From Rhizobium sp. Root1203 (lineage in GTDB: Bacteria > Pseudomonadota > Alphaproteobacteria > Rhizobiales > Rhizobiaceae), in NCBI RefSeq assembly GCF_001424945.1, contig NZ_LMCW01000004.1, forward strand, positions 62,001-126,000: 64,000 bases of DNA, in the 5' to 3' direction. Below are positions 1 to 64,000 of the stretch, one piece after another. The notes under the pieces were generated by a model. The model had not been told where the DNA came from, ran no database searches, and saw only the letters and a list, made by a program, of their open reading frames with translations. Made by a program: the position numbers and the translations under genes. How positions within the stretch are numbered: position 1 is the first letter of the stretch; each line of letters opens with the position of its first letter.

Positions 1-15
1 CGATATGCCACCTCC

Positions 16-603
16 ATGTTTTCACTAGAACGCATCGAGACATTCGAGCAGATCGTCAAGAAGAGCCGGTTTCGGGCCGTCGCAAGCCCCATCGCAGGCG
101 AGCAGGATGCCAAGGATTTGCTGGCGGCACATGCCGATCCCGGCGCCAATCACCATTGCTGGGCTTGGCGGATCGGCCAAAGCTATCGGTTCAACGACGA
201 TGGCGAGCCGAGCGGCACGGCGGGAAAGCCAATTCTGCAAGCGATCGACGGGCAATCGCTCGACAATGTCATGGTGATCGTGACGCGCTGGTTTGGCGGC
301 GTCCTGCTTGGAACCGGCGGTCTCATCCGCGCCTACGGCGGAACGGCGTCAGCCTGCCTGCGGGCGTCCAGGACCATCGAATTGATTCCCATGGCCGAGA
401 CAACGGTAAATGTCGGCTTCTCGGACCTCGCGCTGGTCAAGGCACGGCTCGGTGCTGCGGCGGGCGTGCGCATCACGGACGAGGCCTTTCTAGGCACGGG
501 AGCGCAGCTGACGCTCGCGATACCTCAGGCCGTCGCCGACGATATCGCGCGAATGATCGCGGATGCAACGAGCGGCCGGGTCGTCATCGCGTTTCAGCCA
601 TGA
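16..603 (+). CDS. YigZ/IMPACT family protein
   Basis: A 195-residue protein of the YigZ/IMPACT (UPF0029) family. The family hallmark is visible in the middle: an HHCWAWRIG segment, then NDDGEPSGTAGKPIL, then VTRWFGGVLLGTGGLIRAY (about residues 46-108). The C-terminal part (about 130-195) fits the small ferredoxin-like YigZ C-terminal domain. IMPACT relatives act in translation control in eukaryotes; the bacterial role is not established and no enzyme activity is claimed. The ATG at 16 is the first start in the frame; upstream sequence is outside the window. It is a single gene ahead of gnd, with a gap of about 120 bases. Confidence 0.88.
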   Translation: MFSLERIETFEQIVKKSRFRAVASPIAGEQDAKDLLAAHADPGANHHCWAWRIGQSYRFNDDGEPSGTAGKPILQAIDGQSLDNVMVIVTRWFGGVLLGTGGLIRAYGGTASACLRASRTIELIPMAETTVNVGFSDLALVKARLGAAAGVRITDEAFLGTGAQLTLAIPQAVADDIARMIADATSGRVVIAFQP

Positions 604-722
604 CGACACTGCGCACCAGCTATGATGCCATGACTGGAATGTGACGCAGACTTCGCTTGCCTGCCGCCATGCGAGTGCTAGTTTCCGCAATCATATCGAT
701 TAAATTATCCAGGAGACTTGAG

Positions 723-1742
723 ATGCAGCTTGGCATGGTTGGTTTGGGCCGTATGGGCAACTACATGGTCCAACGCTTGATGCGCGATGGCCATGAATGC
801 GTCGTTTACGATGCGAGGCCGGAAAGCGTTGCCGATCTTGCGGACAAGGGCGCCGTCGGCAGTGCTTCACTGGAAGAGTTCGTCTCGAAGCTTTCGCGAC
901 CGCGCGCGGTGTGGCTGATGCTTCCCGCAGCCATCACCGACAAGGTGATCGCCCAGCTCCTGCCGCTGCTGCACGACGACGACATCATCATCGACGGCGG
1001 CAACTCCTACTACCACGACGACATCCGCCGTGGCGCCGAGTTGATCACCAAGGGCATCCACTACGTCGACGTCGGCACCAGCGGCGGCGTTTTCGGCCTC
1101 GAGCGAGGCTATTGCCTGATGATCGGCGGCGAGAAGGGCATCGTGCAGTCGCTCTCGCCGATCTTCGCATCGCTGGCGCCGGGGCAGGGTTCGGTCGCGC
1201 CCTCTGAAAACCGGCCGGTCACTCCAGGCAGCACGGCCGAGCAGGGATATCTCCATTGCGGTCCGCACGGCGCCGGTCATTTCGTCAAGATGGTGCACAA
1301 CGGCATCGAGTACGGCCTTATGGCCGCCTATGCCGAGGGGCTCAACATTCTGAAGCGCGCGAACATCGGTTCGGACAGCCATGAGGCGGATGCCGAGACG
1401 GCGCCGCTCGCTCACCCCGAATTCTACCGCTACGATTTCAACCTGCAGGACGTCGCCGAAGTGTGGCGCCGCGGCAGCGTCATTACGTCGTGGCTGCTCG
1501 ACCTGACGTCCGATGCGCTCCATGCCGATCCGGCGCTTGCGCAATATGCCGGCCGCGTTTCCGATTCCGGCGAAGGGCGCTGGACGATCATGGCGGCCAT
1601 CGACGAAAGCGTGCCGACGCCGGTCCTGAGCGCTGCGCTCTATGGCCGCTTTTCCTCGCGCGACAACGACGAGTTCGCCAACAAGGTATTGTCGGCGATG
1701 CGCGCGGGCTTCGGCGGCCACGTCGAGAAGCCCAAGGAATAA
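723..1742 (+). CDS. gnd: 6-phosphogluconate dehydrogenase, short (GndA/YqeC-type) form
   Basis: A 339-residue cytosolic enzyme that would oxidise and decarboxylate 6-phosphogluconate to ribulose 5-phosphate. The Rossmann motif GLGRMG lies at residues 7-12, the substrate-loop sequence TSGGVFGLERGYCLMIGG is clear, and HGAGHFVKMVHNGIEYG carries the catalytic Lys and the His-Asn pair. At 339 residues it belongs to the short class, often NAD-preferring, rather than the 470-residue NADP enzyme; cofactor choice is inferred. The frame is open upstream to 657, but ATG 723 is preferred because it follows CAGGAGA and begins the protein exactly at the Rossmann strand. A strong terminator follows. Confidence 0.92.
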   Translation: MQLGMVGLGRMGNYMVQRLMRDGHECVVYDARPESVADLADKGAVGSASLEEFVSKLSRPRAVWLMLPAAITDKVIAQLLPLLHDDDIIIDGGNSYYHDDIRRGAELITKGIHYVDVGTSGGVFGLERGYCLMIGGEKGIVQSLSPIFASLAPGQGSVAPSENRPVTPGSTAEQGYLHCGPHGAGHFVKMVHNGIEYGLMAAYAEGLNILKRANIGSDSHEADAETAPLAHPEFYRYDFNLQDVAEVWRRGSVITSWLLDLTSDALHADPALAQYAGRVSDSGEGRWTIMAAIDESVPTPVLSAALYGRFSSRDNDEFANKVLSAMRAGFGGHVEKPKE

Positions 1743-1767
1743 GCTATTCCGCACAAACGGATACCCG

Positions 1768-1801
1768 GCCCGTGCAGCGCAAGCTGCGCGGGCTTTTCTT
1801 T
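1768..1801 (+). terminator. Rho-independent terminator of gnd
   Basis: An 11-base-pair GC-rich stem (GCCCGTGCAGC / GCTGCGCGGGC, one G-T wobble) closes a GCAA tetraloop and is followed by TTTTCTTT. It sits 25 bases after the gnd stop and before the MscS gene, so that gene probably has its own promoter. Confidence 0.85.
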
Positions 1802-1849
1802 CGCACGGCGCGATATAAGGTGGACGAAAGATATCGGAGGGGCTGGCGA

Positions 1850-3967
1850 ATGGGTGTGGGAATTGGCGCGCGGAGCTTGCTGCGGTTTCTGCTGCTGATT
1901 GTGGCTATTACGATGGCAGCAAGCGCCGGTGCGCAGACACCCGCGACAACAGCCGCGCCGGGGCCGGCCGGGGCGCCCGCGGAGGTGCGGCAGATGCTGC
2001 AGCTGATGCAGACGCCGCAGGTGAAGCAATGGATGGCGACGCAGATGCAGGCAATGCCTGCGGCCGGCGCAGCGAACGCCGACCAGATGTCAGTCCTCTC
2101 GGACCTTCTCGGCCATGCGCGCCGCCACTTCGATCTGGTGTCCAGTGCCGCGATGGCATTGCCTCAGGAGGTTGAAACAGCGTCCGATATCGTCGATCGC
2201 GAGGTCGAGCCGAGCGGTTGGGCGCTGGTCACGATCGAAGTTCTGGCGTTGCTCCTGGCCGGACCGGCTGCCGAGCTGCTGTTTCGCCTGCTTGTGCCTA
2301 AGCCGAGGATACGGCGGGCGGACGGCGAGGTCGTGACTGTCGCACACCATGCGGCGGCCAACCTGATTTATCGTATTGTCCCGGCGCTTGTCTTCTGCGT
2401 TGCGACACTGGTGCCGCTGGTCGTGTTCAAATGGCCGCCGATCACGCAGTCGATGGCCATTGCCATTGCCATTGCGCTGCTGGTGGCACGTTTCACGATC
2501 TCGTTCGGCCGATTGCTGGTGACGCTGGTGACGCTTCCCAAGGCAGACGGCACGCGCGACGTGTCCCGCTCGACGGCGCTGTACTGGTTCCGGCGCAGTG
2601 CAGTCTTCATCATCTATTTCGCCTTCGGCTGGGTCGTTATCCAGCTCATGCTGCCGCTCGGGTTTTCCAGCGGATCGCGCTATCTGGTCGGCTACACGCT
2701 GGGCATCGGGCTTCTTCTGATTGCGACAGAGGCAGTCTGGTCGCGGCCTGCCGACGGCGGGCAAAAAAGCACGACGATCTCATGGTTGCTGACGATCTAT
2801 TTCGTGGCGCTTTGGCTGCTGTGGGTCGGAGGGCTCAACCTGGTGCTGTGGATCGGCATCTACATCGTCCTTCTGCCACGTGCGTTGCGTGTCGCAACGC
2901 TTGCGGTGCGTTCCCTGCATCAGGCGGAAGCCGGGTTCCTGGCCAAGCGCCGCATCGCGGCGGTTCTTCTCGATCGCGGCGTGCGTGCCGCCATCATCGC
3001 GATCGCCGCCGTGTGGCTCGGGCGCATACTCGGGTTTGCCGCCGACCGCATGGCCGCGGGCGACACGATGATCGATCGCATTACCCGCGGTTCGCTCGGC
3101 GGTATCGTCATCCTGCTTTCCGCCGATCTCCTCTGGCATCTGGCGCGGGCCTACATCAATGCGAGATTGGAGGATTCGCCGCTGGACAGCGCGGCCAACG
3201 ACGAGGAGAAGGCGAAGCGGGCGCGGCTGCAGACGCTGCTGCCGATCTTCCGGAACATCCTGGCCGTCGTTATCGCGGTGATCGCGGTTCTGATGGTGCT
3301 GTCCGGCCTCGGTGTGGAGATCGGACCGCTGATCGCCGGCGCCGGCGTCGTGGGCGTCGCCGTCGGCTTCGGCGCGCAGACGATCGTCAAGGATGTGATC
3401 AGCGGCATGTTCTATCTGTGGGACGACGCCTTTCGCATCGGCGAATATATCGAAAGCGGGAGCCACAAGGGCGTCGTGGAAGCCTTCAGCCTGCGGTCTG
3501 TCCGGTTGAGGCACCACCGCGGACCCCTGACGACGGTGCCATTCGGTGAACTCGGCGCTGTCAAGAACCTCAACCGCGACTGGACGATCGACAAGATTAC
3601 GCTGAACGTCACCTACAACACCGATCTCGTGCTGGCCAAGAAGGTCATCAAGCAGATCGGCGCGCAACTGCTCGAAAACCCGGATTACGCCCCACACATC
3701 ATCGAGACCCTGAAGATGAAGGGGGTCGAACAGTTCGGCGAGTTTGCAATCGTCATCCGGCTCTCGATGATGACCAAGCCCGGCGAGCAGTTCGTGATAC
3801 GCCGCAACGCGCTGGCCATGATCCGCACCGCCTTCAAGCAGAACGGCATAGAATTCGCGGTGCCGACGGTGCAGGTCTCCGGCGAAGGTCGCGAAGCGGA
3901 AGCGCATGCCGCCGCGGCGCGCTTTACCGTGCAGAAATCCGAAGCAAACGGCGAACCTCCCCCATGA
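1850..3967 (+). CDS. MscS-family mechanosensitive ion channel
   Basis: A 705-residue inner-membrane protein. It starts with a signal-like hydrophobic segment (about residues 8-26, ending ASAGAQ), has a periplasmic Pro/Ala-rich stretch, then many membrane helices (about 125-480) and the conserved MscS core near 490-600: a Gly/Ala-rich pore helix (GAGVVGVAVGFGAQTIVKD) and the beta-domain sequence ISGMFYLWDDAFRIGEYIE. The long N-terminal membrane part makes it one of the large MscS/MscK-like proteins expected to protect against hypo-osmotic shock. The frame is open from 1463 inside gnd, but ATG 1850 follows CGGAGGGG and begins the signal-like segment. It follows the gnd terminator; 266 bases without a gene separate it from lpiA. 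Confidence 0.9.
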   Translation: MGVGIGARSLLRFLLLIVAITMAASAGAQTPATTAAPGPAGAPAEVRQMLQLMQTPQVKQWMATQMQAMPAAGAANADQMSVLSDLLGHARRHFDLVSSAAMALPQEVETASDIVDREVEPSGWALVTIEVLALLLAGPAAELLFRLLVPKPRIRRADGEVVTVAHHAAANLIYRIVPALVFCVATLVPLVVFKWPPITQSMAIAIAIALLVARFTISFGRLLVTLVTLPKADGTRDVSRSTALYWFRRSAVFIIYFAFGWVVIQLMLPLGFSSGSRYLVGYTLGIGLLLIATEAVWSRPADGGQKSTTISWLLTIYFVALWLLWVGGLNLVLWIGIYIVLLPRALRVATLAVRSLHQAEAGFLAKRRIAAVLLDRGVRAAIIAIAAVWLGRILGFAADRMAAGDTMIDRITRGSLGGIVILLSADLLWHLARAYINARLEDSPLDSAANDEEKAKRARLQTLLPIFRNILAVVIAVIAVLMVLSGLGVEIGPLIAGAGVVGVAVGFGAQTIVKDVISGMFYLWDDAFRIGEYIESGSHKGVVEAFSLRSVRLRHHRGPLTTVPFGELGAVKNLNRDWTIDKITLNVTYNTDLVLAKKVIKQIGAQLLENPDYAPHIIETLKMKGVEQFGEFAIVIRLSMMTKPGEQFVIRRNALAMIRTAFKQNGIEFAVPTVQVSGEGREAEAHAAAARFTVQKSEANGEPPP

Positions 3968-4233
3968 TGCCATGATGGCAACGCGTATCGGCAGCTGTTG
4001 CATCGGCAGACAACGGCGCCGGCTGCGGCGCGGATATGTGCGGCGCACCGGCCGACCTTACGAAAATGCAATGTGTTGAGCCGCCGCGTGCGCCAAAATT
4101 GCCCCAATTAAAGATGAAGCAAGCGTCGATGAGCGGCGCTGGGGTGGCGTGAGCATGCGTACGCTTGGCATGCAGTTTATGTTACGCATTCGAAACATGA
4201 TTCCCGCAAAGATGGAAATCGCGACGGTAAGAG

Positions 4234-6837
4234 ATGTCGGGGCACGGCAATTTGGAAGAGATCGAAGATACCGATGAGTCCGCCTTGCGCGGATTTTTCA
4301 GGCGATACCGCACACACCTGACGGCAGTCGCGACGCTTGCCGTCTTCTGCATTGTCGGCTTCGCCATCGTACAGCTGACCAACGAGGTGCGCTACGACGA
4401 TGTCGTGCAGGCCCTTGCAGATACCAAGACCAGCTCGATTCTCCTGGCGCTGTTCTTCACTGCCCTCAGCTTTCTCGCGCTGGTCTTCTACGACGTCAAC
4501 GCCATCGAATATGTCGGCAGGAAGCTGCCCTTTCCCCAGGTCGCACTGACCGCCTTCAGCGCCTACGCTGTTGGGAACACCGCCGGGTTCGGTGCCCTCA
4601 GCGGCGGAGCTATACGCTACCGCGCCTATTCCAGGCAGGGCCTGACGCCCGAAGAAATCGGTCGCGTCATCGCGTTCGTCACGGTTGCCTTCGGCCTTGG
4701 GCTTGCCGGCGTCGGATCGATCGCGCTGCTGGCCATTGCCGACGAGATCGCGCCGCTGATCAACGTCAGCAGCCTGCTGCTGCGGCTGATCGGCGGATCG
4801 ATCGTCGCGCTTCTGGCAGCGGTCATGGTGTTCGGCCGAGGTGGCAGGGTGCTCCGCGTCGGATCGGTTTCGATACGACTGCCGGATTCCGCCACCTGGT
4901 CGCGGCAGTTCCTGGTGGCGGCCTTCGATATCGCGGCATCGGCCACCGTTCTCTATGTGCTGCTGCCGCAGACCGCGATCAGCTGGCCGGTGTTTCTGGC
5001 GATCTATGCGATTGCGGTCGGTCTCGGGGTGCTCAGCCATGTGCCTGCCGGCCTCGGCGTCTTCGAGACCGTCATCATCGCCTCGCTCGGCAGTGCGGTG
5101 AACATCGACGCGGTGCTCGGCTCGCTCGTTCTCTATCGGTTGATCTATCACGTGCTGCCGCTGGTGATTGCCGTGCTTGCCGTCTCGGCAACCGAACTTC
5201 GCCGCTTCGCCGATCATCCGGTCGCATCCGGGGTCCGTCGGATCGGGATCCGGCTGATGCCGCAGCTTTTGTCGACGCTTGCGTTGCTGCTCGGTGTCAT
5301 GCTGATCTTTTCGAGCGTGACGCCCACCCCGGACTCCAATCTCGAATTCCTCGCCAACTACCTGCCGCTGCCGATCGTGGAGGGCGCGCACTTCCTTTCA
5401 AGCCTGCTCGGGCTGGCGCTGGTGGTTGCGGCCCGGGGCCTTGGGCAGAGGCTTGACGGGGCCTGGTGGGTTTCCATCATCTCTGCGGCCGCGGCGCTGA
5501 CGCTTTCGCTTCTGAAGGCGATTGCGCTGGTGGAGGCCTGCTTCCTCGGGTTCCTGATTTTCGGCCTTTTCGTCAGTCGCCGGCTGTTCCGCCGGCACGC
5601 ATCGCTTCTGAATCAAACGCTGACGGCGTCCTGGCTGACGGCGATCGCGGTTGTCTGCGTCGGCGCGATCGTCATCCTGCTGTTCGTCTATCGCGATGTC
5701 GAATACAGCAACGAGCTCTGGTGGCAGTTCGAGTTCGCCGACGAGGCGCCGCGCGGGCTGCGCGCCGTGCTCGGCATCACGATCATTTCCTCGGCGATCG
5801 CCATTTTCAGCCTGTTGCGACCGGCAACGTCGAAGCCCGAGCCGGCCTCGGACGAAGCGCTGGAACGCGCGGTCGGGATCGTTGGCAAGCAACGCTACGC
5901 CGATGCCAATCTGGTGCGCATGGGCGACAAGAGCGTCATGTTTTCCGAGAAGGGCGATGCCTTCATCATGTATGGCCGGCAGGGCCGCTCATGGATCGCG
6001 CTGTTCGACCCGATCGGCGACCGAAGCGCGATTCCGGAGCTAGTCTGGCGCTTTGTCGAATCCGCCCGGGCGGCCGGCTGCCGCGCCGTCTTCTATCAGA
6101 TTTCGCCGGCGCTTCTTTCGCATTGCGCCGATGCAGGCCTGCGGGCCTTCAAGCTGGGCGAGCTTGCCGTTGCCGACCTCCGGACCTTCGAGATGAAGGG
6201 CGGCAAGTGGGCGAACCTGCGCCAGACCGCCAGCCGCGCCCAGCGCGACGGCCTCGAGTTCGAGGTGATCGAACCGGAGGGCGTCCCCGCCGTCATGGAT
6301 GAGCTCTCAGCCGTGTCCACGGCCTGGCTGCAGGATCACAACGCCAAGGAAAAGGGCTTTTCGCTTGGCGCCTTCGAACCGGACTACATCGTCGGCCAGC
6401 CGGTCGGGATCCTGAAGCGCGAAGGAAAGATCGTCGCGTTCGCGAACATCCTCATCACCGAAACCAAGGACGAGGGGACGATCGATCTGATGCGCTTCTC
6501 GCCGGATGCGCCCAAAGGCTCGATGGACTTCCTGTTCGTGCAGATCATGGAGTATCTGCGCAACGAAGGCTTTGCCCATTTCAATCTCGGCATGGCACCG
6601 CTCTCGGGCATGTCGAAGCGGGAGGCGGCACCCGTATGGGACCGCATCGGCAGCACGGTCTTCGAACACGGAGAGCGCTTCTACAACTTCAAGGGCCTGA
6701 GGGCCTTCAAATCCAAGTTTCACCCTCAATGGCATCCGCGCTACCTTGCGGTTTCCGGAGGAGGCAATCCGATGATCGCATTGATGGACGCAACGCTCCT
6801 GATCGGCGGCGGATTGAAAGGGGTCGTAAGGAAATGA
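4234..6837 (+). CDS. lpiA: Lysyl-phosphatidylglycerol synthase/flippase (LpiA/MprF)
   Basis: An 867-residue integral membrane protein of the MprF family. Residues about 30-530 hold around 14 hydrophobic helices (flippase part, including the family stretch SALSGGAIRYRAYSRQGL and HVPAGLGVFE), and residues about 540-860 form the cytosolic aminoacyl-lipid synthase domain (for example WIALFDPIGD, LMRFSPDAP, FNLGMAPLSGM). Family knowledge: it transfers lysine from Lys-tRNA to phosphatidylglycerol and moves the product outward, lowering surface charge; in rhizobia lpiA is acid-inducible. The stop overlaps the acvB start (ATGA), so the two are translationally coupled. The 266 bases upstream hold no gene; no convincing promoter box was found there. 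Confidence 0.94.
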   Translation: MSGHGNLEEIEDTDESALRGFFRRYRTHLTAVATLAVFCIVGFAIVQLTNEVRYDDVVQALADTKTSSILLALFFTALSFLALVFYDVNAIEYVGRKLPFPQVALTAFSAYAVGNTAGFGALSGGAIRYRAYSRQGLTPEEIGRVIAFVTVAFGLGLAGVGSIALLAIADEIAPLINVSSLLLRLIGGSIVALLAAVMVFGRGGRVLRVGSVSIRLPDSATWSRQFLVAAFDIAASATVLYVLLPQTAISWPVFLAIYAIAVGLGVLSHVPAGLGVFETVIIASLGSAVNIDAVLGSLVLYRLIYHVLPLVIAVLAVSATELRRFADHPVASGVRRIGIRLMPQLLSTLALLLGVMLIFSSVTPTPDSNLEFLANYLPLPIVEGAHFLSSLLGLALVVAARGLGQRLDGAWWVSIISAAAALTLSLLKAIALVEACFLGFLIFGLFVSRRLFRRHASLLNQTLTASWLTAIAVVCVGAIVILLFVYRDVEYSNELWWQFEFADEAPRGLRAVLGITIISSAIAIFSLLRPATSKPEPASDEALERAVGIVGKQRYADANLVRMGDKSVMFSEKGDAFIMYGRQGRSWIALFDPIGDRSAIPELVWRFVESARAAGCRAVFYQISPALLSHCADAGLRAFKLGELAVADLRTFEMKGGKWANLRQTASRAQRDGLEFEVIEPEGVPAVMDELSAVSTAWLQDHNAKEKGFSLGAFEPDYIVGQPVGILKREGKIVAFANILITETKDEGTIDLMRFSPDAPKGSMDFLFVQIMEYLRNEGFAHFNLGMAPLSGMSKREAAPVWDRIGSTVFEHGERFYNFKGLRAFKSKFHPQWHPRYLAVSGGGNPMIALMDATLLIGGGLKGVVRK

Positions 6838-8216
6838 TGAAAAGATACCTTCTTGCAGCCGTGTGCGCATTGTCGCTCGCGGCACCCCAGGCGCGGGCCG
6901 CAAGCGAAACCACGCAGAGCTTCGAAACCGGCCTCATTCCTTCCCCGCACATCTTCCGGCCGCAGGGCGACGTCAAGGGGGCGGTCATGCTGATCTCCGA
7001 CGCCGCCGGCTGGGGCGACCAGGAAAAGGCCGAGGCCGACAGGCTGGTTGACGAGGGATCTGTCGTCATCGGCGTCGATTTCCCGTCCTACATGGAGGCG
7101 CTGCGGCAGTACGACGTCAGCCAGAACGACGGTTGCATCTATCTCGTGTCAGACATCGAGTCGCTCAGCCAGCAGGTTCAGCGTGCCGCCGGCAACAGCC
7201 CTTATCACCTGCCGATCATTGCCGGCATCGGGGAGGGTGGAGCGCTTGCGCTTGCCATAGCCGCGCAGACGCCTGACGCGACCATCGGCCAGACGCTTGC
7301 GGTCGATCCGCTGGCAGGCATTCCGCTGACGAAGGAACTCTGCACGCCGGCGAAGAAGCAGACGGTCGGCGACCGGACGGTTTACGGTCTCAGCGATATT
7401 TCGCTGCCCGACCCAGTGATTGCGGCCTTCACCCCGGCCGCGGGCAAGGAGGGACGGGCGCACGTGGAGGAGCTGAAAAAAGCGCATGCCGGCATCGATA
7501 TCCGCGATTCCGACGACGATGCGCAGACCACGCTCAGCGATATACTCGACGAGCTGATCGCCGCTTCCGCCAGCGCAGACAATCCGCTCGGTTTGCCGCT
7601 CACCATTCTCGACGCCAAGCCGGTGTTCGACACGATGGCGGTGATCTTTTCCGGAGATGGAGGCTGGCGCGATATCGACAAGGAAGTCGGGGCGTCGCTG
7701 CAGAAGCTAGGCATCCCGGTCGTCGGGGTCGATTCACTCCACTACTTCTGGTCCGAGCGCAAACCGCAGGAAACCGCGGACGATCTCGGCAGGATCATCG
7801 AACTCTACCGCAAGCAATGGCAGGTCAAGCACGTGCTGCTGGTCGGCTATTCCTTCGGTGCGGACGTGGTGCCTGCTGCTTTTTCACGCCTGAAGCCTGC
7901 GCCAAAAAGCGCGGTTGCGCAGATGTCGCTCCTGTCTCTCTCCCACGCGGTTGACTACCAGATCTCCGTCATGGGCTGGCTCGGCCAGAAAACCGAAGGG
8001 GCAGGCGGCGATCCGGTCGACGACCTGAAGAAGGTCGATCCCAAGATCGTCCAGTGCATCTACGGCAAGGAAGACGATGACGAAGTGGCCTGCCCGGATC
8101 TGAAAGGCACGGGAGCCGACGTCATCACGCTCGCCGGCGACCACCATTTCGACGAGAACTACGAGCTTTTGACCAAGACGATCATCGACGGCCTCAAGTC
8201 GCGGCTGCAGGACTAG
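6834..8216 (+). CDS. acvB: AcvB/VirJ-family lysyl-phosphatidylglycerol hydrolase
   Basis: A 460-residue exported protein with a signal peptide (about residues 1-23, ending ARAA). It has two related alpha/beta-hydrolase-like halves: the first carries a degenerate nucleophile elbow (GIGEGG, no serine), the second an intact one (GYSFGAD, Ser340). This layout is that of Agrobacterium AcvB, reported to hydrolyse lysyl-phosphatidylglycerol in the periplasm and to be needed for virulence. It overlaps lpiA by four bases (ATGA), so synthesis and removal of the lipid are co-expressed. ATG 6834 and ATG 6837 are both possible starts. A dispersed repeat begins at its stop codon. Confidence 0.92.
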   Translation: MMKRYLLAAVCALSLAAPQARAASETTQSFETGLIPSPHIFRPQGDVKGAVMLISDAAGWGDQEKAEADRLVDEGSVVIGVDFPSYMEALRQYDVSQNDGCIYLVSDIESLSQQVQRAAGNSPYHLPIIAGIGEGGALALAIAAQTPDATIGQTLAVDPLAGIPLTKELCTPAKKQTVGDRTVYGLSDISLPDPVIAAFTPAAGKEGRAHVEELKKAHAGIDIRDSDDDAQTTLSDILDELIAASASADNPLGLPLTILDAKPVFDTMAVIFSGDGGWRDIDKEVGASLQKLGIPVVGVDSLHYFWSERKPQETADDLGRIIELYRKQWQVKHVLLVGYSFGADVVPAAFSRLKPAPKSAVAQMSLLSLSHAVDYQISVMGWLGQKTEGAGGDPVDDLKKVDPKIVQCIYGKEDDDEVACPDLKGTGADVITLAGDHHFDENYELLTKTIIDGLKSRLQD

Positions 8217-8320
8217 CTCACTTCCGCTTTTCTTCGAATCGCGAAAGGCTCTATCTTTTTGTCTTTACGCAATTCCAGACGCAAAACCGCTACGCACTTT
8301 TGCTGGAATTGCGCTAGCGC
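8215..8320 (+). repeat. Dispersed intergenic repeat, copy 1 (RIME-like)
   Basis: About 100 bases almost identical to 20723-20822. It contains TCCGCTTTTCTTCGAATCGC, then CTATCTTTTTGT, then a hairpin whose arms read GCAATTCCAG and CTGGAATTGC. It begins at the last two bases of the acvB stop codon. The composition and placement resemble the mosaic repeats (RIME) common between rhizobial genes; that family name is from memory, not a search. It may help end transcription of acvB and of the converging DinB gene. Confidence 0.8.
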
Positions 8321-8877
8321 ATCAGGTCTTCCTCCCTCCATCCGAGGGCGGCGAGCTCGTCGCCCCGGAAGCGTGCGTCATCCGCCACGATGAATTCGTC
8401 GAGCTGTGGCGGCTTCACTGTGGTGCCGGCCAGCATGGCGTGGACCTGGCCGCGATGATGCGTCTGGTGCTGGAAGAGATGGCCCAGAATGTCCTCCATT
8501 CGCTCGTGTTGTATCCGCTGGCCGCGATGAACGTTCACGGTCGAGACGAGCTTTTCCGGCGTCAGCGCTTCGCATAGGTCGATGAGGCGCCGGTCGACCT
8601 TCGCCTGCGCCTCGGTGAGCGATCCGACATCGTCGAACGGCTCGTCCACTTCGAAGGTCCTGAGCCCGAGCGTACCGCCTTCCAGACTGTCGACATAGAA
8701 CCAGTCGACGGTGACGATATGGTTCAGGGTCTCCTTGATCGACGGGAAGAAGCTCGTGCGCGGCGCTTCGAATTCGCCGGGCTGCAACATCGCGCAGGCG
8801 CTGAGCAGGCGGCGGTTGGCGAGGGCGTTGTTATAGGCGAGCTTGCGGAAAGACCGGCATGGGTCGAAGGCGGGCAC
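8314..8877 (-). CDS. DinB-family protein
   Basis: A 187-residue protein of the DinB/DUF664 four-helix-bundle superfamily. The three histidines that would bind a metal fit HIVTVDWFY (about residue 53) and HLFQHQTHHRGQVHAML (about 132-148). The family includes mycothiol- and bacillithiol-dependent enzymes and proteins of unknown activity; the substrate cannot be predicted. The start is GTG at 8877, chosen because AGAGGAG lies 7 bases upstream and no in-frame ATG fits better. It lies 37 bases downstream of ruvB on the same strand and could be the last gene of that operon; a role in DNA damage is only suggested by position. Confidence 0.85.
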   Translation of the reverse strand: MPAFDPCRSFRKLAYNNALANRRLLSACAMLQPGEFEAPRTSFFPSIKETLNHIVTVDWFYVDSLEGGTLGLRTFEVDEPFDDVGSLTEAQAKVDRRLIDLCEALTPEKLVSTVNVHRGQRIQHERMEDILGHLFQHQTHHRGQVHAMLAGTTVKPPQLDEFIVADDARFRGDELAALGWREEDLMR

Positions 8878-8914
8878 GGGTCAACTCCTCTGTCTTGCCG
8901 TCGGTGCAGAATGC

Positions 8915-9955
8915 TCAATCGTCTTCCTGGAACAACCGGAACTGCGCCGCTTCCAGATCCTTTGGCGGCTGCATCCCGAGATGCTTCCAGGCGGTTGCCG
9001 TGAGCACGCGGCCGCGCGGCGTGCGCTGGATAAAGCCCTGCTGGATCATATAGGGCTCGATGATGTCCTCGATCGCGTCGCGCGGTTCGGAAAGGCCCGC
9101 GGCGATGGTCTCGATGCCGACGGGGCCGCCGCCGAAGTTGACGGCGATCATGTTGAGGTAGCGCTTGTCGAGCTGGTCGAGGCCCATGTTGTCGACAAGC
9201 AGTCGTGTCAGCGCCTCGTCGGCGATCTCGCGGGTCACGGCCTCGGCCCTGGCGACTTCGGCAAAGTCGCGCACACGGCGCAGGAGGCGACCGGCGATAC
9301 GCGGGGTGCCGCGGGCGCGCCTGGCGATTTCGCGGGCTCCCTCGTCGGTTATCGGCAGGTTCATCAAGCGTGCGCCGCGGCGCACGATCAGTTCGAGTTC
9401 CTCGACGGTGTAGAAGCTCAGGCGCACCGGAATGCCGAAGCGGTCGCGCAACGGCGTCGTCAGCAAGCCAAGACGGGTGGTTGCGGCAACGAGGGTGAAT
9501 TTCGAGAGGTCGATCTTCACCGAGCGTGCCGCCGGGCCCTCGCCGATGATGAGATCGAGCTGGAAATCCTCCATGGCGGGATAAAGGATCTCCTCGACCG
9601 CAGGGCTGAGGCGGTGAATTTCATCGATGAAGAGCACGTCGCGTTCTTCGAGGTTGGTCAAGAGCGCCGCGAGGTCACCCGCCTTGGCGATGACCGGGCC
9701 GGACGTCGACCGGAAATTGACGCCAAGCTCCTTGGCCATGATCTGGGCCAGCGTCGTCTTGCCGAGACCCGGCGGGCCGACGAAAAGGACATGATCCAGC
9801 GCCTCGCCGCGGTTCTTCGCAGCCTCGATGAAGATCTTGAGATTGGCGCGCGCCTCCGCCTGGCCGGTGAACTCGTCCAACGATTGCGGACGCAGCGTGA
9901 CGTCCAGGTCTTCGCCTCGTTTTTCCGAGGAAATCAGGCGGGCAGGTTCAGTCAT
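8915..9955 (-). CDS. ruvB: Holliday junction branch migration helicase RuvB
   Basis: A 346-residue AAA+ ATPase, the motor of the RuvAB complex that drives branch migration at Holliday junctions. Walker A GPPGLGKT is at residues 60-67, Walker [10 protein letters not shown] follows, sensor sequence AATTRLGLL is present, and the C-terminal winged-helix DNA-binding domain ends with [18 protein letters not shown]. The start at 9955 gives the usual RuvB length; the frame extends 66 bases further upstream into unrelated sequence. Its ATG overlaps the stop of a PIN-domain fragment (ATGA), so the gap to ruvA is filled by foreign coding sequence rather than being direct. Confidence 0.97.
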
Positions 9956-10190
9956 GTGAGAAGTTCCATTCCGGGTGTCGCCTTTGCGGCCTTGGCATCG
10001 AAGGTCTTCGTCATCGTGCAACCAGCATTCCGATTTCGCAGCGCAGCGAATACGTCGACAAATTCCATGGTTGTACCTGCCATGCCTTCGAGCGTCTCCT
10101 CGACCACTCTGTCATCTTCAAGAATGAGATCGGCTGAGTCCAGCAAATTGGAAATTCCCTGCGGAACGGATCGCTTTGCAAGGAATTCAC
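9952..10190 (-). pseudogene. C-terminal fragment of a PIN-domain (VapC-like) protein
   Basis: An open frame of about 79 codons between ruvA and ruvB. It reads like the second half of a PIN-domain RNase: an [20 protein letters not shown] helix region, then [17 protein letters not shown] (equivalent to the FADAL-GC segment, with one acidic active-site residue) and [16 protein letters not shown] (the last active-site Asp and typical C-terminus). The first half with its two acidic residues is absent, and upstream the frame runs directly into the end of ruvA. The only start in the fragment is a TTG at 10146. It ends in ATGA overlap with ruvB. Most likely a decayed toxin gene; whether a product is made is unknown. 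The fold assignment is from motif recognition only. Confidence 0.62.
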
Positions 10191-10804
10191 CGCGCCAGTT
10201 CCTTGAGCCCGAGCCGGATCAGCTTGGCGCTGTCTGCGCCCTCGCCCGCGTTTTTCATTGCCGCCGCCACGGCGTTGGCTGCCTGATCTCTGGAGTAGCC
10301 GAGGTTGGTCAGGGCCGACACCGCGTCGGCGACCGGGGCGGCTGCGACGCCTTCGCCGAGTTCCTGCTTCAGGCCGATGTTGGCCGCTGCCTCGCCGGCG
10401 AATGCGGGCGCCTTGTTCTTGAGCTCGGTGACGATGCGGACGGCGACCTTGGGGCCGACGCCCTGGGCGCGCGACACGGCCGTGCGGTCCTGCAGGGCGA
10501 TGGCGTTGGCAAGTTCGCTCGGGGTCAGCGTCGAAAGGACGGCGAGCGCCACCTTGGCGCCGACGCCCTGAACGCTTTGCAGAAGGTTGAACCATTCCCT
10601 TTCGAGCGCGGTCATGAAGCCGAAAAGCTTCAGCTGATCCTCGCGAACATAGGTCTCGATGAAGAGAATGCAGGCTTCGCCGACCGAACCGATACGCGAA
10701 AGGGTGCGCGACGAGCAGAAGGCGACGTAACAGACGCCGTGCACATCGACGAGCACGTAGTCGTCGCCGATTTCGTCTATGGTGCCTTTGAGCTTGCCGA
10801 TCAT
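10187..10804 (-). CDS. ruvA: Holliday junction branch migration protein RuvA
   Basis: A 205-residue protein that binds four-way junctions and loads RuvB. The N-terminal OB fold ([21 protein letters not shown]), two helix-hairpin-helix motifs ([16 protein letters not shown] and [17 protein letters not shown], about residues 70-125) and the flexible C-terminal RuvB-binding domain ([19 protein letters not shown]) are all present, so it looks fully functional despite its neighbours. It starts 13 bases after vapC, and a PIN-domain fragment abuts its stop. Confidence 0.97.
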
Positions 10805-10817
10805 GAATGGGTGTCCG

Positions 10818-11231
10818 TCAGGGGTGGGTTTCGGGCGTGATGAGGTCGAGCGAGGGGAAGTACGAGCGGTATCCTTTGGGGTCGCGCGTCAAGACGGCAT
10901 AGCCGCGTATTGCGGCATGGGCACCGATCAGGAAATCGGGCAGTATGCTTTCGCGACCGCCGCCGGATTTGCGGTAGACCCGAAAAGCCGCCGCGGCGGC
11001 GAAGGCCGCGGGCCACGGCAGGTTCTCGCGACGGAATTCGTCCTGCGGCAGCAGGCGGTCAACCTCGTCCATATCGCGATACCGCACGGAAAACTCCGCG
11101 TAGATAATAGGGTTTATCAACACCGGACCAGCCTTGAACGCATCGAGCGCTCGCTGGCGCGACCATCCATGCCAATCCGATGCCGGGATCGACAAGTCGA
11201 CCAGAACGTTGGTGTCGATCAAAGTCGGCAT
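10818..11231 (-). CDS. vapC: VapC-family PIN-domain ribonuclease toxin
   Basis: A 137-residue PIN-domain protein. The four acidic residues expected for the metal site are visible: Asp6 (LIDTNVLVD), Glu46 (YAEF), Asp99 (PDFLIGAHA) and Asp117 (LTRDPKGY), so it appears catalytically intact. VapC toxins cleave specific RNAs, often tRNA, when released from VapB. The start overlaps the vapB stop by one base (TGATG), the usual antitoxin-first arrangement. Unusually, the pair sits inside ruvCAB: vapC ends 13 bases before ruvA, in the same direction. Confidence 0.9.
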
Positions 11232-11482
11232 CAGCGGTCCCGTGTCATCGACATCAGCGCTTCGGCATCGACCGTCTGGTCGCCGGTTCCTTCGAGACGA
11301 TCGAGAGCATTCATAAAGCGAGCCAGGCGGCCGCGATCTTCCAGCTCCTGTTTTCCGTTCTTAGGAGCCAGAACCAGCTTGCCGCCCTCGACCGAGAAGA
11401 TCACCTCGCCGTTGAGTTCGATGCCCGCGAGTTCACGCAGGTCGCGAGGAATGGTAACCTGACCTTTTGATGTGACACGCAT
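11231..11482 (-). CDS. vapB: VapB-type AbrB/MazE-fold antitoxin
   Basis: An 83-residue antitoxin with an N-terminal swapped-hairpin AbrB DNA-binding domain (MRVTSKGQVTIPRDLRELAGI, then VIFSVEGGKLVLAP, residues 1-40) and a charged C-terminal tail that should wrap the toxin. It is expected to bind VapC and repress its own promoter. The start has CGGAGA at a good distance. A candidate promoter and a perfect LexA box (11525-11539) lie in the 60 bases between it and ruvC, so it can be transcribed both from there and by read-through from ruvC. Confidence 0.9.
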   Translation of the reverse strand: MRVTSKGQVTIPRDLRELAGIELNGEVIFSVEGGKLVLAPKNGKQELEDRGRLARFMNALDRLEGTGDQTVDAEALMSMTRDR

Positions 11483-11524
11483 GCTGCATCTCCGACAATG
11501 GAGTAAGAATTATCATTACCGCAA

Positions 11525-11539
11525 GAACAAGTCAAGAAC
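11525..11539 (-). promoter_or_regulatory. LexA (SOS) box upstream of vapB
   Basis: The plus strand reads GAACAAGTCAAGAAC, an exact match to the alphaproteobacterial LexA consensus GAAC-N7-GAAC. On the minus strand it contains TTGACT, a good -35 hexamer, with GATAAT 15 bases further on as a possible -10. It lies 42 bases before the vapB start and 3 bases after the ruvC stop. Occupancy by LexA would block this promoter; this is a sequence prediction. Confidence 0.75.
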
Positions 11540-11542
11540 ACA

Positions 11543-12055
11543 CTAGCCGGCGAGGACTGCCTGGCGCATGCGGTTGCTGCCGCGGTTATGGGCGTGGCAG
11601 ATCGCGATGGCGAGCGCGTCGGCCGCGTCGTTGCCCTTGAATTCCGCCTTCGGCATCAGGATCTTCAGCATCATGTGGATCTGCTGCTTCTCGCCGTGGC
11701 CGACGCCGATCACGGCTTTCTTGACGGCATTCGGCGCATATTCGGCAACTTGCAGGCCGGCGCGTGCGGGCACCAGCATGGCAATGCCGCGCGCCTGGCC
11801 CAGCTTCAGGGTGGCGACGGCATCCTTGTTGACGAAGGTCTGTTCGACGGCAGCTTCGTCCGGCTGATGGGCATGCACGACTTCCGCGAGCCCGTCATGC
11901 AATTGGCAGAGACGCGAGGCAAGATCCATGTCGCCGTCCGACGTGACGGTACCGGAGGCGATGAAGCGCAGCGAGTTGCCGAAGGTTTCGATGATACCCC
12001 AGCCGGTGCGGCGCAGACCGGGGTCGATACCGATGATGCGAATCGTATTTTGCAT
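11543..12055 (-). CDS. ruvC: Crossover junction endodeoxyribonuclease RuvC
   Basis: A 170-residue Holliday junction resolvase. The RNase H-like active site begins with Asp11 ([17 protein letters not shown]), and further acidic residues follow in [14 protein letters not shown] and in [16 protein letters not shown] near the C-terminus. It cuts junctions processed by RuvAB. It is the first gene of the ruv cluster; the next genes on the strand are vapB and vapC, not ruvA. A LexA-like box lies 44 bases upstream. Confidence 0.97.
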
Positions 12056-12098
12056 GCTTCACCCTATTGCAGTTGCGAAATAACTGCCATCGATATGT

Positions 12099-12113
12099 GA
12101 ACAAAACAAAAAC
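12099..12113 (-). promoter_or_regulatory. LexA-like box upstream of ruvC
   Basis: The plus strand reads GAACAAAACAAAAAC, that is GAAC-N7-AAAC, one base away from the alphaproteobacterial LexA consensus. Its position 44 bases before the ruvC start suits SOS control of the ruv operon, as known in related bacteria. The mismatch leaves some doubt. Confidence 0.55.
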
Positions 12114-12183
12114 ACTGCTTAATTTAAGAGGTTCCGTTTACGTCAATTTAAACTCCGTGCAGGAGCTTATGATCCATAAAAGA

Positions 12184-12218
12184 GGAGCCCCCACAGGTAA
12201 GGCTCCCGTTTTCTGTTT
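12184..12218 (+). terminator. Terminator-like hairpin between divergent ruvC and mcp
   Basis: GGAGCC and GGCTCC form a six-base-pair stem around an eleven-base loop, followed by CGTTTTCTGTTTTC. It points to the right, 66 bases before the chemoreceptor start. Because ruvC is transcribed to the left, any transcript ended here would be short, so it may be the end of a small RNA or a leader of the chemoreceptor gene. Confidence 0.45.
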
Positions 12219-12283
12219 TCAGGTCTGCAGGCAGGACGTTTGCGCGTCGCCCGGCATAGCCGTTCCGGAAGGGTTCGTTGTTC

Positions 12284-14599
12284 ATGGCTCAGAGATTTCA
12301 GTCCCTGTCCTTTAAAGTTATTGCGACTTTCATATTATTGACCGCACTTTCCATCGCCGTCATTAACGGCCTTGCCTATTTCGCCAGCAGCCGCATTTCC
12401 GGCGAGCAGGCATTGAAGGCGAAGGAGGGCGTTCTGATCTTTCGCGGCGACATGCTGCAGGACCAGCTCGAGCAACTCGAGAACCAGGCCAATTCCATCG
12501 CGCGCATCGAGGCGCTGCAGATGTCGATCACCAGCCTGAAAAGCGGCTGGAAGACGATCGAGAAAACGTCGGGCGATGCCCGCGCCGAACTGAAAAAGGT
12601 GTTCATCACCAACAATCCGAACCCCGCCGATCAACGCGAGAAGCTGGTGAAGCCGGAAGCGCCGAGCGGTTTCTACTATTCGAACCACGAGGCTACGCAG
12701 AGCGAGGTCGCACGCGATCTCGAGAAGACGGCGTTCAGCGACCTGCTCATTGCCGATCTCGACGGCCACGTTCTCTACTCCTACAAAAAGAACGAGGATT
12801 TCGCCGAAAATCTGAAAACCGATGCATGGAAGTCGACGGGCGCGGGGCTCGCCTTCGCCAAGGCAATTGCCAACACCGCAAAGGCGACCGATGATTCCGC
12901 ACCAGCCGGTTTCTCCGGCCTGCGCGTCGACGCATCGAGCGGCAAGGCCGCCATCTTCTACGCCGTTCCGATCGTCAAGCTCGGCGCGCCGAAGGGCGTC
13001 ATTCTCTTCAAGGTGCGTGACGATGTCTTTACCAGCATCCTGGAGAAGGGGATTGTCTCCGGCAGCACGGCCCAGGCCGCGATCGTCTCGGACGACGGTT
13101 CTGCCGTCTCCGTCAGTCCCGGCGGGCAGCTCGTCACCCTGGACACCGCGCCGTTCACCTTCCTGAAGGACGCATTTGCCGGCGGCGGCATGACGGTCGA
13201 GGATTTCAGCCGCGCCGACGGCGCAGCCCGCGCTTACGTCAAGGGCATCGACTATCAGGGCTCGCGGTTCCTTGTTGTGGAAAGCGTGCGCCTCAGCGAA
13301 ATCAATGCCGGCTCGATCGAGATCGCAACTTTGCTGACCATGATCGCGATCGGCGTCCTTGTGGTAATGGCGATCGCCACCGGCATCATAACGAAGATGC
13401 TTTTCTCGCCGCTCGCTCGCCTTGCCGGCGTCACGCGCGACGTGGCGGACGGCAAGCTCAACGTCGAGATCGGCAGCCTGAACCGCGGCGACGAGATAGG
13501 CACGATGGCAAAGGCTCTCGCGCGCTTCAAGCAGTCGCTGATCGAAACACGCGAACTCGAGGCAGCGAGCACCGAAACGCGGGCGCTGGCCGAGCGCGAC
13601 AGGCAGCAGCACATGGCCGAGCGCGAGGCGGAAGCCAAGAGCCTGCAGGAGGTCGTCGAGGCGATCGACGACGGCCTGCGCCACCTGGCAAACGGCAACC
13701 TCGCCTACCAGATCGACCGCGGCTTCCCGGCCGAGCTCGAAAGCCTGCGCATCAACTTCAACCAGGCTTTGGCGACGCTCAGCGAAACGATGACCGCGAT
13801 CGGCGGAAACTCGATGGCCGTTCGGGCCGGCTCGGAAGAAATGCGCACGGGCGCCGACGAGCTGGCCGGGCGGACCGAGCGGCAGGCGGCATCGATCACC
13901 GAGACGGCGAACGCAATCGACGCAATCACCCAGTCCGTTCGCCTGCAGATCGAACGGGCCGAGCGGGCGGAACGCATCGCTCGCGATGCAAAGCGCGAGA
14001 CGAGCGGGTCCGGCCAGATCATGCGCGATACGATCGCGGCCATGGAAGCGATCCAGGCATCCTCGCGCCAGATCAACTCGATCATCAGCGTCATCGATTC
14101 CATTGCGTTCCAGACGAACTTGCTGGCCCTGAACGCCGGGGTCGAGGCCGCCCGCGCCGGCGAGGCGGGCAAGGGTTTTGCCGTCGTTGCCATGGAAGTG
14201 CGCGAACTGGCACAACGCTCGTCGAGTGCCGCGAAGGAAATTGGCAATCTGCTGCAGAAATCCACACACGAGGTCGAAGCCGGCGTGTCGCTGGTGGAGC
14301 GGGCCGGCGAAGCGCTGACCGGCATCGGCGGCCATGTCGAGGCGATCAACGGCCAGATCGGCGAGATCATGGATTCGACCCGCGAAGAGGCCGATACGCT
14401 CCGCCAGATCAACGCCGCCGTTTCCGAACTCGACACGATGACGCAGCAGAACGCGGCCATGGTCGAGGAGACGACGGCAGCCATCCACCGGCTCGCCACC
14501 GAGGCGGTCGAAATGGACCGCCAGCTCTCCCACTTCACGCTGACCCAGGAGAGGCACCAGCACAGCGCCGAGGTGCACGTCCTGCGGCGTCGGGTCTAG
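12284..14599 (+). CDS. Methyl-accepting chemotaxis protein
   Basis: A 771-residue inner-membrane chemoreceptor. It has a first membrane helix (about residues 11-30), a large periplasmic sensing region (about 31-345), a second helix (about 350-375), a HAMP domain (LARLAGVTRDVADGKLN), a second HAMP-like segment (RHLANGNLAYQIDRGFP), and a long coiled-coil signalling domain whose hairpin tip reads FQTNLLALNAGVEAARAGE, where CheA and CheW bind. No C-terminal CheR-binding pentapeptide is seen. ATG 12284 is preferred over a TTG six bases upstream because GGAAGGG lies about ten bases before it. The ligand cannot be predicted. A 16-base inverted repeat follows the stop. Confidence 0.93.
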   Translation: MAQRFQSLSFKVIATFILLTALSIAVINGLAYFASSRISGEQALKAKEGVLIFRGDMLQDQLEQLENQANSIARIEALQMSITSLKSGWKTIEKTSGDARAELKKVFITNNPNPADQREKLVKPEAPSGFYYSNHEATQSEVARDLEKTAFSDLLIADLDGHVLYSYKKNEDFAENLKTDAWKSTGAGLAFAKAIANTAKATDDSAPAGFSGLRVDASSGKAAIFYAVPIVKLGAPKGVILFKVRDDVFTSILEKGIVSGSTAQAAIVSDDGSAVSVSPGGQLVTLDTAPFTFLKDAFAGGGMTVEDFSRADGAARAYVKGIDYQGSRFLVVESVRLSEINAGSIEIATLLTMIAIGVLVVMAIATGIITKMLFSPLARLAGVTRDVADGKLNVEIGSLNRGDEIGTMAKALARFKQSLIETRELEAASTETRALAERDRQQHMAEREAEAKSLQEVVEAIDDGLRHLANGNLAYQIDRGFPAELESLRINFNQALATLSETMTAIGGNSMAVRAGSEEMRTGADELAGRTERQAASITETANAIDAITQSVRLQIERAERAERIARDAKRETSGSGQIMRDTIAAMEAIQASSRQINSIISVIDSIAFQTNLLALNAGVEAARAGEAGKGFAVVAMEVRELAQRSSSAAKEIGNLLQKSTHEVEAGVSLVERAGEALTGIGGHVEAINGQIGEIMDSTREEADTLRQINAAVSELDTMTQQNAAMVEETTAAIHRLATEAVEMDRQLSHFTLTQERHQHSAEVHVLRRRV

Positions 14600-14641
14600 G
14601 CGGATCTCTGCAAGCGGATCGGGAAACACCTGAAATCCCAT

Positions 14642-14691
14642 TCTGCCCCCAGTCGAGGGTGCGCTCAACCGGCGTCTCGACTGGGGGCAGA
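14642..14691. terminator. Perfect 16-base inverted repeat after the chemoreceptor gene
   Basis: TCTGCCCCCAGTCGAG (14642-14657) and its exact reverse complement (14676-14691) enclose an 18-base loop. The stem is long and GC-rich but no T-run follows in either direction. It could end or protect the chemoreceptor mRNA, or act as an operator for the GNAT gene that starts 46 bases later. Confidence 0.55.
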
Positions 14692-14736
14692 CCAGTGTCA
14701 TTGTCGCACGAAACGAGGAAGACGCCCGGGTATACT

Positions 14737-15534
14737 ATGCTGGCCGTACAGACCGATCCGAACACTGCACTGGAGGTTCTCCGGCGGGCTCCTCTCAGGA
14801 ACGTCGTCCTACTGAAGTTCCTTCAGGCCTGCCCGGGCGGTTCGAGGGTGTACCAAATCGTTCGGGGTAGCTGCGCCGCAACTTTGCTGATTTTCGATCA
14901 CCGGTTCAGCGACTTCGATCGGGAAACGTATCCGCAAGCCAGCGCATCGGCCATCATCTCCAGCGATCATCCCGACCTTACGAGAGAACTACTTGGGTTC
15001 GTGCCGCAGGGCGAATCCCTGGTTTTTAAGCTCAGCAGCGATGCAGATCGGGGGGTCGTCGCGGAGAAATTCGTGCTGGAGCGACGGTTCGCGTTTCTAT
15101 CCTACACCTCAGCCGGCGCTATTCCCCTAGATGCACGTGCGAAGATCGGCACGACCTGCGCGGCAGCGCCCTTTCGGCTGTTCGAAGAGCAGGGCTACTG
15201 TGCTGAATGGCTTGGTTCGCTGATTAATGCCGGCCGCGCCTTCACTTCAGTCGTAGAGGAGGCCGGCAAGGCGCTAGCAGCCTGCTTTGCATTTCAGGTC
15301 GATGGCGCCGTTTGGGAGATCGGTGGAGTCTATACGCTGCCCGAGGAGCGCGGCCGGGGCTTGGCCTCTCGCGTTGTCCATGCCGCTCTCGCGGAGCTGG
15401 AGCGTGCGGGGCGTGTTCCTCGCTATCAGGTCGCCGAGACGAACCTGGCTTCCATCCGTCTGGCAGAGGCTGTCGGTATGACGAACTATCTCACGCTGAC
15501 CCACTACATGACCGTCGGCGGGGGCAACAGATAA
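14737..15534 (+). CDS. GNAT-family N-acetyltransferase
   Basis: A 265-residue protein whose C-terminal half (about residues 160-260) is a GNAT domain: VDGAVWEIGGVYTLPEE is the central strand and ERGRGLASRVVHAALAELE is the acetyl-CoA pyrophosphate-binding motif (R-x-x-G-x-G/A). The N-terminal 150 residues resemble the degenerate first domain seen in two-domain GNAT proteins. The acetyl acceptor is unknown. ATG 14737 is the first good start after the inverted repeat; the frame extends to 14659 but would then run through the hairpin, and the ribosome-binding site is weak. It is a single gene. Confidence 0.78.
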   Translation: MLAVQTDPNTALEVLRRAPLRNVVLLKFLQACPGGSRVYQIVRGSCAATLLIFDHRFSDFDRETYPQASASAIISSDHPDLTRELLGFVPQGESLVFKLSSDADRGVVAEKFVLERRFAFLSYTSAGAIPLDARAKIGTTCAAAPFRLFEEQGYCAEWLGSLINAGRAFTSVVEEAGKALAACFAFQVDGAVWEIGGVYTLPEERGRGLASRVVHAALAELERAGRVPRYQVAETNLASIRLAEAVGMTNYLTLTHYMTVGGGNR

Positions 15535-15658
15535 GACGAGCAAGTCTCGCGATCGATCTCGCCATAGGGTGACGGTTTTTTCTTCGCCGCATCGTTTGGA
15601 TTAGCCAATTCGGGCACCTACATACACCTGTCCTCGCAATCACCGACAGGCCTTCGCC

Positions 15659-16660
15659 ATGGTTCCCTTCTCGATTCTCGATCTTTCCCCCGTTCCCGAA
15701 GGCGGTACGATCCGTCAGTCGCTCGATGGTTCGGCGCGCATGGCGCAAAAGGCCGAAGAGTATGGCTACACGCGTTTCTGGCTGGCCGAACATCACGGCA
15801 TGCCGGCTATCGCCAGCGCCGCGACGGCTGTCGTCATCGGCCATGTCGGGGCGGCGACGAAGCGGATCCGGATCGGCTCGGGCGGGATCATGCTGCCCAA
15901 CCATTCGCCTCTCGTCATCGCCGAGCAGTTCGGCACGCTGGAAGCGCTGTTTCCGGGACGTGTCGATCTGGGGCTCGGGCGTGCGCCGGGGACCGACATG
16001 CGGACGGCGCAAGCGCTCCGGCGCAATCTCGATGCCGGTGCCCAGAGCTTTCCCAACGACGTGGTCGAGCTGCAGCAGCTGCTTGGCGCGCCCGTCGAAA
16101 ACCAGGCGATCCTTGCTGTGCCGGGCATGAATTCCAATGTGCCGATCTGGCTGCTCGGTTCCAGTCTCTATAGCGCACAGTTGGCCGCGATGCTTGGCCT
16201 TCCCTATGCGTTTGCCTCGCATTTCGCACCGGATTCGCTGCTGGACGCGCTCGATATCTATCGCGACCGCTTCCAGCCATCGGCCGTCCTCGACAAGCCC
16301 TATGCCATGGTTGGCGTGATGGGCTCGGTGGCCGAGACCGACGAGGAAGCGCAATATCATTTCACGTCCGCCCAGCAGCAGTTCGTCAACCTGCGCCGCA
16401 ATGTCCGCGGCCAGTTCCCGCGACCCGTCCGCGATATGGAGAGCTTCTGGTCGCCGATGGAAAAGATGACGGTCGAGCATACGCTGCGCTATGCGGTCGT
16501 CGGTTCGCAGAGGACGGCGGAAGCAAAGCTCTCCGACTTCCTGCGCGACACACGGGCGGACGAGGTCATCATCTCCATGCCGATCCACGATATCGAGGCG
16601 CGGCTGAAGTCGGTCGAACTGTTTGCGGGTCTCGGCAACTTCATGCGCGCCGCCGCCTAG
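15659..16660 (+). CDS. LLM-class flavin-dependent oxidoreductase
   Basis: A 333-residue protein of the bacterial luciferase-like monooxygenase superfamily, group 1 (YhbW-like). Recognisable parts are the N-terminal strand [13 protein letters not shown], the [19 protein letters not shown] segment with the conserved His-His, the flavin-site stretch [25 protein letters not shown] and [10 protein letters not shown]. Members use FMNH2 or F420H2; the substrate of this group is unknown. It is a single gene; the start at ATG 15659 gives the standard family length. Confidence 0.88.
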
Positions 16661-16851
16661 TTGTCAGGCCGGGCGCGGATGCGGCCGTGTGGCGCACAGC
16701 TGTTTGGACGAATTGACTTCGCGTCGCCGCGGCATAGCTTTATCTGACAGTGCATGTCACTCGCCCGCCAATGCAGGCGGGTGGACGGAACAACACGTCG
16801 GGGCCGGGCGTCGGCGCCGTCTGGTTGGCAACCTTTGGGAGGAGGATTGCT

Positions 16852-17238
16852 ATGCGTTGGCGTGATCTTGCCGTTGTAATGCCAGTCATCTGTCTTTTCG
16901 CATCCGGCGCAGTCGCGCAGGAGGGGGACCCCGCGGCGGGCGAAACCGTTTTCAAGAAATGCGCGGTCTGTCACATCGCCGATACCGACAAGAACAAGGT
17001 AGGGCCCTCGCTCAACCATCTGTTCGGCCGGACGGCCGGGACTCATCCGAATTTTGCCTACTCGCCGGCAATGCAGGCGGCCGGCAAGGCCGGCCTCGTC
17101 TGGGACGACGCCACGCTCCGCGATTATCTTCACGACCCAAAGTTGAAGGTGAAGGGGACGAAAATGACCTTCGTCGGCGTCAAGGACGATACCGACATCA
17201 CCAATCTCATCGCCTATCTGAAGCAGTTCTCCAACTAG
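16852..17238 (+). CDS. Class I (c2-type) cytochrome c
   Basis: A 128-residue periplasmic cytochrome. A signal peptide (about residues 1-22, ending AVAQ) is followed by the heme attachment site CAVCH and, near the C-terminus, the axial methionine in GTKMTF; HLFGRTAGTHPNFAYSPAM is typical of mitochondrial-like cytochrome c2. It should carry electrons from the bc1 complex to a terminal oxidase, and the oxidase genes follow 146 bases downstream. GGGAGGAGG lies six bases before ATG 16852, which fixes this start over upstream possibilities. Confidence 0.92.
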   Translation: MRWRDLAVVMPVICLFASGAVAQEGDPAAGETVFKKCAVCHIADTDKNKVGPSLNHLFGRTAGTHPNFAYSPAMQAAGKAGLVWDDATLRDYLHDPKLKVKGTKMTFVGVKDDTDITNLIAYLKQFSN

Positions 17239-17384
17239 AAGCAGCAGCATATCGGGCATTCTGCGCGGGCGACGATGTTCGAAGCGCCGATTGCCGCCAT
17301 CGTGTATTTATGAGATATTGCTAAAGAAACGCGCGACGGTTGCGAATTATGACCGCGACCGGCAGTGCGGCTCAGGAGGAGCCC

Positions 17385-18194
17385 ATGGTCGTCGTGCTGG
17401 TCCTGGTTCTGATCGCTCTCGGTTCGGTGGCCTTCCACCTCTTGAGCCCTTGGTGGTGGACGCCGATCGCGTCGAACTGGAGCTATATCGACAGCACCAT
17501 CATCATCACCTTCTGGATCACCGGCTTCGTCTTCGTCGCGGTGGTCTGCTTCGTGGCCTATTGCGTGTTCCGATTCCGTCACAAACCCGGCAACAAGGCG
17601 GCCTACCAGCCCGAAAACAAGAAGCTGGAATGGTGGCTCGCCGGCGGTACGGCGCTCGGTGTCGCGGCGATGCTGACGCCCGGGCTGGTGGTCTGGAAGC
17701 AATTCGTCACCGTTCCTCCGGATGCCGGCGAAATCGAGGTGGTCGGCCAGCAGTGGCAGTGGAACTACCGACTCCCAGGCGCGGACGGGGCGCTTGGGCG
17801 CGCGGACAACAGGGCGGTCACGCCAGACAATCCGCTCGGCATCATCGCCGGCGATCCGGCCGGGCTCGACGACATCATCATCTCGGGCGGCGACCTGCAC
17901 CTGCTGCTCGGCAAGTCGGTGCGCGTGCACCTGCGCTCGCTCGACGTGCTGCATGATTTCTACGTGCCGGAGTTTCGGGCGAAGATGGACATGATCCCCG
18001 GCTCGGTCACCTATTTCTGGTTCACGCCGACACGGACCGGGACATTCGAGGTTCTCTGCGCCGAGCTTTGCGGTGTGGGACATCCGCAGATGCGCGGCGC
18101 GGTCGTCGTCGACGATGCGGAGGCATACAAGGGCTGGCTGCAACAGCAGCAGACGTTCCAGCAGTTGATGGCATCAGTGGTACCGGCCAGCTGA
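17385..18194 (+). CDS. coxM: Cytochrome c oxidase subunit II (CoxM-type)
   Basis: A 269-residue oxidase subunit with two membrane helices (about residues 2-22 and 40-62 after the N-terminus, then a third hydrophobic stretch near 85-105) and a periplasmic cupredoxin domain. The binuclear CuA ligands are visible: His in DVLHDFYVPEF and the cluster CAELCGVGHPQM with two Cys, His and Met. It accepts electrons from cytochrome c. ATG 17385 is chosen because CAGGAGGA lies four bases before it; an ATG at 17349 in the same frame has no such site. First gene of the oxidase operon; the coxMNOP naming follows the Bradyrhizobium alternative oxidase and is by analogy. Confidence 0.92.
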   Translation: MVVVLVLVLIALGSVAFHLLSPWWWTPIASNWSYIDSTIIITFWITGFVFVAVVCFVAYCVFRFRHKPGNKAAYQPENKKLEWWLAGGTALGVAAMLTPGLVVWKQFVTVPPDAGEIEVVGQQWQWNYRLPGADGALGRADNRAVTPDNPLGIIAGDPAGLDDIIISGGDLHLLLGKSVRVHLRSLDVLHDFYVPEFRAKMDMIPGSVTYFWFTPTRTGTFEVLCAELCGVGHPQMRGAVVVDDAEAYKGWLQQQQTFQQLMASVVPAS

Positions 18195-18247
18195 CCGGCG
18201 TCGCGGGCGAGGGTGGTCCGCGACGGGACGAGGAAGGAAGGCATGCG

Positions 18248-20017
18248 ATGGTTGACATTCCCAGCACCGCCGGCGACGTCATCCCGCCCGCCGAAGTCGC
18301 GGATGTGGAACTCTACCATCCAAAGAGCTGGTGGACGCGGTATGTCTTCAGCCAGGATGCAAAGGTCATCGCCATACAGTATTCGCTGACCGCGTTCGCG
18401 ATCGGCTTCGTGGCACTGGTGCTCTCCTGGCTGATGCGCCTGCAGCTCGGCTTTCCCGGCTATTTCTCCTTCATCGATGCCGATCACTACTATCAGTTCA
18501 TCACCATGCACGGGATGATCATGGTAATCTATCTGCTGACGGCACTCTTCCTCGGCGGATTCGGCAACTATCTCATTCCCCTGATGCTCGGCGCCCGCGA
18601 CATGGTGTTCCCCTACGCCAACATGCTGAGCTACTGGCTCTACCTGTTGGCCGTCCTGGTCCTCGTCGCCGGCTTCTTTGCGCCGGGCGGCCCGACGGGT
18701 GCCGGCTGGACGCTTTATCCGCCGCAGGCGCTGCTTTCGGGCACGCCTGGCGGGCGCGACTGGGGCATCATCCTGATGCTGTCGTCCCTCATCATCTTCA
18801 TCATCGGCTTCACAATGGGCGGGCTGAACTATGTCGTGACCGTTCTGCAGGGGCGGGCGCGCGGCATGACGCTGATGCGGATGCCGCTGACCGTCTGGGG
18901 CATCTTCACCGCGACCGTCATGGCGCTGCTGGCCTTCCCGGCGCTGTTCGTCGCTGCCGTGATGATGCTGTTCGACCGGTTGCTCGGCACCAGCTTCTTC
19001 ATGCCTTCCATCGTCGAGATGGGCGAGCAGCTGAAGTCGCAGGGCGGCAGCCCGATCCTCTTCCAGCACCTCTTCTGGTTCTTCGGGCACCCTGAGGTCT
19101 ATATCGTGGCCCTGCCGGCCTTCGGTATCGTCTCCGATCTCATCAGCACGCATGCGCGCAAGAATATCTTCGGTTACCGGATGATGGTCTGGGCGATCGT
19201 CATCATCGGCGCGCTCAGCTTCGTCGTCTGGGCGCACCACATGTATGTCAGCGGCATGAACCCGAACTTCGGCTTCTTCTTCGCCACCACGACGCTGATC
19301 ATCGCCATCCCGACTGCACTCAAGGTCTACAATTGGGTGCTGACGTTGTGGCGGGGCGACATCCACCTGACGCTGCCGATGCTGTTTGCGCTCGGCTTCA
19401 TCGTCACCTTCGTCAACGGCGGGCTGACCGGCCTATTCCTCGGCAATGTGGTGGTGGACGTCCCGCTCTCCGATACGATGTTCGTCGTCGCGCATTTCCA
19501 CATGGTGATGGGTGTTGCGCCGATCATGGTCGTCTTCGGCGCGATCTATCACTGGTATCCCAAGATCACGGGACGCATGCTCGACGAGCTGCTCGGGCGG
19601 ATCCACTTCTGGGTGACGTTCCTCGGCGCCTACGCGATCTTTTTCCCGATGCACTATATCGGCCTGATCGGCGTGCCGCGCCGCTATTACGAGCTCGGCG
19701 AAACGGTCTTCATCCCACCCTCGGTGCACACGCTCAACGAGTTCATCACTGTTGCCGCGCTGGTCGTCGGGGCTGCGCAGCTGGTATTCGTGTTCAATCT
19801 CGTCTGGAGCCTTTTCCGGGGCCGCGAGGCCGGCGGCAACCCCTGGCGGGCGACGACGCTGGAGTGGCAGACGCCGCAGACGCCGCCTGCCCACGGCAAC
19901 TGGGGCAAGGAACTGCCAGTGGTCTATCGCTGGGCCTACGACTACAGCGTCCCCGGTGCTGCAGAAGATTTCCTGCCGCAGAACCAGCCGGATGGATTGT
20001 CGAGGGCCGCGACATGA
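18248..20017 (+). CDS. coxN: Cytochrome c oxidase subunit I (CoxN-type)
   Basis: A 589-residue heme-copper oxidase catalytic subunit with about twelve membrane helices. Metal ligands are all present: a low-spin heme His in FITMHGMIMV, the CuB His and cross-linked Tyr in FGHPEVYIVALP, the CuB pair in VWAHHMYVSGM, and the two heme ligands in VVAHFHMVMG. The GHPEV motif with Glu marks the A1 type with a D-channel proton pathway. It reduces oxygen to water and pumps protons. ATG 18248 follows GGAAGGAAGG; its stop overlaps the next gene by four bases (ATGA). Confidence 0.96.
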   Translation: MVDIPSTAGDVIPPAEVADVELYHPKSWWTRYVFSQDAKVIAIQYSLTAFAIGFVALVLSWLMRLQLGFPGYFSFIDADHYYQFITMHGMIMVIYLLTALFLGGFGNYLIPLMLGARDMVFPYANMLSYWLYLLAVLVLVAGFFAPGGPTGAGWTLYPPQALLSGTPGGRDWGIILMLSSLIIFIIGFTMGGLNYVVTVLQGRARGMTLMRMPLTVWGIFTATVMALLAFPALFVAAVMMLFDRLLGTSFFMPSIVEMGEQLKSQGGSPILFQHLFWFFGHPEVYIVALPAFGIVSDLISTHARKNIFGYRMMVWAIVIIGALSFVVWAHHMYVSGMNPNFGFFFATTTLIIAIPTALKVYNWVLTLWRGDIHLTLPMLFALGFIVTFVNGGLTGLFLGNVVVDVPLSDTMFVVAHFHMVMGVAPIMVVFGAIYHWYPKITGRMLDELLGRIHFWVTFLGAYAIFFPMHYIGLIGVPRRYYELGETVFIPPSVHTLNEFITVAALVVGAAQLVFVFNLVWSLFRGREAGGNPWRATTLEWQTPQTPPAHGNWGKELPVVYRWAYDYSVPGAAEDFLPQNQPDGLSRAAT

Positions 20018-20724
20018 GCGCGATCCTGATCTTCATGGCCGGGATTGCCGCCGTCGTCGGCTGGTGGATGTCAGGACAGCGACTGATGTCGAAGCCGTGG
20101 CTCGAGATTGGCCGAGCCGGCGACGCGATGGGGCGGCAGGGTTCGCCGCTGCCTGCCGCGAAGATCGGCCTCGGCATCTTCCTGGCAGTGGTCGGCGCCC
20201 TGTTCTCGCTGCTGGTCAGCGCCTACCTCGTGCGCATGGCCGGCACCGACTGGTGGTCACCACCGGTACCGCCGCTCCTCTGGGTCAATACGGCGATGCT
20301 GATTGCCAGCTGCGCGGCGATGCAATGGGCAACCGTCGAAGCACGGCGAGACGGCGTCGAGCCGATGCGGGTCGCGCTCGATGCGGCGTTTGCGACGGCG
20401 GTCCTGTTCCTCGTCGGGCAGCTGGTTGCATGGCGCCAGCTCGCTGCAGCCGGCTATGTGCTCGCCGACAACCCGGCAAACAGCTTCTTCTACCTCCTGA
20501 CCGGCCTGCATGGCCTGCACATACTGGGTGGTCTCGCCGTGCTTGGGCGGACCCGCGTCAGGGCATTTGCGACCCGTCGCTCATCCCAGGCGGCGCTGTG
20601 TCTGAGTACCGAGCTCTGCGCCACCTACTGGCACTTCATGCTGGTCGTCTGGCTGGTGCTTCTCGCGCTTTTCACCGGCTGGGCAAACGATCTCGTCGAT
20701 CTCTGCCGGCAACTGGTTAGTTAG
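20014..20724 (+). CDS. coxO: Cytochrome c oxidase subunit III (CoxO-type)
   Basis: A 236-residue membrane protein with about five to seven helices, starting in ATGA overlap with coxN. The C-terminal part has the subunit III pattern: NSFFYLLTGLHGLHILGGLA and ELCATYWHFMLVVWLVLLALF. Subunit III stabilises the catalytic core and proton uptake. It is less conserved than the next gene, and two subunit III-like proteins in a row is the known coxO-coxP arrangement. A dispersed repeat begins in its stop codon and separates it from coxP. Confidence 0.88.
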   Translation: MSAILIFMAGIAAVVGWWMSGQRLMSKPWLEIGRAGDAMGRQGSPLPAAKIGLGIFLAVVGALFSLLVSAYLVRMAGTDWWSPPVPPLLWVNTAMLIASCAAMQWATVEARRDGVEPMRVALDAAFATAVLFLVGQLVAWRQLAAAGYVLADNPANSFFYLLTGLHGLHILGGLAVLGRTRVRAFATRRSSQAALCLSTELCATYWHFMLVVWLVLLALFTGWANDLVDLCRQLVS

Positions 20725-20822
20725 AGCATTTCCGCTTTTCTTCGAATCGCGAAAACGCTCTATCTTTTTGTATTTACGCAATTCCGGACGCAAAACCGCC
20801 ACGCACTTTTGCTGGAATTTCC
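20723..20822 (+). repeat. Dispersed intergenic repeat, copy 2 (RIME-like)
   Basis: The second copy of the repeat seen at 8215-8320, differing at only about seven of ninety aligned positions. Here the 5' part forms a clearer hairpin (AGAGC near the start, GCTCT about 35 bases later), followed by CTATCTTTTTGT and the second hairpin with AATTCCGG and CTGGAATT arms. It lies inside the oxidase operon, between coxO and coxP, again beginning at the last two bases of a stop codon. Confidence 0.8.
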
Positions 20823-20836
20823 CTAGGAGCTGGACG

Positions 20837-21562
20837 ATGGCCGAATTCACACGAACCGAAGCTGATCATACCCGCCCTTTGCCTCAGGCCGGCCTCCGCG
20901 GCGTGGCGGCGGATTTCGCCTCGGATCAGCGGGCGTTCAAGAACGTCTCCTGGGGAAAGGCCATGATGTGGATCTTTCTCCTCAGCGATACCTTCATCTT
21001 CGGCTGCTTCCTGCTTGCCTATATGACCGCCCGCATGTCGACGCCGGTGCCCTGGCCCAATCCGAGCGAAGTCTTCGCGCTGAATATCGGCGGCAAGGAG
21101 GTTCCGCTGATCCTGATCGCGATCATGACCTTCATCCTGATCAGCAGCAGCGGCACCATGGCGATGGCCGTCAACTTCGGCTATCGGCAGGAGCGTGGCA
21201 AGACGGCGGCGCTGATGCTGCTGACCGCCGCGCTCGGCGCCTCCTTCGTCGGCATGCAGGCTTTCGAATGGACGAAGCTGATCACCGAAGGTGTCCGGCC
21301 CTGGGAGAATCCCTGGGGTGCGGCGCAATTCGGCTCATCCTTCTTCATGATCACCGGATTTCACGGAACCCATGTGACCTTCGGCGTGATCTTCCTGCTG
21401 ATCACGGCGCGCAAGGTGCTGCGCGGAGATTTCGAGACCGGCAGGCGAGGGTTCTTCACGAGCCGAAAAGGCAACTACGAGATCGTCGAGATCATGGGCC
21501 TCTACTGGCACTTCGTCGACCTCGTCTGGGTCTTCATCTTCGCGTTCTTCTATCTCTGGTGA
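20837..21562 (+). CDS. coxP: Heme-copper oxidase subunit III-like protein (CoxP-type)
   Basis: A 241-residue membrane protein of the cytochrome c oxidase subunit III family with about five helices. Diagnostic stretches are WGKAMMWIFLLSDTFIFGCFL, SSGTMAMAVNFG, GMQAFEWTKLI, FFMITGFHGTHVTFGVIFL and the C-terminal EIMGLYWHFVDLVWVFIFAFFYLW. The Glu and His residues typical of subunit III are kept. ATG 20837 follows AGGAGC; the open frame to 20768 runs through the repeat and is not used. Fourth oxidase gene, ten bases before the subunit IV gene. Confidence 0.9.
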   Translation: MAEFTRTEADHTRPLPQAGLRGVAADFASDQRAFKNVSWGKAMMWIFLLSDTFIFGCFLLAYMTARMSTPVPWPNPSEVFALNIGGKEVPLILIAIMTFILISSSGTMAMAVNFGYRQERGKTAALMLLTAALGASFVGMQAFEWTKLITEGVRPWENPWGAAQFGSSFFMITGFHGTHVTFGVIFLLITARKVLRGDFETGRRGFFTSRKGNYEIVEIMGLYWHFVDLVWVFIFAFFYLW

Positions 21563-21571
21563 GGTCGCATC

Positions 21572-21922
21572 ATGGCACAAGCGCAAACCCATTCTCAGGC
21601 TCACGCTCACTCGGGCCAGCAGCATCCGATCAGGCTCTATCTCGTCGTCTGGGGACTGCTGTTCGTGCTCAGCACCTTCTCCTACCTCGTCGATTACCTC
21701 GGCATCCAGGGCTATCCGCGATGGACGCTGATCATCCTCTTCATGCTCATGAAGGCGGGGCTGATCGTCGCCATCTTCATGCACATGGCCTGGGAGCGGC
21801 TGGCGCTGGTGTATGCGATCCTCCTGCCTCCGGTCCTCGTGCTGGTCTTCGTGGCGATGATGGCGTCGGAGGCGCACTATACGATCTTCACCCGGATGGC
21901 CTTCCTGGGCGGGGCGCAGTGA
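21572..21922 (+). CDS. Cytochrome oxidase subunit IV (prokaryotic COX4/CyoD-like)
   Basis: A 116-residue protein with a His-rich N-terminus (about residues 1-18) and three hydrophobic helices (about 23-40, 50-72, 80-100). AGLIVAIFMHMAWERL is the typical loop of this subunit family. It is an assembly or stability subunit of the oxidase and completes the operon. It converges with the SH3 gene, with only 12 bases between the two stops. Confidence 0.88.
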   Translation: MAQAQTHSQAHAHSGQQHPIRLYLVVWGLLFVLSTFSYLVDYLGIQGYPRWTLIILFMLMKAGLIVAIFMHMAWERLALVYAILLPPVLVLVFVAMMASEAHYTIFTRMAFLGGAQ

Positions 21923-21934
21923 GCACCTTGCCCG

Positions 21935-22507
21935 CTACATGATCTTCTCGTTGGGATAGACGCCCCAGAGCGCCGCCTGCCTGACGAAACCCTCGAGGCG
22001 ATGGCCTGGGACCTCGACGCTGCACCACGTGCCGTCGCAAGAGTGGACCCCGAGCCGCACGCGCGCGGTGAGGTTGGCAAGGATTGCCGCGGTTGCCGCC
22101 GGCGCTGCGCGGATCGGGACCGTGGACGCGATCCATGGTCCGACAAGTGCCGTGCGACTGCTGGAAAGCAGGGCGCGGTGCATCCAGCCGGTGACGCCGT
22201 CGCAATCCCTGATCTGGCGCCAGTTGCCGTACTCGGCCGTAATCTCCACCGGCAGGCCGGCGACCTGGTAGACCCATTGCGTTCCGTAGTCGAGGGAGGG
22301 GCCGACGCGCATGCGGGCCTCCCGCGATTTCAGCGAGACGAAGCGCGGCACCGGGAGCCCGGTTTCGCGGCCCGCGGCGCGGCTTGTCTCCAACGGCGCA
22401 TGCGGCTGCAGCGGATTGGCGGCCGCCGGCGGGCTGGCGAGCGCCAGTGCAAGACAGAAGAGAGCGATCGTCCGCATCCAGCCGGGCAGGCGTGCGGCGG
22501 AAAGCAT
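21935..22507 (-). CDS. Exported SH3-domain protein
   Basis: A 190-residue secreted or periplasmic protein. A signal peptide (about residues 11-32, ending PAAANP) is followed by two bacterial SH3-like repeats: SREARMRVGPSLDYGTQWVY to DGVTGWMHRALL, and IRAAPAATAAILANL to GFVRQAALWGVYPNE. Such domains bind peptidoglycan or peptides; the role is unknown. ATG 22507 and ATG 22477 are both possible; the shorter form would start MRTIALFCLALALA. It lies 32 bases downstream of the IalB gene and may be co-transcribed. Confidence 0.85.
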   Translation of the reverse strand: MLSAARLPGWMRTIALFCLALALASPPAAANPLQPHAPLETSRAAGRETGLPVPRFVSLKSREARMRVGPSLDYGTQWVYQVAGLPVEITAEYGNWRQIRDCDGVTGWMHRALLSSSRTALVGPWIASTVPIRAAPAATAAILANLTARVRLGVHSCDGTWCSVEVPGHRLEGFVRQAALWGVYPNEKIM

Positions 22508-22539
22508 CCGGTGTGGCGTATGACGGATGGCGCGCGCCC

Positions 22540-23028
22540 TCAATTGCACGTGCTCATGCGCTTGAGGGCGGCGGTCACGCCGTTCAGCGAATAGGTATAG
22601 GTCGTTGCCGTTCCGCGCAGCGACTCTGCATGAACGGTCATGTCGCTTCCCGAGCGCAAGGCGCTGATGACTTCGGGCTCGCGGGCTTCCTCGACCACCC
22701 AGGCGGATTTGCCTCTGGTGAACATGGAGAAGGTCTTGTCGCCGATATCCACCTTGACCCGGGACCCCGGCTTCAGCTCGTAGCCCATGATCGCCTGCGG
22801 CTCGTGTCCGGAGCCCGGGGCGCTGCCGATGACGAAGAAGTTGCGGCCGTGGTCGACGCTTTTCGGTTCCATCGATTTCGGCACTGTCAGCACATAGCAC
22901 ACCGTCTGCCCGCCCTTGCTGTAGGAATAGACGCCCCAGTCCTCGAATTGCTTGACCATGACAGGCTGTGCCTTTGCCGACAGCGCGCCGAGCAGCGTGA
23001 ACGAGAGTGCGAGAGCTATTCTTTTCAT
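22540..23028 (-). CDS. Invasion-associated locus B (IalB) family protein
   Basis: A 162-residue exported protein. It has a signal peptide (about residues 1-20, ending LSAKAQ), then the IalB pattern: FEDWGVYSYSKGGQTVCYVLT, RNFFVIGSAPG, GDKTFSMFTRGKSAWV and a C-terminal Cys (MSTCN) that probably pairs with the earlier one. IalB was named in Bartonella for a role in erythrocyte invasion; most rhizobial members are uncharacterised envelope proteins. ATG 23028 is chosen because it begins the signal peptide; the frame runs on to 23103 without a better start. No gene lies in the 209 bases before it. Confidence 0.88.
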   Translation of the reverse strand: MKRIALALSFTLLGALSAKAQPVMVKQFEDWGVYSYSKGGQTVCYVLTVPKSMEPKSVDHGRNFFVIGSAPGSGHEPQAIMGYELKPGSRVKVDIGDKTFSMFTRGKSAWVVEEAREPEVISALRSGSDMTVHAESLRGTATTYTYSLNGVTAALKRMSTCN

Positions 23029-23237
23029 GAGGTGGTTTCCCCGCCGAGAGTGAGAGAGGCAGGCCTTGAGACAGACCGGCTGGAGCGAATGCGGCGCATT
23101 CAAGTCGGGGAGGGTTACCGAGACCTTAACGAAGGGTGGCGGGTAACGAACGTGTTACCCGTTAGCGGCGGGATGTGAAAACGGAGGCGGCCTATCCACA
23201 GACGTCGGTCGCCCGCTGGGTTATTCCCCAGCGGTGT

Positions 23238-23873
23238 TCAGCTCTGGAGGAGCGTGCGCCTGATGTCACCGACGCTGTCGAACATGATGTCCGGCGATTG
23301 GCTCTCAAGATAATCGGGCGTGGCGTAGCCCCAGGCGACCGCGCCCGCCACGATTCCCGTGGCGCGTGACGCTTCGATGTCGCGGCCCTCATCGCCGATG
23401 GCGATGGCATCGGCGATGCTGAGGCCGGCGCGCCGGAGCACGCGCCGGAAGCGGGCCGATTTTCCGAAGATGGATGTGCCGCACTCAAAGTAGTCGATTT
23501 GGATGTCGTTGCCGAGGACGCTGCGGATCGTGGTTTCCGCATTCGAGCTGACGATCGCGATGCGCACGCCGGCGGCGCGCAAATCGGCAAGCAGTTCGCG
23601 GACACCGGGAAACAGCTTCAGCTCGTGGGCGCTTGCCGCTGCCCGCTGCCGCATATCGCGCGCGATGGCCGGCATTTTCCACCAGGGAACGCGGAGATAG
23701 CGGATGATCTCTCGGTTTCCCTTGCCCCGCAGCATTGCCATTTCCTCGAGGGAAAGCTGGCGGAAACCAAAACGGGCGGCCGATTCATTCAGTGCGGAGG
23801 TGAACCAGCCGGCGGTGTCGGCAAGCGTTCCGTCGAAATCGAAGAGGGCAAGCTTGTAGCGCATCCGGTTCAT
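23238..23873 (-). CDS. HAD-family hydrolase, phosphoglycolate phosphatase-like
   Basis: A 211-residue haloacid dehalogenase-fold protein. The four HAD motifs are visible: nucleophile Asp in FDFDGTL (about residues 11-17), VSSNAET, the Lys in FGKSARFRRVLRR, and IGDEGRDIEAS. The helical cap between motifs I and II marks subclass IA, which includes phosphoglycolate phosphatases; the true substrate is uncertain. It starts just after the yebC terminator, whose T-run lies six bases before ATG 23873, so its own promoter must overlap or it relies on read-through. Confidence 0.88.
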   Translation of the reverse strand: MNRMRYKLALFDFDGTLADTAGWFTSALNESAARFGFRQLSLEEMAMLRGKGNREIIRYLRVPWWKMPAIARDMRQRAAASAHELKLFPGVRELLADLRAAGVRIAIVSSNAETTIRSVLGNDIQIDYFECGTSIFGKSARFRRVLRRAGLSIADAIAIGDEGRDIEASRATGIVAGAVAWGYATPDYLESQSPDIMFDSVGDIRRTLLQS

Positions 23874-23878
23874 CCATC

Positions 23879-23907
23879 AAAAAAGCCTGCGTCTTTCGAA
23901 CGCAGGC
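23879..23907 (-). terminator. Rho-independent terminator of yebC
   Basis: On the minus strand an eight-base-pair stem (GCCTGCGT / ACGCAGGC) with a seven-base loop is followed directly by six T residues. It sits between the yebC stop and the start of the HAD gene on the same strand. Confidence 0.85.
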
Positions 23908-23935
23908 CGGGAGTTCACAATAACGGGCGGAAAGA

Positions 23936-24682
23936 TCAGGCCGAAAGCTTGGCCAGCACTTCTTCCGAGACCTCGAAATTCGAGTAGACGTTCTGAACGT
24001 CGTCATCGTCTTCGAGGCTGTCGATGAGCTTGAGCAGCGACTGCGCCCTTTCCTCATCGACCGGCACGTTGTTCTGGGCGCGCCAGACCGACTTGACGGT
24101 TTCCGCTTCGCCGAGTGTCGTTTCGAGCGCCTTGGCAACTTCGCCGAGGGATTCGAAGGCACAGGTGATGTAGTGACCTTCGTCATCGGTCTCGACGTCG
24201 TCGGCGCCGGCTTCGATCGCGGCTTCCATCATCTTCTCGCCGTCGCCTGCCGAGAGCTTGTAGGTGATCTCGCCGACGTGGTCGAACGAGAAGGATACTG
24301 AGCCGGTTTCGCCAAGAGCGCCCCCGGCTTTGGTGAAGATTGAGCGGACGTTGGAAGCGGTGCGGTTGCGATTGTCGGTGAGCGCTTCGACGATGATCGC
24401 GGTGCCGCCCGGGCCGTAGCCTTCGTAGCGGACTTCATCGTAGTTCTCGCCATCGTTTCCTGCGGCCTTCTTGATGGCGCGGTCGATGTTGTCCTTCGGC
24501 ATGGACTGGGCCTTGGCGTTCTGGATCGCCAGGCGCAGGCGCGCGTTCATCGAAGGATCGGGCAAACCGGCCTTGGCGGCAACGGTGATTTCGCGCGCGA
24601 GCTTGGAGAACATTTTCGACCGCACGGAATCCTGACGACCCTTGCGGTGCATGATGTTTTTAAACTGTGAATGGCCAGCCAT
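23936..24682 (-). CDS. yebC: YebC/PmpR-family DNA-binding protein
   Basis: A 248-residue protein of the YebC family. The N-terminus [15 protein letters not shown] is the signature, followed by [33 protein letters not shown] and [20 protein letters not shown]. Members act as transcription regulators, and some relieve ribosome stalling at proline stretches. In many proteobacteria yebC lies next to ruvC; here it is 12 kb away. ATG 24682 gives the standard start; upstream codons add a non-conserved extension. Confidence 0.93.
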
Positions 24683-24793
24683 GGCACCCCTGTTCACGTC
24701 TTATTGTCGGAATGGGCCGCCTTATAAGAGCGAAACGGGGCGCATTCAAGGGAAAAGCGGTTCGCACGGCAGCCGGCCGACGACGTGCCGCTG

Positions 24794-25225
24794 TCAGTTG
24801 ACGGTGTATTTCTTTCTGCTTGCGAAGAAGCCATGGCCATCGTCACGCGTGCATGCAAGGCCGCTTCGCTCGGAGGTGCAGCTGAACGGGCCGGCCCGCC
24901 AGCGGTCGCCGTACTGCAGAACGTTGGCGTCGCTGCAGCAGGCGCTGTCACCTTCCATCTTGAAGATGAAGGGCTTTCCCGAGGCCGACAGGATGAGGCG
25001 GACGTAAAGGGGTTCGATGCGATCGCAGCCGAGTTCCGGACCGCCATCATCGGGCGTGTACATCGCAGTGCCGCCTTTCGGGATGTAGGTGCAGCCGATG
25101 TTCCTCGAGGGAGTGACGAAGACGATCTGACCGTTTTCGTCGGGCGCGAAGCTCCGGTCGGCTGCACCGCCCGAGGATACGAATGCCAGAGAAAGGACCA
25201 AAGCCAACAACGTTGCGTTCCCCAT
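24794..25225 (-). CDS. Exported Cys-rich protein (DUF6636-like)
   Basis: A 143-residue protein with a signal peptide (about residues 1-24, ending GGAAD). The mature part has the pattern of the DUF6636 group: FVTPSRNIGCTYIP, LGCDRIEPLY, DSACCSDANVLQYGDRW, GPFSCTSERSGLACT and a C-terminal GHGFFASRKKY. Six or more cysteines suggest disulfides in the periplasm. No function is known. ATG 25225 follows GGAGGATTCG. It diverges from the PPOX-fold gene, with 113 bases shared between them. Confidence 0.8.
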   Translation of the reverse strand: MGNATLLALVLSLAFVSSGGAADRSFAPDENGQIVFVTPSRNIGCTYIPKGGTAMYTPDDGGPELGCDRIEPLYVRLILSASGKPFIFKMEGDSACCSDANVLQYGDRWRAGPFSCTSERSGLACTRDDGHGFFASRKKYTVN

Positions 25226-25338
25226 CGAATCCTCCGTTCCGCAATATGGGCCGACCGTAGCATCTCGGCGGGCGTCGGGGAACAAAGCCGGGAAGCCAAC
25301 GTTTGAAAGCACGGACCCTCGAAACGGAAGGAAGTGCT

Positions 25339-25842
25339 ATGGCTAGTTTCAACGAGGCGCGGGAACACCCGGCACGCCAGCTCTGGGACCAGGTCAACGA
25401 TATCAATGCCGGAATGCTTGGGGTGGACGGCGTGGATATGCATATGCAGCCGATGGCGCCGCATGCCGACCCGAAGACCAACACGATCTGGTTCTACACG
25501 AAGTCCGATGCAGACATCGTCCGGGCGATCAGGCCCGGCACGCGCGCCCACTTCTGCGTCGTCGGCAAGGATCACGACTATCATGCGTGCCTCGCGGGCC
25601 AGATAGAGGCCCGCGCCGATCCGTCGAAGATCGAGGAATACTGGAACTCGGTCGTTGCCGCCTGGTACGAGGACGGCAAGAAGGACCCCAAGCTGACGAT
25701 GCTTGCCATGCATGTCGACGACGCGGAAATATGGGTTTCCACCGGCAGCAAGCTGAAATTCGGCTGGGAGATCGCCAAGGCCAATCTCGACGACGACAAG
25801 ATGCCCGACGTCGGCGTCAGGCAGCATCTGCATTTTGCCTGA
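25339..25842 (+). CDS. Pyridoxamine 5'-phosphate oxidase-fold protein (general stress protein 26-like)
   Basis: A 167-residue protein with the split-barrel flavin-binding fold of the PPOX family. Landmarks are ARQLWDQVNDINAGMLG, NTIWFYTKSDADIV, AHFCVVGKDHDYHACLAGQIEA and the C-terminal TGSKLKFGWEIAKANL. The family binds FMN or F420 and includes stress proteins with no known substrate; it is not the biosynthetic PdxH. GGAAGGAAG lies before ATG 25339. Its downstream flank carries a palindromic repeat. Confidence 0.85.
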   Translation: MASFNEAREHPARQLWDQVNDINAGMLGVDGVDMHMQPMAPHADPKTNTIWFYTKSDADIVRAIRPGTRAHFCVVGKDHDYHACLAGQIEARADPSKIEEYWNSVVAAWYEDGKKDPKLTMLAMHVDDAEIWVSTGSKLKFGWEIAKANLDDDKMPDVGVRQHLHFA

Positions 25843-25919
25843 GCTGATGGCAGTGTGAAGGACAAGGCCCGGGTGTTTGGGGCAAGCGGCTATGATGTCT
25901 GGGGGCGAAACATTCCATC

Positions 25920-26043
25920 CTCACCCCATCCCTGTGCTCGTCACAGGGATGGAGCGCATCCAAGTCATTGAATGCAAAAGACTCTTCTCACGGCGCGGAC
26001 GCGCCGTGGCTGTATCCCTGTGACGAGCACAGGAATGAGGGAG
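25920..26043. repeat. Palindromic repeat element, intergenic copy
   Basis: About 124 bases with long inverted ends: 25920-25950 and 26014-26043 both carry CCTGTGCTCGTCACAGG or its complement CTGTGACGAGCACAGG. A second perfect palindrome is nested inside (CACGGCGCG / CGCGCCGTG, 25989-26008). A copy with the same ends and a similar inner palindrome lies within the tilS coding region at 40010-40131. No transposase is encoded. Here it fills the gap between converging genes. Confidence 0.82.
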
Positions 26044-26113
26044 GGTGGAGATGAAGGCGCCGAACGAGGTGTCGGAAGTTTGGGCGGCCGAGGCGCACGC
26101 TGATGCCGCTCGT

Positions 26114-26950
26114 TTACTGCATGCCCTTGGCGACGTAGATCAGCGGCTTCTTCGGGAGGGTGCGCATCGATACGGTGATCGTGTTGGTCGGGGCGTAGGC
26201 GATATCGAAATCGGGACCGAACATCGACAGGAAGTTTTGCAACGGCCTCGGCTGGTGCATCGGCAGGATCAGCGACGATCTCAGGCGTTTGATGATGCGG
26301 CTCATGCTGTCGGCTCCCGTGGTCAGGCCGCCGTCGACCGGGACCATCACCACGTCCAGCCTGCCGATTTCGGTGTAGTGCGCCTCGGTCAGCTCGTAGT
26401 GCAGGTGGCCGAGATGCCCGATGCACAGGCCCGCGACCTCGAAGATGAAGATCGAGTTACCGTCTTTTTGCGGTGCGCCGTCGCCGCCGCGGATATCCGT
26501 CGTGACGTTGCGGATGTAGGTGTCGCCGACCATCATGTCGATCCTGGCCTTTTCGTCGGGCACATCGCTCCAGCCGTGCAGCACGTATCGGATCGCCGGA
26601 TCCGGTGCAGGCGTGTAGTGCGAGGAATGCGCCCGGTTCATCGTCACAACCGTCGGGGGACGCGGCGGCGTATACCAGCCGGAGAAATCCGTGGCGATCG
26701 AGACACCACCGGGTGTTTCGATGAAAAAGGTCGAATGGCCGACATAGGTCAGCGTGACGGTTTCCTCCGTGGCGCCCGCCGCGATCGATGGCGGCGGACC
26801 CGGGAAACTGGCGAAGGTTGCTTTTGGAATCGATTGGGCGACCGCCTGGCATTGGCTGACATTGCGGCGTTCCTCTTGCGCAGCCGCGGCTTCCGCCGCG
26901 ACAAGGACCAGCAGGCAGGCAACTGCGAAGACAAGAAAACGCGGCTTCAT
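26114..26950 (-). CDS. Exported metallo-beta-lactamase-fold hydrolase
   Basis: A 278-residue protein with a signal peptide (about residues 1-25, ending AAAAQ). The fold is the UlaG/YcbL-like branch of the MBL superfamily: TLTYVGHSTFFIETPGGVSIATDF begins the domain, RAHSSHYTPAPD takes the place of the HxHxDH loop in altered form (HSSHYT), HLGHLHYEL carries further His residues, and VMVPVDGG and LILPMHQ are the late metal-site strands. The changed first loop makes activity uncertain. GGAGGAAG lies before ATG 26950. It ends 70 bases from the palindromic repeat. Confidence 0.82.
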   Translation of the reverse strand: MKPRFLVFAVACLLVLVAAEAAAAQEERRNVSQCQAVAQSIPKATFASFPGPPPSIAAGATEETVTLTYVGHSTFFIETPGGVSIATDFSGWYTPPRPPTVVTMNRAHSSHYTPAPDPAIRYVLHGWSDVPDEKARIDMMVGDTYIRNVTTDIRGGDGAPQKDGNSIFIFEVAGLCIGHLGHLHYELTEAHYTEIGRLDVVMVPVDGGLTTGADSMSRIIKRLRSSLILPMHQPRPLQNFLSMFGPDFDIAYAPTNTITVSMRTLPKKPLIYVAKGMQ

Positions 26951-27067
26951 TGCCACTTCCTCCAGCGCTTTCACGATGCGGGGAGGATGCGGCAAGGGGT
27001 CGCATCGGTCCAGATCAAAAGCCGGCGCCGCTGCTCACTTTTGCGTCATGGCAGGCGGATGCCCAAG

Positions 27068-27892
27068 CTAGCGCCAGAACTCGGGAACGGTCTCCGCAAG
27101 CCGCGGGCCGAGGCGCAACGGCGCGATCTTTTCGGCGAGCCCCGTCGTATCGGAGATCTCGACGCCGACGCCGCAGATGGTGGCCGGGCCGGTCGCGGCC
27201 TCCATCCGGCCTTTCGGCATCTTGGAGATGAAGCGGTTCAGCGGCTCTTCCTTGTCCATGCCAAGGGACGAATCGTAATCGCCGCACATGCCGGCATCGG
27301 AGAGATAGGCGGTGCCGCCGTTGAGTATCTGGTGATCGGCGGTTGGCACATGCGTATGCGTTCCGACGACGAAACTCGCGCGTCCGTCGACGAAGTGGCC
27401 GAAGCACTGCTTCTCGCTGGTGGCTTCCGCATGGAAGTCGAAGATGATCGCGTCGGCCTGTTCCTTGAGCGGGCAGGCTGCGAGGATGGTTTCAGCCGAC
27501 TTGAAGGGGTCATCGAGTTCCGGGTGCATGAAGACGCGGCCCATAATGTTTGCGACGAGGACACGCGCACCGTTGCGGGCATAGAATAGGCCGGAACCGC
27601 GGCCGGGCGTCCCCTGCGGATAGTTGGCCGGACGCAGGAACTGGTCATGACGGCCGGCAAAGCCGACGGCTTCCTTCTGGTCCCAGACGTGATTGCCCGT
27701 CGTCACCACGTCGGCACCGGCATTGATCGTTTCGAGGAAGATATCCTCGGTTATGCCGAAGCCGCCGGCGGCGTTTTCGCCGTTGACGATCACGAAGTCG
27801 AGTTTCAGGTCCGATACCAGACCGGGGAGGCGATCCCAGACCGCCGTACGTCCGGTCTTGCCGACCATGTCACCCAGAAAAAGCAGTCTCAT
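27068..27892 (-). CDS. YmdB-type metallophosphoesterase (TIGR00282 family)
   Basis: A 274-residue cytosolic phosphoesterase. Metal and substrate residues are clear: FLGDMVGKTGR (residues 4-14), VIVNGENAAGG, TTGNHVWDQKE, FDFHAEATSEK and VVGTHTHVPTAD. Family knowledge: members are cyclic-nucleotide or 2',3'-cNMP phosphodiesterases; YmdB of Bacillus affects biofilm formation. It starts two bases after the 5-formyl-THF cyclo-ligase stop, so the two form an operon. ATG 27892 is chosen because upstream codons overlap the previous gene. Confidence 0.92.
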   Translation of the reverse strand: MRLLFLGDMVGKTGRTAVWDRLPGLVSDLKLDFVIVNGENAAGGFGITEDIFLETINAGADVVTTGNHVWDQKEAVGFAGRHDQFLRPANYPQGTPGRGSGLFYARNGARVLVANIMGRVFMHPELDDPFKSAETILAACPLKEQADAIIFDFHAEATSEKQCFGHFVDGRASFVVGTHTHVPTADHQILNGGTAYLSDAGMCGDYDSSLGMDKEEPLNRFISKMPKGRMEAATGPATICGVGVEISDTTGLAEKIAPLRLGPRLAETVPEFWR

Positions 27893-27894
27893 TG

Positions 27895-28482
27895 CTATCC
27901 AATCCAAGAGGCAAAAAAGCGAAGGCCGCTTTCTGTCAGGATGGCATCCAGGCTTACGTCGTGCGGCTCAGCGGGCACATGTGCCACTTCCTGGCAGTCG
28001 AATGCAATGCCGATCAGTTTCGGATGCATGCCTTTTTGCTTCAATCGGTCGATTGCACGGTCGTAATGACCCGCTCCGTAGCCGATACGGTGGCCGCGCC
28101 GATCAAATGCGGAGAGGGGGACGAGCAGGATCTCGGGATCGAGCACGGGTGCGTCCGGGCCCGGACCCGACGTGCCGAACCCGGTGCCGACCAGCGGTGC
28201 GCCGCGCACGAGCTCGCGGAAGACGATCGTCTGGCGATCGAGGATGGCGGGTACGCAAAGGCGCGCGCCGCGGGCCTGGAACCGTGCCATCAGCGGGCGG
28301 GTGTCCGCCTCGGAGCGGATCGGCAAAAAGCCGGAGACGATCGTGCCCGGGTCGAAGGCGACCGCTTCGCCGGCGTGCTCGGCCATCGCCAGGCTCATCT
28401 CGATACGCGTGTCCGCCGGGATGCCAGCGCGAAGCGCCAGCCGCTCGGCGCGCATTTCGGCCTTCAGTTCTTTTGGGGTCAT
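27895..28482 (-). CDS. 5-formyltetrahydrofolate cyclo-ligase
   Basis: A 195-residue enzyme that converts 5-formyl-THF to 5,10-methenyl-THF using ATP. The N-terminal Lys/Arg helix (KELKAEMRAERLALRAGI), GFLPIRSEADTRPLM, ILLVPLSAFDRRGHRIGYGAGHYDR (the diagnostic Gly-rich Mg-ATP loop) and the C-terminal EPHDVSLDAILTE are typical of the YgfA/MTHFS family. In many bacteria 6S RNA lies just upstream; only 91 bases separate it from the next gene here and no 6S fold was recognised. Confidence 0.93.
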   Translation of the reverse strand: MTPKELKAEMRAERLALRAGIPADTRIEMSLAMAEHAGEAVAFDPGTIVSGFLPIRSEADTRPLMARFQARGARLCVPAILDRQTIVFRELVRGAPLVGTGFGTSGPGPDAPVLDPEILLVPLSAFDRRGHRIGYGAGHYDRAIDRLKQKGMHPKLIGIAFDCQEVAHVPAEPHDVSLDAILTESGLRFFASWIG

Positions 28483-28573
28483 GCAATCCACCGCGCTGGT
28501 TTCCGCAGAACCATAAAGCTGTCGCCTGTCATTGCAACGCGAGAATGCGCCCTTTGACCGTCTGTCTTGGAGG

Positions 28574-29299
28574 TCAGATGACGATGCTGGTCGGTGTCCG
28601 CGAAGCGCCGACCTGTGCTTCGAGCGCCGCGCCATCGGCATCCGAGCCTGGGTTGCCGATCCTGGCACGCAGTTCGCGCATGGCTTTGTCCATGAGCTGG
28701 CGCACCTCCTGCAGGATCGACTTGAACTCCTCCATGGTCTTTCTGTCCTCGGCGGAGATTCCGGCAGATGCCTGCTTTCCATCCTCGACGACGCTCCGGT
28801 AGGCATTTCGTGCTGCCGTCGCACCGTCCGGTTCATCCGCCTCGGACGCCTCGACGCCAGCCTCGCCATCTTCGGATTCCGGTTCAGCGTTTGCGGCGGC
28901 AGTTGCTTCGGGCGCAGCGCCTGTTGCCGTATTCGCGGCGGCTGCCGTGGCCGATGAGGCGCTGGTCGCGCTGGCAGCGACAGCTGCGGCGAACTCGGTG
29001 GCCGCGGCGCTGATCTTGTGGGCGAGTTCGGCGGCAAGGCGGGCGACCACCTCAGGCGGGAAGCCGCCGCTTTTCAGCATCTCCAGCTGCGCCTTGGCTT
29101 CTTCCAGCTTCCGCGCTGCCCGTTCCTTGGCTGCATCGGCTGACGTGGTCATGTTCTGGCGCAAGGTCTCGAGGGCCTTTGCGGAATCCTGCAACATCTT
29201 CAGGCGCGTGCTGTTTGCGCCGTCCGCGAATGCGTTGAGGTTGCCGGCAGAATACGCGTTGCGCAGAATATCGAGCGTCGAAGTGGATCCGACTTGCAT
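28574..29299 (-). CDS. Hypothetical Ala/Glu-rich coiled-coil protein
   Basis: A 241-residue protein not recognised as a known family. It has no signal peptide or membrane helix. Residues about 30-85 are a likely coiled coil (LKMLQDSAKALETLRQ, then KERAARKLEEAKAQLEML), residues about 95-165 are a low-complexity Ala-rich and then acidic linker, and residues about 175-220 form a second helical region (DRKTMEEFKSILQEVRQLMDKAMREL). Composition matches its neighbours, so it is not obviously transferred. It lies between the folate gene and sqdC on the same strand, with short gaps. Confidence 0.7.
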   Translation of the reverse strand: MQVGSTSTLDILRNAYSAGNLNAFADGANSTRLKMLQDSAKALETLRQNMTTSADAAKERAARKLEEAKAQLEMLKSGGFPPEVVARLAAELAHKISAAATEFAAAVAASATSASSATAAAANTATGAAPEATAAANAEPESEDGEAGVEASEADEPDGATAARNAYRSVVEDGKQASAGISAEDRKTMEEFKSILQEVRQLMDKAMRELRARIGNPGSDADGAALEAQVGASRTPTSIVI

Positions 29300-29340
29300 A
29301 CTATCCCCCAGGATTACACCATCGGGGATGGGCTACAACC

Positions 29341-30249
29341 CTAGGCTTGCGCGGGCCTGTGCGGTAACCCGCCGGTGGCGAGAGCATGGATCGTCTCGTC
29401 GAATAGCGGCATGCCGCCGGGCGTCCAGCCGAGCATCCGGATTTTCGTCGTGTCCATCTGCGCCAGCGCGGATTTGTCGGCCGCGAGCGGCAACCTGTTG
29501 AGGCAATCGCGCTCCCAGCGGACGGGTTCCAGAATGTCCCATGTATCCACCGTCACATCGGAAACGTTGAAATTCTCGCCCGAGATGCGTGCGCTTTCGG
29601 CTTCCAGCATCAGCCGCACCGCCTGGCCGACGTCGCTTCCGTGAACCTCGGTTCCGGCGCGCGACGGCAAGGGGCGGCCCGCCAGGTAGTCGTCGATGAG
29701 CCCGTCCCATTTGTTGGGGTGCAGGCCGCCGTAGACGCCGGTCAGCCGCAGGCTTGCGGTCGCAAAGCCGGGGGCGGCGAGGTGCGCCAGGCTGCGCTCG
29801 GCATCGAGCTTGACCTGTCCGTATAGGGTAGTCGGTTTGGCCTGCATGCTCTCCGTCAGCATGGTTCCGAGCGGAGGATCGCCATAGACCGCGCGGCTGG
29901 AGATGAACACGCAACGGCGGGTGCCGGCGCGCTTGGCTGCGTCGAAGAGCCTGACGGTGCCGTCGAGGTTGAGGCGCTTGAATGTTTCCGGATCGTCACC
30001 CTCGCCGCCGCGATACTTTCCGGGCAGGTGGTGAAAGGCCGCGTGCACAAAGAAATAGGCGTCATCGAACGCCTCGATGTGATCGCGGGCCGGGTCGAGC
30101 GACAGGGGCGCGAACTCGACGGGGCGCGAAAAGGCACGGGGAAGCGGTGCGTGGCGGCCGCCGACGATGACGGAATATCCGGCCGCCAGCAGCTCCTCGA
30201 CGATGTATCGTCCGACAAGGCCCGTTCCGCCCGATACCAGTACCTTCAT
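29341..30249 (-). CDS. sqdC: SqdC-type NAD-dependent epimerase/reductase
   Basis: A 302-residue extended short-chain dehydrogenase. The nucleotide-binding motif GGTGLVGRYIVEELL is at residues 7-21, and the catalytic elements are SSRAVYG and YGQVK (Tyr-x-x-x-Lys). It overlaps the sqdD gene by four bases and ends the sqdB-sqdD-sqdC cluster, the same gene set known from Rhodobacter and Sinorhizobium. In Rhodobacter, loss of sqdC leads to a side product of sulfolipid synthesis, so it acts late in the pathway; the exact reaction is not settled. The symbol rests mainly on gene order. Confidence 0.82.
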   Translation of the reverse strand: MKVLVSGGTGLVGRYIVEELLAAGYSVIVGGRHAPLPRAFSRPVEFAPLSLDPARDHIEAFDDAYFFVHAAFHHLPGKYRGGEGDDPETFKRLNLDGTVRLFDAAKRAGTRRCVFISSRAVYGDPPLGTMLTESMQAKPTTLYGQVKLDAERSLAHLAAPGFATASLRLTGVYGGLHPNKWDGLIDDYLAGRPLPSRAGTEVHGSDVGQAVRLMLEAESARISGENFNVSDVTVDTWDILEPVRWERDCLNRLPLAADKSALAQMDTTKIRMLGWTPGGMPLFDETIHALATGGLPHRPAQA

Positions 30250-31064
30250 GCTGCCTCTTCCGGATTGGCCATCGCCGAAATGTCCGGCAGATCATCGCCG
30301 GCGTGGAACGCGTGCCAAAGGTCGATCAACGGCTGCAACATCGCGGCCTTGGGATGATCCGATTCCCATGGCTTTTCATATTGGTAGTGCAAGACCGAAA
30401 TGCTCTTCCAGTCCCAAAGAACCGGCATGGTGAACCATACGTACTGAAGCATGTTGAAATAGACAGGCAACCCGTGCCAATCGGGGAAATACGTCTGCAG
30501 AAACGTCTGGTCGGTCCGTTTCCAGAAGCTTTCGGGCTGATCGAGGCGCGCCAGCATGTGCCGGAACGTGTCAGCGGATGGACGGGCGACGAAAACGCCG
30601 GAGTTCATGCGGCGAAAGTCGCCGAGCGTCTCGTAGACATTGGGAGCTGCGGAAAATTCGGGGTACTGGAACAGCTTGTCGATGTTCCTCAGGACGATTG
30701 CGTCGGCGTCGATGAAGACGCATCGCTGGTATTCCGTCAGTTCCCAGAGCCTCAGCTTGCAGAAATTATCGAGCGGCGAATGGAAATCCGGCTTTCGTCC
30801 TTTGACGAAAGGGGCTGCCGAATGCAGCTTGCCGCGGGCATGGCGCTCGTTGAAGGCGTCGGACAGCGGCAGGTGCTCGACCTCGATCAGGCGACAGTTC
30901 AGCTGCTGCATCGGGTCGAGCACGGACCGGCCGACGCCGCCGGTGTGGAGCACGACGATATCGGCCGCGGTCCGGGTGACACGCAGCGAGCGCGCCAGCG
31001 CGGTTGCGCCCATGGCGTAGTCTGCGTTTGTGACGAGCGTGACGTAGGCGGACGGGGAGGTCAT
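30246..31064 (-). CDS. sqdD: SqdD-type glycosyltransferase (family GT8)
   Basis: A 272-residue cytosolic glycosyltransferase of the glycogenin-like GT8 family. Features are AYVTLVTNADYAMGATALARSL at the N-terminus, the metal-binding DxD motif in VFIDADAIVL, MNSGVFVARPS and the C-terminal HYQYEKPWE. In the sulfolipid pathway it is thought to transfer sulfoquinovose from UDP-sulfoquinovose to diacylglycerol. It sits between sqdB (106 bases upstream) and sqdC (four-base overlap), the order seen in other sulfolipid-making alphaproteobacteria. Confidence 0.86.
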   Translation of the reverse strand: MTSPSAYVTLVTNADYAMGATALARSLRVTRTAADIVVLHTGGVGRSVLDPMQQLNCRLIEVEHLPLSDAFNERHARGKLHSAAPFVKGRKPDFHSPLDNFCKLRLWELTEYQRCVFIDADAIVLRNIDKLFQYPEFSAAPNVYETLGDFRRMNSGVFVARPSADTFRHMLARLDQPESFWKRTDQTFLQTYFPDWHGLPVYFNMLQYVWFTMPVLWDWKSISVLHYQYEKPWESDHPKAAMLQPLIDLWHAFHAGDDLPDISAMANPEEAA

Positions 31065-31170
31065 GGGAATCGGGCGTCTCCACGGGTCTCTTTTCCCGAA
31101 CAGGGCGATGGTATAGGCCGCCGGACGAGGGGGGCTACATCCTCCAATCTGACACTCGTCGCTGCCATCG

Positions 31171-32391
31171 TCACGACACCGATTTCAGCCGCTTGCCTTC
31201 CAGATCGGGGTTGATCGTCGCGGCGATATCCTTGGTCCAGGCAGAGACGGCGGGAACGCGAGCGCGATCGACACGATAGGCGAACTTCCTCGCGATATCG
31301 ACGATCTCGCTCATCAAGCCGGCCTTGAGGGTGGTCGGGTCGAGGCCTAGGTCGCGGAATTTGTCGTTCCGGACGATCAGCTCGTTTTCGGGCGCCTCCT
31401 TGCGCGGGTTGGGCATCCACGCGATCGCAGAGCCTGTGATCTTCGCGACGATCTCGGCGAGATCGCGGACGCGGTGGGTTTCTGTCATCTGGTTGAAGAT
31501 CTCGACGCGCGCGCCGCGGGCAGGCGGATTCTTCAAGGCAAGCTCGATGCAGCGGACCGAATCCTGGATGTGGATGAAGGCGCGGGTCTGGCCGCCTGTG
31601 CCGTGGACGGTCAGGGGGTAGCCGATCGCAGCCTGGATGAGGAAGCGGTTCAGCACCGTGCCGTAGTCGCCGTCATAGTCGAAGCGATTGATCAGCTGCG
31701 CGTGCCGGCGCGTCTGCTCGGTGTGCGTTCCCCAGACGATGCCCTGGTGAAGATCGGTGATGCGCAGTGCATCGTTCTTGGCGTAGAAATGGAAGAGCAA
31801 CTGATCCAGGCACTTGGTCAAGTGGTAGATCGAACCGGGGTTGGAGGGGTAGAGAATCTCCTGACTGGCGGTTTGGCCGTCCGCCGTTTCGATGCCCACT
31901 CTCAGGTACCCTTCCGGGATCGCCGCGCCGACCGTCGAATATCCGTAGACGCCCATTGTGCCGAGATGGACGAGGTGGGCGTCGAGCTGCAGCTCGACCA
32001 GGGCGTTCAAGAGATTGTGCGTGGCATTGACGTTGTTGTTGACGGTGTAGTTCTTGTGCCGGTCGCTCTTCATCGAATAGGGGGCCGCGCGCTGTTCGGC
32101 GAAATGGACGATCGCGTCGGGCCTGTTGTCGGCGAGCCATTTTTTGAGCAGCTCGTAGTCCTTGGCGAGATCGATGAGGTTGAAATGGATGCGCCGGCCG
32201 GTTTCGGCGTGCCAGATGCGGGTTCGCTCCTGGATCGAGTCCATCGGGGTCAGCGATTGCACGCCGAGTTCGGTGTCGATCCAGCGTCGCGACAGGTTGT
32301 CGAGGATGTGAATGTCGTGGCCTGCGTCGGAGAGGTGCAATGATGTCGGCCAGCCGATAAAACCATCCCCGCCCATCACCGCAATCTTCAT
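31171..32391 (-). CDS. sqdB: UDP-sulfoquinovose synthase
   Basis: A 406-residue enzyme that makes UDP-sulfoquinovose from UDP-glucose and sulfite, the head-group donor of sulfoquinovosyl diacylglycerol. The NAD motif GGDGFIGWPTSLHL is at residues 7-20, HFAEQRAAPYSM is the substrate loop typical of SqdB, and the active site has LGTMGVYGYS (Thr) and YHLTKCLDQL (Tyr-x-x-x-Lys). ATG 32391 follows GGAGCAGGAG; an open frame further upstream is antisense to ybgC and is not used. First gene of sqdBDC. Sulfolipid partly replaces phospholipid when phosphate is scarce. Confidence 0.93.
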   Translation of the reverse strand: MKIAVMGGDGFIGWPTSLHLSDAGHDIHILDNLSRRWIDTELGVQSLTPMDSIQERTRIWHAETGRRIHFNLIDLAKDYELLKKWLADNRPDAIVHFAEQRAAPYSMKSDRHKNYTVNNNVNATHNLLNALVELQLDAHLVHLGTMGVYGYSTVGAAIPEGYLRVGIETADGQTASQEILYPSNPGSIYHLTKCLDQLLFHFYAKNDALRITDLHQGIVWGTHTEQTRRHAQLINRFDYDGDYGTVLNRFLIQAAIGYPLTVHGTGGQTRAFIHIQDSVRCIELALKNPPARGARVEIFNQMTETHRVRDLAEIVAKITGSAIAWMPNPRKEAPENELIVRNDKFRDLGLDPTTLKAGLMSEIVDIARKFAYRVDRARVPAVSAWTKDIAATINPDLEGKRLKSVS

Positions 32392-32508
32392 GGGATCATC
32401 TCCTGCTCCGTAGGTCGATGGGAAAATACTTAGGAACTGTGACGATTGTTCAATGCTTGCATGGCGGAAACTCTTGCGCCAAAGAGGGCTATGACTTTGG
32501 AGAGCATC

Positions 32509-32964
32509 ATGGCGGACAAAGGTTTTTCGATTTCGGGTGAGCTCACGGAAGCGGGCCATCGGCTTCTGCAGCGGGTCTACTACGAAGACACCGATTTCTC
32601 CGGTCTCGTCTATCATGCCCGCTACCTGCATTTTCTGGAGCGCGGCCGCACCGATTATCTCCGCTGCCTCGGCGTCGAGCAGCGCGAACTGATCACGGCC
32701 GACGAGGAGGGCCTGGTCTTCGTCGTCCACCGCATGGAGATCGACTTCAAGGCGCCGGCACGGATGGACGACCTCCTGACCGTGCTGACGCACACGGAAA
32801 AAGCCGGCGGTGCAAAGATGGTCCTCACCCAGGAAATACGTCGTGACGACACGCTCCTGATCGCCGCCAAGGTGATCATCGCCGTCATCAATGCCAGTGG
32901 ACGGCCGAGGCGCCTGCCGGAAACGTTGGCAGAGAAGTTTCTCGAAGGCGGCAAGCCGCTCTGA
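32509..32964 (+). CDS. ybgC: Tol-Pal-associated acyl-CoA thioesterase YbgC
   Basis: A 151-residue hot-dog-fold thioesterase. The active-site region VYYEDTDFSGLVYHARYLHFLERGRTDYL (split here as VYYEDTDFSGLVYHARYL plus the following helix) contains the catalytic Asp and the His. It usually heads the tol-pal cluster. Three in-frame ATGs compete (32461, 32491, 32509); 32509 gives the usual family length and has GGAGAG just upstream. It is separated from tolQ by 417 bases, so the tol genes may have their own promoter. Confidence 0.92.
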   Translation: MADKGFSISGELTEAGHRLLQRVYYEDTDFSGLVYHARYLHFLERGRTDYLRCLGVEQRELITADEEGLVFVVHRMEIDFKAPARMDDLLTVLTHTEKAGGAKMVLTQEIRRDDTLLIAAKVIIAVINASGRPRRLPETLAEKFLEGGKPL

Positions 32965-33381
32965 AGGCTGCGCCGGTGCGGATTGACTGAACCGACGCCA
33001 GAACGTCGCAAAGGGTGGCTGATTTCATCCTTGCAAAAACATGACTTTCATGTGAAGGAATTGCCGCGCTGCAAGATGAGCGCTGTTTTGGTCATAAACC
33101 TGTAGAGCTGACCAAGTAATCCAAGGATTATTCTTTCCGCAGATAGATTCGCTGACATTGTCCGATGCTAACGAACTGTTAACCATAATGGTGTCTTACT
33201 CGGATTGTCAGAGTTTGTGCGGTGCACGCCTTCCTTTGACCAAATTTGACGGCAAGGAAAGCGGATAAGAGCTTGGAAGCTTGACCAGGGCTTTGGGCGG
33301 CGGCCGCCAGACACTTCTTGCGAGATCACTTTGTGCCGCCCGGTCAAGTGCCGGGCGTTTGGATTCGGGGATTTTGGATCA
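32965..33381. other. 417-base intergenic region before tolQ
   Basis: No convincing gene is seen. The AT-richer middle (about 33000-33240) holds a CtrA-like site at 33168-33183. Nearer tolQ, GCCCGG and CCGGGC form a hairpin (33337-33357, seven-base loop) about 25 bases before the tolQ start; it may be a leader structure or weak terminator. The region probably contains the tolQ promoter. Confidence 0.6.
33168..33183. promoter_or_regulatory. CtrA-like binding site upstream of tolQ
   Basis: CTAACGAACTGTTAAC matches the CtrA consensus TTAA-N7-TTAAC at all but the first base and continues as CATAAT. It lies 199 bases before the tolQ start. A similar site precedes pal. CtrA is the alphaproteobacterial cell-cycle regulator, and the Tol-Pal system acts at cell division, so control is plausible; this is a sequence prediction. 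Confidence 0.55.
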
Positions 33382-34101
33382 ATGGAACAAGTAGGATTGG
33401 CAGCAGCAGCGACGGACGTGAGCCTGTGGTCGCTGTTCATGCAGGCAGGTCTCGTCGTCAAACTGGTCATGCTCGGGCTCATCGCAGCCTCCGTCTGGAC
33501 CTGGGCGATCGTCATCGACAAATATCTGGCCTTTGGCCGCGCACGGCGCCAGTTCGACAAGTTCGAGCAGGTGTTCTGGTCGGGCCAGTCGCTGGAGGAA
33601 CTCTACCGCTCGCTCTCCGAGCGCAACAATACGGGCCTCGCCTCGATCTTCGTCGCCGCCATGCGCGAATGGAAGAAGTCCTTCGAGCGCGGCGCACGGT
33701 CGCCGATCGGCCTGCAGATGCGTATCGACCGCGCCATGGACGTGACGCTCGCCCGTGAATCGGAATTCCTCTCCGCCCGCCTGGGCTCGCTGGCGACGAT
33801 CGGTTCTGCCGGTCCGTTCATCGGCCTCTTCGGTACGGTCGTCGGTATCATGACCTCGTTCCAGGCGATCGCCGGTTCGAAGTCCACTAACCTTGCGGTC
33901 GTCGCGCCCGGTATCGCCGAAGCGCTGCTTGCCACCGCGATCGGCCTTGTCGCCGCTATTCCGGCGGTTATCGCCTACAACAAATTCTCCGCCGACGCCG
34001 GCAAGCTCTCGGGTCGCATGGAAGGTTTCGCGGATGAATTCTCCGCCATCCTTTCGCGCCAGATCGATGAGAAGCTGCAGCCGCGCCAGGCTGCGCAGTA
34101 A
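33382..34101 (+). CDS. tolQ: Tol-Pal system proton channel subunit TolQ
   Basis: A 239-residue inner-membrane protein of the TolQ/ExbB/MotA family with three helices (about residues 19-42, 140-165, 175-200). The second and third helices carry the family sequence TIGSAGPFIGLFGTVVGIM and GIAEALLATAIGLVAAIPAV, with the Thr/Ala residues lining the proton path. With TolR it energises TolA. ATG 33382 begins directly before the first helix region; the open frame to 33331 is short and non-conserved. First gene of tolQRAB. Confidence 0.96.
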   Translation: MEQVGLAAAATDVSLWSLFMQAGLVVKLVMLGLIAASVWTWAIVIDKYLAFGRARRQFDKFEQVFWSGQSLEELYRSLSERNNTGLASIFVAAMREWKKSFERGARSPIGLQMRIDRAMDVTLARESEFLSARLGSLATIGSAGPFIGLFGTVVGIMTSFQAIAGSKSTNLAVVAPGIAEALLATAIGLVAAIPAVIAYNKFSADAGKLSGRMEGFADEFSAILSRQIDEKLQPRQAAQ

Positions 34102-34125
34102 ACGCACGGAAACGGAGTAAACGAT

Positions 34126-34584
34126 ATGGGTATGGGTGCTCCAGGCGGTGGCGGAGGCGGCGGTGGACGCCGTCGTCGTGGCGGCGGACGCAGAGGCGGC
34201 GTCATTTCCGAAATCAACGTGACGCCGCTCGTCGACGTCATGCTTGTTCTTCTCATCATCTTCATGGTCGCCGCACCGATGATGACCGTCGGCGTGCCGA
34301 TCGACCTGCCGGAAACGCAGGCCAAGGCGCTGAATTCCGAAACGCAGCCGATCACGATCTCCGTCAAGAACGACGGTACGGCATTCCTTCAGGAAACCCC
34401 GATCCCGGTCGAGGAAATCGCCGCCAAGCTCGAGGCGATCGCGACCACCGGCTACAATGAACGCATCTTCGTTCGCGGCGACGCGACGGCGCCCTATGGC
34501 GTGATCGCCGATGTCATGGCCCGCATCCAGGGTGCAGGCTTCAAGAACATCGGCCTCGTGACGCAGCAGAAGAAGGACCAATAG
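34126..34584 (+). CDS. tolR: Tol-Pal system protein TolR
   Basis: A 152-residue protein with a cytosolic Gly/Arg-rich N-terminus (residues 4-24), one membrane helix containing the essential Asp (INVTPLVDVMLVLLIIFMV) and a periplasmic ExbD/TolR domain (VGVPIDLPETQAKAL to the C-terminus). It forms the proton-conducting stator with TolQ. The Gly/Arg run (nine glycines and many arginines) is longer than in enteric TolR but common in rhizobia. Confidence 0.96.
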   Translation: MGMGAPGGGGGGGGRRRRGGGRRGGVISEINVTPLVDVMLVLLIIFMVAAPMMTVGVPIDLPETQAKALNSETQPITISVKNDGTAFLQETPIPVEEIAAKLEAIATTGYNERIFVRGDATAPYGVIADVMARIQGAGFKNIGLVTQQKKDQ

Positions 34585-34592
34585 CGAACGCT

Positions 34593-35729
34593 ATGAAGGC
34601 CAGTATCGTCACATCTGCTGCTCTGCACTGTGCACTGCTTGCCTGGGCGCTGATTTCGATCGGCTCCCCGGAGCAGTTCAAGGTCGAGGATTTCGAGGCG
34701 ATGCCCGTCGACCTCGTGCCCGTCGAAGAGATGACGCAGATGCAGCAGGGCGACAAGACGGCCAAGCCGAGCGAAAAGCCGGCGCCGAAGCCGACTGCCA
34801 AGCCGACCAATGTCGAAAACGCCGAGAACATGGGCGAGAACAAGGTCGACCTGAAGACGCCGCCGGTCCCCAACGCCAAGCCGAACAACAACGTCACGGC
34901 CGCTGCCCCGAAGGCCTCGGAGAAGCCGCTTCCCCAGAATGATCCCGTGCCCAACGAGGTGAAGGAGATCATGAAGGAGGAGACGGACGTCGAGCCGCAG
35001 CAGGTTGCGTCGATCACCCCGCCGAAGCCCGAGATCACACCGCCGACACCCACGCCTCCGAAGGCCGAGGAAAAGCCGCAGGAACAGGCAGAGCCGCCGA
35101 AGCCGGATGCCGAAGCGCTGCCGGACAAGGTGCCGACGCCCGTCGTCAAGCCGCAGGTGAAGCCGCCGGAGCAGAAGCCGGCCGAAAAACCGCCTGAGAA
35201 GAAGACCGAAGACAAGGCCCAGACGGACGAAAAGCCGACCGACAAGAAAAAGGCCGACAAGAAGCAGGAAAAGGCGAAGGCCTCCTCCTCGAAGCAGAGC
35301 GACTTCAACTCGGACGATATCGCGGCCCTGCTCAACAAGCAGGACCCGTCGAACGGCGGCGCCAAGAGCTCGACCGAAGTTGCTTCGTTCGGCGCCAAAA
35401 AGGCCACCGGCGGTTCCAAGCTCTCGATGAGCGAGATGGATGCCCTGCGCAGCGCGATCGCCGGCAACTGGTCCGTTATTCCGGGAATGGAAGGTGCTGC
35501 CGACGTTCGCATCAAGGTCCACATGAAGCTCGATCCGGATGGCAACATCATCGGCTCGCCCGAGGTCGAAGCGATCGGTGGGACCAACGAGGCAACGCGC
35601 ATGGCCCTGGCGAGCGGTGCCAAGCGCGCCGTCATGAAATCGTCGCCGTTCACCAATCTTCCCAAAGACAAATATGACGCCTGGGGCGAAGTCATCGTCA
35701 ATTTCGATCCCAGCGATCTAGCCCTTTAA
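34593..35729 (+). CDS. tolA: Tol-Pal system protein TolA
   Basis: A 378-residue envelope-spanning protein. It has an N-terminal membrane anchor (about residues 1-24), a long extended Pro/Lys/Glu-rich region (about 50-250, many PKP and EKP repeats) that crosses the periplasm, and a C-terminal TonB-like domain (about 285-378: [41 protein letters not shown]). It links the TolQR motor to Pal and TolB. The helical KAEEAA spacer of E. coli is replaced by a proline-rich one, as in other alphaproteobacteria. Confidence 0.94.
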
Positions 35730-35730
35730 A

Positions 35731-37062
35731 ATGCTGAAAGGCTTGTCCTCTATGACCAAGTGTTCTCTCATCCGCGCCTTGATGGTCGCCGTCGGCATGA
35801 TAACCACAGCTGTTATCGCCACGCCCGCGAACGCGCTCGTCGAAATCAACATCAACAAGGGCAACGTCGAGCCTCTGCCGATCGCGATCACCGACTTCCT
35901 GCAGGGCGACATGGGCGCGCAGGTGTCGCAGGTGATTGCCGCCGATCTTCAGCGCTCCGGCCTTTTCAAGCCAATCGCCAAGAACGCCTTCATCGAGAAG
36001 ATTTCCAATCCCGACGCCGCTCCGCGCTTCGAGGACTGGAAGGTCATCAATGCGCAGGCGCTGGTCACCGGCCGCGTGACGCAGGAAAGCGATGGCCGCC
36101 TTCGGGCCGAATTCCGCCTCTGGGATACCTTTGCCGGCACGCAAATGACCGGCCAGCAGTTCTACACGCAGCCTGAAAACTGGCGCCGCGTCGCCCACAT
36201 CATCGCCGATGCGATCTACAAGCAGATTACCGGTGAAGAAGGCTACTTCGACACCCGCGTCGTCTTCGTCTCGGAATCCGGCACCAAGCAGGATCGCAAG
36301 CGCCAGCTCGCCATCATGGACCAGGACGGCTTCAACGTCCGCATGCTGACCAACGGCAGCGACCTCGTGCTCACGCCGCGCTTCTCGCCGAACCGGCAGG
36401 AAGTCACCTACATGTCGTTTGCCAACCAGCAGCCGCGGGTCTACCTGCTGCAGCTGGAAACCGGACAGCGCGAAGTGGTCGGCAACTTCCCCGGCATGAC
36501 CTTCTCGCCGCGCTTCTCGCCTGACGGTCAGAAGGTCGTCATGAGCCTTCAGCAGGAAGGCAATGCCAACATCTACACGATGGACCTGCGTTCGCGCACG
36601 ACGACCCGCCTGACCTCGACGGCGGCGATCGACACCTCGCCGTCCTATTCGCCCGACGGCGGACGGATCGTCTTCGAAAGCGACCGCGGCGGTCACCAGC
36701 AGATCTACGTGATGAATGCCGACGGGTCCGGCCAGACGCGCATCTCCTTCGGCGACGGCAACTATTCGACGCCGGTCTGGTCGCCGCGGGGCGATCTCAT
36801 CGCCTTCACCAAGCAGTCGGGCGGCAAGTTCTCGATCGGCGTGATGAAGCCGGACGGCTCGGGCGAGCGTATCCTGACAACGGGCTTCCACAACGAGGGT
36901 CCGACCTGGGCACCGAACGGCCGTGTCATCATGTTCTTCCGCCAGGCGGCGGGAGCAGGTGGTCCGCAGCTCTACTCGATCGACCTCACCGGCTACAACG
37001 AGCAGCTGATCAAGACCCCGAACTTCGCATCGGACCCGGCCTGGTCGCCGCTCCTGGAGTAG
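35731..37062 (+). CDS. tolB: Tol-Pal system protein TolB
   Basis: A 443-residue periplasmic protein with a signal peptide (about residues 8-35, ending TPANA), an N-terminal alpha/beta domain (about 40-170) and a six-bladed beta-propeller made of repeats such as [46 protein letters not shown] and [14 protein letters not shown]. It binds Pal and TolA. It begins one base after the tolA stop; ATG 35752 is an alternative start that trims seven residues. Confidence 0.96.
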
Positions 37063-37127
37063 GAAAGACTGTGGACACGCCTTTTTGTCGCCTCAAAAAT
37101 CCTCGATTGGGGCAGCAGAGGGACAAA

Positions 37128-37143
37128 TCAACCATCCGTTAAC
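37128..37143. promoter_or_regulatory. CtrA-like binding site upstream of pal
   Basis: TCAACCATCCGTTAAC matches TTAA-N7-TTAAC at all but the second base and continues as CATAAT, so that GTTAACCATAAT is shared exactly with the tolQ upstream site. It lies 76 bases before the pal start, in the 156-base gap after tolB, and suggests that pal has its own cell-cycle-controlled promoter. Confidence 0.55.
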
Positions 37144-37218
37144 CATAATTCTTGAACGCCGATTAACCGAGTACGGTTACAGTCCGGCAACCTTAATCAA
37201 GTCGCAAGGAGACCGGCC

Positions 37219-37749
37219 ATGAGCCGAATTCACACCCCGGCAATGAGCCGCATGCAGAATTTCGCCCGCAACCCCGTCATGATCGCGCTCGTTGCCGGTC
37301 TTGCCCTGGCCGGTTGCGCCAACAAGAAGAACATGGCCAACAGCGCCGGCGATCTCGGCCTCGGCGCCGGCGCCGCAACGCCTGGCTCGGCGCAGGACTT
37401 CACGGTCAACGTCGGCGACCGCATCTTCTTCGACACCGACTCGACGTCGATCCGCGCAGACGCTTCCCAGACGCTCGACCGTCAGGCACAGTGGCTCGCT
37501 CGTTATCCGAAGTACGCGATCACGGTCGAAGGCCATGCCGACGAACGCGGCACCCGCGAATACAACCTCGCCCTCGGCGCGCGCCGTGCCGCTGCCACGA
37601 AGGACTACCTCGCGTCGCGCGGCGTTCCGGCCCAGCGCATGAAGACGATCTCCTACGGCAAGGAACGTCCGGTCGCCGTCTGCGACGATATTTCCTGCTG
37701 GTCGCAGAACCGCCGTGCCGTCACCGTTCTCGGCGGCGCCGGCATGTAA
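37219..37749 (+). CDS. pal: Peptidoglycan-associated lipoprotein Pal
   Basis: A 176-residue outer-membrane lipoprotein. The lipobox LALAGCA places the lipidated Cys at residue 33. After a short linker the OmpA-like domain (about 65-170) contains RIFFDTDSTSIRADA and the diaminopimelate-binding stretch VEGHADERGTREYNLALGARRA. It anchors the outer membrane to peptidoglycan and binds TolB and TolA during constriction. A strong terminator follows. Confidence 0.97.
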   Translation: MSRIHTPAMSRMQNFARNPVMIALVAGLALAGCANKKNMANSAGDLGLGAGAATPGSAQDFTVNVGDRIFFDTDSTSIRADASQTLDRQAQWLARYPKYAITVEGHADERGTREYNLALGARRAAATKDYLASRGVPAQRMKTISYGKERPVAVCDDISCWSQNRRAVTVLGGAGM

Positions 37750-37774
37750 TTGCCGGAAAGACATTACCTTTTGG

Positions 37775-37809
37775 AAAGGCGGCTCCTTCGCGGGCCGCCT
37801 TTTCTTTTT
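37775..37809 (+). terminator. Rho-independent terminator of pal
   Basis: AAAGGCGGC and GCCGCCTTT form a nine-base-pair stem with a ten-base loop, followed by TCTTTTT. It ends the tol-pal transcript before cpoB. Confidence 0.88.
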
Positions 37810-37911
37810 GACCACACTTTGGCCAGACTCCGTTGCTTTTTGAAAGCAATTGGAAAAATCTCCTGTTCGTGCCATCGAGGTGCGAAGAATCACTGGGACA
37901 GGACGAACCAT

Positions 37912-38913
37912 ATGAAGAAACTTGTCGTTGCGGGCATGCTGTGCCTCGCGGCATTGGCCGGGACAGAGCAGTCGGCGAATGCGACGTCGCTATTCGGCTG
38001 GCACATCGGCGATAAGGCCGGCGAGCAGCGGAACGCGCCCGTCGTCAACGTGCAGGCGGCCGGGAGTGCGGAAGTGCGCGTCCAGCAGCTCGAAGAGCAA
38101 CTGCGCCAGCTGAACGGCCGGATCGAGGAGATGAGCTTCCAGCTCCTGCAGATGCAGGAAACGATCCGCAAGGCGCAGGAAGACAACGAATTCCGCTTCC
38201 AGGAGCTGGAGAAGGGCGGAGGCAGCAGCGCCGGTGCCAGCAGCAAGCCGATGAAAAAGAGTGAGGCCGATGTGCCCGCTTCCGGACAGATGGCCAGAGG
38301 CGGCGACGATGTCGCCCGCACGATAGAGGCGACACGGGGAGCCGAAACGGCTCCCTCCACCGACGTTCCTGCAAACGAAGGCCTGGGGCAGCCGCCCAAG
38401 CAGCTTGGTTCGATCGACTTCGACCAGAGCGGCAACCCGGTCGGCGGGTCGGTCAATCAGGGCGCGGAGGTCGGTTCCGGCCCGTTGCCCGATGTCGACG
38501 GGAGCCGATCCTCGCAGACAGCATCGCTTGGCAGCGAAGCGGACCAGTACAAGGCCGCATACGGCCACGTGCTCTCGGGCGACTATTCGACGGCCGAACA
38601 GGAATTTACGCAGTACATTGCCCAGTACCCCGGCAGTGCACGGGCGGCCGATGCAAACTTCTGGCTTGGCGAAGCGCTCTATTCGCAGGGCAAGTACAAC
38701 GATGCCGCCAAGACGTTCCTCGACGCGCACAAGAGGTACGGCAGCTCGGAAAAGGCGCCTGAAATGCTGTTGAAGCTCGGCATGTCGCTTGCTGCGCTCG
38801 ACAACACCGAAACGGCCTGCGCCACGCTGAGGGAAGTGTCGAAGCGCTATCCCAAGGCATCCCGCGCCGTCATAACCAAGGTTGCGAGCGAACAGAAGCG
38901 TCTCGCCTGCTAA
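37912..38913 (+). CDS. cpoB: Cell division coordinator CpoB (YbgF)
   Basis: A 333-residue periplasmic protein. It has a signal peptide (about residues 1-22), a coiled-coil trimerisation region (about 50-100: VQQLEEQLRQLNGRIEEM), a variable linker rich in Gly/Ser/Asp (about 105-205), and C-terminal TPR repeats (about 210-330: YKAAYGHVLSGDYSTAEQEF, NFWLGEALYSQGKYNDAAKTF). CpoB couples peptidoglycan synthesis to Tol-mediated constriction. ATG 37912 is chosen because it begins the signal peptide after the pal terminator. tilS follows after 11 bases. Confidence 0.92.
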   Translation: MKKLVVAGMLCLAALAGTEQSANATSLFGWHIGDKAGEQRNAPVVNVQAAGSAEVRVQQLEEQLRQLNGRIEEMSFQLLQMQETIRKAQEDNEFRFQELEKGGGSSAGASSKPMKKSEADVPASGQMARGGDDVARTIEATRGAETAPSTDVPANEGLGQPPKQLGSIDFDQSGNPVGGSVNQGAEVGSGPLPDVDGSRSSQTASLGSEADQYKAAYGHVLSGDYSTAEQEFTQYIAQYPGSARAADANFWLGEALYSQGKYNDAAKTFLDAHKRYGSSEKAPEMLLKLGMSLAALDNTETACATLREVSKRYPKASRAVITKVASEQKRLAC

Positions 38914-38924
38914 GGCCTGCCGGG

Positions 38925-40394
38925 TTGCGTCCCGACGGCACCATTTCTCCCGAAACGGCCGCGCGCCGCTTTCTCGATTCGCTGGTCCAGCCCTCGCGCA
39001 TTCTCGTCGCGATTTCCGGCGGCAGCGATTCAACCGGCCTGCTTCTGGCGCTGTCGGATGCGCTGAAGGCCACTCCCCATTCAAAAATCGCCCTCTGCGC
39101 CGCGACCGTCGATCACGCGTTGCGGGCCGAATCGGCGGATGAAGCGCGCCAGGTCGCCGCTCTCTGCCTGAGCCTCGGCATTCCGCATGCCACCAAGGTC
39201 TGGCACGGGTCGAAGCCCAAGGCCGGCATCATGGCAGCGGCGCGCGATGCCCGCTACCAACTGCTCGCCGAGGCCGCGGACGAGCTTGCCGCCGACATCG
39301 TCGTGACCGCCCATACGCTCGACGATCAACGCGAGACACTTGTCATGCGCGGTGCCCGATCGAGCAGGAATATGACGGGCATCGCAGACGCGGTGCTGTT
39401 CGACCGGCGCATCTGGGTGGCTCGGCCTCTGCTTCTTTCGTTGCGAGCCGATATCCGTGCCGGGCTCGAACACCGCGGCATCGCCTGGCAGGACGATCCG
39501 AGCAACGAGGATCCGAAATACGAACGGGTACGCACGCGCCAGGAGCTTGACGGGCAGGGGATCTCCGTGGAGGAACTCGGTACGATGGCGTCAGCCCGGC
39601 AAGAGCTTGCCGCCGGTGCAGCGCGATGGCTCGATGCGCATGTCAGTGTGCATGGCGCGATGCTCGGGCACATCTCGCCTGCCGGGCTTGCTGTCGAGCA
39701 GGCGCTTTTCGGGCATGGGCTATCGCGGCTTGCGGCGGTGTTCGGCGGGCAGCCTTTTGCGCTCGGGCGGGAGCCGATGAGAGGTATTCTCGATTTCGTC
39801 GCTGCGGGAAGACCGGGACGGGTGACGGCAGGGCGGGTGGTGTTCGATCTGCGGCGGGACGGGCTGTACCTGGCGCGGGAGACACGAGGCATCCTGCCGC
39901 TCGCCGTTGCTGCGGGCGGGCGCGCTGTCTGGGATGGCCGATATACGGTGGAGAATCGCTCGGATGTGGATGTGACGGTGTCTGCTCCAGGAGAGGCGGT
40001 TTCCGCAAACTCCCTCGTTCCTGTGCTCGTCACAGGAATTCGGCAACGGCGCGTCAGCGCCGTCAGAGACCCTTTTGCGCCCAAAGGCTTGGGCGCGCTG
40101 GATTCTTGTGACGAGCACAGGAATGAGGGAGGAGCGAGAGGCGACGGAGGCGAAAGAAGTTCCAACCTCCCGAAAAGCGCCCTCCGGCGCGCGCTTGCAG
40201 CCCAGCCGCACATCTGGGCATCGGCAATATCCACCGATCTGCCGGATCAAATCCGCATCGAGCCGTATTTCGCGTTGTTCGACCGTTTTTTGACACGATT
40301 CGACTTCATCTTCGCGAACAGCCTTGCGGCTGCATTTGGAACCCGCCCCTATCCAAAACCGCCTTTAGGTCTTATTGACGGAAAAACCATCTAA
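38925..40394 (+). CDS. tilS: tRNA(Ile)-lysidine synthase TilS, with in-frame repeat insertion
   Basis: A 489-residue enzyme that modifies C34 of the CAU-anticodon isoleucine tRNA to lysidine. The ATP pyrophosphatase loop SGGSDS is at residues 31-36; DHALRAES, HTLDDQRET and DPSNEDPKYERVRTR follow. Residues about 362-402 (PVLVTGIRQRRVSAV to SCDEHRNEG) are translated from a palindromic repeat and are foreign to the family; the normal C-terminus resumes with LPKSALRRALAAQPHIW and FDRFLTRFDFIFA. The frame stays open throughout. The start is a TTG at 38925, eleven bases after cpoB; no ATG or GTG fits the conserved N-terminus. The gene should be essential, so the product is probably functional. Confidence 0.9.
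   Translation: MRPDGTISPETAARRFLDSLVQPSRILVAISGGSDSTGLLLALSDALKATPHSKIALCAATVDHALRAESADEARQVAALCLSLGIPHATKVWHGSKPKAGIMAAARDARYQLLAEAADELAADIVVTAHTLDDQRETLVMRGARSSRNMTGIADAVLFDRRIWVARPLLLSLRADIRAGLEHRGIAWQDDPSNEDPKYERVRTRQELDGQGISVEELGTMASARQELAAGAARWLDAHVSVHGAMLGHISPAGLAVEQALFGHGLSRLAAVFGGQPFALGREPMRGILDFVAAGRPGRVTAGRVVFDLRRDGLYLARETRGILPLAVAAGGRAVWDGRYTVENRSDVDVTVSAPGEAVSANSLVPVLVTGIRQRRVSAVRDPFAPKGLGALDSCDEHRNEGGARGDGGERSSNLPKSALRRALAAQPHIWASAISTDLPDQIRIEPYFALFDRFLTRFDFIFANSLAAAFGTRPYPKPPLGLIDGKTI
40010..40131. repeat. Palindromic repeat element inside tilS
   Basis: The ends 40010-40039 and 40102-40131 are inverted repeats that match at about 28 of 30 positions (TTCCTGTGCTCGTCACAGGA against the complement of its partner). 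Inside are two further palindromes, ACGGCGC / GCGCCGT and GCGCCCAA / TTGGGCGC. It is related to the intergenic element at 25920-26043. It lies within the tilS reading frame and adds about 41 codons without a stop. Confidence 0.85.
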
Positions 40395-40407
40395 CGGACC
40401 GGTTTGC

Positions 40408-40439
40408 CTTGGCAATAGCCCTACGCACTCCTATGTTAG
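40408..40439 (+). promoter_or_regulatory. RpoH (heat-shock sigma factor)-like promoter of ftsH
   Basis: CTTG (40408) and CCTATGTTAG (40430-40439) are separated by 18 bases, an exact match to the alphaproteobacterial heat-shock promoter pattern CTTG-N17/18-CYTATNTNNG. It lies 53 bases before the ftsH start. ftsH is a heat-shock gene in many bacteria, which supports the assignment; it is a prediction. Confidence 0.6.
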
Positions 40440-40492
40440 AAGCCAAATAAGACGGTCGCCATGAGGCGGTCGTTCCAGTGCTGGGGAGTTCG

Positions 40493-42424
<1,932 letters not shown>

Positions 42425-42445
42425 TTTCCTTTGGAAATGAAGGAT

Positions 42446-42479
42446 CGGCCGGGCTCCAGCTATGGTGCCCGGCCGTTTT
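42446..42479 (+). terminator. Rho-independent terminator of ftsH
   Basis: CGGCCGGGC and GCCCGGCCG form a perfect nine-base-pair stem with a twelve-base loop, followed by TTTT. It lies 22 bases after the ftsH stop. Confidence 0.85.
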
Positions 42480-42674
42480 CGTCAGCAGGTCGGTAACGAG
42501 ATATATTCAGTTTTCTTGGTAATTTACGTGATGATATCGACGTTTTATGGCATGCCGCTGACATGAGGAGGCCTCAATCAGGTCATTTGTAGCTAGTAAC
42601 GCGCCGGATGGCGTAGGCTTGCTTGAAGTTGTGATGCGCAGCCCATGGGGCGCGCCCAAGGCACAGGGGTGCAT

Positions 42675-44027
<1,353 letters not shown>

Positions 44028-44041
44028 GGCTGGAAACGACG

Positions 44042-44069
44042 GACCCGGCGTTTTTCTCCGGGTTCTTCC
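44042..44069 (+). terminator. Probable terminator of glmM
   Basis: GACCCGG and CCGGGTT pair over seven positions (one G-T) around a nine-base loop and are followed by CTTCCT. The stem is acceptable but the T-run is poor, so termination may be partial. Confidence 0.4.
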
Positions 44070-44280
44070 TGCCCACGCGCATTAGCCTCCAATCCCCTGC
44101 ATGCATCAATCCACACGCCCGCCGTCTGCAGACAGCGGAGCTGATCTCTCAATTCGTCCGCATTCAGCGTGCGCTTGCCACGTCATGCGCCTTCATCTCA
44201 GCCAGCCTGCCAATGCGCAACCCCTCTGACTCAAAACGCCCTTCGAGGTTGGCGAACTGCATCAACATCCCATTATTAGG

Positions 44281-44649
44281 CGCGCTGAAGATGCGCTCTG
44301 CCCTGGCTGGCTGGAGTGGTGTGAGTTCAACAACATGGCGGCGAACCGGTATCAAGAGGGGCCGTGCTTTCCGGACTCGGGCCTAACCATCGGATCGGCA
44401 GCGCGCGGCGGCGGAATAGCGCTAGGAAGAACGGCACTCGTCTACGACCATCTGGTGCAAGGCACGCTCGTTCTTGCCTCGCGGCGCATTATGCCATCAC
44501 CGACGGCCTACTATGCGATCTGCAAGTTGGGGCGGGAGAATGATCCAGCGATCCGAATGTTCTGCGATTGGGTGCGCATTGAGGCTGAGACGCTCATGCA
44601 TGAAGTCAGGGAGCGTTTTCCTTCAATGGCCTTTTCTACCGAGGAGTAA
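44281..44649 (+). pseudogene. C-terminal remnant of a LysR-family regulator (GcvA-like)
   Basis: A frame open to the stop at 44649 encodes the last third of a LysR effector-binding domain: WLEWCEFNNMAANRYQEGP resembles the middle, GLTIGSAARGGGIALGRTALV is the conserved GxGIALG segment, and ASRRIMPSPTAYYAICKLG with FCDWVRIEAETLMHEVRERF is the usual C-terminus. The helix-turn-helix and the first half are missing; nothing recognisable is found between glmM and 44281. An ATG at 44335 could start a 104-residue peptide but it would have no DNA-binding part. It is a gene relic by position and truncation. Confidence 0.65.
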
Positions 44650-44867
44650 AGCTCCGGCCAAAGAGGAGGGGCGGGCGAGTATAACTACCGCCGCACAGCG
44701 GGACATAGTCCCGTCGGCCGGCGCCGGGCCCTTCAAAGGGCCGCGACGAACACGGTAAATATTTGTAGTTAAGCAGCTTTTAACGTTTGTACTTCATTAT
44801 CCATTCCGAAACGTGTCCGACTGGCAGCGATTGGTCCTGCCATGCCACGAACTTTGGAGTGGGATCC

Positions 44868-45704
44868 ATGAAAAGAAGCCTGTACGGCGTTTTCGCCGCC
44901 TTGCTGATCACGACGAATGCCTATGCCGCGGACCTTGCTCCTCCGGAACCTATTCCCGAGATGCCTGAAGTCACCGTCACCGAAGCGACCGGCTGGTATC
45001 TTCGCGGCGACGTCGGCTATGGCTTCACCGATCTGCGTGGCGCGAGCTACTTCCAGGGCAGCAACGCCACCGAAGCGGATTTCTCCACCGCGGATCTGCG
45101 CGATGCCTTCACGGTCGGGGGCGGTATCGGTTACCAGGTGAACAGCTACTTCCGCACGGACCTTACGCTGGACTACCTTGCGAAGTCGGACTTCCACGGT
45201 TCGACCGATGGCGGCGGTTCTGCCTTTGGCGCTTGCGTCGTTACCTGCACCTCGACGGACCTGTCCTCGCTGACTGCCTGGACGCTGATGGCAAACGCCT
45301 ATGTCGACCTCGGCACCTACGGATACTTCACTCCCTATGTCGGCGGCGGTATCGGCGGCACCTACGTGAAGTGGAAGGACCTCAACAATACATCGTGCGA
45401 CAGCAGCGGCAGCGGCAATGGATGCGATAACGAATTCGTCCATGACGGCAAGGGCGGCTGGCGCTTCAGCTATGGGCTCATGGCCGGCGCGTCGATCGAT
45501 GTGACGTGCAACGTGAAGGCCGATGTCGGCTATCGCTTCCTCCACGTCAATGGCGGCGACATGTTCGGCTACAACGCAGGCGGCGGCCCCGGCCGCGACA
45601 AGGGCTTCAACGTTCACGAAGCCCGCATCGGAGCCCGCTATCTCTTCGGAGGCTGCGCACCGATCCCCTACGAGCCCCCACCGGCACCTGTCGTCTACAA
45701 GTAA
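44868..45704 (+). CDS. Outer-membrane beta-barrel protein (Omp25/RopB-like)
   Basis: A 278-residue outer-membrane protein. A signal peptide (about residues 1-21, ending AYAAD) is followed by an eight-stranded barrel with typical alternation and aromatic girdles: TGWYLRGDVGYGFTDL, FTVGGGIGYQVNSYFRTDLTLDYL, LMANAYVDLGTYGYFTPYVGGGIGGTYV, FSYGLMAGASIDV and EARIGARYLFGGC. Two long extracellular loops contain Cys pairs (ACVVTCTS, CDSSGSGNGCD). It is a single gene with a strong terminator; 218 bases before it hold no gene. Confidence 0.88.
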   Translation: MKRSLYGVFAALLITTNAYAADLAPPEPIPEMPEVTVTEATGWYLRGDVGYGFTDLRGASYFQGSNATEADFSTADLRDAFTVGGGIGYQVNSYFRTDLTLDYLAKSDFHGSTDGGGSAFGACVVTCTSTDLSSLTAWTLMANAYVDLGTYGYFTPYVGGGIGGTYVKWKDLNNTSCDSSGSGNGCDNEFVHDGKGGWRFSYGLMAGASIDVTCNVKADVGYRFLHVNGGDMFGYNAGGGPGRDKGFNVHEARIGARYLFGGCAPIPYEPPPAPVVYK

Positions 45705-45733
45705 GCCTGCTCAGACGCAGCACCATCTCTTGC

Positions 45734-45760
45734 GAAGCCGCCCCTCCCGGGCGGCTTCTT
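45734..45760 (+). terminator. Rho-independent terminator of the outer-membrane protein gene
   Basis: GAAGCCGCCC and GGGCGGCTTC form a perfect ten-base-pair stem with a five-base loop followed by TT. It lies 29 bases after the stop. Confidence 0.75.
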
Positions 45761-45848
45761 GCATTCCGACATCCAACGCGCGTCTGGTTCACGACATTTG
45801 TTCCGTCGCGCCTGCGTCAAAAAGTCCTCTGCCAGCGACACTTCACCG

Positions 45849-45877
45849 TTGACTATGTCTGGCGCCATCTGTATCCA
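45849..45877 (+). promoter_or_regulatory. Promoter of serC
   Basis: TTGACT (45849-45854) and TATCCA (45872-45877) are separated by 17 bases, a good housekeeping promoter. Transcription would start near 45884-45887, so the mRNA begins directly with the structured leader. Confidence 0.6.
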
Positions 45878-45885
45878 CGGCGGCG

Positions 45886-45931
45886 GGACACTCCTCCCCA
45901 ACGAGGAGCTATCTATCTGGAAGGATAGCAG
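45886..45931 (+). ncRNA. serC-motif-like 5' leader RNA
   Basis: The 46 bases before serC fold into two adjacent hairpins: CTCCTC / GAGGAG (45891-45908) and CTATC / GATAG (45909-45928). The ribosome-binding sequence GGAAGG lies in the loop and right arm of the second. A conserved structured RNA called the serC motif is known at this position in alphaproteobacteria, and the layout agrees, but the match is from memory. Its ligand is not established. It probably controls translation of serC. Confidence 0.55.
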
Positions 45932-47110
45932 ATGGCAAAGACCGCAAAGCCGGACGTACGTCCGCAAAATACCCATTTTTCTTCTGGCCCTTGCTCGAAG
46001 CGCCCCGGTTGGTCGCTCGAAGCTCTTTCCGACGCGCCTCTCGGCCGTTCGCACCGTGCGAAAGTCGGAAAGTCCAAGCTCAAGCAGGCAATCGATCTTA
46101 CCCGTGACATTCTGGAAGTGCCGGCGGATTACCGCATCGGCATCGTTCCTGCCTCCGATACCGGCGCCGTCGAAATGGCGCTCTGGTCGCTGCTCGGCGA
46201 GCGCGGCGTCGACATGGTCGCCTGGGAAAGCTTCGGCGCCGGCTGGGTCACCGACGTCGTCAAGCAGCTGAAGCTCAAGGACGTCAGAAAGATCGAGGCC
46301 GGCTACGGCGAGCTGCCCGATCTTTCGAGCATCGATTTCGACCGCGACGTCGTCTTCACCTGGAACGGCACGACCTCCGGCGTCCGCGTTCCGAACGCCG
46401 ATTTCATCCCTGCCGACCGCAAGGGTCTGACCATCTGCGACGCCACGTCGGCCGCTTTCGCGCAGAACCTCGATTTCGCCAAGCTCGATGTCGTGACCTT
46501 CTCCTGGCAGAAGGTTCTGGGCGGCGAGGGCGCACACGGCGTCATCATCCTCTCGCCGCGAGCCGTCGAGCGCCTGCTCACTTACGCGCCGGCCTGGCCG
46601 CTGCCGAAGATCTTCCGCATGACCTCTGGCGGCAAGCTGATCGAAGGCATCTTCACGGGCGAGACGATCAATACGCCGTCGATGCTCTGCGTCGAGGACT
46701 ACCTCGATGCTCTGCAGTGGTCGAAACAGGTCGGAGGCCTCAAGGGGCTGATGGGCCGCGCCGACGCCAACGCCAAGGTGATCGCCGATTTCGTTGCCGC
46801 CAACGACTGGATCGCCAACCTCGCGGTGAAGCCGGAAACGGCATCGAACACCTCGGTCTGCCTGAAGATCGTCGACAGGGACGTTGCTGCGCTCGACGCT
46901 GACGGCCAGGCGAATTTCGCCAAGGGCATCGTCAGCCTGCTCGACAAGGAGGGCGTCGCCTACGACATCGGCCACTATCGCGACGCGCCGTCCGGCCTGC
47001 GCATCTGGGCGGGTGCGACGATCGAAACCGCTGACATGCAGAAGCTGATGCCCTGGCTTTCCTGGGCCTTCGAGACCCAGAAGGCGACGCTTTCCCAGGC
47101 TGCCGCCTGA
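45932..47110 (+). CDS. serC: Phosphoserine transaminase SerC
   Basis: A 392-residue PLP enzyme that converts 3-phosphohydroxypyruvate and glutamate to phosphoserine, the second step of serine synthesis. It is of the alphaproteobacterial type: [16 protein letters not shown] at the N-terminus, [30 protein letters not shown], and the PLP lysine in [17 protein letters not shown]. It is the first gene of serC-serA, with 85 bases and a hairpin between them. Confidence 0.95.
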
Positions 47111-47123
47111 GTTGATCGCATCC

Positions 47124-47146
47124 GGCTCCGCCGAAAGGGCGGAGCC
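47124..47146 (+). other. Intercistronic hairpin between serC and serA
   Basis: GGCTCCGCC and GGCGGAGCC form a perfect nine-base-pair stem with a GAAAG loop. No T-run follows, so it is more likely an mRNA-stability or partial-termination element that sets the ratio of SerC to SerA than a full terminator. Confidence 0.5.
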
Positions 47147-47195
47147 TCACATCCCTTATAGATTCATCGCTGAACACTTTTGAAGGAAGCCCCCA

Positions 47196-48791
47196 ATGGC
47201 ACCTCGCGTTCTCGTATCCGACGAACTGTCGGAAACCGCCGTCCAGATCTTCCGTGATCGCGGCGTCGAAGTCGATTTCCAGCCGCAGCTCGGCAAGGAC
47301 AAGGACAAGCTTGCCGAAATCATCGGCAATTATGATGGTCTCGCCATCCGCTCGGCCACCAAGGCGACGGAAAAGCTGATTGCCGCAGCGACCAACCTCA
47401 AGGTCATCGGCCGTGCCGGTATCGGCGTCGACAATGTCGATATCCCGGCTGCCTCGCGCCGCGGTATCATCGTCATGAACACGCCGTTCGGCAATTCGAT
47501 CACGACGGCGGAGCACGCCATCGCGCTGATGTTCGCCGTCGCCCGCCAGCTGCCTCAGGCCGACGCCTCGACGCAGGCCGGCAAGTGGGAGAAGTCCAAG
47601 TTCATGGGTGTCGAGATCACCGGCAAGACGCTCGGCGTCATCGGTGCCGGCAATATCGGCTCGATCGTCTGCTCGCGCGCCATCGGCCTGAAGATGCACG
47701 TGGTCGCCTACGACCCGTTCCTCTCCAAGGAGCGCGCCGAAGAGATGGGCGTCACCAAGGTCGAGCTCGACGAACTGCTCGCCAAGGCCGACTTTATCAC
47801 GCTGCACGTGCCGATGACGGACAAGACCCGCGGCATCCTGGGTGCCGAGAACCTTGCGAAGACCAAGCCCGGCGTTCGCATCATCAACTGCGCCCGCGGC
47901 GGTCTCGTTGACGAAGCGGCGCTTGCCGCAGCGATCAAGTCCGGCCACGTGGCCGGTGCCGCCTTCGACGTGTTCGAAGTCGAGCCCGCCAAGGAAAGCC
48001 CGCTCTTCGGCCTTCCGAACGTCGTCTGCACGCCGCATCTCGGCGCGTCGACTTCCGAAGCGCAGGAAAACGTTGCGCTGCAGGTTGCCGAGCAGATGTC
48101 CGACTATCTCGTCAAGGGTGCCGTTTCCAACGCCATCAACATGCCGTCGATCACGGCCGAGGAAGCGCCGATCCTGAAGCCGTTCATCCGGCTTGCCGAC
48201 GTTCTCGGCGCCTTTGTCGGCCAGGTTACGGAAGAGCCGATCAAGGAGATCGAAATCCTCTATGACGGCGTCACCGCCGGAATGAATACCAAGGCGCTGA
48301 CGAGCGCGCTGCTCGCCGGTCTGATCCGCACTCAGGTGTCCGACGTCAACATGGTTTCGGCGCCGATCATGATCAAGGAAAAGGGCATCGTCCTCTCCGA
48401 GGTCAAGCGCGACAAGACCGGCGTTTTCGACGGCTACATCAAGCTGACGGTCAAGACCGAATCGATGACCCGCTCGGTCGCCGGCACGGTCTTCTCCGAC
48501 GGCAAGCCGCGCTTCATCCAGATCAAGGGCATCAATCTTGACGCCGACGTCGGCAGCCACATGATCTACATCACCAACACCGACGTTCCCGGCATGATCG
48601 GCTTCATCGGCACGACGCTCGGCGCCGCCGGCGTCAACATCGCCAACTTCCAGCTCGGCCGAGACCAGCAGGGCGGCGATGCGATCGCGCTGCTATACGT
48701 CGACGGCCCGATTGGCGACGACGTTCTCGGAAAATTAACCGCGAACCCGGCAATCCGGCAGGCCAAGCCGCTCGTATTTGCTATCGACTGA
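47196..48791 (+). CDS. serA: D-3-phosphoglycerate dehydrogenase SerA
   Basis: A 531-residue enzyme of the long PGDH class that oxidises 3-phosphoglycerate, the first step of serine synthesis. The NAD motif LGVIGAGNIGSIV is near residue 147; the catalytic Arg, Glu and His lie in INCARGGLVDE, FDVFEVEP and CTPHLGAST. Residues about 320-450 form the intervening domain, and a C-terminal ACT domain (about 458-531: IYITNTDVPGMIGFIGTTLG) is the likely serine-binding regulatory site. A strong terminator follows. Confidence 0.97.
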   Translation: MAPRVLVSDELSETAVQIFRDRGVEVDFQPQLGKDKDKLAEIIGNYDGLAIRSATKATEKLIAAATNLKVIGRAGIGVDNVDIPAASRRGIIVMNTPFGNSITTAEHAIALMFAVARQLPQADASTQAGKWEKSKFMGVEITGKTLGVIGAGNIGSIVCSRAIGLKMHVVAYDPFLSKERAEEMGVTKVELDELLAKADFITLHVPMTDKTRGILGAENLAKTKPGVRIINCARGGLVDEAALAAAIKSGHVAGAAFDVFEVEPAKESPLFGLPNVVCTPHLGASTSEAQENVALQVAEQMSDYLVKGAVSNAINMPSITAEEAPILKPFIRLADVLGAFVGQVTEEPIKEIEILYDGVTAGMNTKALTSALLAGLIRTQVSDVNMVSAPIMIKEKGIVLSEVKRDKTGVFDGYIKLTVKTESMTRSVAGTVFSDGKPRFIQIKGINLDADVGSHMIYITNTDVPGMIGFIGTTLGAAGVNIANFQLGRDQQGGDAIALLYVDGPIGDDVLGKLTANPAIRQAKPLVFAID

Positions 48792-48815
48792 GCCTTCCTC
48801 CCAAGGAAGCATGAG

Positions 48816-48848
48816 AAAACCCGGCGCGGGAAACTGCGCCGGGTTTTT
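48816..48848 (+). terminator. Rho-independent terminator of serA
   Basis: AAAACCCGGCGC and GCGCCGGGTTTT form a perfect twelve-base-pair stem with an eight-base loop, ending in a five-base T-run. It lies 24 bases after the serA stop. Confidence 0.92.
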
Positions 48849-48949
48849 CAATGTTCGGGCATGGCAATCCCGCGGTTGATCCGGTCCTCGCCCGAAGCTA
48901 TCGTCTTCAGGGTAAGGGTCTTTCCCCGGACATCAATGCGGAGATTTTG

Positions 48950-49102
48950 ATGACACGATTTGCAATCGCGATTGCGATCACATCCCTTCTGGCACTTTCA
49001 TCCTGTGCAAACACGGCCAATGGCCTGGCTAGGGATGGCAGGGAAGCGAGCAAGGCGCTCGACGCCAGTACGCATCGCGTGCTCAAGGCAGGCGCCAACT
49101 GA
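48950..49102 (+). CDS. Entericidin-like small lipoprotein
   Basis: A 50-residue protein with a lipoprotein signal (hydrophobic residues 4-18, lipobox LSSC with Cys19) and a short polar mature part (ANTANGLARDGREASKALD) that resembles entericidin A/B, small envelope lipoproteins linked to stress and lysis in enteric bacteria. The frame extends upstream to 48851, but ATG 48950 begins the signal exactly. A perfect bidirectional terminator follows. Confidence 0.78.
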   Translation: MTRFAIAIAITSLLALSSCANTANGLARDGREASKALDASTHRVLKAGAN

Positions 49103-49117
49103 GCAGACAGACTGCAG

Positions 49118-49152
49118 AAAAGACAGCCCGCCATCTCTGGCGGGCTGTCTTT
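49118..49152. terminator. Bidirectional terminator
   Basis: AAAGACAGCCCGCC and GGCGGGCTGTCTTT form a perfect fourteen-base-pair stem with a six-base loop and flanking A and T residues on both sides. It serves the entericidin-like gene (plus) and overlaps the end of the converging Pro/Ala-repeat gene (minus). Confidence 0.9.
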
Positions 49153-49153
49153 G

Positions 49154-49513
49154 TTATTGCGGTGTCGCCGGGGCAGGAGCACCAGGCGTTGCGGGCGTAG
49201 CCGGCGCAGTCGCGGGCGGCGTTGCTGCCGGAGGCTCGGCGGCCGGAGGCGTCGCTGCCGGCGGTGTCGTGGCAGCAGGCGGGGTTGCGGCCGGAGGCGT
49301 TGCTGCAGGGGGTGTTGCAGCTGGCGGGGTGGCCGGCTCGGTCGCAGGAGCCGTCGTTCGAGACGTGGTCGAAGCGGGCTCTGACCTCGGCCAGTAGGTT
49401 GCAGCCAAGGCAGCAACCACGACGGCGACCGCCAGGACGATCCACATTGTCTTCGACGAACCCCTCGTCGGAGGGGTGTTCACTGAATTGGGTCGGTTGA
49501 AATCATTGGTCAT
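49154..49513 (-). CDS. Single-pass membrane protein with Pro/Ala/Thr repeats
   Basis: A 119-residue protein with a short cytosolic N-terminus, one membrane helix (about residues 22-40: MWIVLAVAVVVAALAATYW) and a periplasmic tail made almost entirely of TPPAA units (about residues 60-119, eight or more copies with small changes). The tail is expected to be extended, perhaps spanning part of the periplasm. No family is recognised. ATG 49513 is preceded by GAGGA. It is flanked by zntA upstream and a terminator downstream. Confidence 0.7.
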   Translation of the reverse strand: MTNDFNRPNSVNTPPTRGSSKTMWIVLAVAVVVAALAATYWPRSEPASTTSRTTAPATEPATPPAATPPAATPPAATPPAATTPPAATPPAAEPPAATPPATAPATPATPGAPAPATPQ

Positions 49514-49595
49514 GATAGTCCTCCTCGAAATCCATAACTCTTCTGCGAGCGGTAGGTTCCATCGCTCCCCTTAATTTTGCACCTGCGGTTGCGTT

Positions 49596-51872
49596 CTATC
49601 GTGGCGGAGCCAGAAGGCGAAGTGCGTTGATGGTGACCAGCACCGTGGCTCCCGTGTCTGCCAGGATGGCAGGCCACAGGCCGGTGATACCGGCGATCGT
49701 CGTCACCAGAAAGACCGCCTTCAGGCCGAGCGCGATGGTGATGTTCTGGGCGATGTTGCGCATGGTGCGCTTCGACAGGGCGATCATCGCCGCCACGTCT
49801 CCGACGTGACCGTGCAGGATCGCGGCATCGGCGGTTTCGAGCGCAACGTCGGTGCCGCCGCCCATGGCGATGCCGACATCGGCCGCGGCCAGCGCAGGAG
49901 CGTCGTTGATGCCGTCGCCCACCTTTGCAACCGTCAACCCCTGACGCTGAAGTTCGCCGACGATCCGCTGCTTGTCTTCCGGCATCAGTTCCGCGCGCAC
50001 CTCGATCCCGAGTTCCTCGCCGATCGCTTGGGCCGTCCGACGGTTGTCGCCGGTCAGCATGACGATCTTGACGCCTGCGTCGGTCAACGCCCTGAGACCG
50101 GATTTTGCGTCCTCGCGCGGTTCGTCACGCATGGCGACGGCGCCCGCGAGCGCATCGCCGACGATCAGCACGGAAACGGTCTTGCCTGCGTCGTTCAGGG
50201 CAGCGATCCGGGAGGTCTGCTCGGCGGACAGGGAAACGCGTTCGCCGGCGGCCTTGGGAGAGCCGAAAAAGACAGGCGTTCCATCGACGGTTCCCGTGAC
50301 GCCCTTGCCACCCAGCGCCTTGGCGTCGGTTGCGGCAGGAATGCGGATGCCGTCGGCTGCCGCTCTTGCCAGTATCGCAAGCGCCAGTGGGTGGCTGGAG
50401 CCGGTCTCGAGCGCTGCCGCATAGGTCAGCACCTCTGCTTCACTCCGCCCGAAACTCAGCACATCCGTTACCTTCGGCCTGCCTTCCGTCAGCGTGCCGG
50501 TCTTGTCGAGCGCGACCGCGTTCACCTTGCCAAGCGTCTCCAGCACCGCGCCGCCTTTTAGAAGCAGGCCGCGACGTGCGCCTGCCGAAAGCGATGCGGC
50601 GATTGCCGCCGGCGTGGAGATGACCAGCGCGCAGGGGCAGCCGATCAGGAGGATGGCGAGCCCCTTGTAGATCCACAGGTCCCAGGCGCCACCGGCCAGC
50701 AGCGGCGGCAGCACGGCGACCAGTGCGGCAACGGCAACGACCCCGGGCGTGTAGTATCTGGAGAAACGGTCGATGAAGCGCTCGGTCGGGGCCTTCGATT
50801 CCTGAGCCTCCTCGACCAGCCTGACGACGCGGGCAATCGTGTTGTCAGCCGCAGCGGCGGTGACGGTGACACGCAGTGCTGCATCGCCGTTGACCGTGCC
50901 TGCGAAAACCGTGTCGCCCTGGCCCTTGCGCACCGGCGTACTCTCGCCGGTCAAAGGCGCCTCGTCGATGGCGCTTTCCCCCGAGAGAATGGTGCCGTCG
51001 GCAGAAATGCGGTCGCCCGGACGAACGAGGATCGTGGAGCCGACGGCAAGGGTCTCGGCCGGAACCTCGCGCGTCACGCCGTTCATTTCGAGAAGCGCGC
51101 TCTTTGGAACCAACGTCGTCAGCGACTGGATGCTGGCGCGTGCCTTGCCTGCGGCCACCCCTTCCAGCAGTTCGCCGACGAGAAAGAGGAAGACAACGGC
51201 TGCCGCTTCCTCCCCGGCATCGATGACGACTGCGCCGACCGCCGCGATCGTCATCAGCATTTCGATCGAGAAAGGGGTGCCGGCAAGTGCCGCCATCACG
51301 GCGCGTCGCGCGATGGGGATCAGTCCTACCAGCATTGCGGCGACGAAAGCATAGGTCGCGATCGAGGGCACGAGATGGCCGACGGCATAAGCAGCAACGA
51401 GTGCAGCGCCGGAGAAAATGGTCAGGCGGCCCTTCCTGCTCTGCCACCATGGGCCTGTCGTCGGAGCGTGATCATGGCCATGCAGCCCCTCGATCCCGGA
51501 GGTTTCCGCCGGATGCTCGTGCTCATGCTCGTGCGTATGATCAGGTTGTTGAGCATGGTCGTGATGGTGCGCGTGGCAGCATGCGCCGTCATCGTGGTCA
51601 TGCGCGCCGTGGGCATGAGGCGCAGCCTTGGCCGCGCCGCCGAGCTGTGTGACGGAATAGCCGAGGCCTCCAACCTTCTTCTCGATCGCGACAAGGTCGC
51701 TGCTGCCGTCGTGGCGCACCGTCATCGTGCCCGATGTCACCGACACCGAAACATCCTCGACTCCCGGCATTCGCCGGACGGCGGTGTCGATCTTTGCCGC
51801 GCAACTGGCGCAGTCCATGCCGTCGACCCTGTAGCGCTTCTCGATCGTTTCACCCATGATCAACTTCCCCAT
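49596..51872 (-). CDS. zntA: Zn2+/Cd2+/Pb2+-exporting P-type ATPase
   Basis: A 758-residue inner-membrane metal pump. An N-terminal HMA domain has GMDCASC (Cys21, Cys24), followed by a His/Asp-rich linker (about 80-135) that may buffer metal. The core has the P1B metal motif CPC (IGCPCALVISTPAA), the phosphorylation site DKTGTLTEG, and GDGINDAPALAAADVGIAMG. CPC plus the MerR gene next door point to zinc, cadmium or lead rather than copper. Start 51872 follows AAGGAAG; an in-frame ATG at 51890 is an alternative. It diverges from merR with an operator between. Confidence 0.93.
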   Translation of the reverse strand: MGKLIMGETIEKRYRVDGMDCASCAAKIDTAVRRMPGVEDVSVSVTSGTMTVRHDGSSDLVAIEKKVGGLGYSVTQLGGAAKAAPHAHGAHDHDDGACCHAHHHDHAQQPDHTHEHEHEHPAETSGIEGLHGHDHAPTTGPWWQSRKGRLTIFSGAALVAAYAVGHLVPSIATYAFVAAMLVGLIPIARRAVMAALAGTPFSIEMLMTIAAVGAVVIDAGEEAAAVVFLFLVGELLEGVAAGKARASIQSLTTLVPKSALLEMNGVTREVPAETLAVGSTILVRPGDRISADGTILSGESAIDEAPLTGESTPVRKGQGDTVFAGTVNGDAALRVTVTAAAADNTIARVVRLVEEAQESKAPTERFIDRFSRYYTPGVVAVAALVAVLPPLLAGGAWDLWIYKGLAILLIGCPCALVISTPAAIAASLSAGARRGLLLKGGAVLETLGKVNAVALDKTGTLTEGRPKVTDVLSFGRSEAEVLTYAAALETGSSHPLALAILARAAADGIRIPAATDAKALGGKGVTGTVDGTPVFFGSPKAAGERVSLSAEQTSRIAALNDAGKTVSVLIVGDALAGAVAMRDEPREDAKSGLRALTDAGVKIVMLTGDNRRTAQAIGEELGIEVRAELMPEDKQRIVGELQRQGLTVAKVGDGINDAPALAAADVGIAMGGGTDVALETADAAILHGHVGDVAAMIALSKRTMRNIAQNITIALGLKAVFLVTTIAGITGLWPAILADTGATVLVTINALRLLAPPR

Positions 51873-51909
51873 GGCGAGCTTCCTTGTCATTCAGAAGCAT
51901 CCTACCTAC

Positions 51910-51934
51910 ATCCTCTAGCGACTAGAGGTGCAAG
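51910..51934 (-). promoter_or_regulatory. MerR-type operator/promoter of zntA
   Basis: CCTCTAG-CGA-CTAGAGG (51912-51928) is a perfect inverted repeat. On the minus strand it lies between TTGCAC (-35) and TAGGTA (-10) with a 19-base spacer, the over-long spacing typical of MerR-family activated promoters. It faces zntA and lies 15 bases before merR. Confidence 0.75.
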
Positions 51935-51943
51935 AGGAAAATC

Positions 51944-52366
51944 ATGAAAAAGATCACGATCGGCGACGCTTCGCGGCAAAGCGGCGTGAAGGTCCCGACC
52001 ATCCGCTATTACGAAAGCATCGGCCTGCTTGCCGCGCCGAGCCGCAGCGGGGGGAACCAGCGATCCTACGAACCCGCCGACCTGCGCCGGCTTGTCTTTA
52101 TCCGGCATGCCCGCGAGCTTGGCTTCGAAGTGGATGCCATCCGCACCCTGCTGACCCTGCAGGACGATCCGCACCAGTCCTGCGCTTCCGCCGATGCCAT
52201 CGCCAAGGCGCGACTCGCGGATGTGGAGCAGCGCATCCGAAGCCTGATGGCCCTGAAGGTGGAACTGGAGACCATGGTCGAGGGTTGTGGTCATGGCCGC
52301 GTCGATCAATGCCGGGTGATCGAGGTGCTCGCCGACCACGCTCAATGCACACATTCCCATCACTGA
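51944..52366 (+). CDS. MerR-family metal-responsive regulator (ZntR/CadR-like)
   Basis: A 140-residue regulator. The winged helix-turn-helix is at residues 1-40 (ITIGDASRQSGVKVPTIRYYESIGLL), a dimerisation helix follows (about 80-115), and metal ligands are Cys in HQSCASADA, in GCGHGRVDQC and in the C-terminal CTHSHH. This Cys pattern fits sensors of divalent zinc, cadmium or lead. It should activate zntA by untwisting the 19-base spacer promoter between them. Confidence 0.92.
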   Translation: MKKITIGDASRQSGVKVPTIRYYESIGLLAAPSRSGGNQRSYEPADLRRLVFIRHARELGFEVDAIRTLLTLQDDPHQSCASADAIAKARLADVEQRIRSLMALKVELETMVEGCGHGRVDQCRVIEVLADHAQCTHSHH

Positions 52367-52548
52367 ATGAACTTGGGCTTCGAGCATTCGAAAAAGACGG
52401 AAATGCTGCAACCCGAGGACGAAACGCCGCAATTTGCACATTATAGAGGCGGGCCGCCTAAAGAATAGGCGACCTATGATTCTGATTTCATTTAGTTTTT
52501 TTCACTATACCAGTAGGGTCCTCCACCAATATTCCATGTGATTTCACG

Positions 52549-54639
52549 ATGACCGGCATTCAGAAAGCTTTTGTTTCGATTGGTACTCCCAACGACGATT
52601 TCCAGTCACTGTTTGCGACGCATCCGTCGCCGATGTGGGTATACGACCCGGATACATTGGGCTTCCTGATCGTCAACAATGCTGCCGTCGAACTCTATGG
52701 CTATTCGCTGCAGGAATATGCAGGGATGACGGTGCTCGACATCCGCCCCGCCCATGAACGCCGACGCATGCTCGATGCCGTGCACGGCCGCACCGATATG
52801 GAGAAGGCCGAGCGCTGGACGCATCTCAAGGCCAATGGCGAGATGCTGGAAGTTCTGACCTATGGCCGGGCGGTGCGCTTCGACGGGCGCGATGCCATCC
52901 TGGCGATCGTTCAGGACCGGACGGAGGTGAACGCCGCGCATCGTGAAGTGAGCGACACGCGCTCGCTGCTGGACAGCATCGTCGACAATCTTCCGGTCGG
53001 CGTGTTCGTCAAGGACATGGCGGAGGAGGGCCGGTACATCCTCTTCAACGAGGCATGCGGCACGATCGTCGGACGCGATCCTATCGATGTCGTCGGCAAG
53101 AGCGATCTGGGCATATTCGACCGGAAGCAGGCCGCGGCCTTTTGGGCGCAGGATACGAAGGCATTCACGGCGAGCTCGACGGTCAGCGTCGAGGAGACGA
53201 TACGCCGCACCGACGGCGAGTCACGAATTCTGCGAACGGTGAAGCGCACGCTGCCGGCGCCGGACGGCAGTCTGCCGCGCTATCTGCTCGGCATCTCCCA
53301 GGATGTTACAGAGGAACGATCCGTCGAGGCGCGCCTGGCCTACATGGCGATGCACGACGCGTTGACGGGCTTGCCGAACCGTGCCTTCTTTTCCGAGCAC
53401 ATAGAACGCGCGGCGAAGATCGCTACCGCGGAGACGGCAATCGCGCTGCTCTATCTGGACGTTGACCATTTCAAGCACATCAACGACAGCAAGGGGCATG
53501 CCGCGGGTGACGCGCTGCTGTGCCAGGTTGCAGCGCGTCTGACAAAGCTCGCGGGAGAGGGCGACCTGGTCGCGCGCCTCGGGGGCGACGAATTCGCGCT
53601 CCTTGTACGGCTCGACCAAGCAGGCAGCATCGAGCGCTTCGCCGAACGCCTTCTCAATTCGCTGTCCACACCATTCAACCTCGACGGCGCAAACGAACAC
53701 GTCACCTGCAGCATCGGCATTGCCATTGCTCCCGACCATGCGGATGACGACGACGTGCTGATGCGGCATGCAGATCTGGCGCTCTATGCAGCGAAGGAAA
53801 GCGGTCGCTCAACCTACCGCTTCTACGAGCCGACGATGCGCCTTGAGGCCGAACGCCGGCATATGCTGACGGTCGAGCTGCGCGATGCGCTCCTGAAGGG
53901 CCAGTTCGAACTCTATTATCAGCCGATCATCCAGCTGGACGATGATGGGCTGGGAGGCTTCGAAGCGCTGATCCGCTGGCGCCATCCGCAACGCGGGCTC
54001 ATTCCGCCGATGGACTTCATACCGGTCGCCGAGGAAACGGGCCTGATCGTGCCGATCGGCGAATGGGTCCTGCGCGAAGCCTGCCGCACGGCGGCGCAAT
54101 GGCCCCAGCATCTGAAGATCGCAGTCAACCTTTCGGTCTGCCAGTTCCGCCATAACAGCCTGCTTGCAAGCGTCGTGTCTGCGCTCGACGAGAGCGGTCT
54201 GCATCCCGGGCGACTGGAAATCGAGATTACCGAATCCGTCTTTCTCGCCGACGTCGAGCAGAGCCTGCCGTTGTTGCGGGCGCTGAAGGAACTCGGTATC
54301 CGCATCGCCATCGACGATTTCGGCACGGGTTATTCCTCCTTCAGCTATCTGCGCGCATTCGCATTCGACAAGATCAAGCTCGACCGCAGCTTCGTTGCCG
54401 GTATCGAGACGGACCCAGGCAATCTGGCCATCGTGCGTGCCGTCGTCGGCATCGGCTCCGGCTTCAATGCGACGACGCTTGCCGAAGGCGTTGAAACCGA
54501 GGAGCAACTGCAAAGGCTGCAGGCTGAAGGTTTCGGTGAAGTGCAGGGCTTTCTGCTCGGCCGGCCGATGCCGCGGGCGGAAGCAGAGGCGGTGATCAAC
54601 GGCGGGGCGTCAAGACTGCTTTCCGTCGCCCGCGGCTGA
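52549..54639 (+). CDS. PAS-PAS-GGDEF-EAL cyclic-di-GMP enzyme
   Basis: A 696-residue cytosolic protein without membrane helices. It has a first PAS domain (about residues 17-135, HPSPMWVYDPDTLGFL), a second PAS with PAC (about 140-260), a GGDEF domain (about 265-425; active-site LGGDEFALL intact) and an EAL domain (about 440-690; FEALIRWRHP intact, with DDFGTGYSSFSYL). Both catalytic motifs look complete, so it could make or degrade c-di-GMP depending on the PAS signal. It is a single gene whose last 30 bases overlap the converging LysR gene. Confidence 0.95.
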   Translation: MTGIQKAFVSIGTPNDDFQSLFATHPSPMWVYDPDTLGFLIVNNAAVELYGYSLQEYAGMTVLDIRPAHERRRMLDAVHGRTDMEKAERWTHLKANGEMLEVLTYGRAVRFDGRDAILAIVQDRTEVNAAHREVSDTRSLLDSIVDNLPVGVFVKDMAEEGRYILFNEACGTIVGRDPIDVVGKSDLGIFDRKQAAAFWAQDTKAFTASSTVSVEETIRRTDGESRILRTVKRTLPAPDGSLPRYLLGISQDVTEERSVEARLAYMAMHDALTGLPNRAFFSEHIERAAKIATAETAIALLYLDVDHFKHINDSKGHAAGDALLCQVAARLTKLAGEGDLVARLGGDEFALLVRLDQAGSIERFAERLLNSLSTPFNLDGANEHVTCSIGIAIAPDHADDDDVLMRHADLALYAAKESGRSTYRFYEPTMRLEAERRHMLTVELRDALLKGQFELYYQPIIQLDDDGLGGFEALIRWRHPQRGLIPPMDFIPVAEETGLIVPIGEWVLREACRTAAQWPQHLKIAVNLSVCQFRHNSLLASVVSALDESGLHPGRLEIEITESVFLADVEQSLPLLRALKELGIRIAIDDFGTGYSSFSYLRAFAFDKIKLDRSFVAGIETDPGNLAIVRAVVGIGSGFNATTLAEGVETEEQLQRLQAEGFGEVQGFLLGRPMPRAEAEAVINGGASRLLSVARG

Positions 54640-55509
54640 CACGATCGCATCGAACGCATCCGCCGCCTTGCTGCGGTAGCGCTCCTGGTGGCGCAGCAGA
54701 AAGAAGGGGCGGGGGAGCGGCGCGACGCTTGCCTCGAGGAGGGAGCCGCTTTTCAGAAGCGGCGCCACGATGGTGCGGGACATGAGCGTCGCACCGATAC
54801 CGGCCTCGACCATGCCGATCACCGTCTCGTTGCCCGGCAGCGCCATCGAAACGTCGAGATCGCCGATACCGATGCCTGCGGTCTGCAGCAGGCTTTCGAA
54901 GGCGTGGCGCGTGCCCGACCCGGCCTCGCGCAGAACCCAGCTGGTGTCCGGAAAGTCTGCAACGCCGCGCGGCCGACCGTCCGCCCAGGAATGGCCGGGT
55001 GCGACGACGACGATCATCTCGTCGATTGCAACCCTTCGCGCCGACACGCTGCGGCGCTCGTCCGGCCACTCGATCAGGCCGATCTCCGCCCTGCCTTCGG
55101 CCACCGCGTCGGCCACCTCCCGCGTGTTGCCGATGCGCACGCCAAGGGCAATGCCCGGGTACCGCCGGCGATACTCCGCAAGGCGTGGCGCCAGCCAGTA
55201 ACCGGCGACCGTCTGGCTCGCCATGATCGACAATTCGCCGTGCATCAGGCCGGAGAGATCCATCAGGGCGGCCTCCGCGGCCTTGGCGCTGGCAAGCACG
55301 GCCTGCGCTTCCCTGAGGAACAGGCGACCGGTCTCGTTGAGGACGATCGAGCGTCCGACGCGATCGAACAACGTCACCCGATGACGGCTCTCCAGCGCAG
55401 CGATGGCGGCACTGACGGCCGATTGGGTCATGTTCAGCCGGGCAGCGGCCCGGGTGATGTGCTGCCGGGCCGCGACCTCTGCGAATATGCGAAGCTGCTC
55501 GAGTGTCAT
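54610..55509 (-). CDS. LysR-family transcriptional regulator
   Basis: A 299-residue regulator with an N-terminal winged helix-turn-helix (residues 1-60: LEQLRIFAEVAARQHITRAA, LNMTQSAVSAAIAALE) and an effector-binding domain (about 90-290). It resembles the CysL/YeiE-type branch, but the effector is unknown. It diverges from a TDT-family transporter, the usual LysR target position, with a palindrome between. Its 3' end overlaps the c-di-GMP gene by 30 bases. Confidence 0.92.
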   Translation of the reverse strand: MTLEQLRIFAEVAARQHITRAAARLNMTQSAVSAAIAALESRHRVTLFDRVGRSIVLNETGRLFLREAQAVLASAKAAEAALMDLSGLMHGELSIMASQTVAGYWLAPRLAEYRRRYPGIALGVRIGNTREVADAVAEGRAEIGLIEWPDERRSVSARRVAIDEMIVVVAPGHSWADGRPRGVADFPDTSWVLREAGSGTRHAFESLLQTAGIGIGDLDVSMALPGNETVIGMVEAGIGATLMSRTIVAPLLKSGSLLEASVAPLPRPFFLLRHQERYRSKAADAFDAIVSAAGDGKQS

Positions 55510-55529
55510 GGAAATCCGCGTGGTTCAAT

Positions 55530-55548
55530 CATTCGATTTTATCGAATG
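55530..55548. promoter_or_regulatory. Palindromic operator between the LysR and TDT genes
   Basis: CATTCGAT-TTT-ATCGAATG is a perfect inverted repeat of eight bases with a three-base centre. It lies 20 bases before the LysR start and 75 before the transporter start and has the T-N11-A form of LysR sites. Confidence 0.65.
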
Positions 55549-55622
55549 AAATGAAAATTACAATTCGTTGGAATCGATTGATGGACCGGCGTATTCCTCG
55601 GCCTTCAAAGAGGACCGCAGTC

Positions 55623-56750
55623 ATGACCGCATTTTCAGTTTCCAGGACGCACAGCAGAGGTGCCATCGGGCGCGAGCGCATCCGGCATTTCACGCCGAAC
55701 TGGTACGCCACAACGATGGGCACGGGCATTCTCGCCATCTGCCTTGCTCAGTTCCCGGCGATGCCTGTGCTGTACGAGGCGGGCGAGGTGCTCTGGCTGG
55801 CAAACATACTCCTCTTTGCGGGGCTCAGCGTTCTCTACGCCGCAAAATGGCTGCTGTTTCCTCGCGAGGCGCTGCGCGCTTTCGCGCATCCGGTCGTCTC
55901 GATGTTTTTCGGCTGCATTCCGATGGGGCTCGCAACGATCATCAACGGGACGGTGCTTTTCGGTATCCCGCTCTTTGGCCCCGCTGCCGCGTCCGTCGCG
56001 GCGGGTCTGTGGTGGGCCAATTCCGCTCTGGCGGTGCTCGCGGGTCTCGCCATTCCGTTTGCGATGTTCACGCGCCAGGAGCATGCCTTCGATGAGATGA
56101 GCGCGGTCTGGCTGCTGCCGATCGTCGCCTGCGAGGTGACGGCTGCATCCGGCGGGCTTTTGCTGCCGCACATTGCAGGCGAGGCGCCGCAAATGACCGT
56201 GCTGTTTGCAAGCTACGTGCTTTGGGCGTGTTCGGTGCCGTTGGCGCTCGGCATTCTCACCATCCTCTTCCTGCGCATGGCGCTGCACAAGCTGCCGCCC
56301 GCCGGCATGGCGGCAACCGCCTTCCTGGCGCTCGGGCCGATCGGCACCGGTGCGCTGGGGCTTATCCTGTTTGCGATGAACGGCCGCACCGTGCTGGAGG
56401 CAAACGGACTTGGTGCGCTCGCCGGAGCGATCAGCGGCGCATCGCTGTTCGGTGCCGTACTGCTGTGGGCCTATGGCCTCTGGTGGCTTGGCATGGCGCT
56501 CGCGCTGACGCTGCGCTACCTGAAGCACGGCCTGCCCTTCAACCTCGGCTGGTGGGGCTACACCTTCCCGGTCGGCGTCTATGCGCTGGCGACGCTCCGG
56601 CTTTCAACTGTGGTTCCGGTCGGCGCGCTCGCCCTGTTCGGAAACACACTCGTCGTCGTGCTCGCCGCGATATGGCTGCCGGTCGCCGCAAGAACCATCT
56701 ATGGAGCGGTCGAAGGCACGCTGTTTTCCGACCCGACCTTGCAGGATTAG
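55623..56750 (+). CDS. TDT/SLAC1-family transporter
   Basis: A 375-residue inner-membrane protein with about ten helices. It belongs to the TDT (tellurite-resistance/dicarboxylate) family: HFTPNWYATTMGTGILAICL at the N-terminus, FFGCIPMGLATIINGTVLFG, and GWWGYTFPVGVYALATLRLS near the end are typical. Members export sulfite, malate or tellurite-related anions; the substrate is uncertain here. AGAGGA lies before ATG 55623. It ends 18 bases from the converging cyclase gene. Confidence 0.88.
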   Translation: MTAFSVSRTHSRGAIGRERIRHFTPNWYATTMGTGILAICLAQFPAMPVLYEAGEVLWLANILLFAGLSVLYAAKWLLFPREALRAFAHPVVSMFFGCIPMGLATIINGTVLFGIPLFGPAAASVAAGLWWANSALAVLAGLAIPFAMFTRQEHAFDEMSAVWLLPIVACEVTAASGGLLLPHIAGEAPQMTVLFASYVLWACSVPLALGILTILFLRMALHKLPPAGMAATAFLALGPIGTGALGLILFAMNGRTVLEANGLGALAGAISGASLFGAVLLWAYGLWWLGMALALTLRYLKHGLPFNLGWWGYTFPVGVYALATLRLSTVVPVGALALFGNTLVVVLAAIWLPVAARTIYGAVEGTLFSDPTLQD

Positions 56751-56768
56751 GCTGCGAAGCCGCCGTCG

Positions 56769-58553
56769 TCAGATCGGCAGGCCTGCCTTGCGGAGCCCTT
56801 CAACGCGCCGCTCGAAATCCTCGGGGTTGCGGAACGGGAGGACGCGACGGCGGCGTTCGACGGAGAAGGCAGGGTTCATCGCGAGCGCATGTGCCCAGGC
56901 TTCCCTGCTTCTTTCGGGTTGGCCAAGGTGTCCGTAACACGACGCGAGGAGGGCATAGGCGGTTTCCGATTGCGGGTTGCGGGCGAGCCGCTGTTCTATC
57001 GCATCGATCGCCGCAGCATATTGTCCTTGGGAAAACCGGGCATCGGCGAGAAACTGCAACAGGATCTCCGGATAGTGCGGGTCCAGCCGCATCGAGTGGG
57101 CGAGCGTTTCAACGGCGGCAGCGGGATCGCCGGCGAATATCTGTATGTGTGCCTTCGCCGTGAGGAGGTCCACCGAGTTCGGCGATAGCGCCAGCCCCCG
57201 CTCCACCGCCGCCTGCGCACGCTCCAGCTCCTTGCCCCACATGCAGGCCACGCCAAGCGCGAAATGTCCGTTCGGCAGGTTTTCCGCCATGTCGACAGCC
57301 TGCTGCGCGAGTTCTCGTCCGATCCGCAACGAATGCTCCGGATCGTCGCTCCAGGCATTGATGTAATCGAGCACGTGGGTAAAGGCGACAAGCGCGAGGG
57401 CAGCCGCATAGCCCGGATCGATAGCAATAGCCGCTGCTGCCAGCCGTCGGCCCTCGGCGTTTCCGATCCGGGTGTGCGCTGACGCCTGCTCGCGGCCACG
57501 CAACAGGTATTCGTAGGCCTCGACGTTGACGGCACGTGCCTGTGCCAGCTGATCGTGATCGCTACTCGTCAGCGTCAGCTTCAGCGCAGCAACGATCTCC
57601 TGCGTGAGTTCGTCCTGAACCGCGAAAATATCGGTGAGGTTGCGATCGAAGCGGTTGGCCCAGACGTGTCCGCCATTGCTTGCATCGATCAACTGCGCCG
57701 TCACCCGCACGCGGTTGCCGACTCTGCGCACGCTGCCCTCGAGCACGTAACGCACACCGAGTGCCTTGGCCATCTCAGGCACGGACAAGGCGGCATTCCT
57801 GTAGACGAAAGACGAGTTGCGGGCGATCACATGCAGCCGGGGCAGCCTCGAAAGGTCGGTAATGATATCCTCGCTGATGCCGTCGGAGAAATACGCCTGT
57901 TCGGCGTCGCCGCTCATGTTGTCGAATGCGAGCACGGCGATGGAGGGCTTGTCGGTGACGGCAGATGGCCCGGGAGGCGTCGTCGCACCGTAAGCCGCCG
58001 CCGGCAGCGTCGCGGCGGTCTGGTCGGCGACGCCGACCTGGAGCGAATAGACGCGGATCGGATCGGCGATGTTCTTCAGCCAAGTGGCGCCAAGGTCCGT
58101 CAAATGGACATCAAGTCTTGCTTTTACCTGCCGGTACGCGTCTTCCGAAAGGCAGATTGCGCCCGGTGCCGCTATCCCTTCCAAACGCGATGCAATGTTG
58201 ACGCCGTCTCCCATGAGATCGCCATCGGTCTCCTCGACGACGTCGCCCAGATGAATGCCGATGCGGAACTCTATGCGACGGTCCTGCGGGACGCCGGCAT
58301 TGCGCTCGATCATGGCGCTCTGCACCTCGACGGCGCAACGAACGGCATCGACGACGCTGCGGAACTCGATCAGGCTTCCGTCTCCCGTGCGCTTGACCAC
58401 GCGGCCATTGTGCACGGCGATCGTCGGGTCGATCAGGTCGCTGCGCAACGCACGCAGGCGGGCCAGGATGCGATCCTCGTCCATGCCTGCCAGACGGCTG
58501 TATCCGACGACGTCCGCGGCCAGGATCGCCGCAATCTTCCGTGTCTCGCTCAT
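56769..58553 (-). CDS. Class III adenylate cyclase with TolB-like and TPR domains
   Basis: A 594-residue cytosolic protein. The N-terminal class III cyclase domain (about residues 5-170) has all catalytic residues: metal Asp14 and Asp58, base-recognising Lys54 and Asp112, and transition-state Asn119 and Arg123 (GDGVNIASRLE). A middle domain (about 195-330: PSIAVLAFDNMSGDAEQAYFSDG) is the TolB-like/FlgO-like domain found in many rhizobial cyclases, and TPR-like repeats fill about 350-580. It should make cAMP. It lies 167 bases from the divergently transcribed cyclic-nucleotide-gated channel gene. Confidence 0.92.
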   Translation of the reverse strand: MSETRKIAAILAADVVGYSRLAGMDEDRILARLRALRSDLIDPTIAVHNGRVVKRTGDGSLIEFRSVVDAVRCAVEVQSAMIERNAGVPQDRRIEFRIGIHLGDVVEETDGDLMGDGVNIASRLEGIAAPGAICLSEDAYRQVKARLDVHLTDLGATWLKNIADPIRVYSLQVGVADQTAATLPAAAYGATTPPGPSAVTDKPSIAVLAFDNMSGDAEQAYFSDGISEDIITDLSRLPRLHVIARNSSFVYRNAALSVPEMAKALGVRYVLEGSVRRVGNRVRVTAQLIDASNGGHVWANRFDRNLTDIFAVQDELTQEIVAALKLTLTSSDHDQLAQARAVNVEAYEYLLRGREQASAHTRIGNAEGRRLAAAAIAIDPGYAAALALVAFTHVLDYINAWSDDPEHSLRIGRELAQQAVDMAENLPNGHFALGVACMWGKELERAQAAVERGLALSPNSVDLLTAKAHIQIFAGDPAAAVETLAHSMRLDPHYPEILLQFLADARFSQGQYAAAIDAIEQRLARNPQSETAYALLASCYGHLGQPERSREAWAHALAMNPAFSVERRRRVLPFRNPEDFERRVEGLRKAGLPI

Positions 58554-58720
58554 GGCGCCATTTCCTCGCCCCTCCAAAGTAGCACGGAGTGACTTTCAGC
58601 GCTGCCCAATCTCGGTTTGTCCGCGATCCCCGACGGCGTCGCGGATGTCTCGCCGGTCCCATTGCACTTGGCCCGCAGGCATCTATTCTAGGTGGGCGAC
58701 AGGCCGCTCGGAGGATTTGA

Positions 58721-59788
58721 ATGTCGACACGGCCTTTCCAGAGGATTTCTGCGCCACTGGGCACGTCGCTCGCGATTGTCGGGCTCATCGCGGTCGCCGC
58801 GCTGACGACACCCGATCTGCCCGAGCGAACCAGGCATAATCTCGAGATCCTGCTGGTCGGCATATGGGCCGCCTATCTGCTGCAGCTGGCGGAAACGCTG
58901 ATCGTGCCGCGATCGGTCGATTTTCGCGACAGGATACCGTCGGTCACGGTGGATGTGCTCGCCGTTGCGGTCCCGTTTGCCGCTTTCCTTTTCGTCGGCC
59001 GGCGGGACCAGAGCCTTTATTGTGCCGTCTGGCTGCTGAAGCCGCTGCGCTATTCGACTTTCTTCCGCCTGCTGGGCCGGGTGGTGCGAAACGAGGCGCG
59101 CAATCTGATCGGCGTCACCTCGATTTTCGGCATTGTCCTCTTCGGTGCGGCTCTCGCCGCTTATGTGATCGAGCGCGACGCGCAGCCGGAGCGCTTCGGC
59201 AGCATTCCGCAGGCAATGTGGTGGGCCGTGGTGACGCTGTCGACGACCGGCTACGGCGACGAGATTCCGCAATCCCTGGCCGGGCGCGTGCTCGCCGGGC
59301 TGGTGATGATGAGCGGCATCGGCATCTTTGCGCTGTGGGCGGGCATCCTGGCCACGGGTTTCTACGAGGAAGTCCGCCGGCAGGATTTCGTGCGCAACTG
59401 GCAGCTGGTGGCGGCCGTCCCGCTCTTCCAGCGGCTTGGTTCGGCCGCTTTGGTCGAGATCGTACGGTCGCTCAGGGCGCGCGTCGTGCCGGCCGGCACC
59501 GTCATCTGCCGCAAGGGCGACGTCGGCGATCAGATGTTCTTCATCGTCGAGGGCCATGTCAGCGTCGCGACGCCGGAGCCGGTGGATCTCGGCGCCGGCA
59601 GCTTCTTCGGCGAGATGGCGCTGATCACAGGCGAGCCGCGCTCGGCGACTGTCAGCGCTGTGACCGAGGTCTCGTTGCTGTCGCTCTACGCGGTGGATTT
59701 CCAGGTCCTGACCAGCAGCAATCCCGATATTGCGGACGCCATCCGCAAGACCGCGATCGAGCGCCGCGGCGCCGTGCCGAAGGAATGA
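58721..59788 (+). CDS. mloK1: MloK1-type cyclic-nucleotide-gated potassium channel
   Basis: A 355-residue inner-membrane channel with six helices (S1-S6, about residues 10-215). The selectivity filter TTGYGD is at residues 175-180, and there is no S4 arginine ladder. A C-terminal cyclic-nucleotide-binding domain (about 225-350) has FFGEMALITGEPRSATV, with the phosphate-binding arginine at residue 307. Length, filter numbering and this arginine coincide with Mesorhizobium loti MloK1, the structural model of the family, which opens on cAMP binding. GGAGG precedes ATG 58721. It lies between two nucleotide cyclase genes. Confidence 0.95.
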   Translation: MSTRPFQRISAPLGTSLAIVGLIAVAALTTPDLPERTRHNLEILLVGIWAAYLLQLAETLIVPRSVDFRDRIPSVTVDVLAVAVPFAAFLFVGRRDQSLYCAVWLLKPLRYSTFFRLLGRVVRNEARNLIGVTSIFGIVLFGAALAAYVIERDAQPERFGSIPQAMWWAVVTLSTTGYGDEIPQSLAGRVLAGLVMMSGIGIFALWAGILATGFYEEVRRQDFVRNWQLVAAVPLFQRLGSAALVEIVRSLRARVVPAGTVICRKGDVGDQMFFIVEGHVSVATPEPVDLGAGSFFGEMALITGEPRSATVSAVTEVSLLSLYAVDFQVLTSSNPDIADAIRKTAIERRGAVPKE

Positions 59789-59864
59789 TGTCAAAAACGC
59801 CATGTGGCGCGAGATGTGCTAGATTGCCTGTCTCATTGTTCGCTGACGATCCGAGGTGTCGACG

Positions 59865-61622
59865 ATGCGCCGCCGGCTTGCAACAATTCTGGTGGGTGAT
59901 TATGTCGGTTCGACTTCCGCGATGGAGGTCGACGAGGAGGCAAGCGTATCGCGCGTGAACGCATGTCTTGATGCCATAGACCAATGCGTCAAACGCCACG
60001 ACGGCCGCGTGTTCGGCACGGCCGGAGATTGCGTGCTGGCCGAGTTCGACAGCCCCGTCAATGCGCTGCGATCTGCCATCGACGCACGATATCGGGTCAG
60101 CGAGGTGCCGGGGGTCGGTGCGCGTGACATGCGCTTCGGGCTGCACATCGCCGACGTGGTGGTCGTCGGCGACGACCTGAGGGGCGACGGCGTAAATATT
60201 GCGGCACGGATCGAAGCCTCGGCCGAGCCCGGTGCGATCGAGGTTTCGGCGGCCCTCTACGACCAGGTGCGCCGCATCTCGCCGTGCAAGTTCGATTTCG
60301 TCGGCGAGCGGCAGCTGAAAGGCATATCGGAGCCAATGCAGGTCTATCGCGTCGCCGCCCTGATGGATCGCCACGGCTATCAGGTTGCCCCGACGCGGCT
60401 GGAACCGGAGACCTCGGGGCCGTTTCGCGCGAATTCGGTTGCGGTCACCCGCCTCGGTGTCGCGCCGGGGGCGGATCAGGACCAGCTCTTCCTTGCGGAA
60501 GGCATCACCGACGATCTGACGCTGGAACTCAGCCGTCTCAAGAGCCTCTTCGTCAGCTCACGGACAGCATCGACGGTATTGACGACGTCCGACCCGGTTG
60601 AAATCGGTAAGGCGCTCGGCGTGCGTTACGTCGTCGGCGGTTCGGTGCGCAAGGCGGGCACCGACGTGCGCATCAACATCGCCTTGACGGAGACCGGCGA
60701 AGGGCACCTCATCTGGAGCGATCGCATCCGAAGGCCGTTTCAGGAACTGCTCGACGTCATGGACGAGATCACCGCGCGCGTCGCCGCTACGATCTCCGGC
60801 CGTGTCGAGCAATCGGAACTGTCCGCCGCGCGGCTGAAGCGGCCGGAGACGATGTCGGCATACGAATACTACCTGAGGGGACTCGATCACCATCGCCTGG
60901 CGGGTGTTTCCGACGACCACATTCACGAAGCCATGCGCTGGTTCGAGAAATCCATGGGGCTCGATCCGAATTTCGGACGGCCCTTCGCCATGCACGTCTG
61001 TTCCTGGAGCAATCTTCCGTCATTCGATCTGTCCCGCGCCGAAAGCCAGGTCGCCCATGCGCTCGACCTGGACGCGACCGATCCGGAAGCCCATCGCATC
61101 ATGGGGTCGATCAAGATGAAATCCGGCGACTTCGCGACCTCGCGCTTTCACCACAACAGGGCCTTCGAACTCGCTCCCAACGACGCCTACATGATCGGGC
61201 GGAGTGCCTCCTTCTACGTCTTCGTGGGCGAAGCGTCGCGGGCATTGGAACTTCTCGACCGCGCCGAAGCACTGGATCCCTTCCTGCCCGTCTGGATCAT
61301 CGAAGAGCGGGTCGCAGCCCTCTATGTGCTCGACCGGTTCGACGATATGCTGGGCGTCGCACACGCGCTCCCGTTCCAGACCAGGCGCACCCTGATCTAC
61401 CAGATCGCCGCGCACATCGCCCGCGGGCGCCCCGACGAAGCGCGGGCGCTCGTCAAACAGGCGCTTTCACTCGATCCCGGCCTGTCGACCCAGTACATCT
61501 GCGTCCAGGAAACCTTCGAGGATCCGGTCATTGTGGAAACCCTGATCGGACGCGTGCGCGAAGCGGGATTTCCCGCAGGACCGGACGAGGTGGACGGCCG
61601 GGTTGCTGTGTGTGGGGCGTAA
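59865..61622 (+). CDS. Class III nucleotide cyclase homologue lacking the base-recognising Lys
   Basis: A 585-residue protein with the same architecture as the cyclase at 56769-58553: cyclase domain (about 1-165), TolB-like middle domain (about 190-320; RLGVAPGADQDQLFLAEGITDD) and TPR-like C-terminus. Metal Asp12 and Asp55, Asp104, Asn111 and Arg115 are kept, but the residue that should be the adenine-recognising Lys is Gly51 (VFGTAGDC). Substrate or activity may therefore differ. ATG 59865 is preferred over GTG 59856 because CGAGG precedes it. It follows the channel gene by 76 bases and may be co-transcribed. Confidence 0.88.
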   Translation: MRRRLATILVGDYVGSTSAMEVDEEASVSRVNACLDAIDQCVKRHDGRVFGTAGDCVLAEFDSPVNALRSAIDARYRVSEVPGVGARDMRFGLHIADVVVVGDDLRGDGVNIAARIEASAEPGAIEVSAALYDQVRRISPCKFDFVGERQLKGISEPMQVYRVAALMDRHGYQVAPTRLEPETSGPFRANSVAVTRLGVAPGADQDQLFLAEGITDDLTLELSRLKSLFVSSRTASTVLTTSDPVEIGKALGVRYVVGGSVRKAGTDVRINIALTETGEGHLIWSDRIRRPFQELLDVMDEITARVAATISGRVEQSELSAARLKRPETMSAYEYYLRGLDHHRLAGVSDDHIHEAMRWFEKSMGLDPNFGRPFAMHVCSWSNLPSFDLSRAESQVAHALDLDATDPEAHRIMGSIKMKSGDFATSRFHHNRAFELAPNDAYMIGRSASFYVFVGEASRALELLDRAEALDPFLPVWIIEERVAALYVLDRFDDMLGVAHALPFQTRRTLIYQIAAHIARGRPDEARALVKQALSLDPGLSTQYICVQETFEDPVIVETLIGRVREAGFPAGPDEVDGRVAVCGA

Positions 61623-61634
61623 GCGATGCGGCGA

Positions 61635-62939
61635 TCAGCTCCGGAGTGTGCGGAAGGCATTGCGCAGCTCGGCGCAGAACAGGTCTCGTTGTTCCCAGGC
61701 TGCGAAATGACCGCCCTTGTCGACCTCGTTGTAATAGATGAGATTGCCGTAGGCCCGCTCCACCCAACTCCTCGGCGGCCTGTAGACCTCGCCGGGGAAA
61801 ATACTGACTGCGGCGGGGATCGAGACGGGAACGAGCTTCGCATTGTGGGCAGCGTTTTCCCAGTATATCCGCGCACTGGCAGCACCGGTATTGGTAAGCC
61901 AATACAAGGTGATGTTGTCGAGAATCGCGTCCTGCGAGATCGACGCTTCGGGATTGCCGCGCGTGAACACCCAGTCAGCCAGCTTGTCATATAGCCATGC
62001 CGCCAGTCCTACCGGGGAGTCGGACAAGCCGTAGCCGATCGTTTGTGGGCGGGTCGCCATGATGGCGGCATATCCGAACCCCTGGCTCAGGAACTCTCTT
62101 ATCTGATCGAAGACAGCTTTTTCCTGGCTGCTCAGATTTGCCGGAGCGGGTTCACCGTTCTTCAGGGCCATGGCAATCTCCGGCGGAACCGTCGTGGCAC
62201 GCTCTATCCGGTTCACGTGGATGCCCAACAGGCCCGCCGGCGCCTGGCGGGCCATGGCATCCGAGATTATCGCACCCCAGTCCCCGCCCTGCGAAACGTA
62301 GGCTTGATACCCGAGCCGCTTCATCAGTGTGTCCCAGGCGCGACCGATACGCTGCGGGTCCCAACCGGTGTCGTGCGGCTTTTCCGAGAAGCCGAATCCC
62401 GGCATCGACGGAAGAACCAGATGAAAGGCATCCTCGGCGCTCCCCCCATAAGCCGTGGGATCGGTGAGCGGACCTACGACGTCAAGAAACTCGAAGATCG
62501 AACCCGGCCATCCGTGGGTCATGACGAGCGGCATGGCTTTCGGGTGGCGTGACCTGACGTGAATGAAATGGATATCCAGTCCGTCGATGTTGGTCAGAAA
62601 CTGGGGCAACGCGTTCAGCTTTGCCTCGGCCTTGCGCCAGTCGTAGCCGTTCGCCCAGCGCGTCACCAGCCGCTGGAGTTCAGCGAGTTGGACGCCCTGG
62701 GAGCGATCGTCGACGGTTTCCTGCTCAGGCATGCGTGCCTGGGCGAGACGGCGATGGAGATCGTCCAGGGCTTCTTGCGGCACCGAGACACGAAACGGCC
62801 TGATGTCGGCATTGGAAGCCTTGGGTGTGGCGGGGTCGGCGGCCGCCAGGGCGGGCGCAAACACAGGCAGTGCTGCAACCGCCGCTCCGCCAAGAAGCAG
62901 CGTACGGCGAGTCACTACGGCAAGGTGCTGCATCGTCAT
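61635..62939 (-). CDS. Exported epoxide hydrolase (alpha/beta hydrolase)
   Basis: A 434-residue protein with a twin-arginine-like signal (RRTLLLGGAAVAALP, about residues 11-35). It has an epoxide-hydrolase N-terminal domain (about 45-150) and the alpha/beta core: oxyanion motif HGWPGS, nucleophile Asp in GGDWGAIISDAM and the catalytic His in GGHFAAWEQ. Family members open epoxides by adding water; the substrate is unknown. ATG 62939 and 62933 are both possible. It lies 26 bases downstream of the cupin gene on the same strand, so they may form an operon. Confidence 0.92.
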   Translation of the reverse strand: MTMQHLAVVTRRTLLLGGAAVAALPVFAPALAAADPATPKASNADIRPFRVSVPQEALDDLHRRLAQARMPEQETVDDRSQGVQLAELQRLVTRWANGYDWRKAEAKLNALPQFLTNIDGLDIHFIHVRSRHPKAMPLVMTHGWPGSIFEFLDVVGPLTDPTAYGGSAEDAFHLVLPSMPGFGFSEKPHDTGWDPQRIGRAWDTLMKRLGYQAYVSQGGDWGAIISDAMARQAPAGLLGIHVNRIERATTVPPEIAMALKNGEPAPANLSSQEKAVFDQIREFLSQGFGYAAIMATRPQTIGYGLSDSPVGLAAWLYDKLADWVFTRGNPEASISQDAILDNITLYWLTNTGAASARIYWENAAHNAKLVPVSIPAAVSIFPGEVYRPPRSWVERAYGNLIYYNEVDKGGHFAAWEQRDLFCAELRNAFRTLRS

Positions 62940-62965
62940 GTTCGTACCTCCTCAGGTGTCGCCAG

Positions 62966-63361
62966 CTATTCGGCGGGCTGGACCAGCGCAGGACCTTTCC
63001 TCACGATATAGGTGGCAAGCTCGGACGCCGTGCCATCGCCCAGGTTTTTAGCCAGATGCGCCACGCCGTCCGGAATGAACACGCTGTCGCCGGCCTTGAG
63101 CGTGACGGGCTGTTTGCCCTCGATCTGGTACTCGAGCGTGCCTTGAAGGACATAGGCCACCTCTTCACCCGGGTGCCTGTGCTTGATCGAGACCGCGCCG
63201 GGCTCGAAGTCCACGCGGACCTGCAAAACTTCGCGGTCGGCAACGCTGAAGTCGCTTCTCAGAAGATCCGTGCGGTGGAGCTGTTGTGCGTACGCCGGCT
63301 GCCCGGAAAGGGCGCCGCCCAGTATCAGCAACGCCGCTGTCATCACTCGTTTCATGGTCAT
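62966..63361 (-). CDS. Exported cupin-domain protein
   Basis: A 131-residue protein with a signal peptide (about residues 1-25, ending QPAYAQ) and one cupin barrel: VDFEPGAVSIKHRHPGEEVAYVLQG contains the His-x-His and Glu metal ligands, and DSVFIPDGVAHLAKN the second His. Single-domain periplasmic cupins have varied or unknown roles. GAGGAAAAG lies before ATG 63361. It is the probable first gene of a pair with the epoxide hydrolase. Confidence 0.88.
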   Translation of the reverse strand: MTMKRVMTAALLILGGALSGQPAYAQQLHRTDLLRSDFSVADREVLQVRVDFEPGAVSIKHRHPGEEVAYVLQGTLEYQIEGKQPVTLKAGDSVFIPDGVAHLAKNLGDGTASELATYIVRKGPALVQPAE

Positions 63362-63558
63362 GTCGCTTTTCCTCAATCTCTGGCTCCCGACCGTCCTGCG
63401 GCCGGAATTGAGCGCTGTTTTCGGGAGTGCCGTGCCGCCAACGCTGGTCTAAACCTTGCCGGTCACAACGCGATTTAGCGGCATGCATGTATCTGCGACG
63501 TGTCCGCCCGGGCGAATTTTGTAAGAAGTTGTAACAAGCGGGCTTTGGCGGCTGCCGG

Positions 63559-64000
63559 TCACAGGACCTCCGATGTCCTCTCGCCGTTTGTGACCGGGCG
63601 GGATGCTTCCGCCTCCCTGTACGCGCTGCGGTCATGCATATGCGGCGCGGGCGACCGATCAACCAGCAGGCTCAGCAGCTCGGGGCGGCTGTAGTGGCCG
63701 CGCGAGTCCATGAGCCGCTTGCGCGCGTCGATCAGCGCGAAATCCAGATCGGCGATGACATCGCCTTCGCCGGACGTCAGCGCCTCGCCGACGATCTGCC
63801 CGTCGGGCGCAATGATGGCGGTAAAGCAGCCACCGGAAATCGGGCCGATCGGCGCGCCGGTGTCCTTCATGATTTGCGCCTGCTGATCCGGATCCAGCCA
63901 GGCGGTCGCACAGACGACGAAGCATCCGGATTCCAGCGCGTGCTGGCGGACATTGACTTCCGTCTGTGCCGCAAAGAGAGGACCGGCAAAGGAGCCGGGA
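63559..64000 (-). CDS. Carbon-nitrogen hydrolase (nitrilase family), 3' part
   Basis: The last 146 codons of a nitrilase-superfamily enzyme; the gene runs off the window end, so its start and the Glu-Lys-Cys centre are not visible. The part seen fits the C-terminal half: [82 protein letters not shown]. The DSRGHYSRP ending is typical of true nitrilases (nitrile to acid) rather than amidases. It is transcribed towards the cupin gene, with 197 bases between. Confidence 0.88.

Follow-up and report, generated by a model that had tools for sequence, protein, structure and literature searches.

A palindromic DNA repeat lies in frame within the coding sequence of tilS in many species of Rhizobium. 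We consider it likely that this is a RIME-type repeat which behaves in tilS like the Rickettsia palindromic elements (RPE), as a tolerated passenger that has been exchanged between species and is predicted to be translated. The repeat was detected in the window, a 64-kb stretch of DNA from a 6.7 Mb genome of the genus Rhizobium. In 80 of 80 named loci, genomes of this genus are identical to named records along 600 nt of tilS, and nearly all of these records bear the name Rhizobium or 'Rhizobiales bacterium'. A first-pass annotation had placed it at positions 40010-40131, and the inverted arms give exactly these coordinates. The ORF at 38925-40394 (plus strand) matches TIGR02432 at 146.6 bits (cut-off 93.6), which identifies it as TilS. 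This ORF has no stop codon where it crosses the repeat and is open throughout, as expected from the earlier claim of an unbroken frame. The repeat itself does measure about 41 codons, as proposed, but the exact borders of the insert could not be set. The annotation had also considered that the enzyme might be made from a second tilS elsewhere; the gene is single in the source genome (one match at E <= 1e-60). The features of the window are as follows.

38925-40394, plus strand: tilS, tRNA(Ile) lysidine synthetase, 489 aa, TTG start as listed (ORF list, TIGR02432)
40010-40131, plus strand: palindromic repeat, 122 bp, in frame in tilS, approximately residues 362-403, orientation F of the family profile
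40010-40044, plus strand: left inverted arm of the tilS repeat, 35 nt, with a short inner palindrome
40046-40063, plus strand: inner hairpin 1 of the tilS repeat (predicted fold)
40077-40096, plus strand: inner hairpin 2 of the tilS repeat (predicted fold)
40097-40131, plus strand: right inverted arm of the tilS repeat, 35 nt
25924-26051, minus strand: second copy of the tilS repeat, in the spacer between two convergent ORFs, 14 kb from tilS
40478-42424, plus strand: gene directly downstream of tilS, AAA+ metalloprotease (ORF list), which we take from its sequence to be ftsH

The two 35-nt arms are 89% complementary, and the predicted folding energy of the 122-nt repeat is -95.7 kcal/mol. Rfam gave no match at gathering score in positions 25000-41000. 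The window also holds another repeat of about 105 nt, at 8214-8317 and 20722-20826, whose copies are 91-92% identical.

The repeat family was then defined in the source genome and beyond. A 251-bp query found 17 distinct family places in the source genome, counted from match rows and including tilS, which bears out the view of a mobile-looking element and not a chance palindrome. A family profile was built from 13 other copies of this genome (118-144 bp), and 30 full copies outside tilS were 117-174 bp long among those measured. Terminal inverted repeats, a MITE-like feature, are present in the family. In a plasmid search the repeat was found in 192 of 72,556 records, at least 1123 places in all. 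The hosts of these plasmids are all named Rhizobium, Sinorhizobium, Neorhizobium, Agrobacterium or Ensifer, with 112 of the 192 from Rhizobium and 74 from Sinorhizobium. In the annotated records among the 60 rows listed, the best place never coincides with an annotated gene (55 of 55), and the same holds for 50 of 50 records of an overlapping spread list; the PLSDB gene tables used here are incomplete. In a family-level genome set, the repeat was matched at E <= 1e-15 in 14 of 247 genomes, belonging to 5 of 109 genera. These results suggest that the repeat is mobile and normally non-coding.

Alleles with and without the repeat were compared at three plasmid loci. The alternative alleles differ in the entire spacer, and no clean empty site was found there. 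Alignment of tilS with relatives lacking the insert, which the annotation had proposed as a way to define the borders and any target duplication, gave neither, because these relatives differ across the whole linker. Since no clean empty site and no target duplication was found, insertion by transposition is a step that we infer. In the katG spacer of CP007644.1 (L362), about 14 nt on the left side of the repeat form the inverted complement of its right flank. This stretch is missing from two alternative alleles, and the arrangement may bear on how the repeat inserts or grows.

Other genes were surveyed for copies within conserved proteins. In the source genome, 41 ORFs (at least 100 aa) overlap the 16 other places; a Pfam domain was found in 5 of them and in none does it reach the repeat. 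When 45 genus genomes were searched with two repeat peptides, 26 matched at E <= 1e-7. From the listed matches, 34 places with long open frames (20 + 14) were taken, and Pfam was run on the 22 ORFs (13 + 9) that span the repeat and extend more than 40 aa past it at each end. Domains occur in 4 of these 22, namely di-haem oxidoreductase once and CcmH three times, and always start at least 20 residues beyond the repeat. The searches made found no second gene with an in-frame repeat. In this survey, which in the genus genomes covered listed rows, mostly free of internal stops, with frames of about 250 aa or more in the reading frames of the two peptides, and which judged ORFs by their Pfam domains, tilS appears to be the only gene with the repeat inside a conserved protein. 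Within the searched set it is an exception because no surveyed domain elsewhere reaches the repeat. In G023, G150 and G015 (L277, L378, L383) an open-frame copy lies about 20 residues before the CcmH domain. This copy probably lies in the spacer ahead of the gene, an intergenic position of the repeat that these genomes share.

We next examined tilS throughout the genus. The gene is present in 148 of 148 genomes, and the 147 with an unbroken frame were compared. G007 (L140) was dropped since a frameshift within the N-terminal domain interrupts its tilS, yet its palindromic insert is intact and in frame. This frameshift may be either real or an assembly error. The profile search detected the repeat in 66 of the 147 frames, and none is broken by it. 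Best E values of the carriers range from 3.6e-40 to 0.02, with three weaker than 1e-5 (0.0014 to 0.02). The site is constant in all 66: the repeat lies in the linker that follows the WDGR region and precedes the LPK motif. The remaining 81 are without the repeat at the threshold, including 7 with probable remnant motifs as judged by eye. Orthologues carry the same repeat or have it absent or too eroded, and the non-repetitive segment that the annotation had named as evidence against an insertion was not seen. The linker measures 39-126 aa with the repeat (mean 75.8) and 30-59 aa without it (mean 34.2).

On the tilS tree, built like our other trees from short ('quick') searches, all carriers belong to one of three groups: leguminosarum/etli (53 of 63 genomes), the group of the window (6 of 13) and mongolense/sullae (7 of 8). 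None of the other 63 genomes is a carrier. Presence and absence of the repeat require 13 changes on this tree. Four related genera carry the repeat outside tilS, and the ten tilS genes compared from them all lack it. Named carriers include R. pisi DSM 30132, in orientation F, and R. johnstonii 3841, in orientation R. Under each of the names R. esperanzae, R. aethiopicum and R. phaseoli, two genomes differ in their tilS allele. In four species of the clade of the window (L077, L083, L084, L061), the linker surrounding the insert is itself longer by tens of residues; part of this extension is common to them, and sister species that lack the insert do not have it. The insert arms of G023, G090, G087, G084, G086, G074 and G119 contain an additional hairpin-like segment of about 18-21 nt, in the left arm only, the right arm only or both.

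The effect of the insert on the protein was predicted with AlphaFold. The models of the window TilS and of R. johnstonii 3841 TilS, which has the opposite orientation, reached mean pLDDT values of 82.6 and 82.8 from alignments of 37 and 36 sequences. Most of the insert has pLDDT < 50 in both models, and well-folded parts flank it; the insert is thus predicted to be disordered in both orientations. Among solved structures, the closest are 3a2k, a TilS with tRNA, and 1ni5, from E. coli, at TM-scores of 0.52-0.57. Excerpts of one paper describe TilS as essential in E. coli and B. subtilis and perhaps not in every species, and state that the second C-terminal domain of type I TilS touches the tRNA acceptor stem and is required for activity (PMC12514573). 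That the C-terminal domain resumes after the insert, as claimed earlier, agrees with genus-wide conservation and the predicted fold, but Pfam on the window TilS gave no C-terminal hit that would mark the last domain as the type I TilS domain. A long floppy linker ahead of the last TilS domain is plausible. In our reading, the repeat would have entered this disordered linker in an ancestor within Rhizobium, and it would be neutral for enzyme function.

Full-length copies were compared for length and frame. Those in tilS are divisible by three in 41 of 41 cases, and those outside tilS in 33 of 63; 29 of these 33 would also be open in the F frame. Of the 63 copies, 14 come from the source genome, 6 of them with a length divisible by three; the other 49 are best matches to one query copy in seven genomes, so the set is not a random sample. 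By these counts a reading frame could pass through many members of the family, and those found in tilS are all compatible. The insert would have survived because its length is divisible by three and its frame is open.

Both orientations occur in tilS. Among the 66 carriers, 38 inserts are in orientation F (26 long, 12 partial) and 28 in orientation R (26 long, 2 partial). F inserts translate like VLVTGI...DSCDEHRNEG and most R inserts like FLCLSQES...IPVTSTGMRE, and two R inserts, those of G034 and G150, are in the phase of F. The phase of F and R alleles differs by one base on each side. In the largest clade, with 53 carriers, the number of orientation changes was counted on trees from different parts of the gene: it is 19 for the N-terminal part, 12 for the C-terminal part, 6 for the 90 codons directly ahead of the insert and 3 for the immediate flanks. 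Windows of 50 codons upstream required 15-21 changes, while the window touching the insert required 5 (shuffled mean 17.9, minimum 14). Downstream windows required 13 (shuffled minimum 11 and 12). By pairwise distance, the association of orientation with the flank has z of 18.4 at codons -20..0 and 9.7 at -30..-10, and none was found further left to about 210 codons. On the right flank z is 2.4, a value reached by 28 of 1000 shuffles. In this clade orientation is scattered at random over the tilS tree, yet it is linked to some 25 codons of the left flank. Our reading is that two old alleles have passed from species to species through short-tract recombination.

Repeated independent insertions into a preferred tilS site, in either orientation, could also give such a distribution without exchange of two old alleles, and this seems unlikely to us. 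It would explain the one-base phase difference and the 13 changes on the tilS tree, and many of these genomes are rich in copies of the family. However, insertion alone would leave the left flank unaltered, and orientation is tied to it. In 7 of 7 genomes the tilS insert is also nearest to tilS inserts of other species and not to the non-tilS copies examined, with a small margin (0.02) in G000 and G068. These findings favour the exchange of alleles between species. The two diverged alleles, of opposite orientation and different phase, would have been exchanged in tracts of at most a few hundred bp. Conversion of the tilS copy by copies in the same genome was unsupported, as identity of tilS to non-tilS copies was 0.825 within the same genome and 0.820 to another genome in the 7 genomes with full tilS and non-tilS copies.

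One pair of genomes in the group of the window shows the insert inverted. Between G150 and G116 there are 2 differences of 116 after inversion, and the flanks are homologous. Identity is 98% in the insert after inversion, 75% in the left 100 nt and 62% in the right. The pair is best explained by a flip in place between the inverted arms, as judged from these alignments; because the insert is more alike than the flanks, replacement by a similar copy is also possible. A weaker case may be G034, in which core identity is 0.75 inverted and 0.60-0.70 direct. The inverted arms would occasionally let the core flip in place and give a new peptide with the gene unbroken. Beyond what the first-pass annotation had proposed, these comparisons suggest that the insert is common to many species in both orientations, that its alleles have been exchanged and that one was inverted in place.

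The divergence of the insert was compared with that of the gene. The dN/dS of the insert was 0.69 in F (23 inserts) and 1.00 in R (18), against 0.14-0.37 in other gene parts. G034 and G150 were excluded from this set, and these values and the distances, pooled over non-independent pairs with recombination, are descriptive. The pS of the insert was 0.157 in F and 0.133 in R, against 0.32-0.65 in other gene parts. Change at third positions was slightly raised in F inserts (0.152 vs 0.11), with no excess in R. Insert divergence reaches a plateau at about 0.12-0.13 while fourfold divergence of the gene climbs to 0.54. Taken together, dN/dS, pS and the plateau point to hardly any conservation at the peptide level, and to DNA that is either younger than the gene around it or under more constraint. 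Against a passenger stands the pS of the insert, which is far below that of the gene and is not what plain neutral drift would produce over the time in which the gene diverged. A value this low would follow from recent spread through recombination, or from members of the family pool entering the site repeatedly.

Constraint on the nucleic acid would be another source of low divergence. The arms are equally complementary in tilS and non-tilS copies (43 vs 77; P = 0.77 for the duplex and 0.16 for energy per base), and since tilS arms pair as well as those elsewhere, selection may also act on nucleic-acid structure. The tilS linker might then be a long-lived coding slot with cassette alleles and a flipping core, in which the repeat is retained because an RNA hairpin serves tilS or the next gene; we regard this as quite unlikely. 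That the insert is kept for a nucleic-acid function alone, with a hairpin in tilS mRNA setting processing, stability or ribosome pausing, is improbable in our judgement. The peptide would then be irrelevant but the frame would have to stay open, and the hairpin would lie upstream of the next gene. The very stable predicted fold and the arm complementarity fit such a function. Synonymous sites of the insert also change 2.4-4.5 times less than those of other gene parts, and a loop variant is common to both arms in G115, G066, G074 and G119 as judged by eye. However, the 81 tilS genes without the repeat at the threshold include close relatives of carriers, several carriers have an extra 18-21 nt in an arm or halves deleted, and recent spread also predicts low divergence. 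A better match between arms within one insert than between inserts fails on average (0.857 vs 0.853, 43 inserts). Selection of the peptide itself, for example for tRNA binding or TilS regulation, is highly improbable: the insert has persisted long in an enzyme reported as essential in E. coli and B. subtilis (PMC12514573, in excerpt), but its dN/dS is 0.7-1, the two orientations fill this site with unrelated peptides, disorder is predicted and many species are without it. The insert would instead have been a tolerated passenger since its entry, with the enzyme fold kept, and it would erode through in-frame internal deletions.

The repeat was compared with known systems. Excerpts of two papers describe RPE as repeats of 105-146 bp fused in frame in protein genes and report that guanylate kinase with an RPE is still active with a changed affinity (PMC2229807, PMC10969869). 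In these excerpts coding repeats are known chiefly from Rickettsia, with Wolbachia also cited, and one of them considers that a similar process perhaps occurs in other prokaryotes (PMC10969869). Like RPE, the repeat described here is palindromic (122 bp), dispersed and open in frame, and lies inside a conserved protein gene. The RPE likeness drawn in the annotation held up for a dispersed palindromic repeat in frame between folded parts of a conserved enzyme. Unlike RPE, it occurs in another bacterial order and has one recurrent host gene, with the other copies examined outside recognised domains. It also differs in having both orientations, an apparent in-place inversion and probable allele exchange between species. 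The tilS repeat would thus work like RPE, a likeness of behaviour. The RPE work is reportedly that of Ogata et al. 2000/2002, and protein-coding palindromic repeats in Wolbachia, an alphaproteobacterium, were reportedly described by Ogata et al. 2005. The present case resembles the latter as a putative protein-coding palindromic repeat in an alphaproteobacterium, judging by the title of that work. Wolbachia is obligate intracellular, unlike Rhizobium, and Rickettsia is also intracellular.

Rhizobial intergenic repeats offer a second comparison. Osteras et al. 1995 are said to have described RIME as Rhizobium-specific intergenic mosaic elements, first in a two-component region in the pckA-chvI neighbourhood. 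In our searches a copy lies at most 400 bp from the pckA match in 1 of 10 genomes (L354:1109-1210, related genus), with 1500 bp covered on each side. RIME, Sm-repeats and AB and C palindromes are listed in an excerpt as rhizobial intergenic sequences of unknown function (PMC2573895), and RIME are also mentioned in an excerpt of another paper (PMC2245857). Like RIME, our family occurs between genes in Rhizobium and Sinorhizobium, judging by their description, and is probably RIME-type. Unlike RIME, which are described as intergenic, the tilS copy lies within a coding frame. Inverted repeats in coding genes are also described, in excerpt, for Nematomorpha mitochondria (PMC6649704), but those sit in animal mitochondrial genes and are not a dispersed bacterial repeat family. 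In the open-access literature we found no paper on a palindromic repeat in Rhizobium tilS.

Because the named strains R. johnstonii 3841 and R. pisi DSM 30132 are carriers, direct testing is possible. A putative protein-coding palindromic repeat, like the cases in intracellular Rickettsia, persists in large-genome Rhizobium across dozens of species. The 147 orthologues form a natural experiment on non-coding DNA becoming protein, with respect to tolerance, frame, orientation and erosion. They may also inform on spread by recombination and on the flipping of a coding segment via an inverted repeat.
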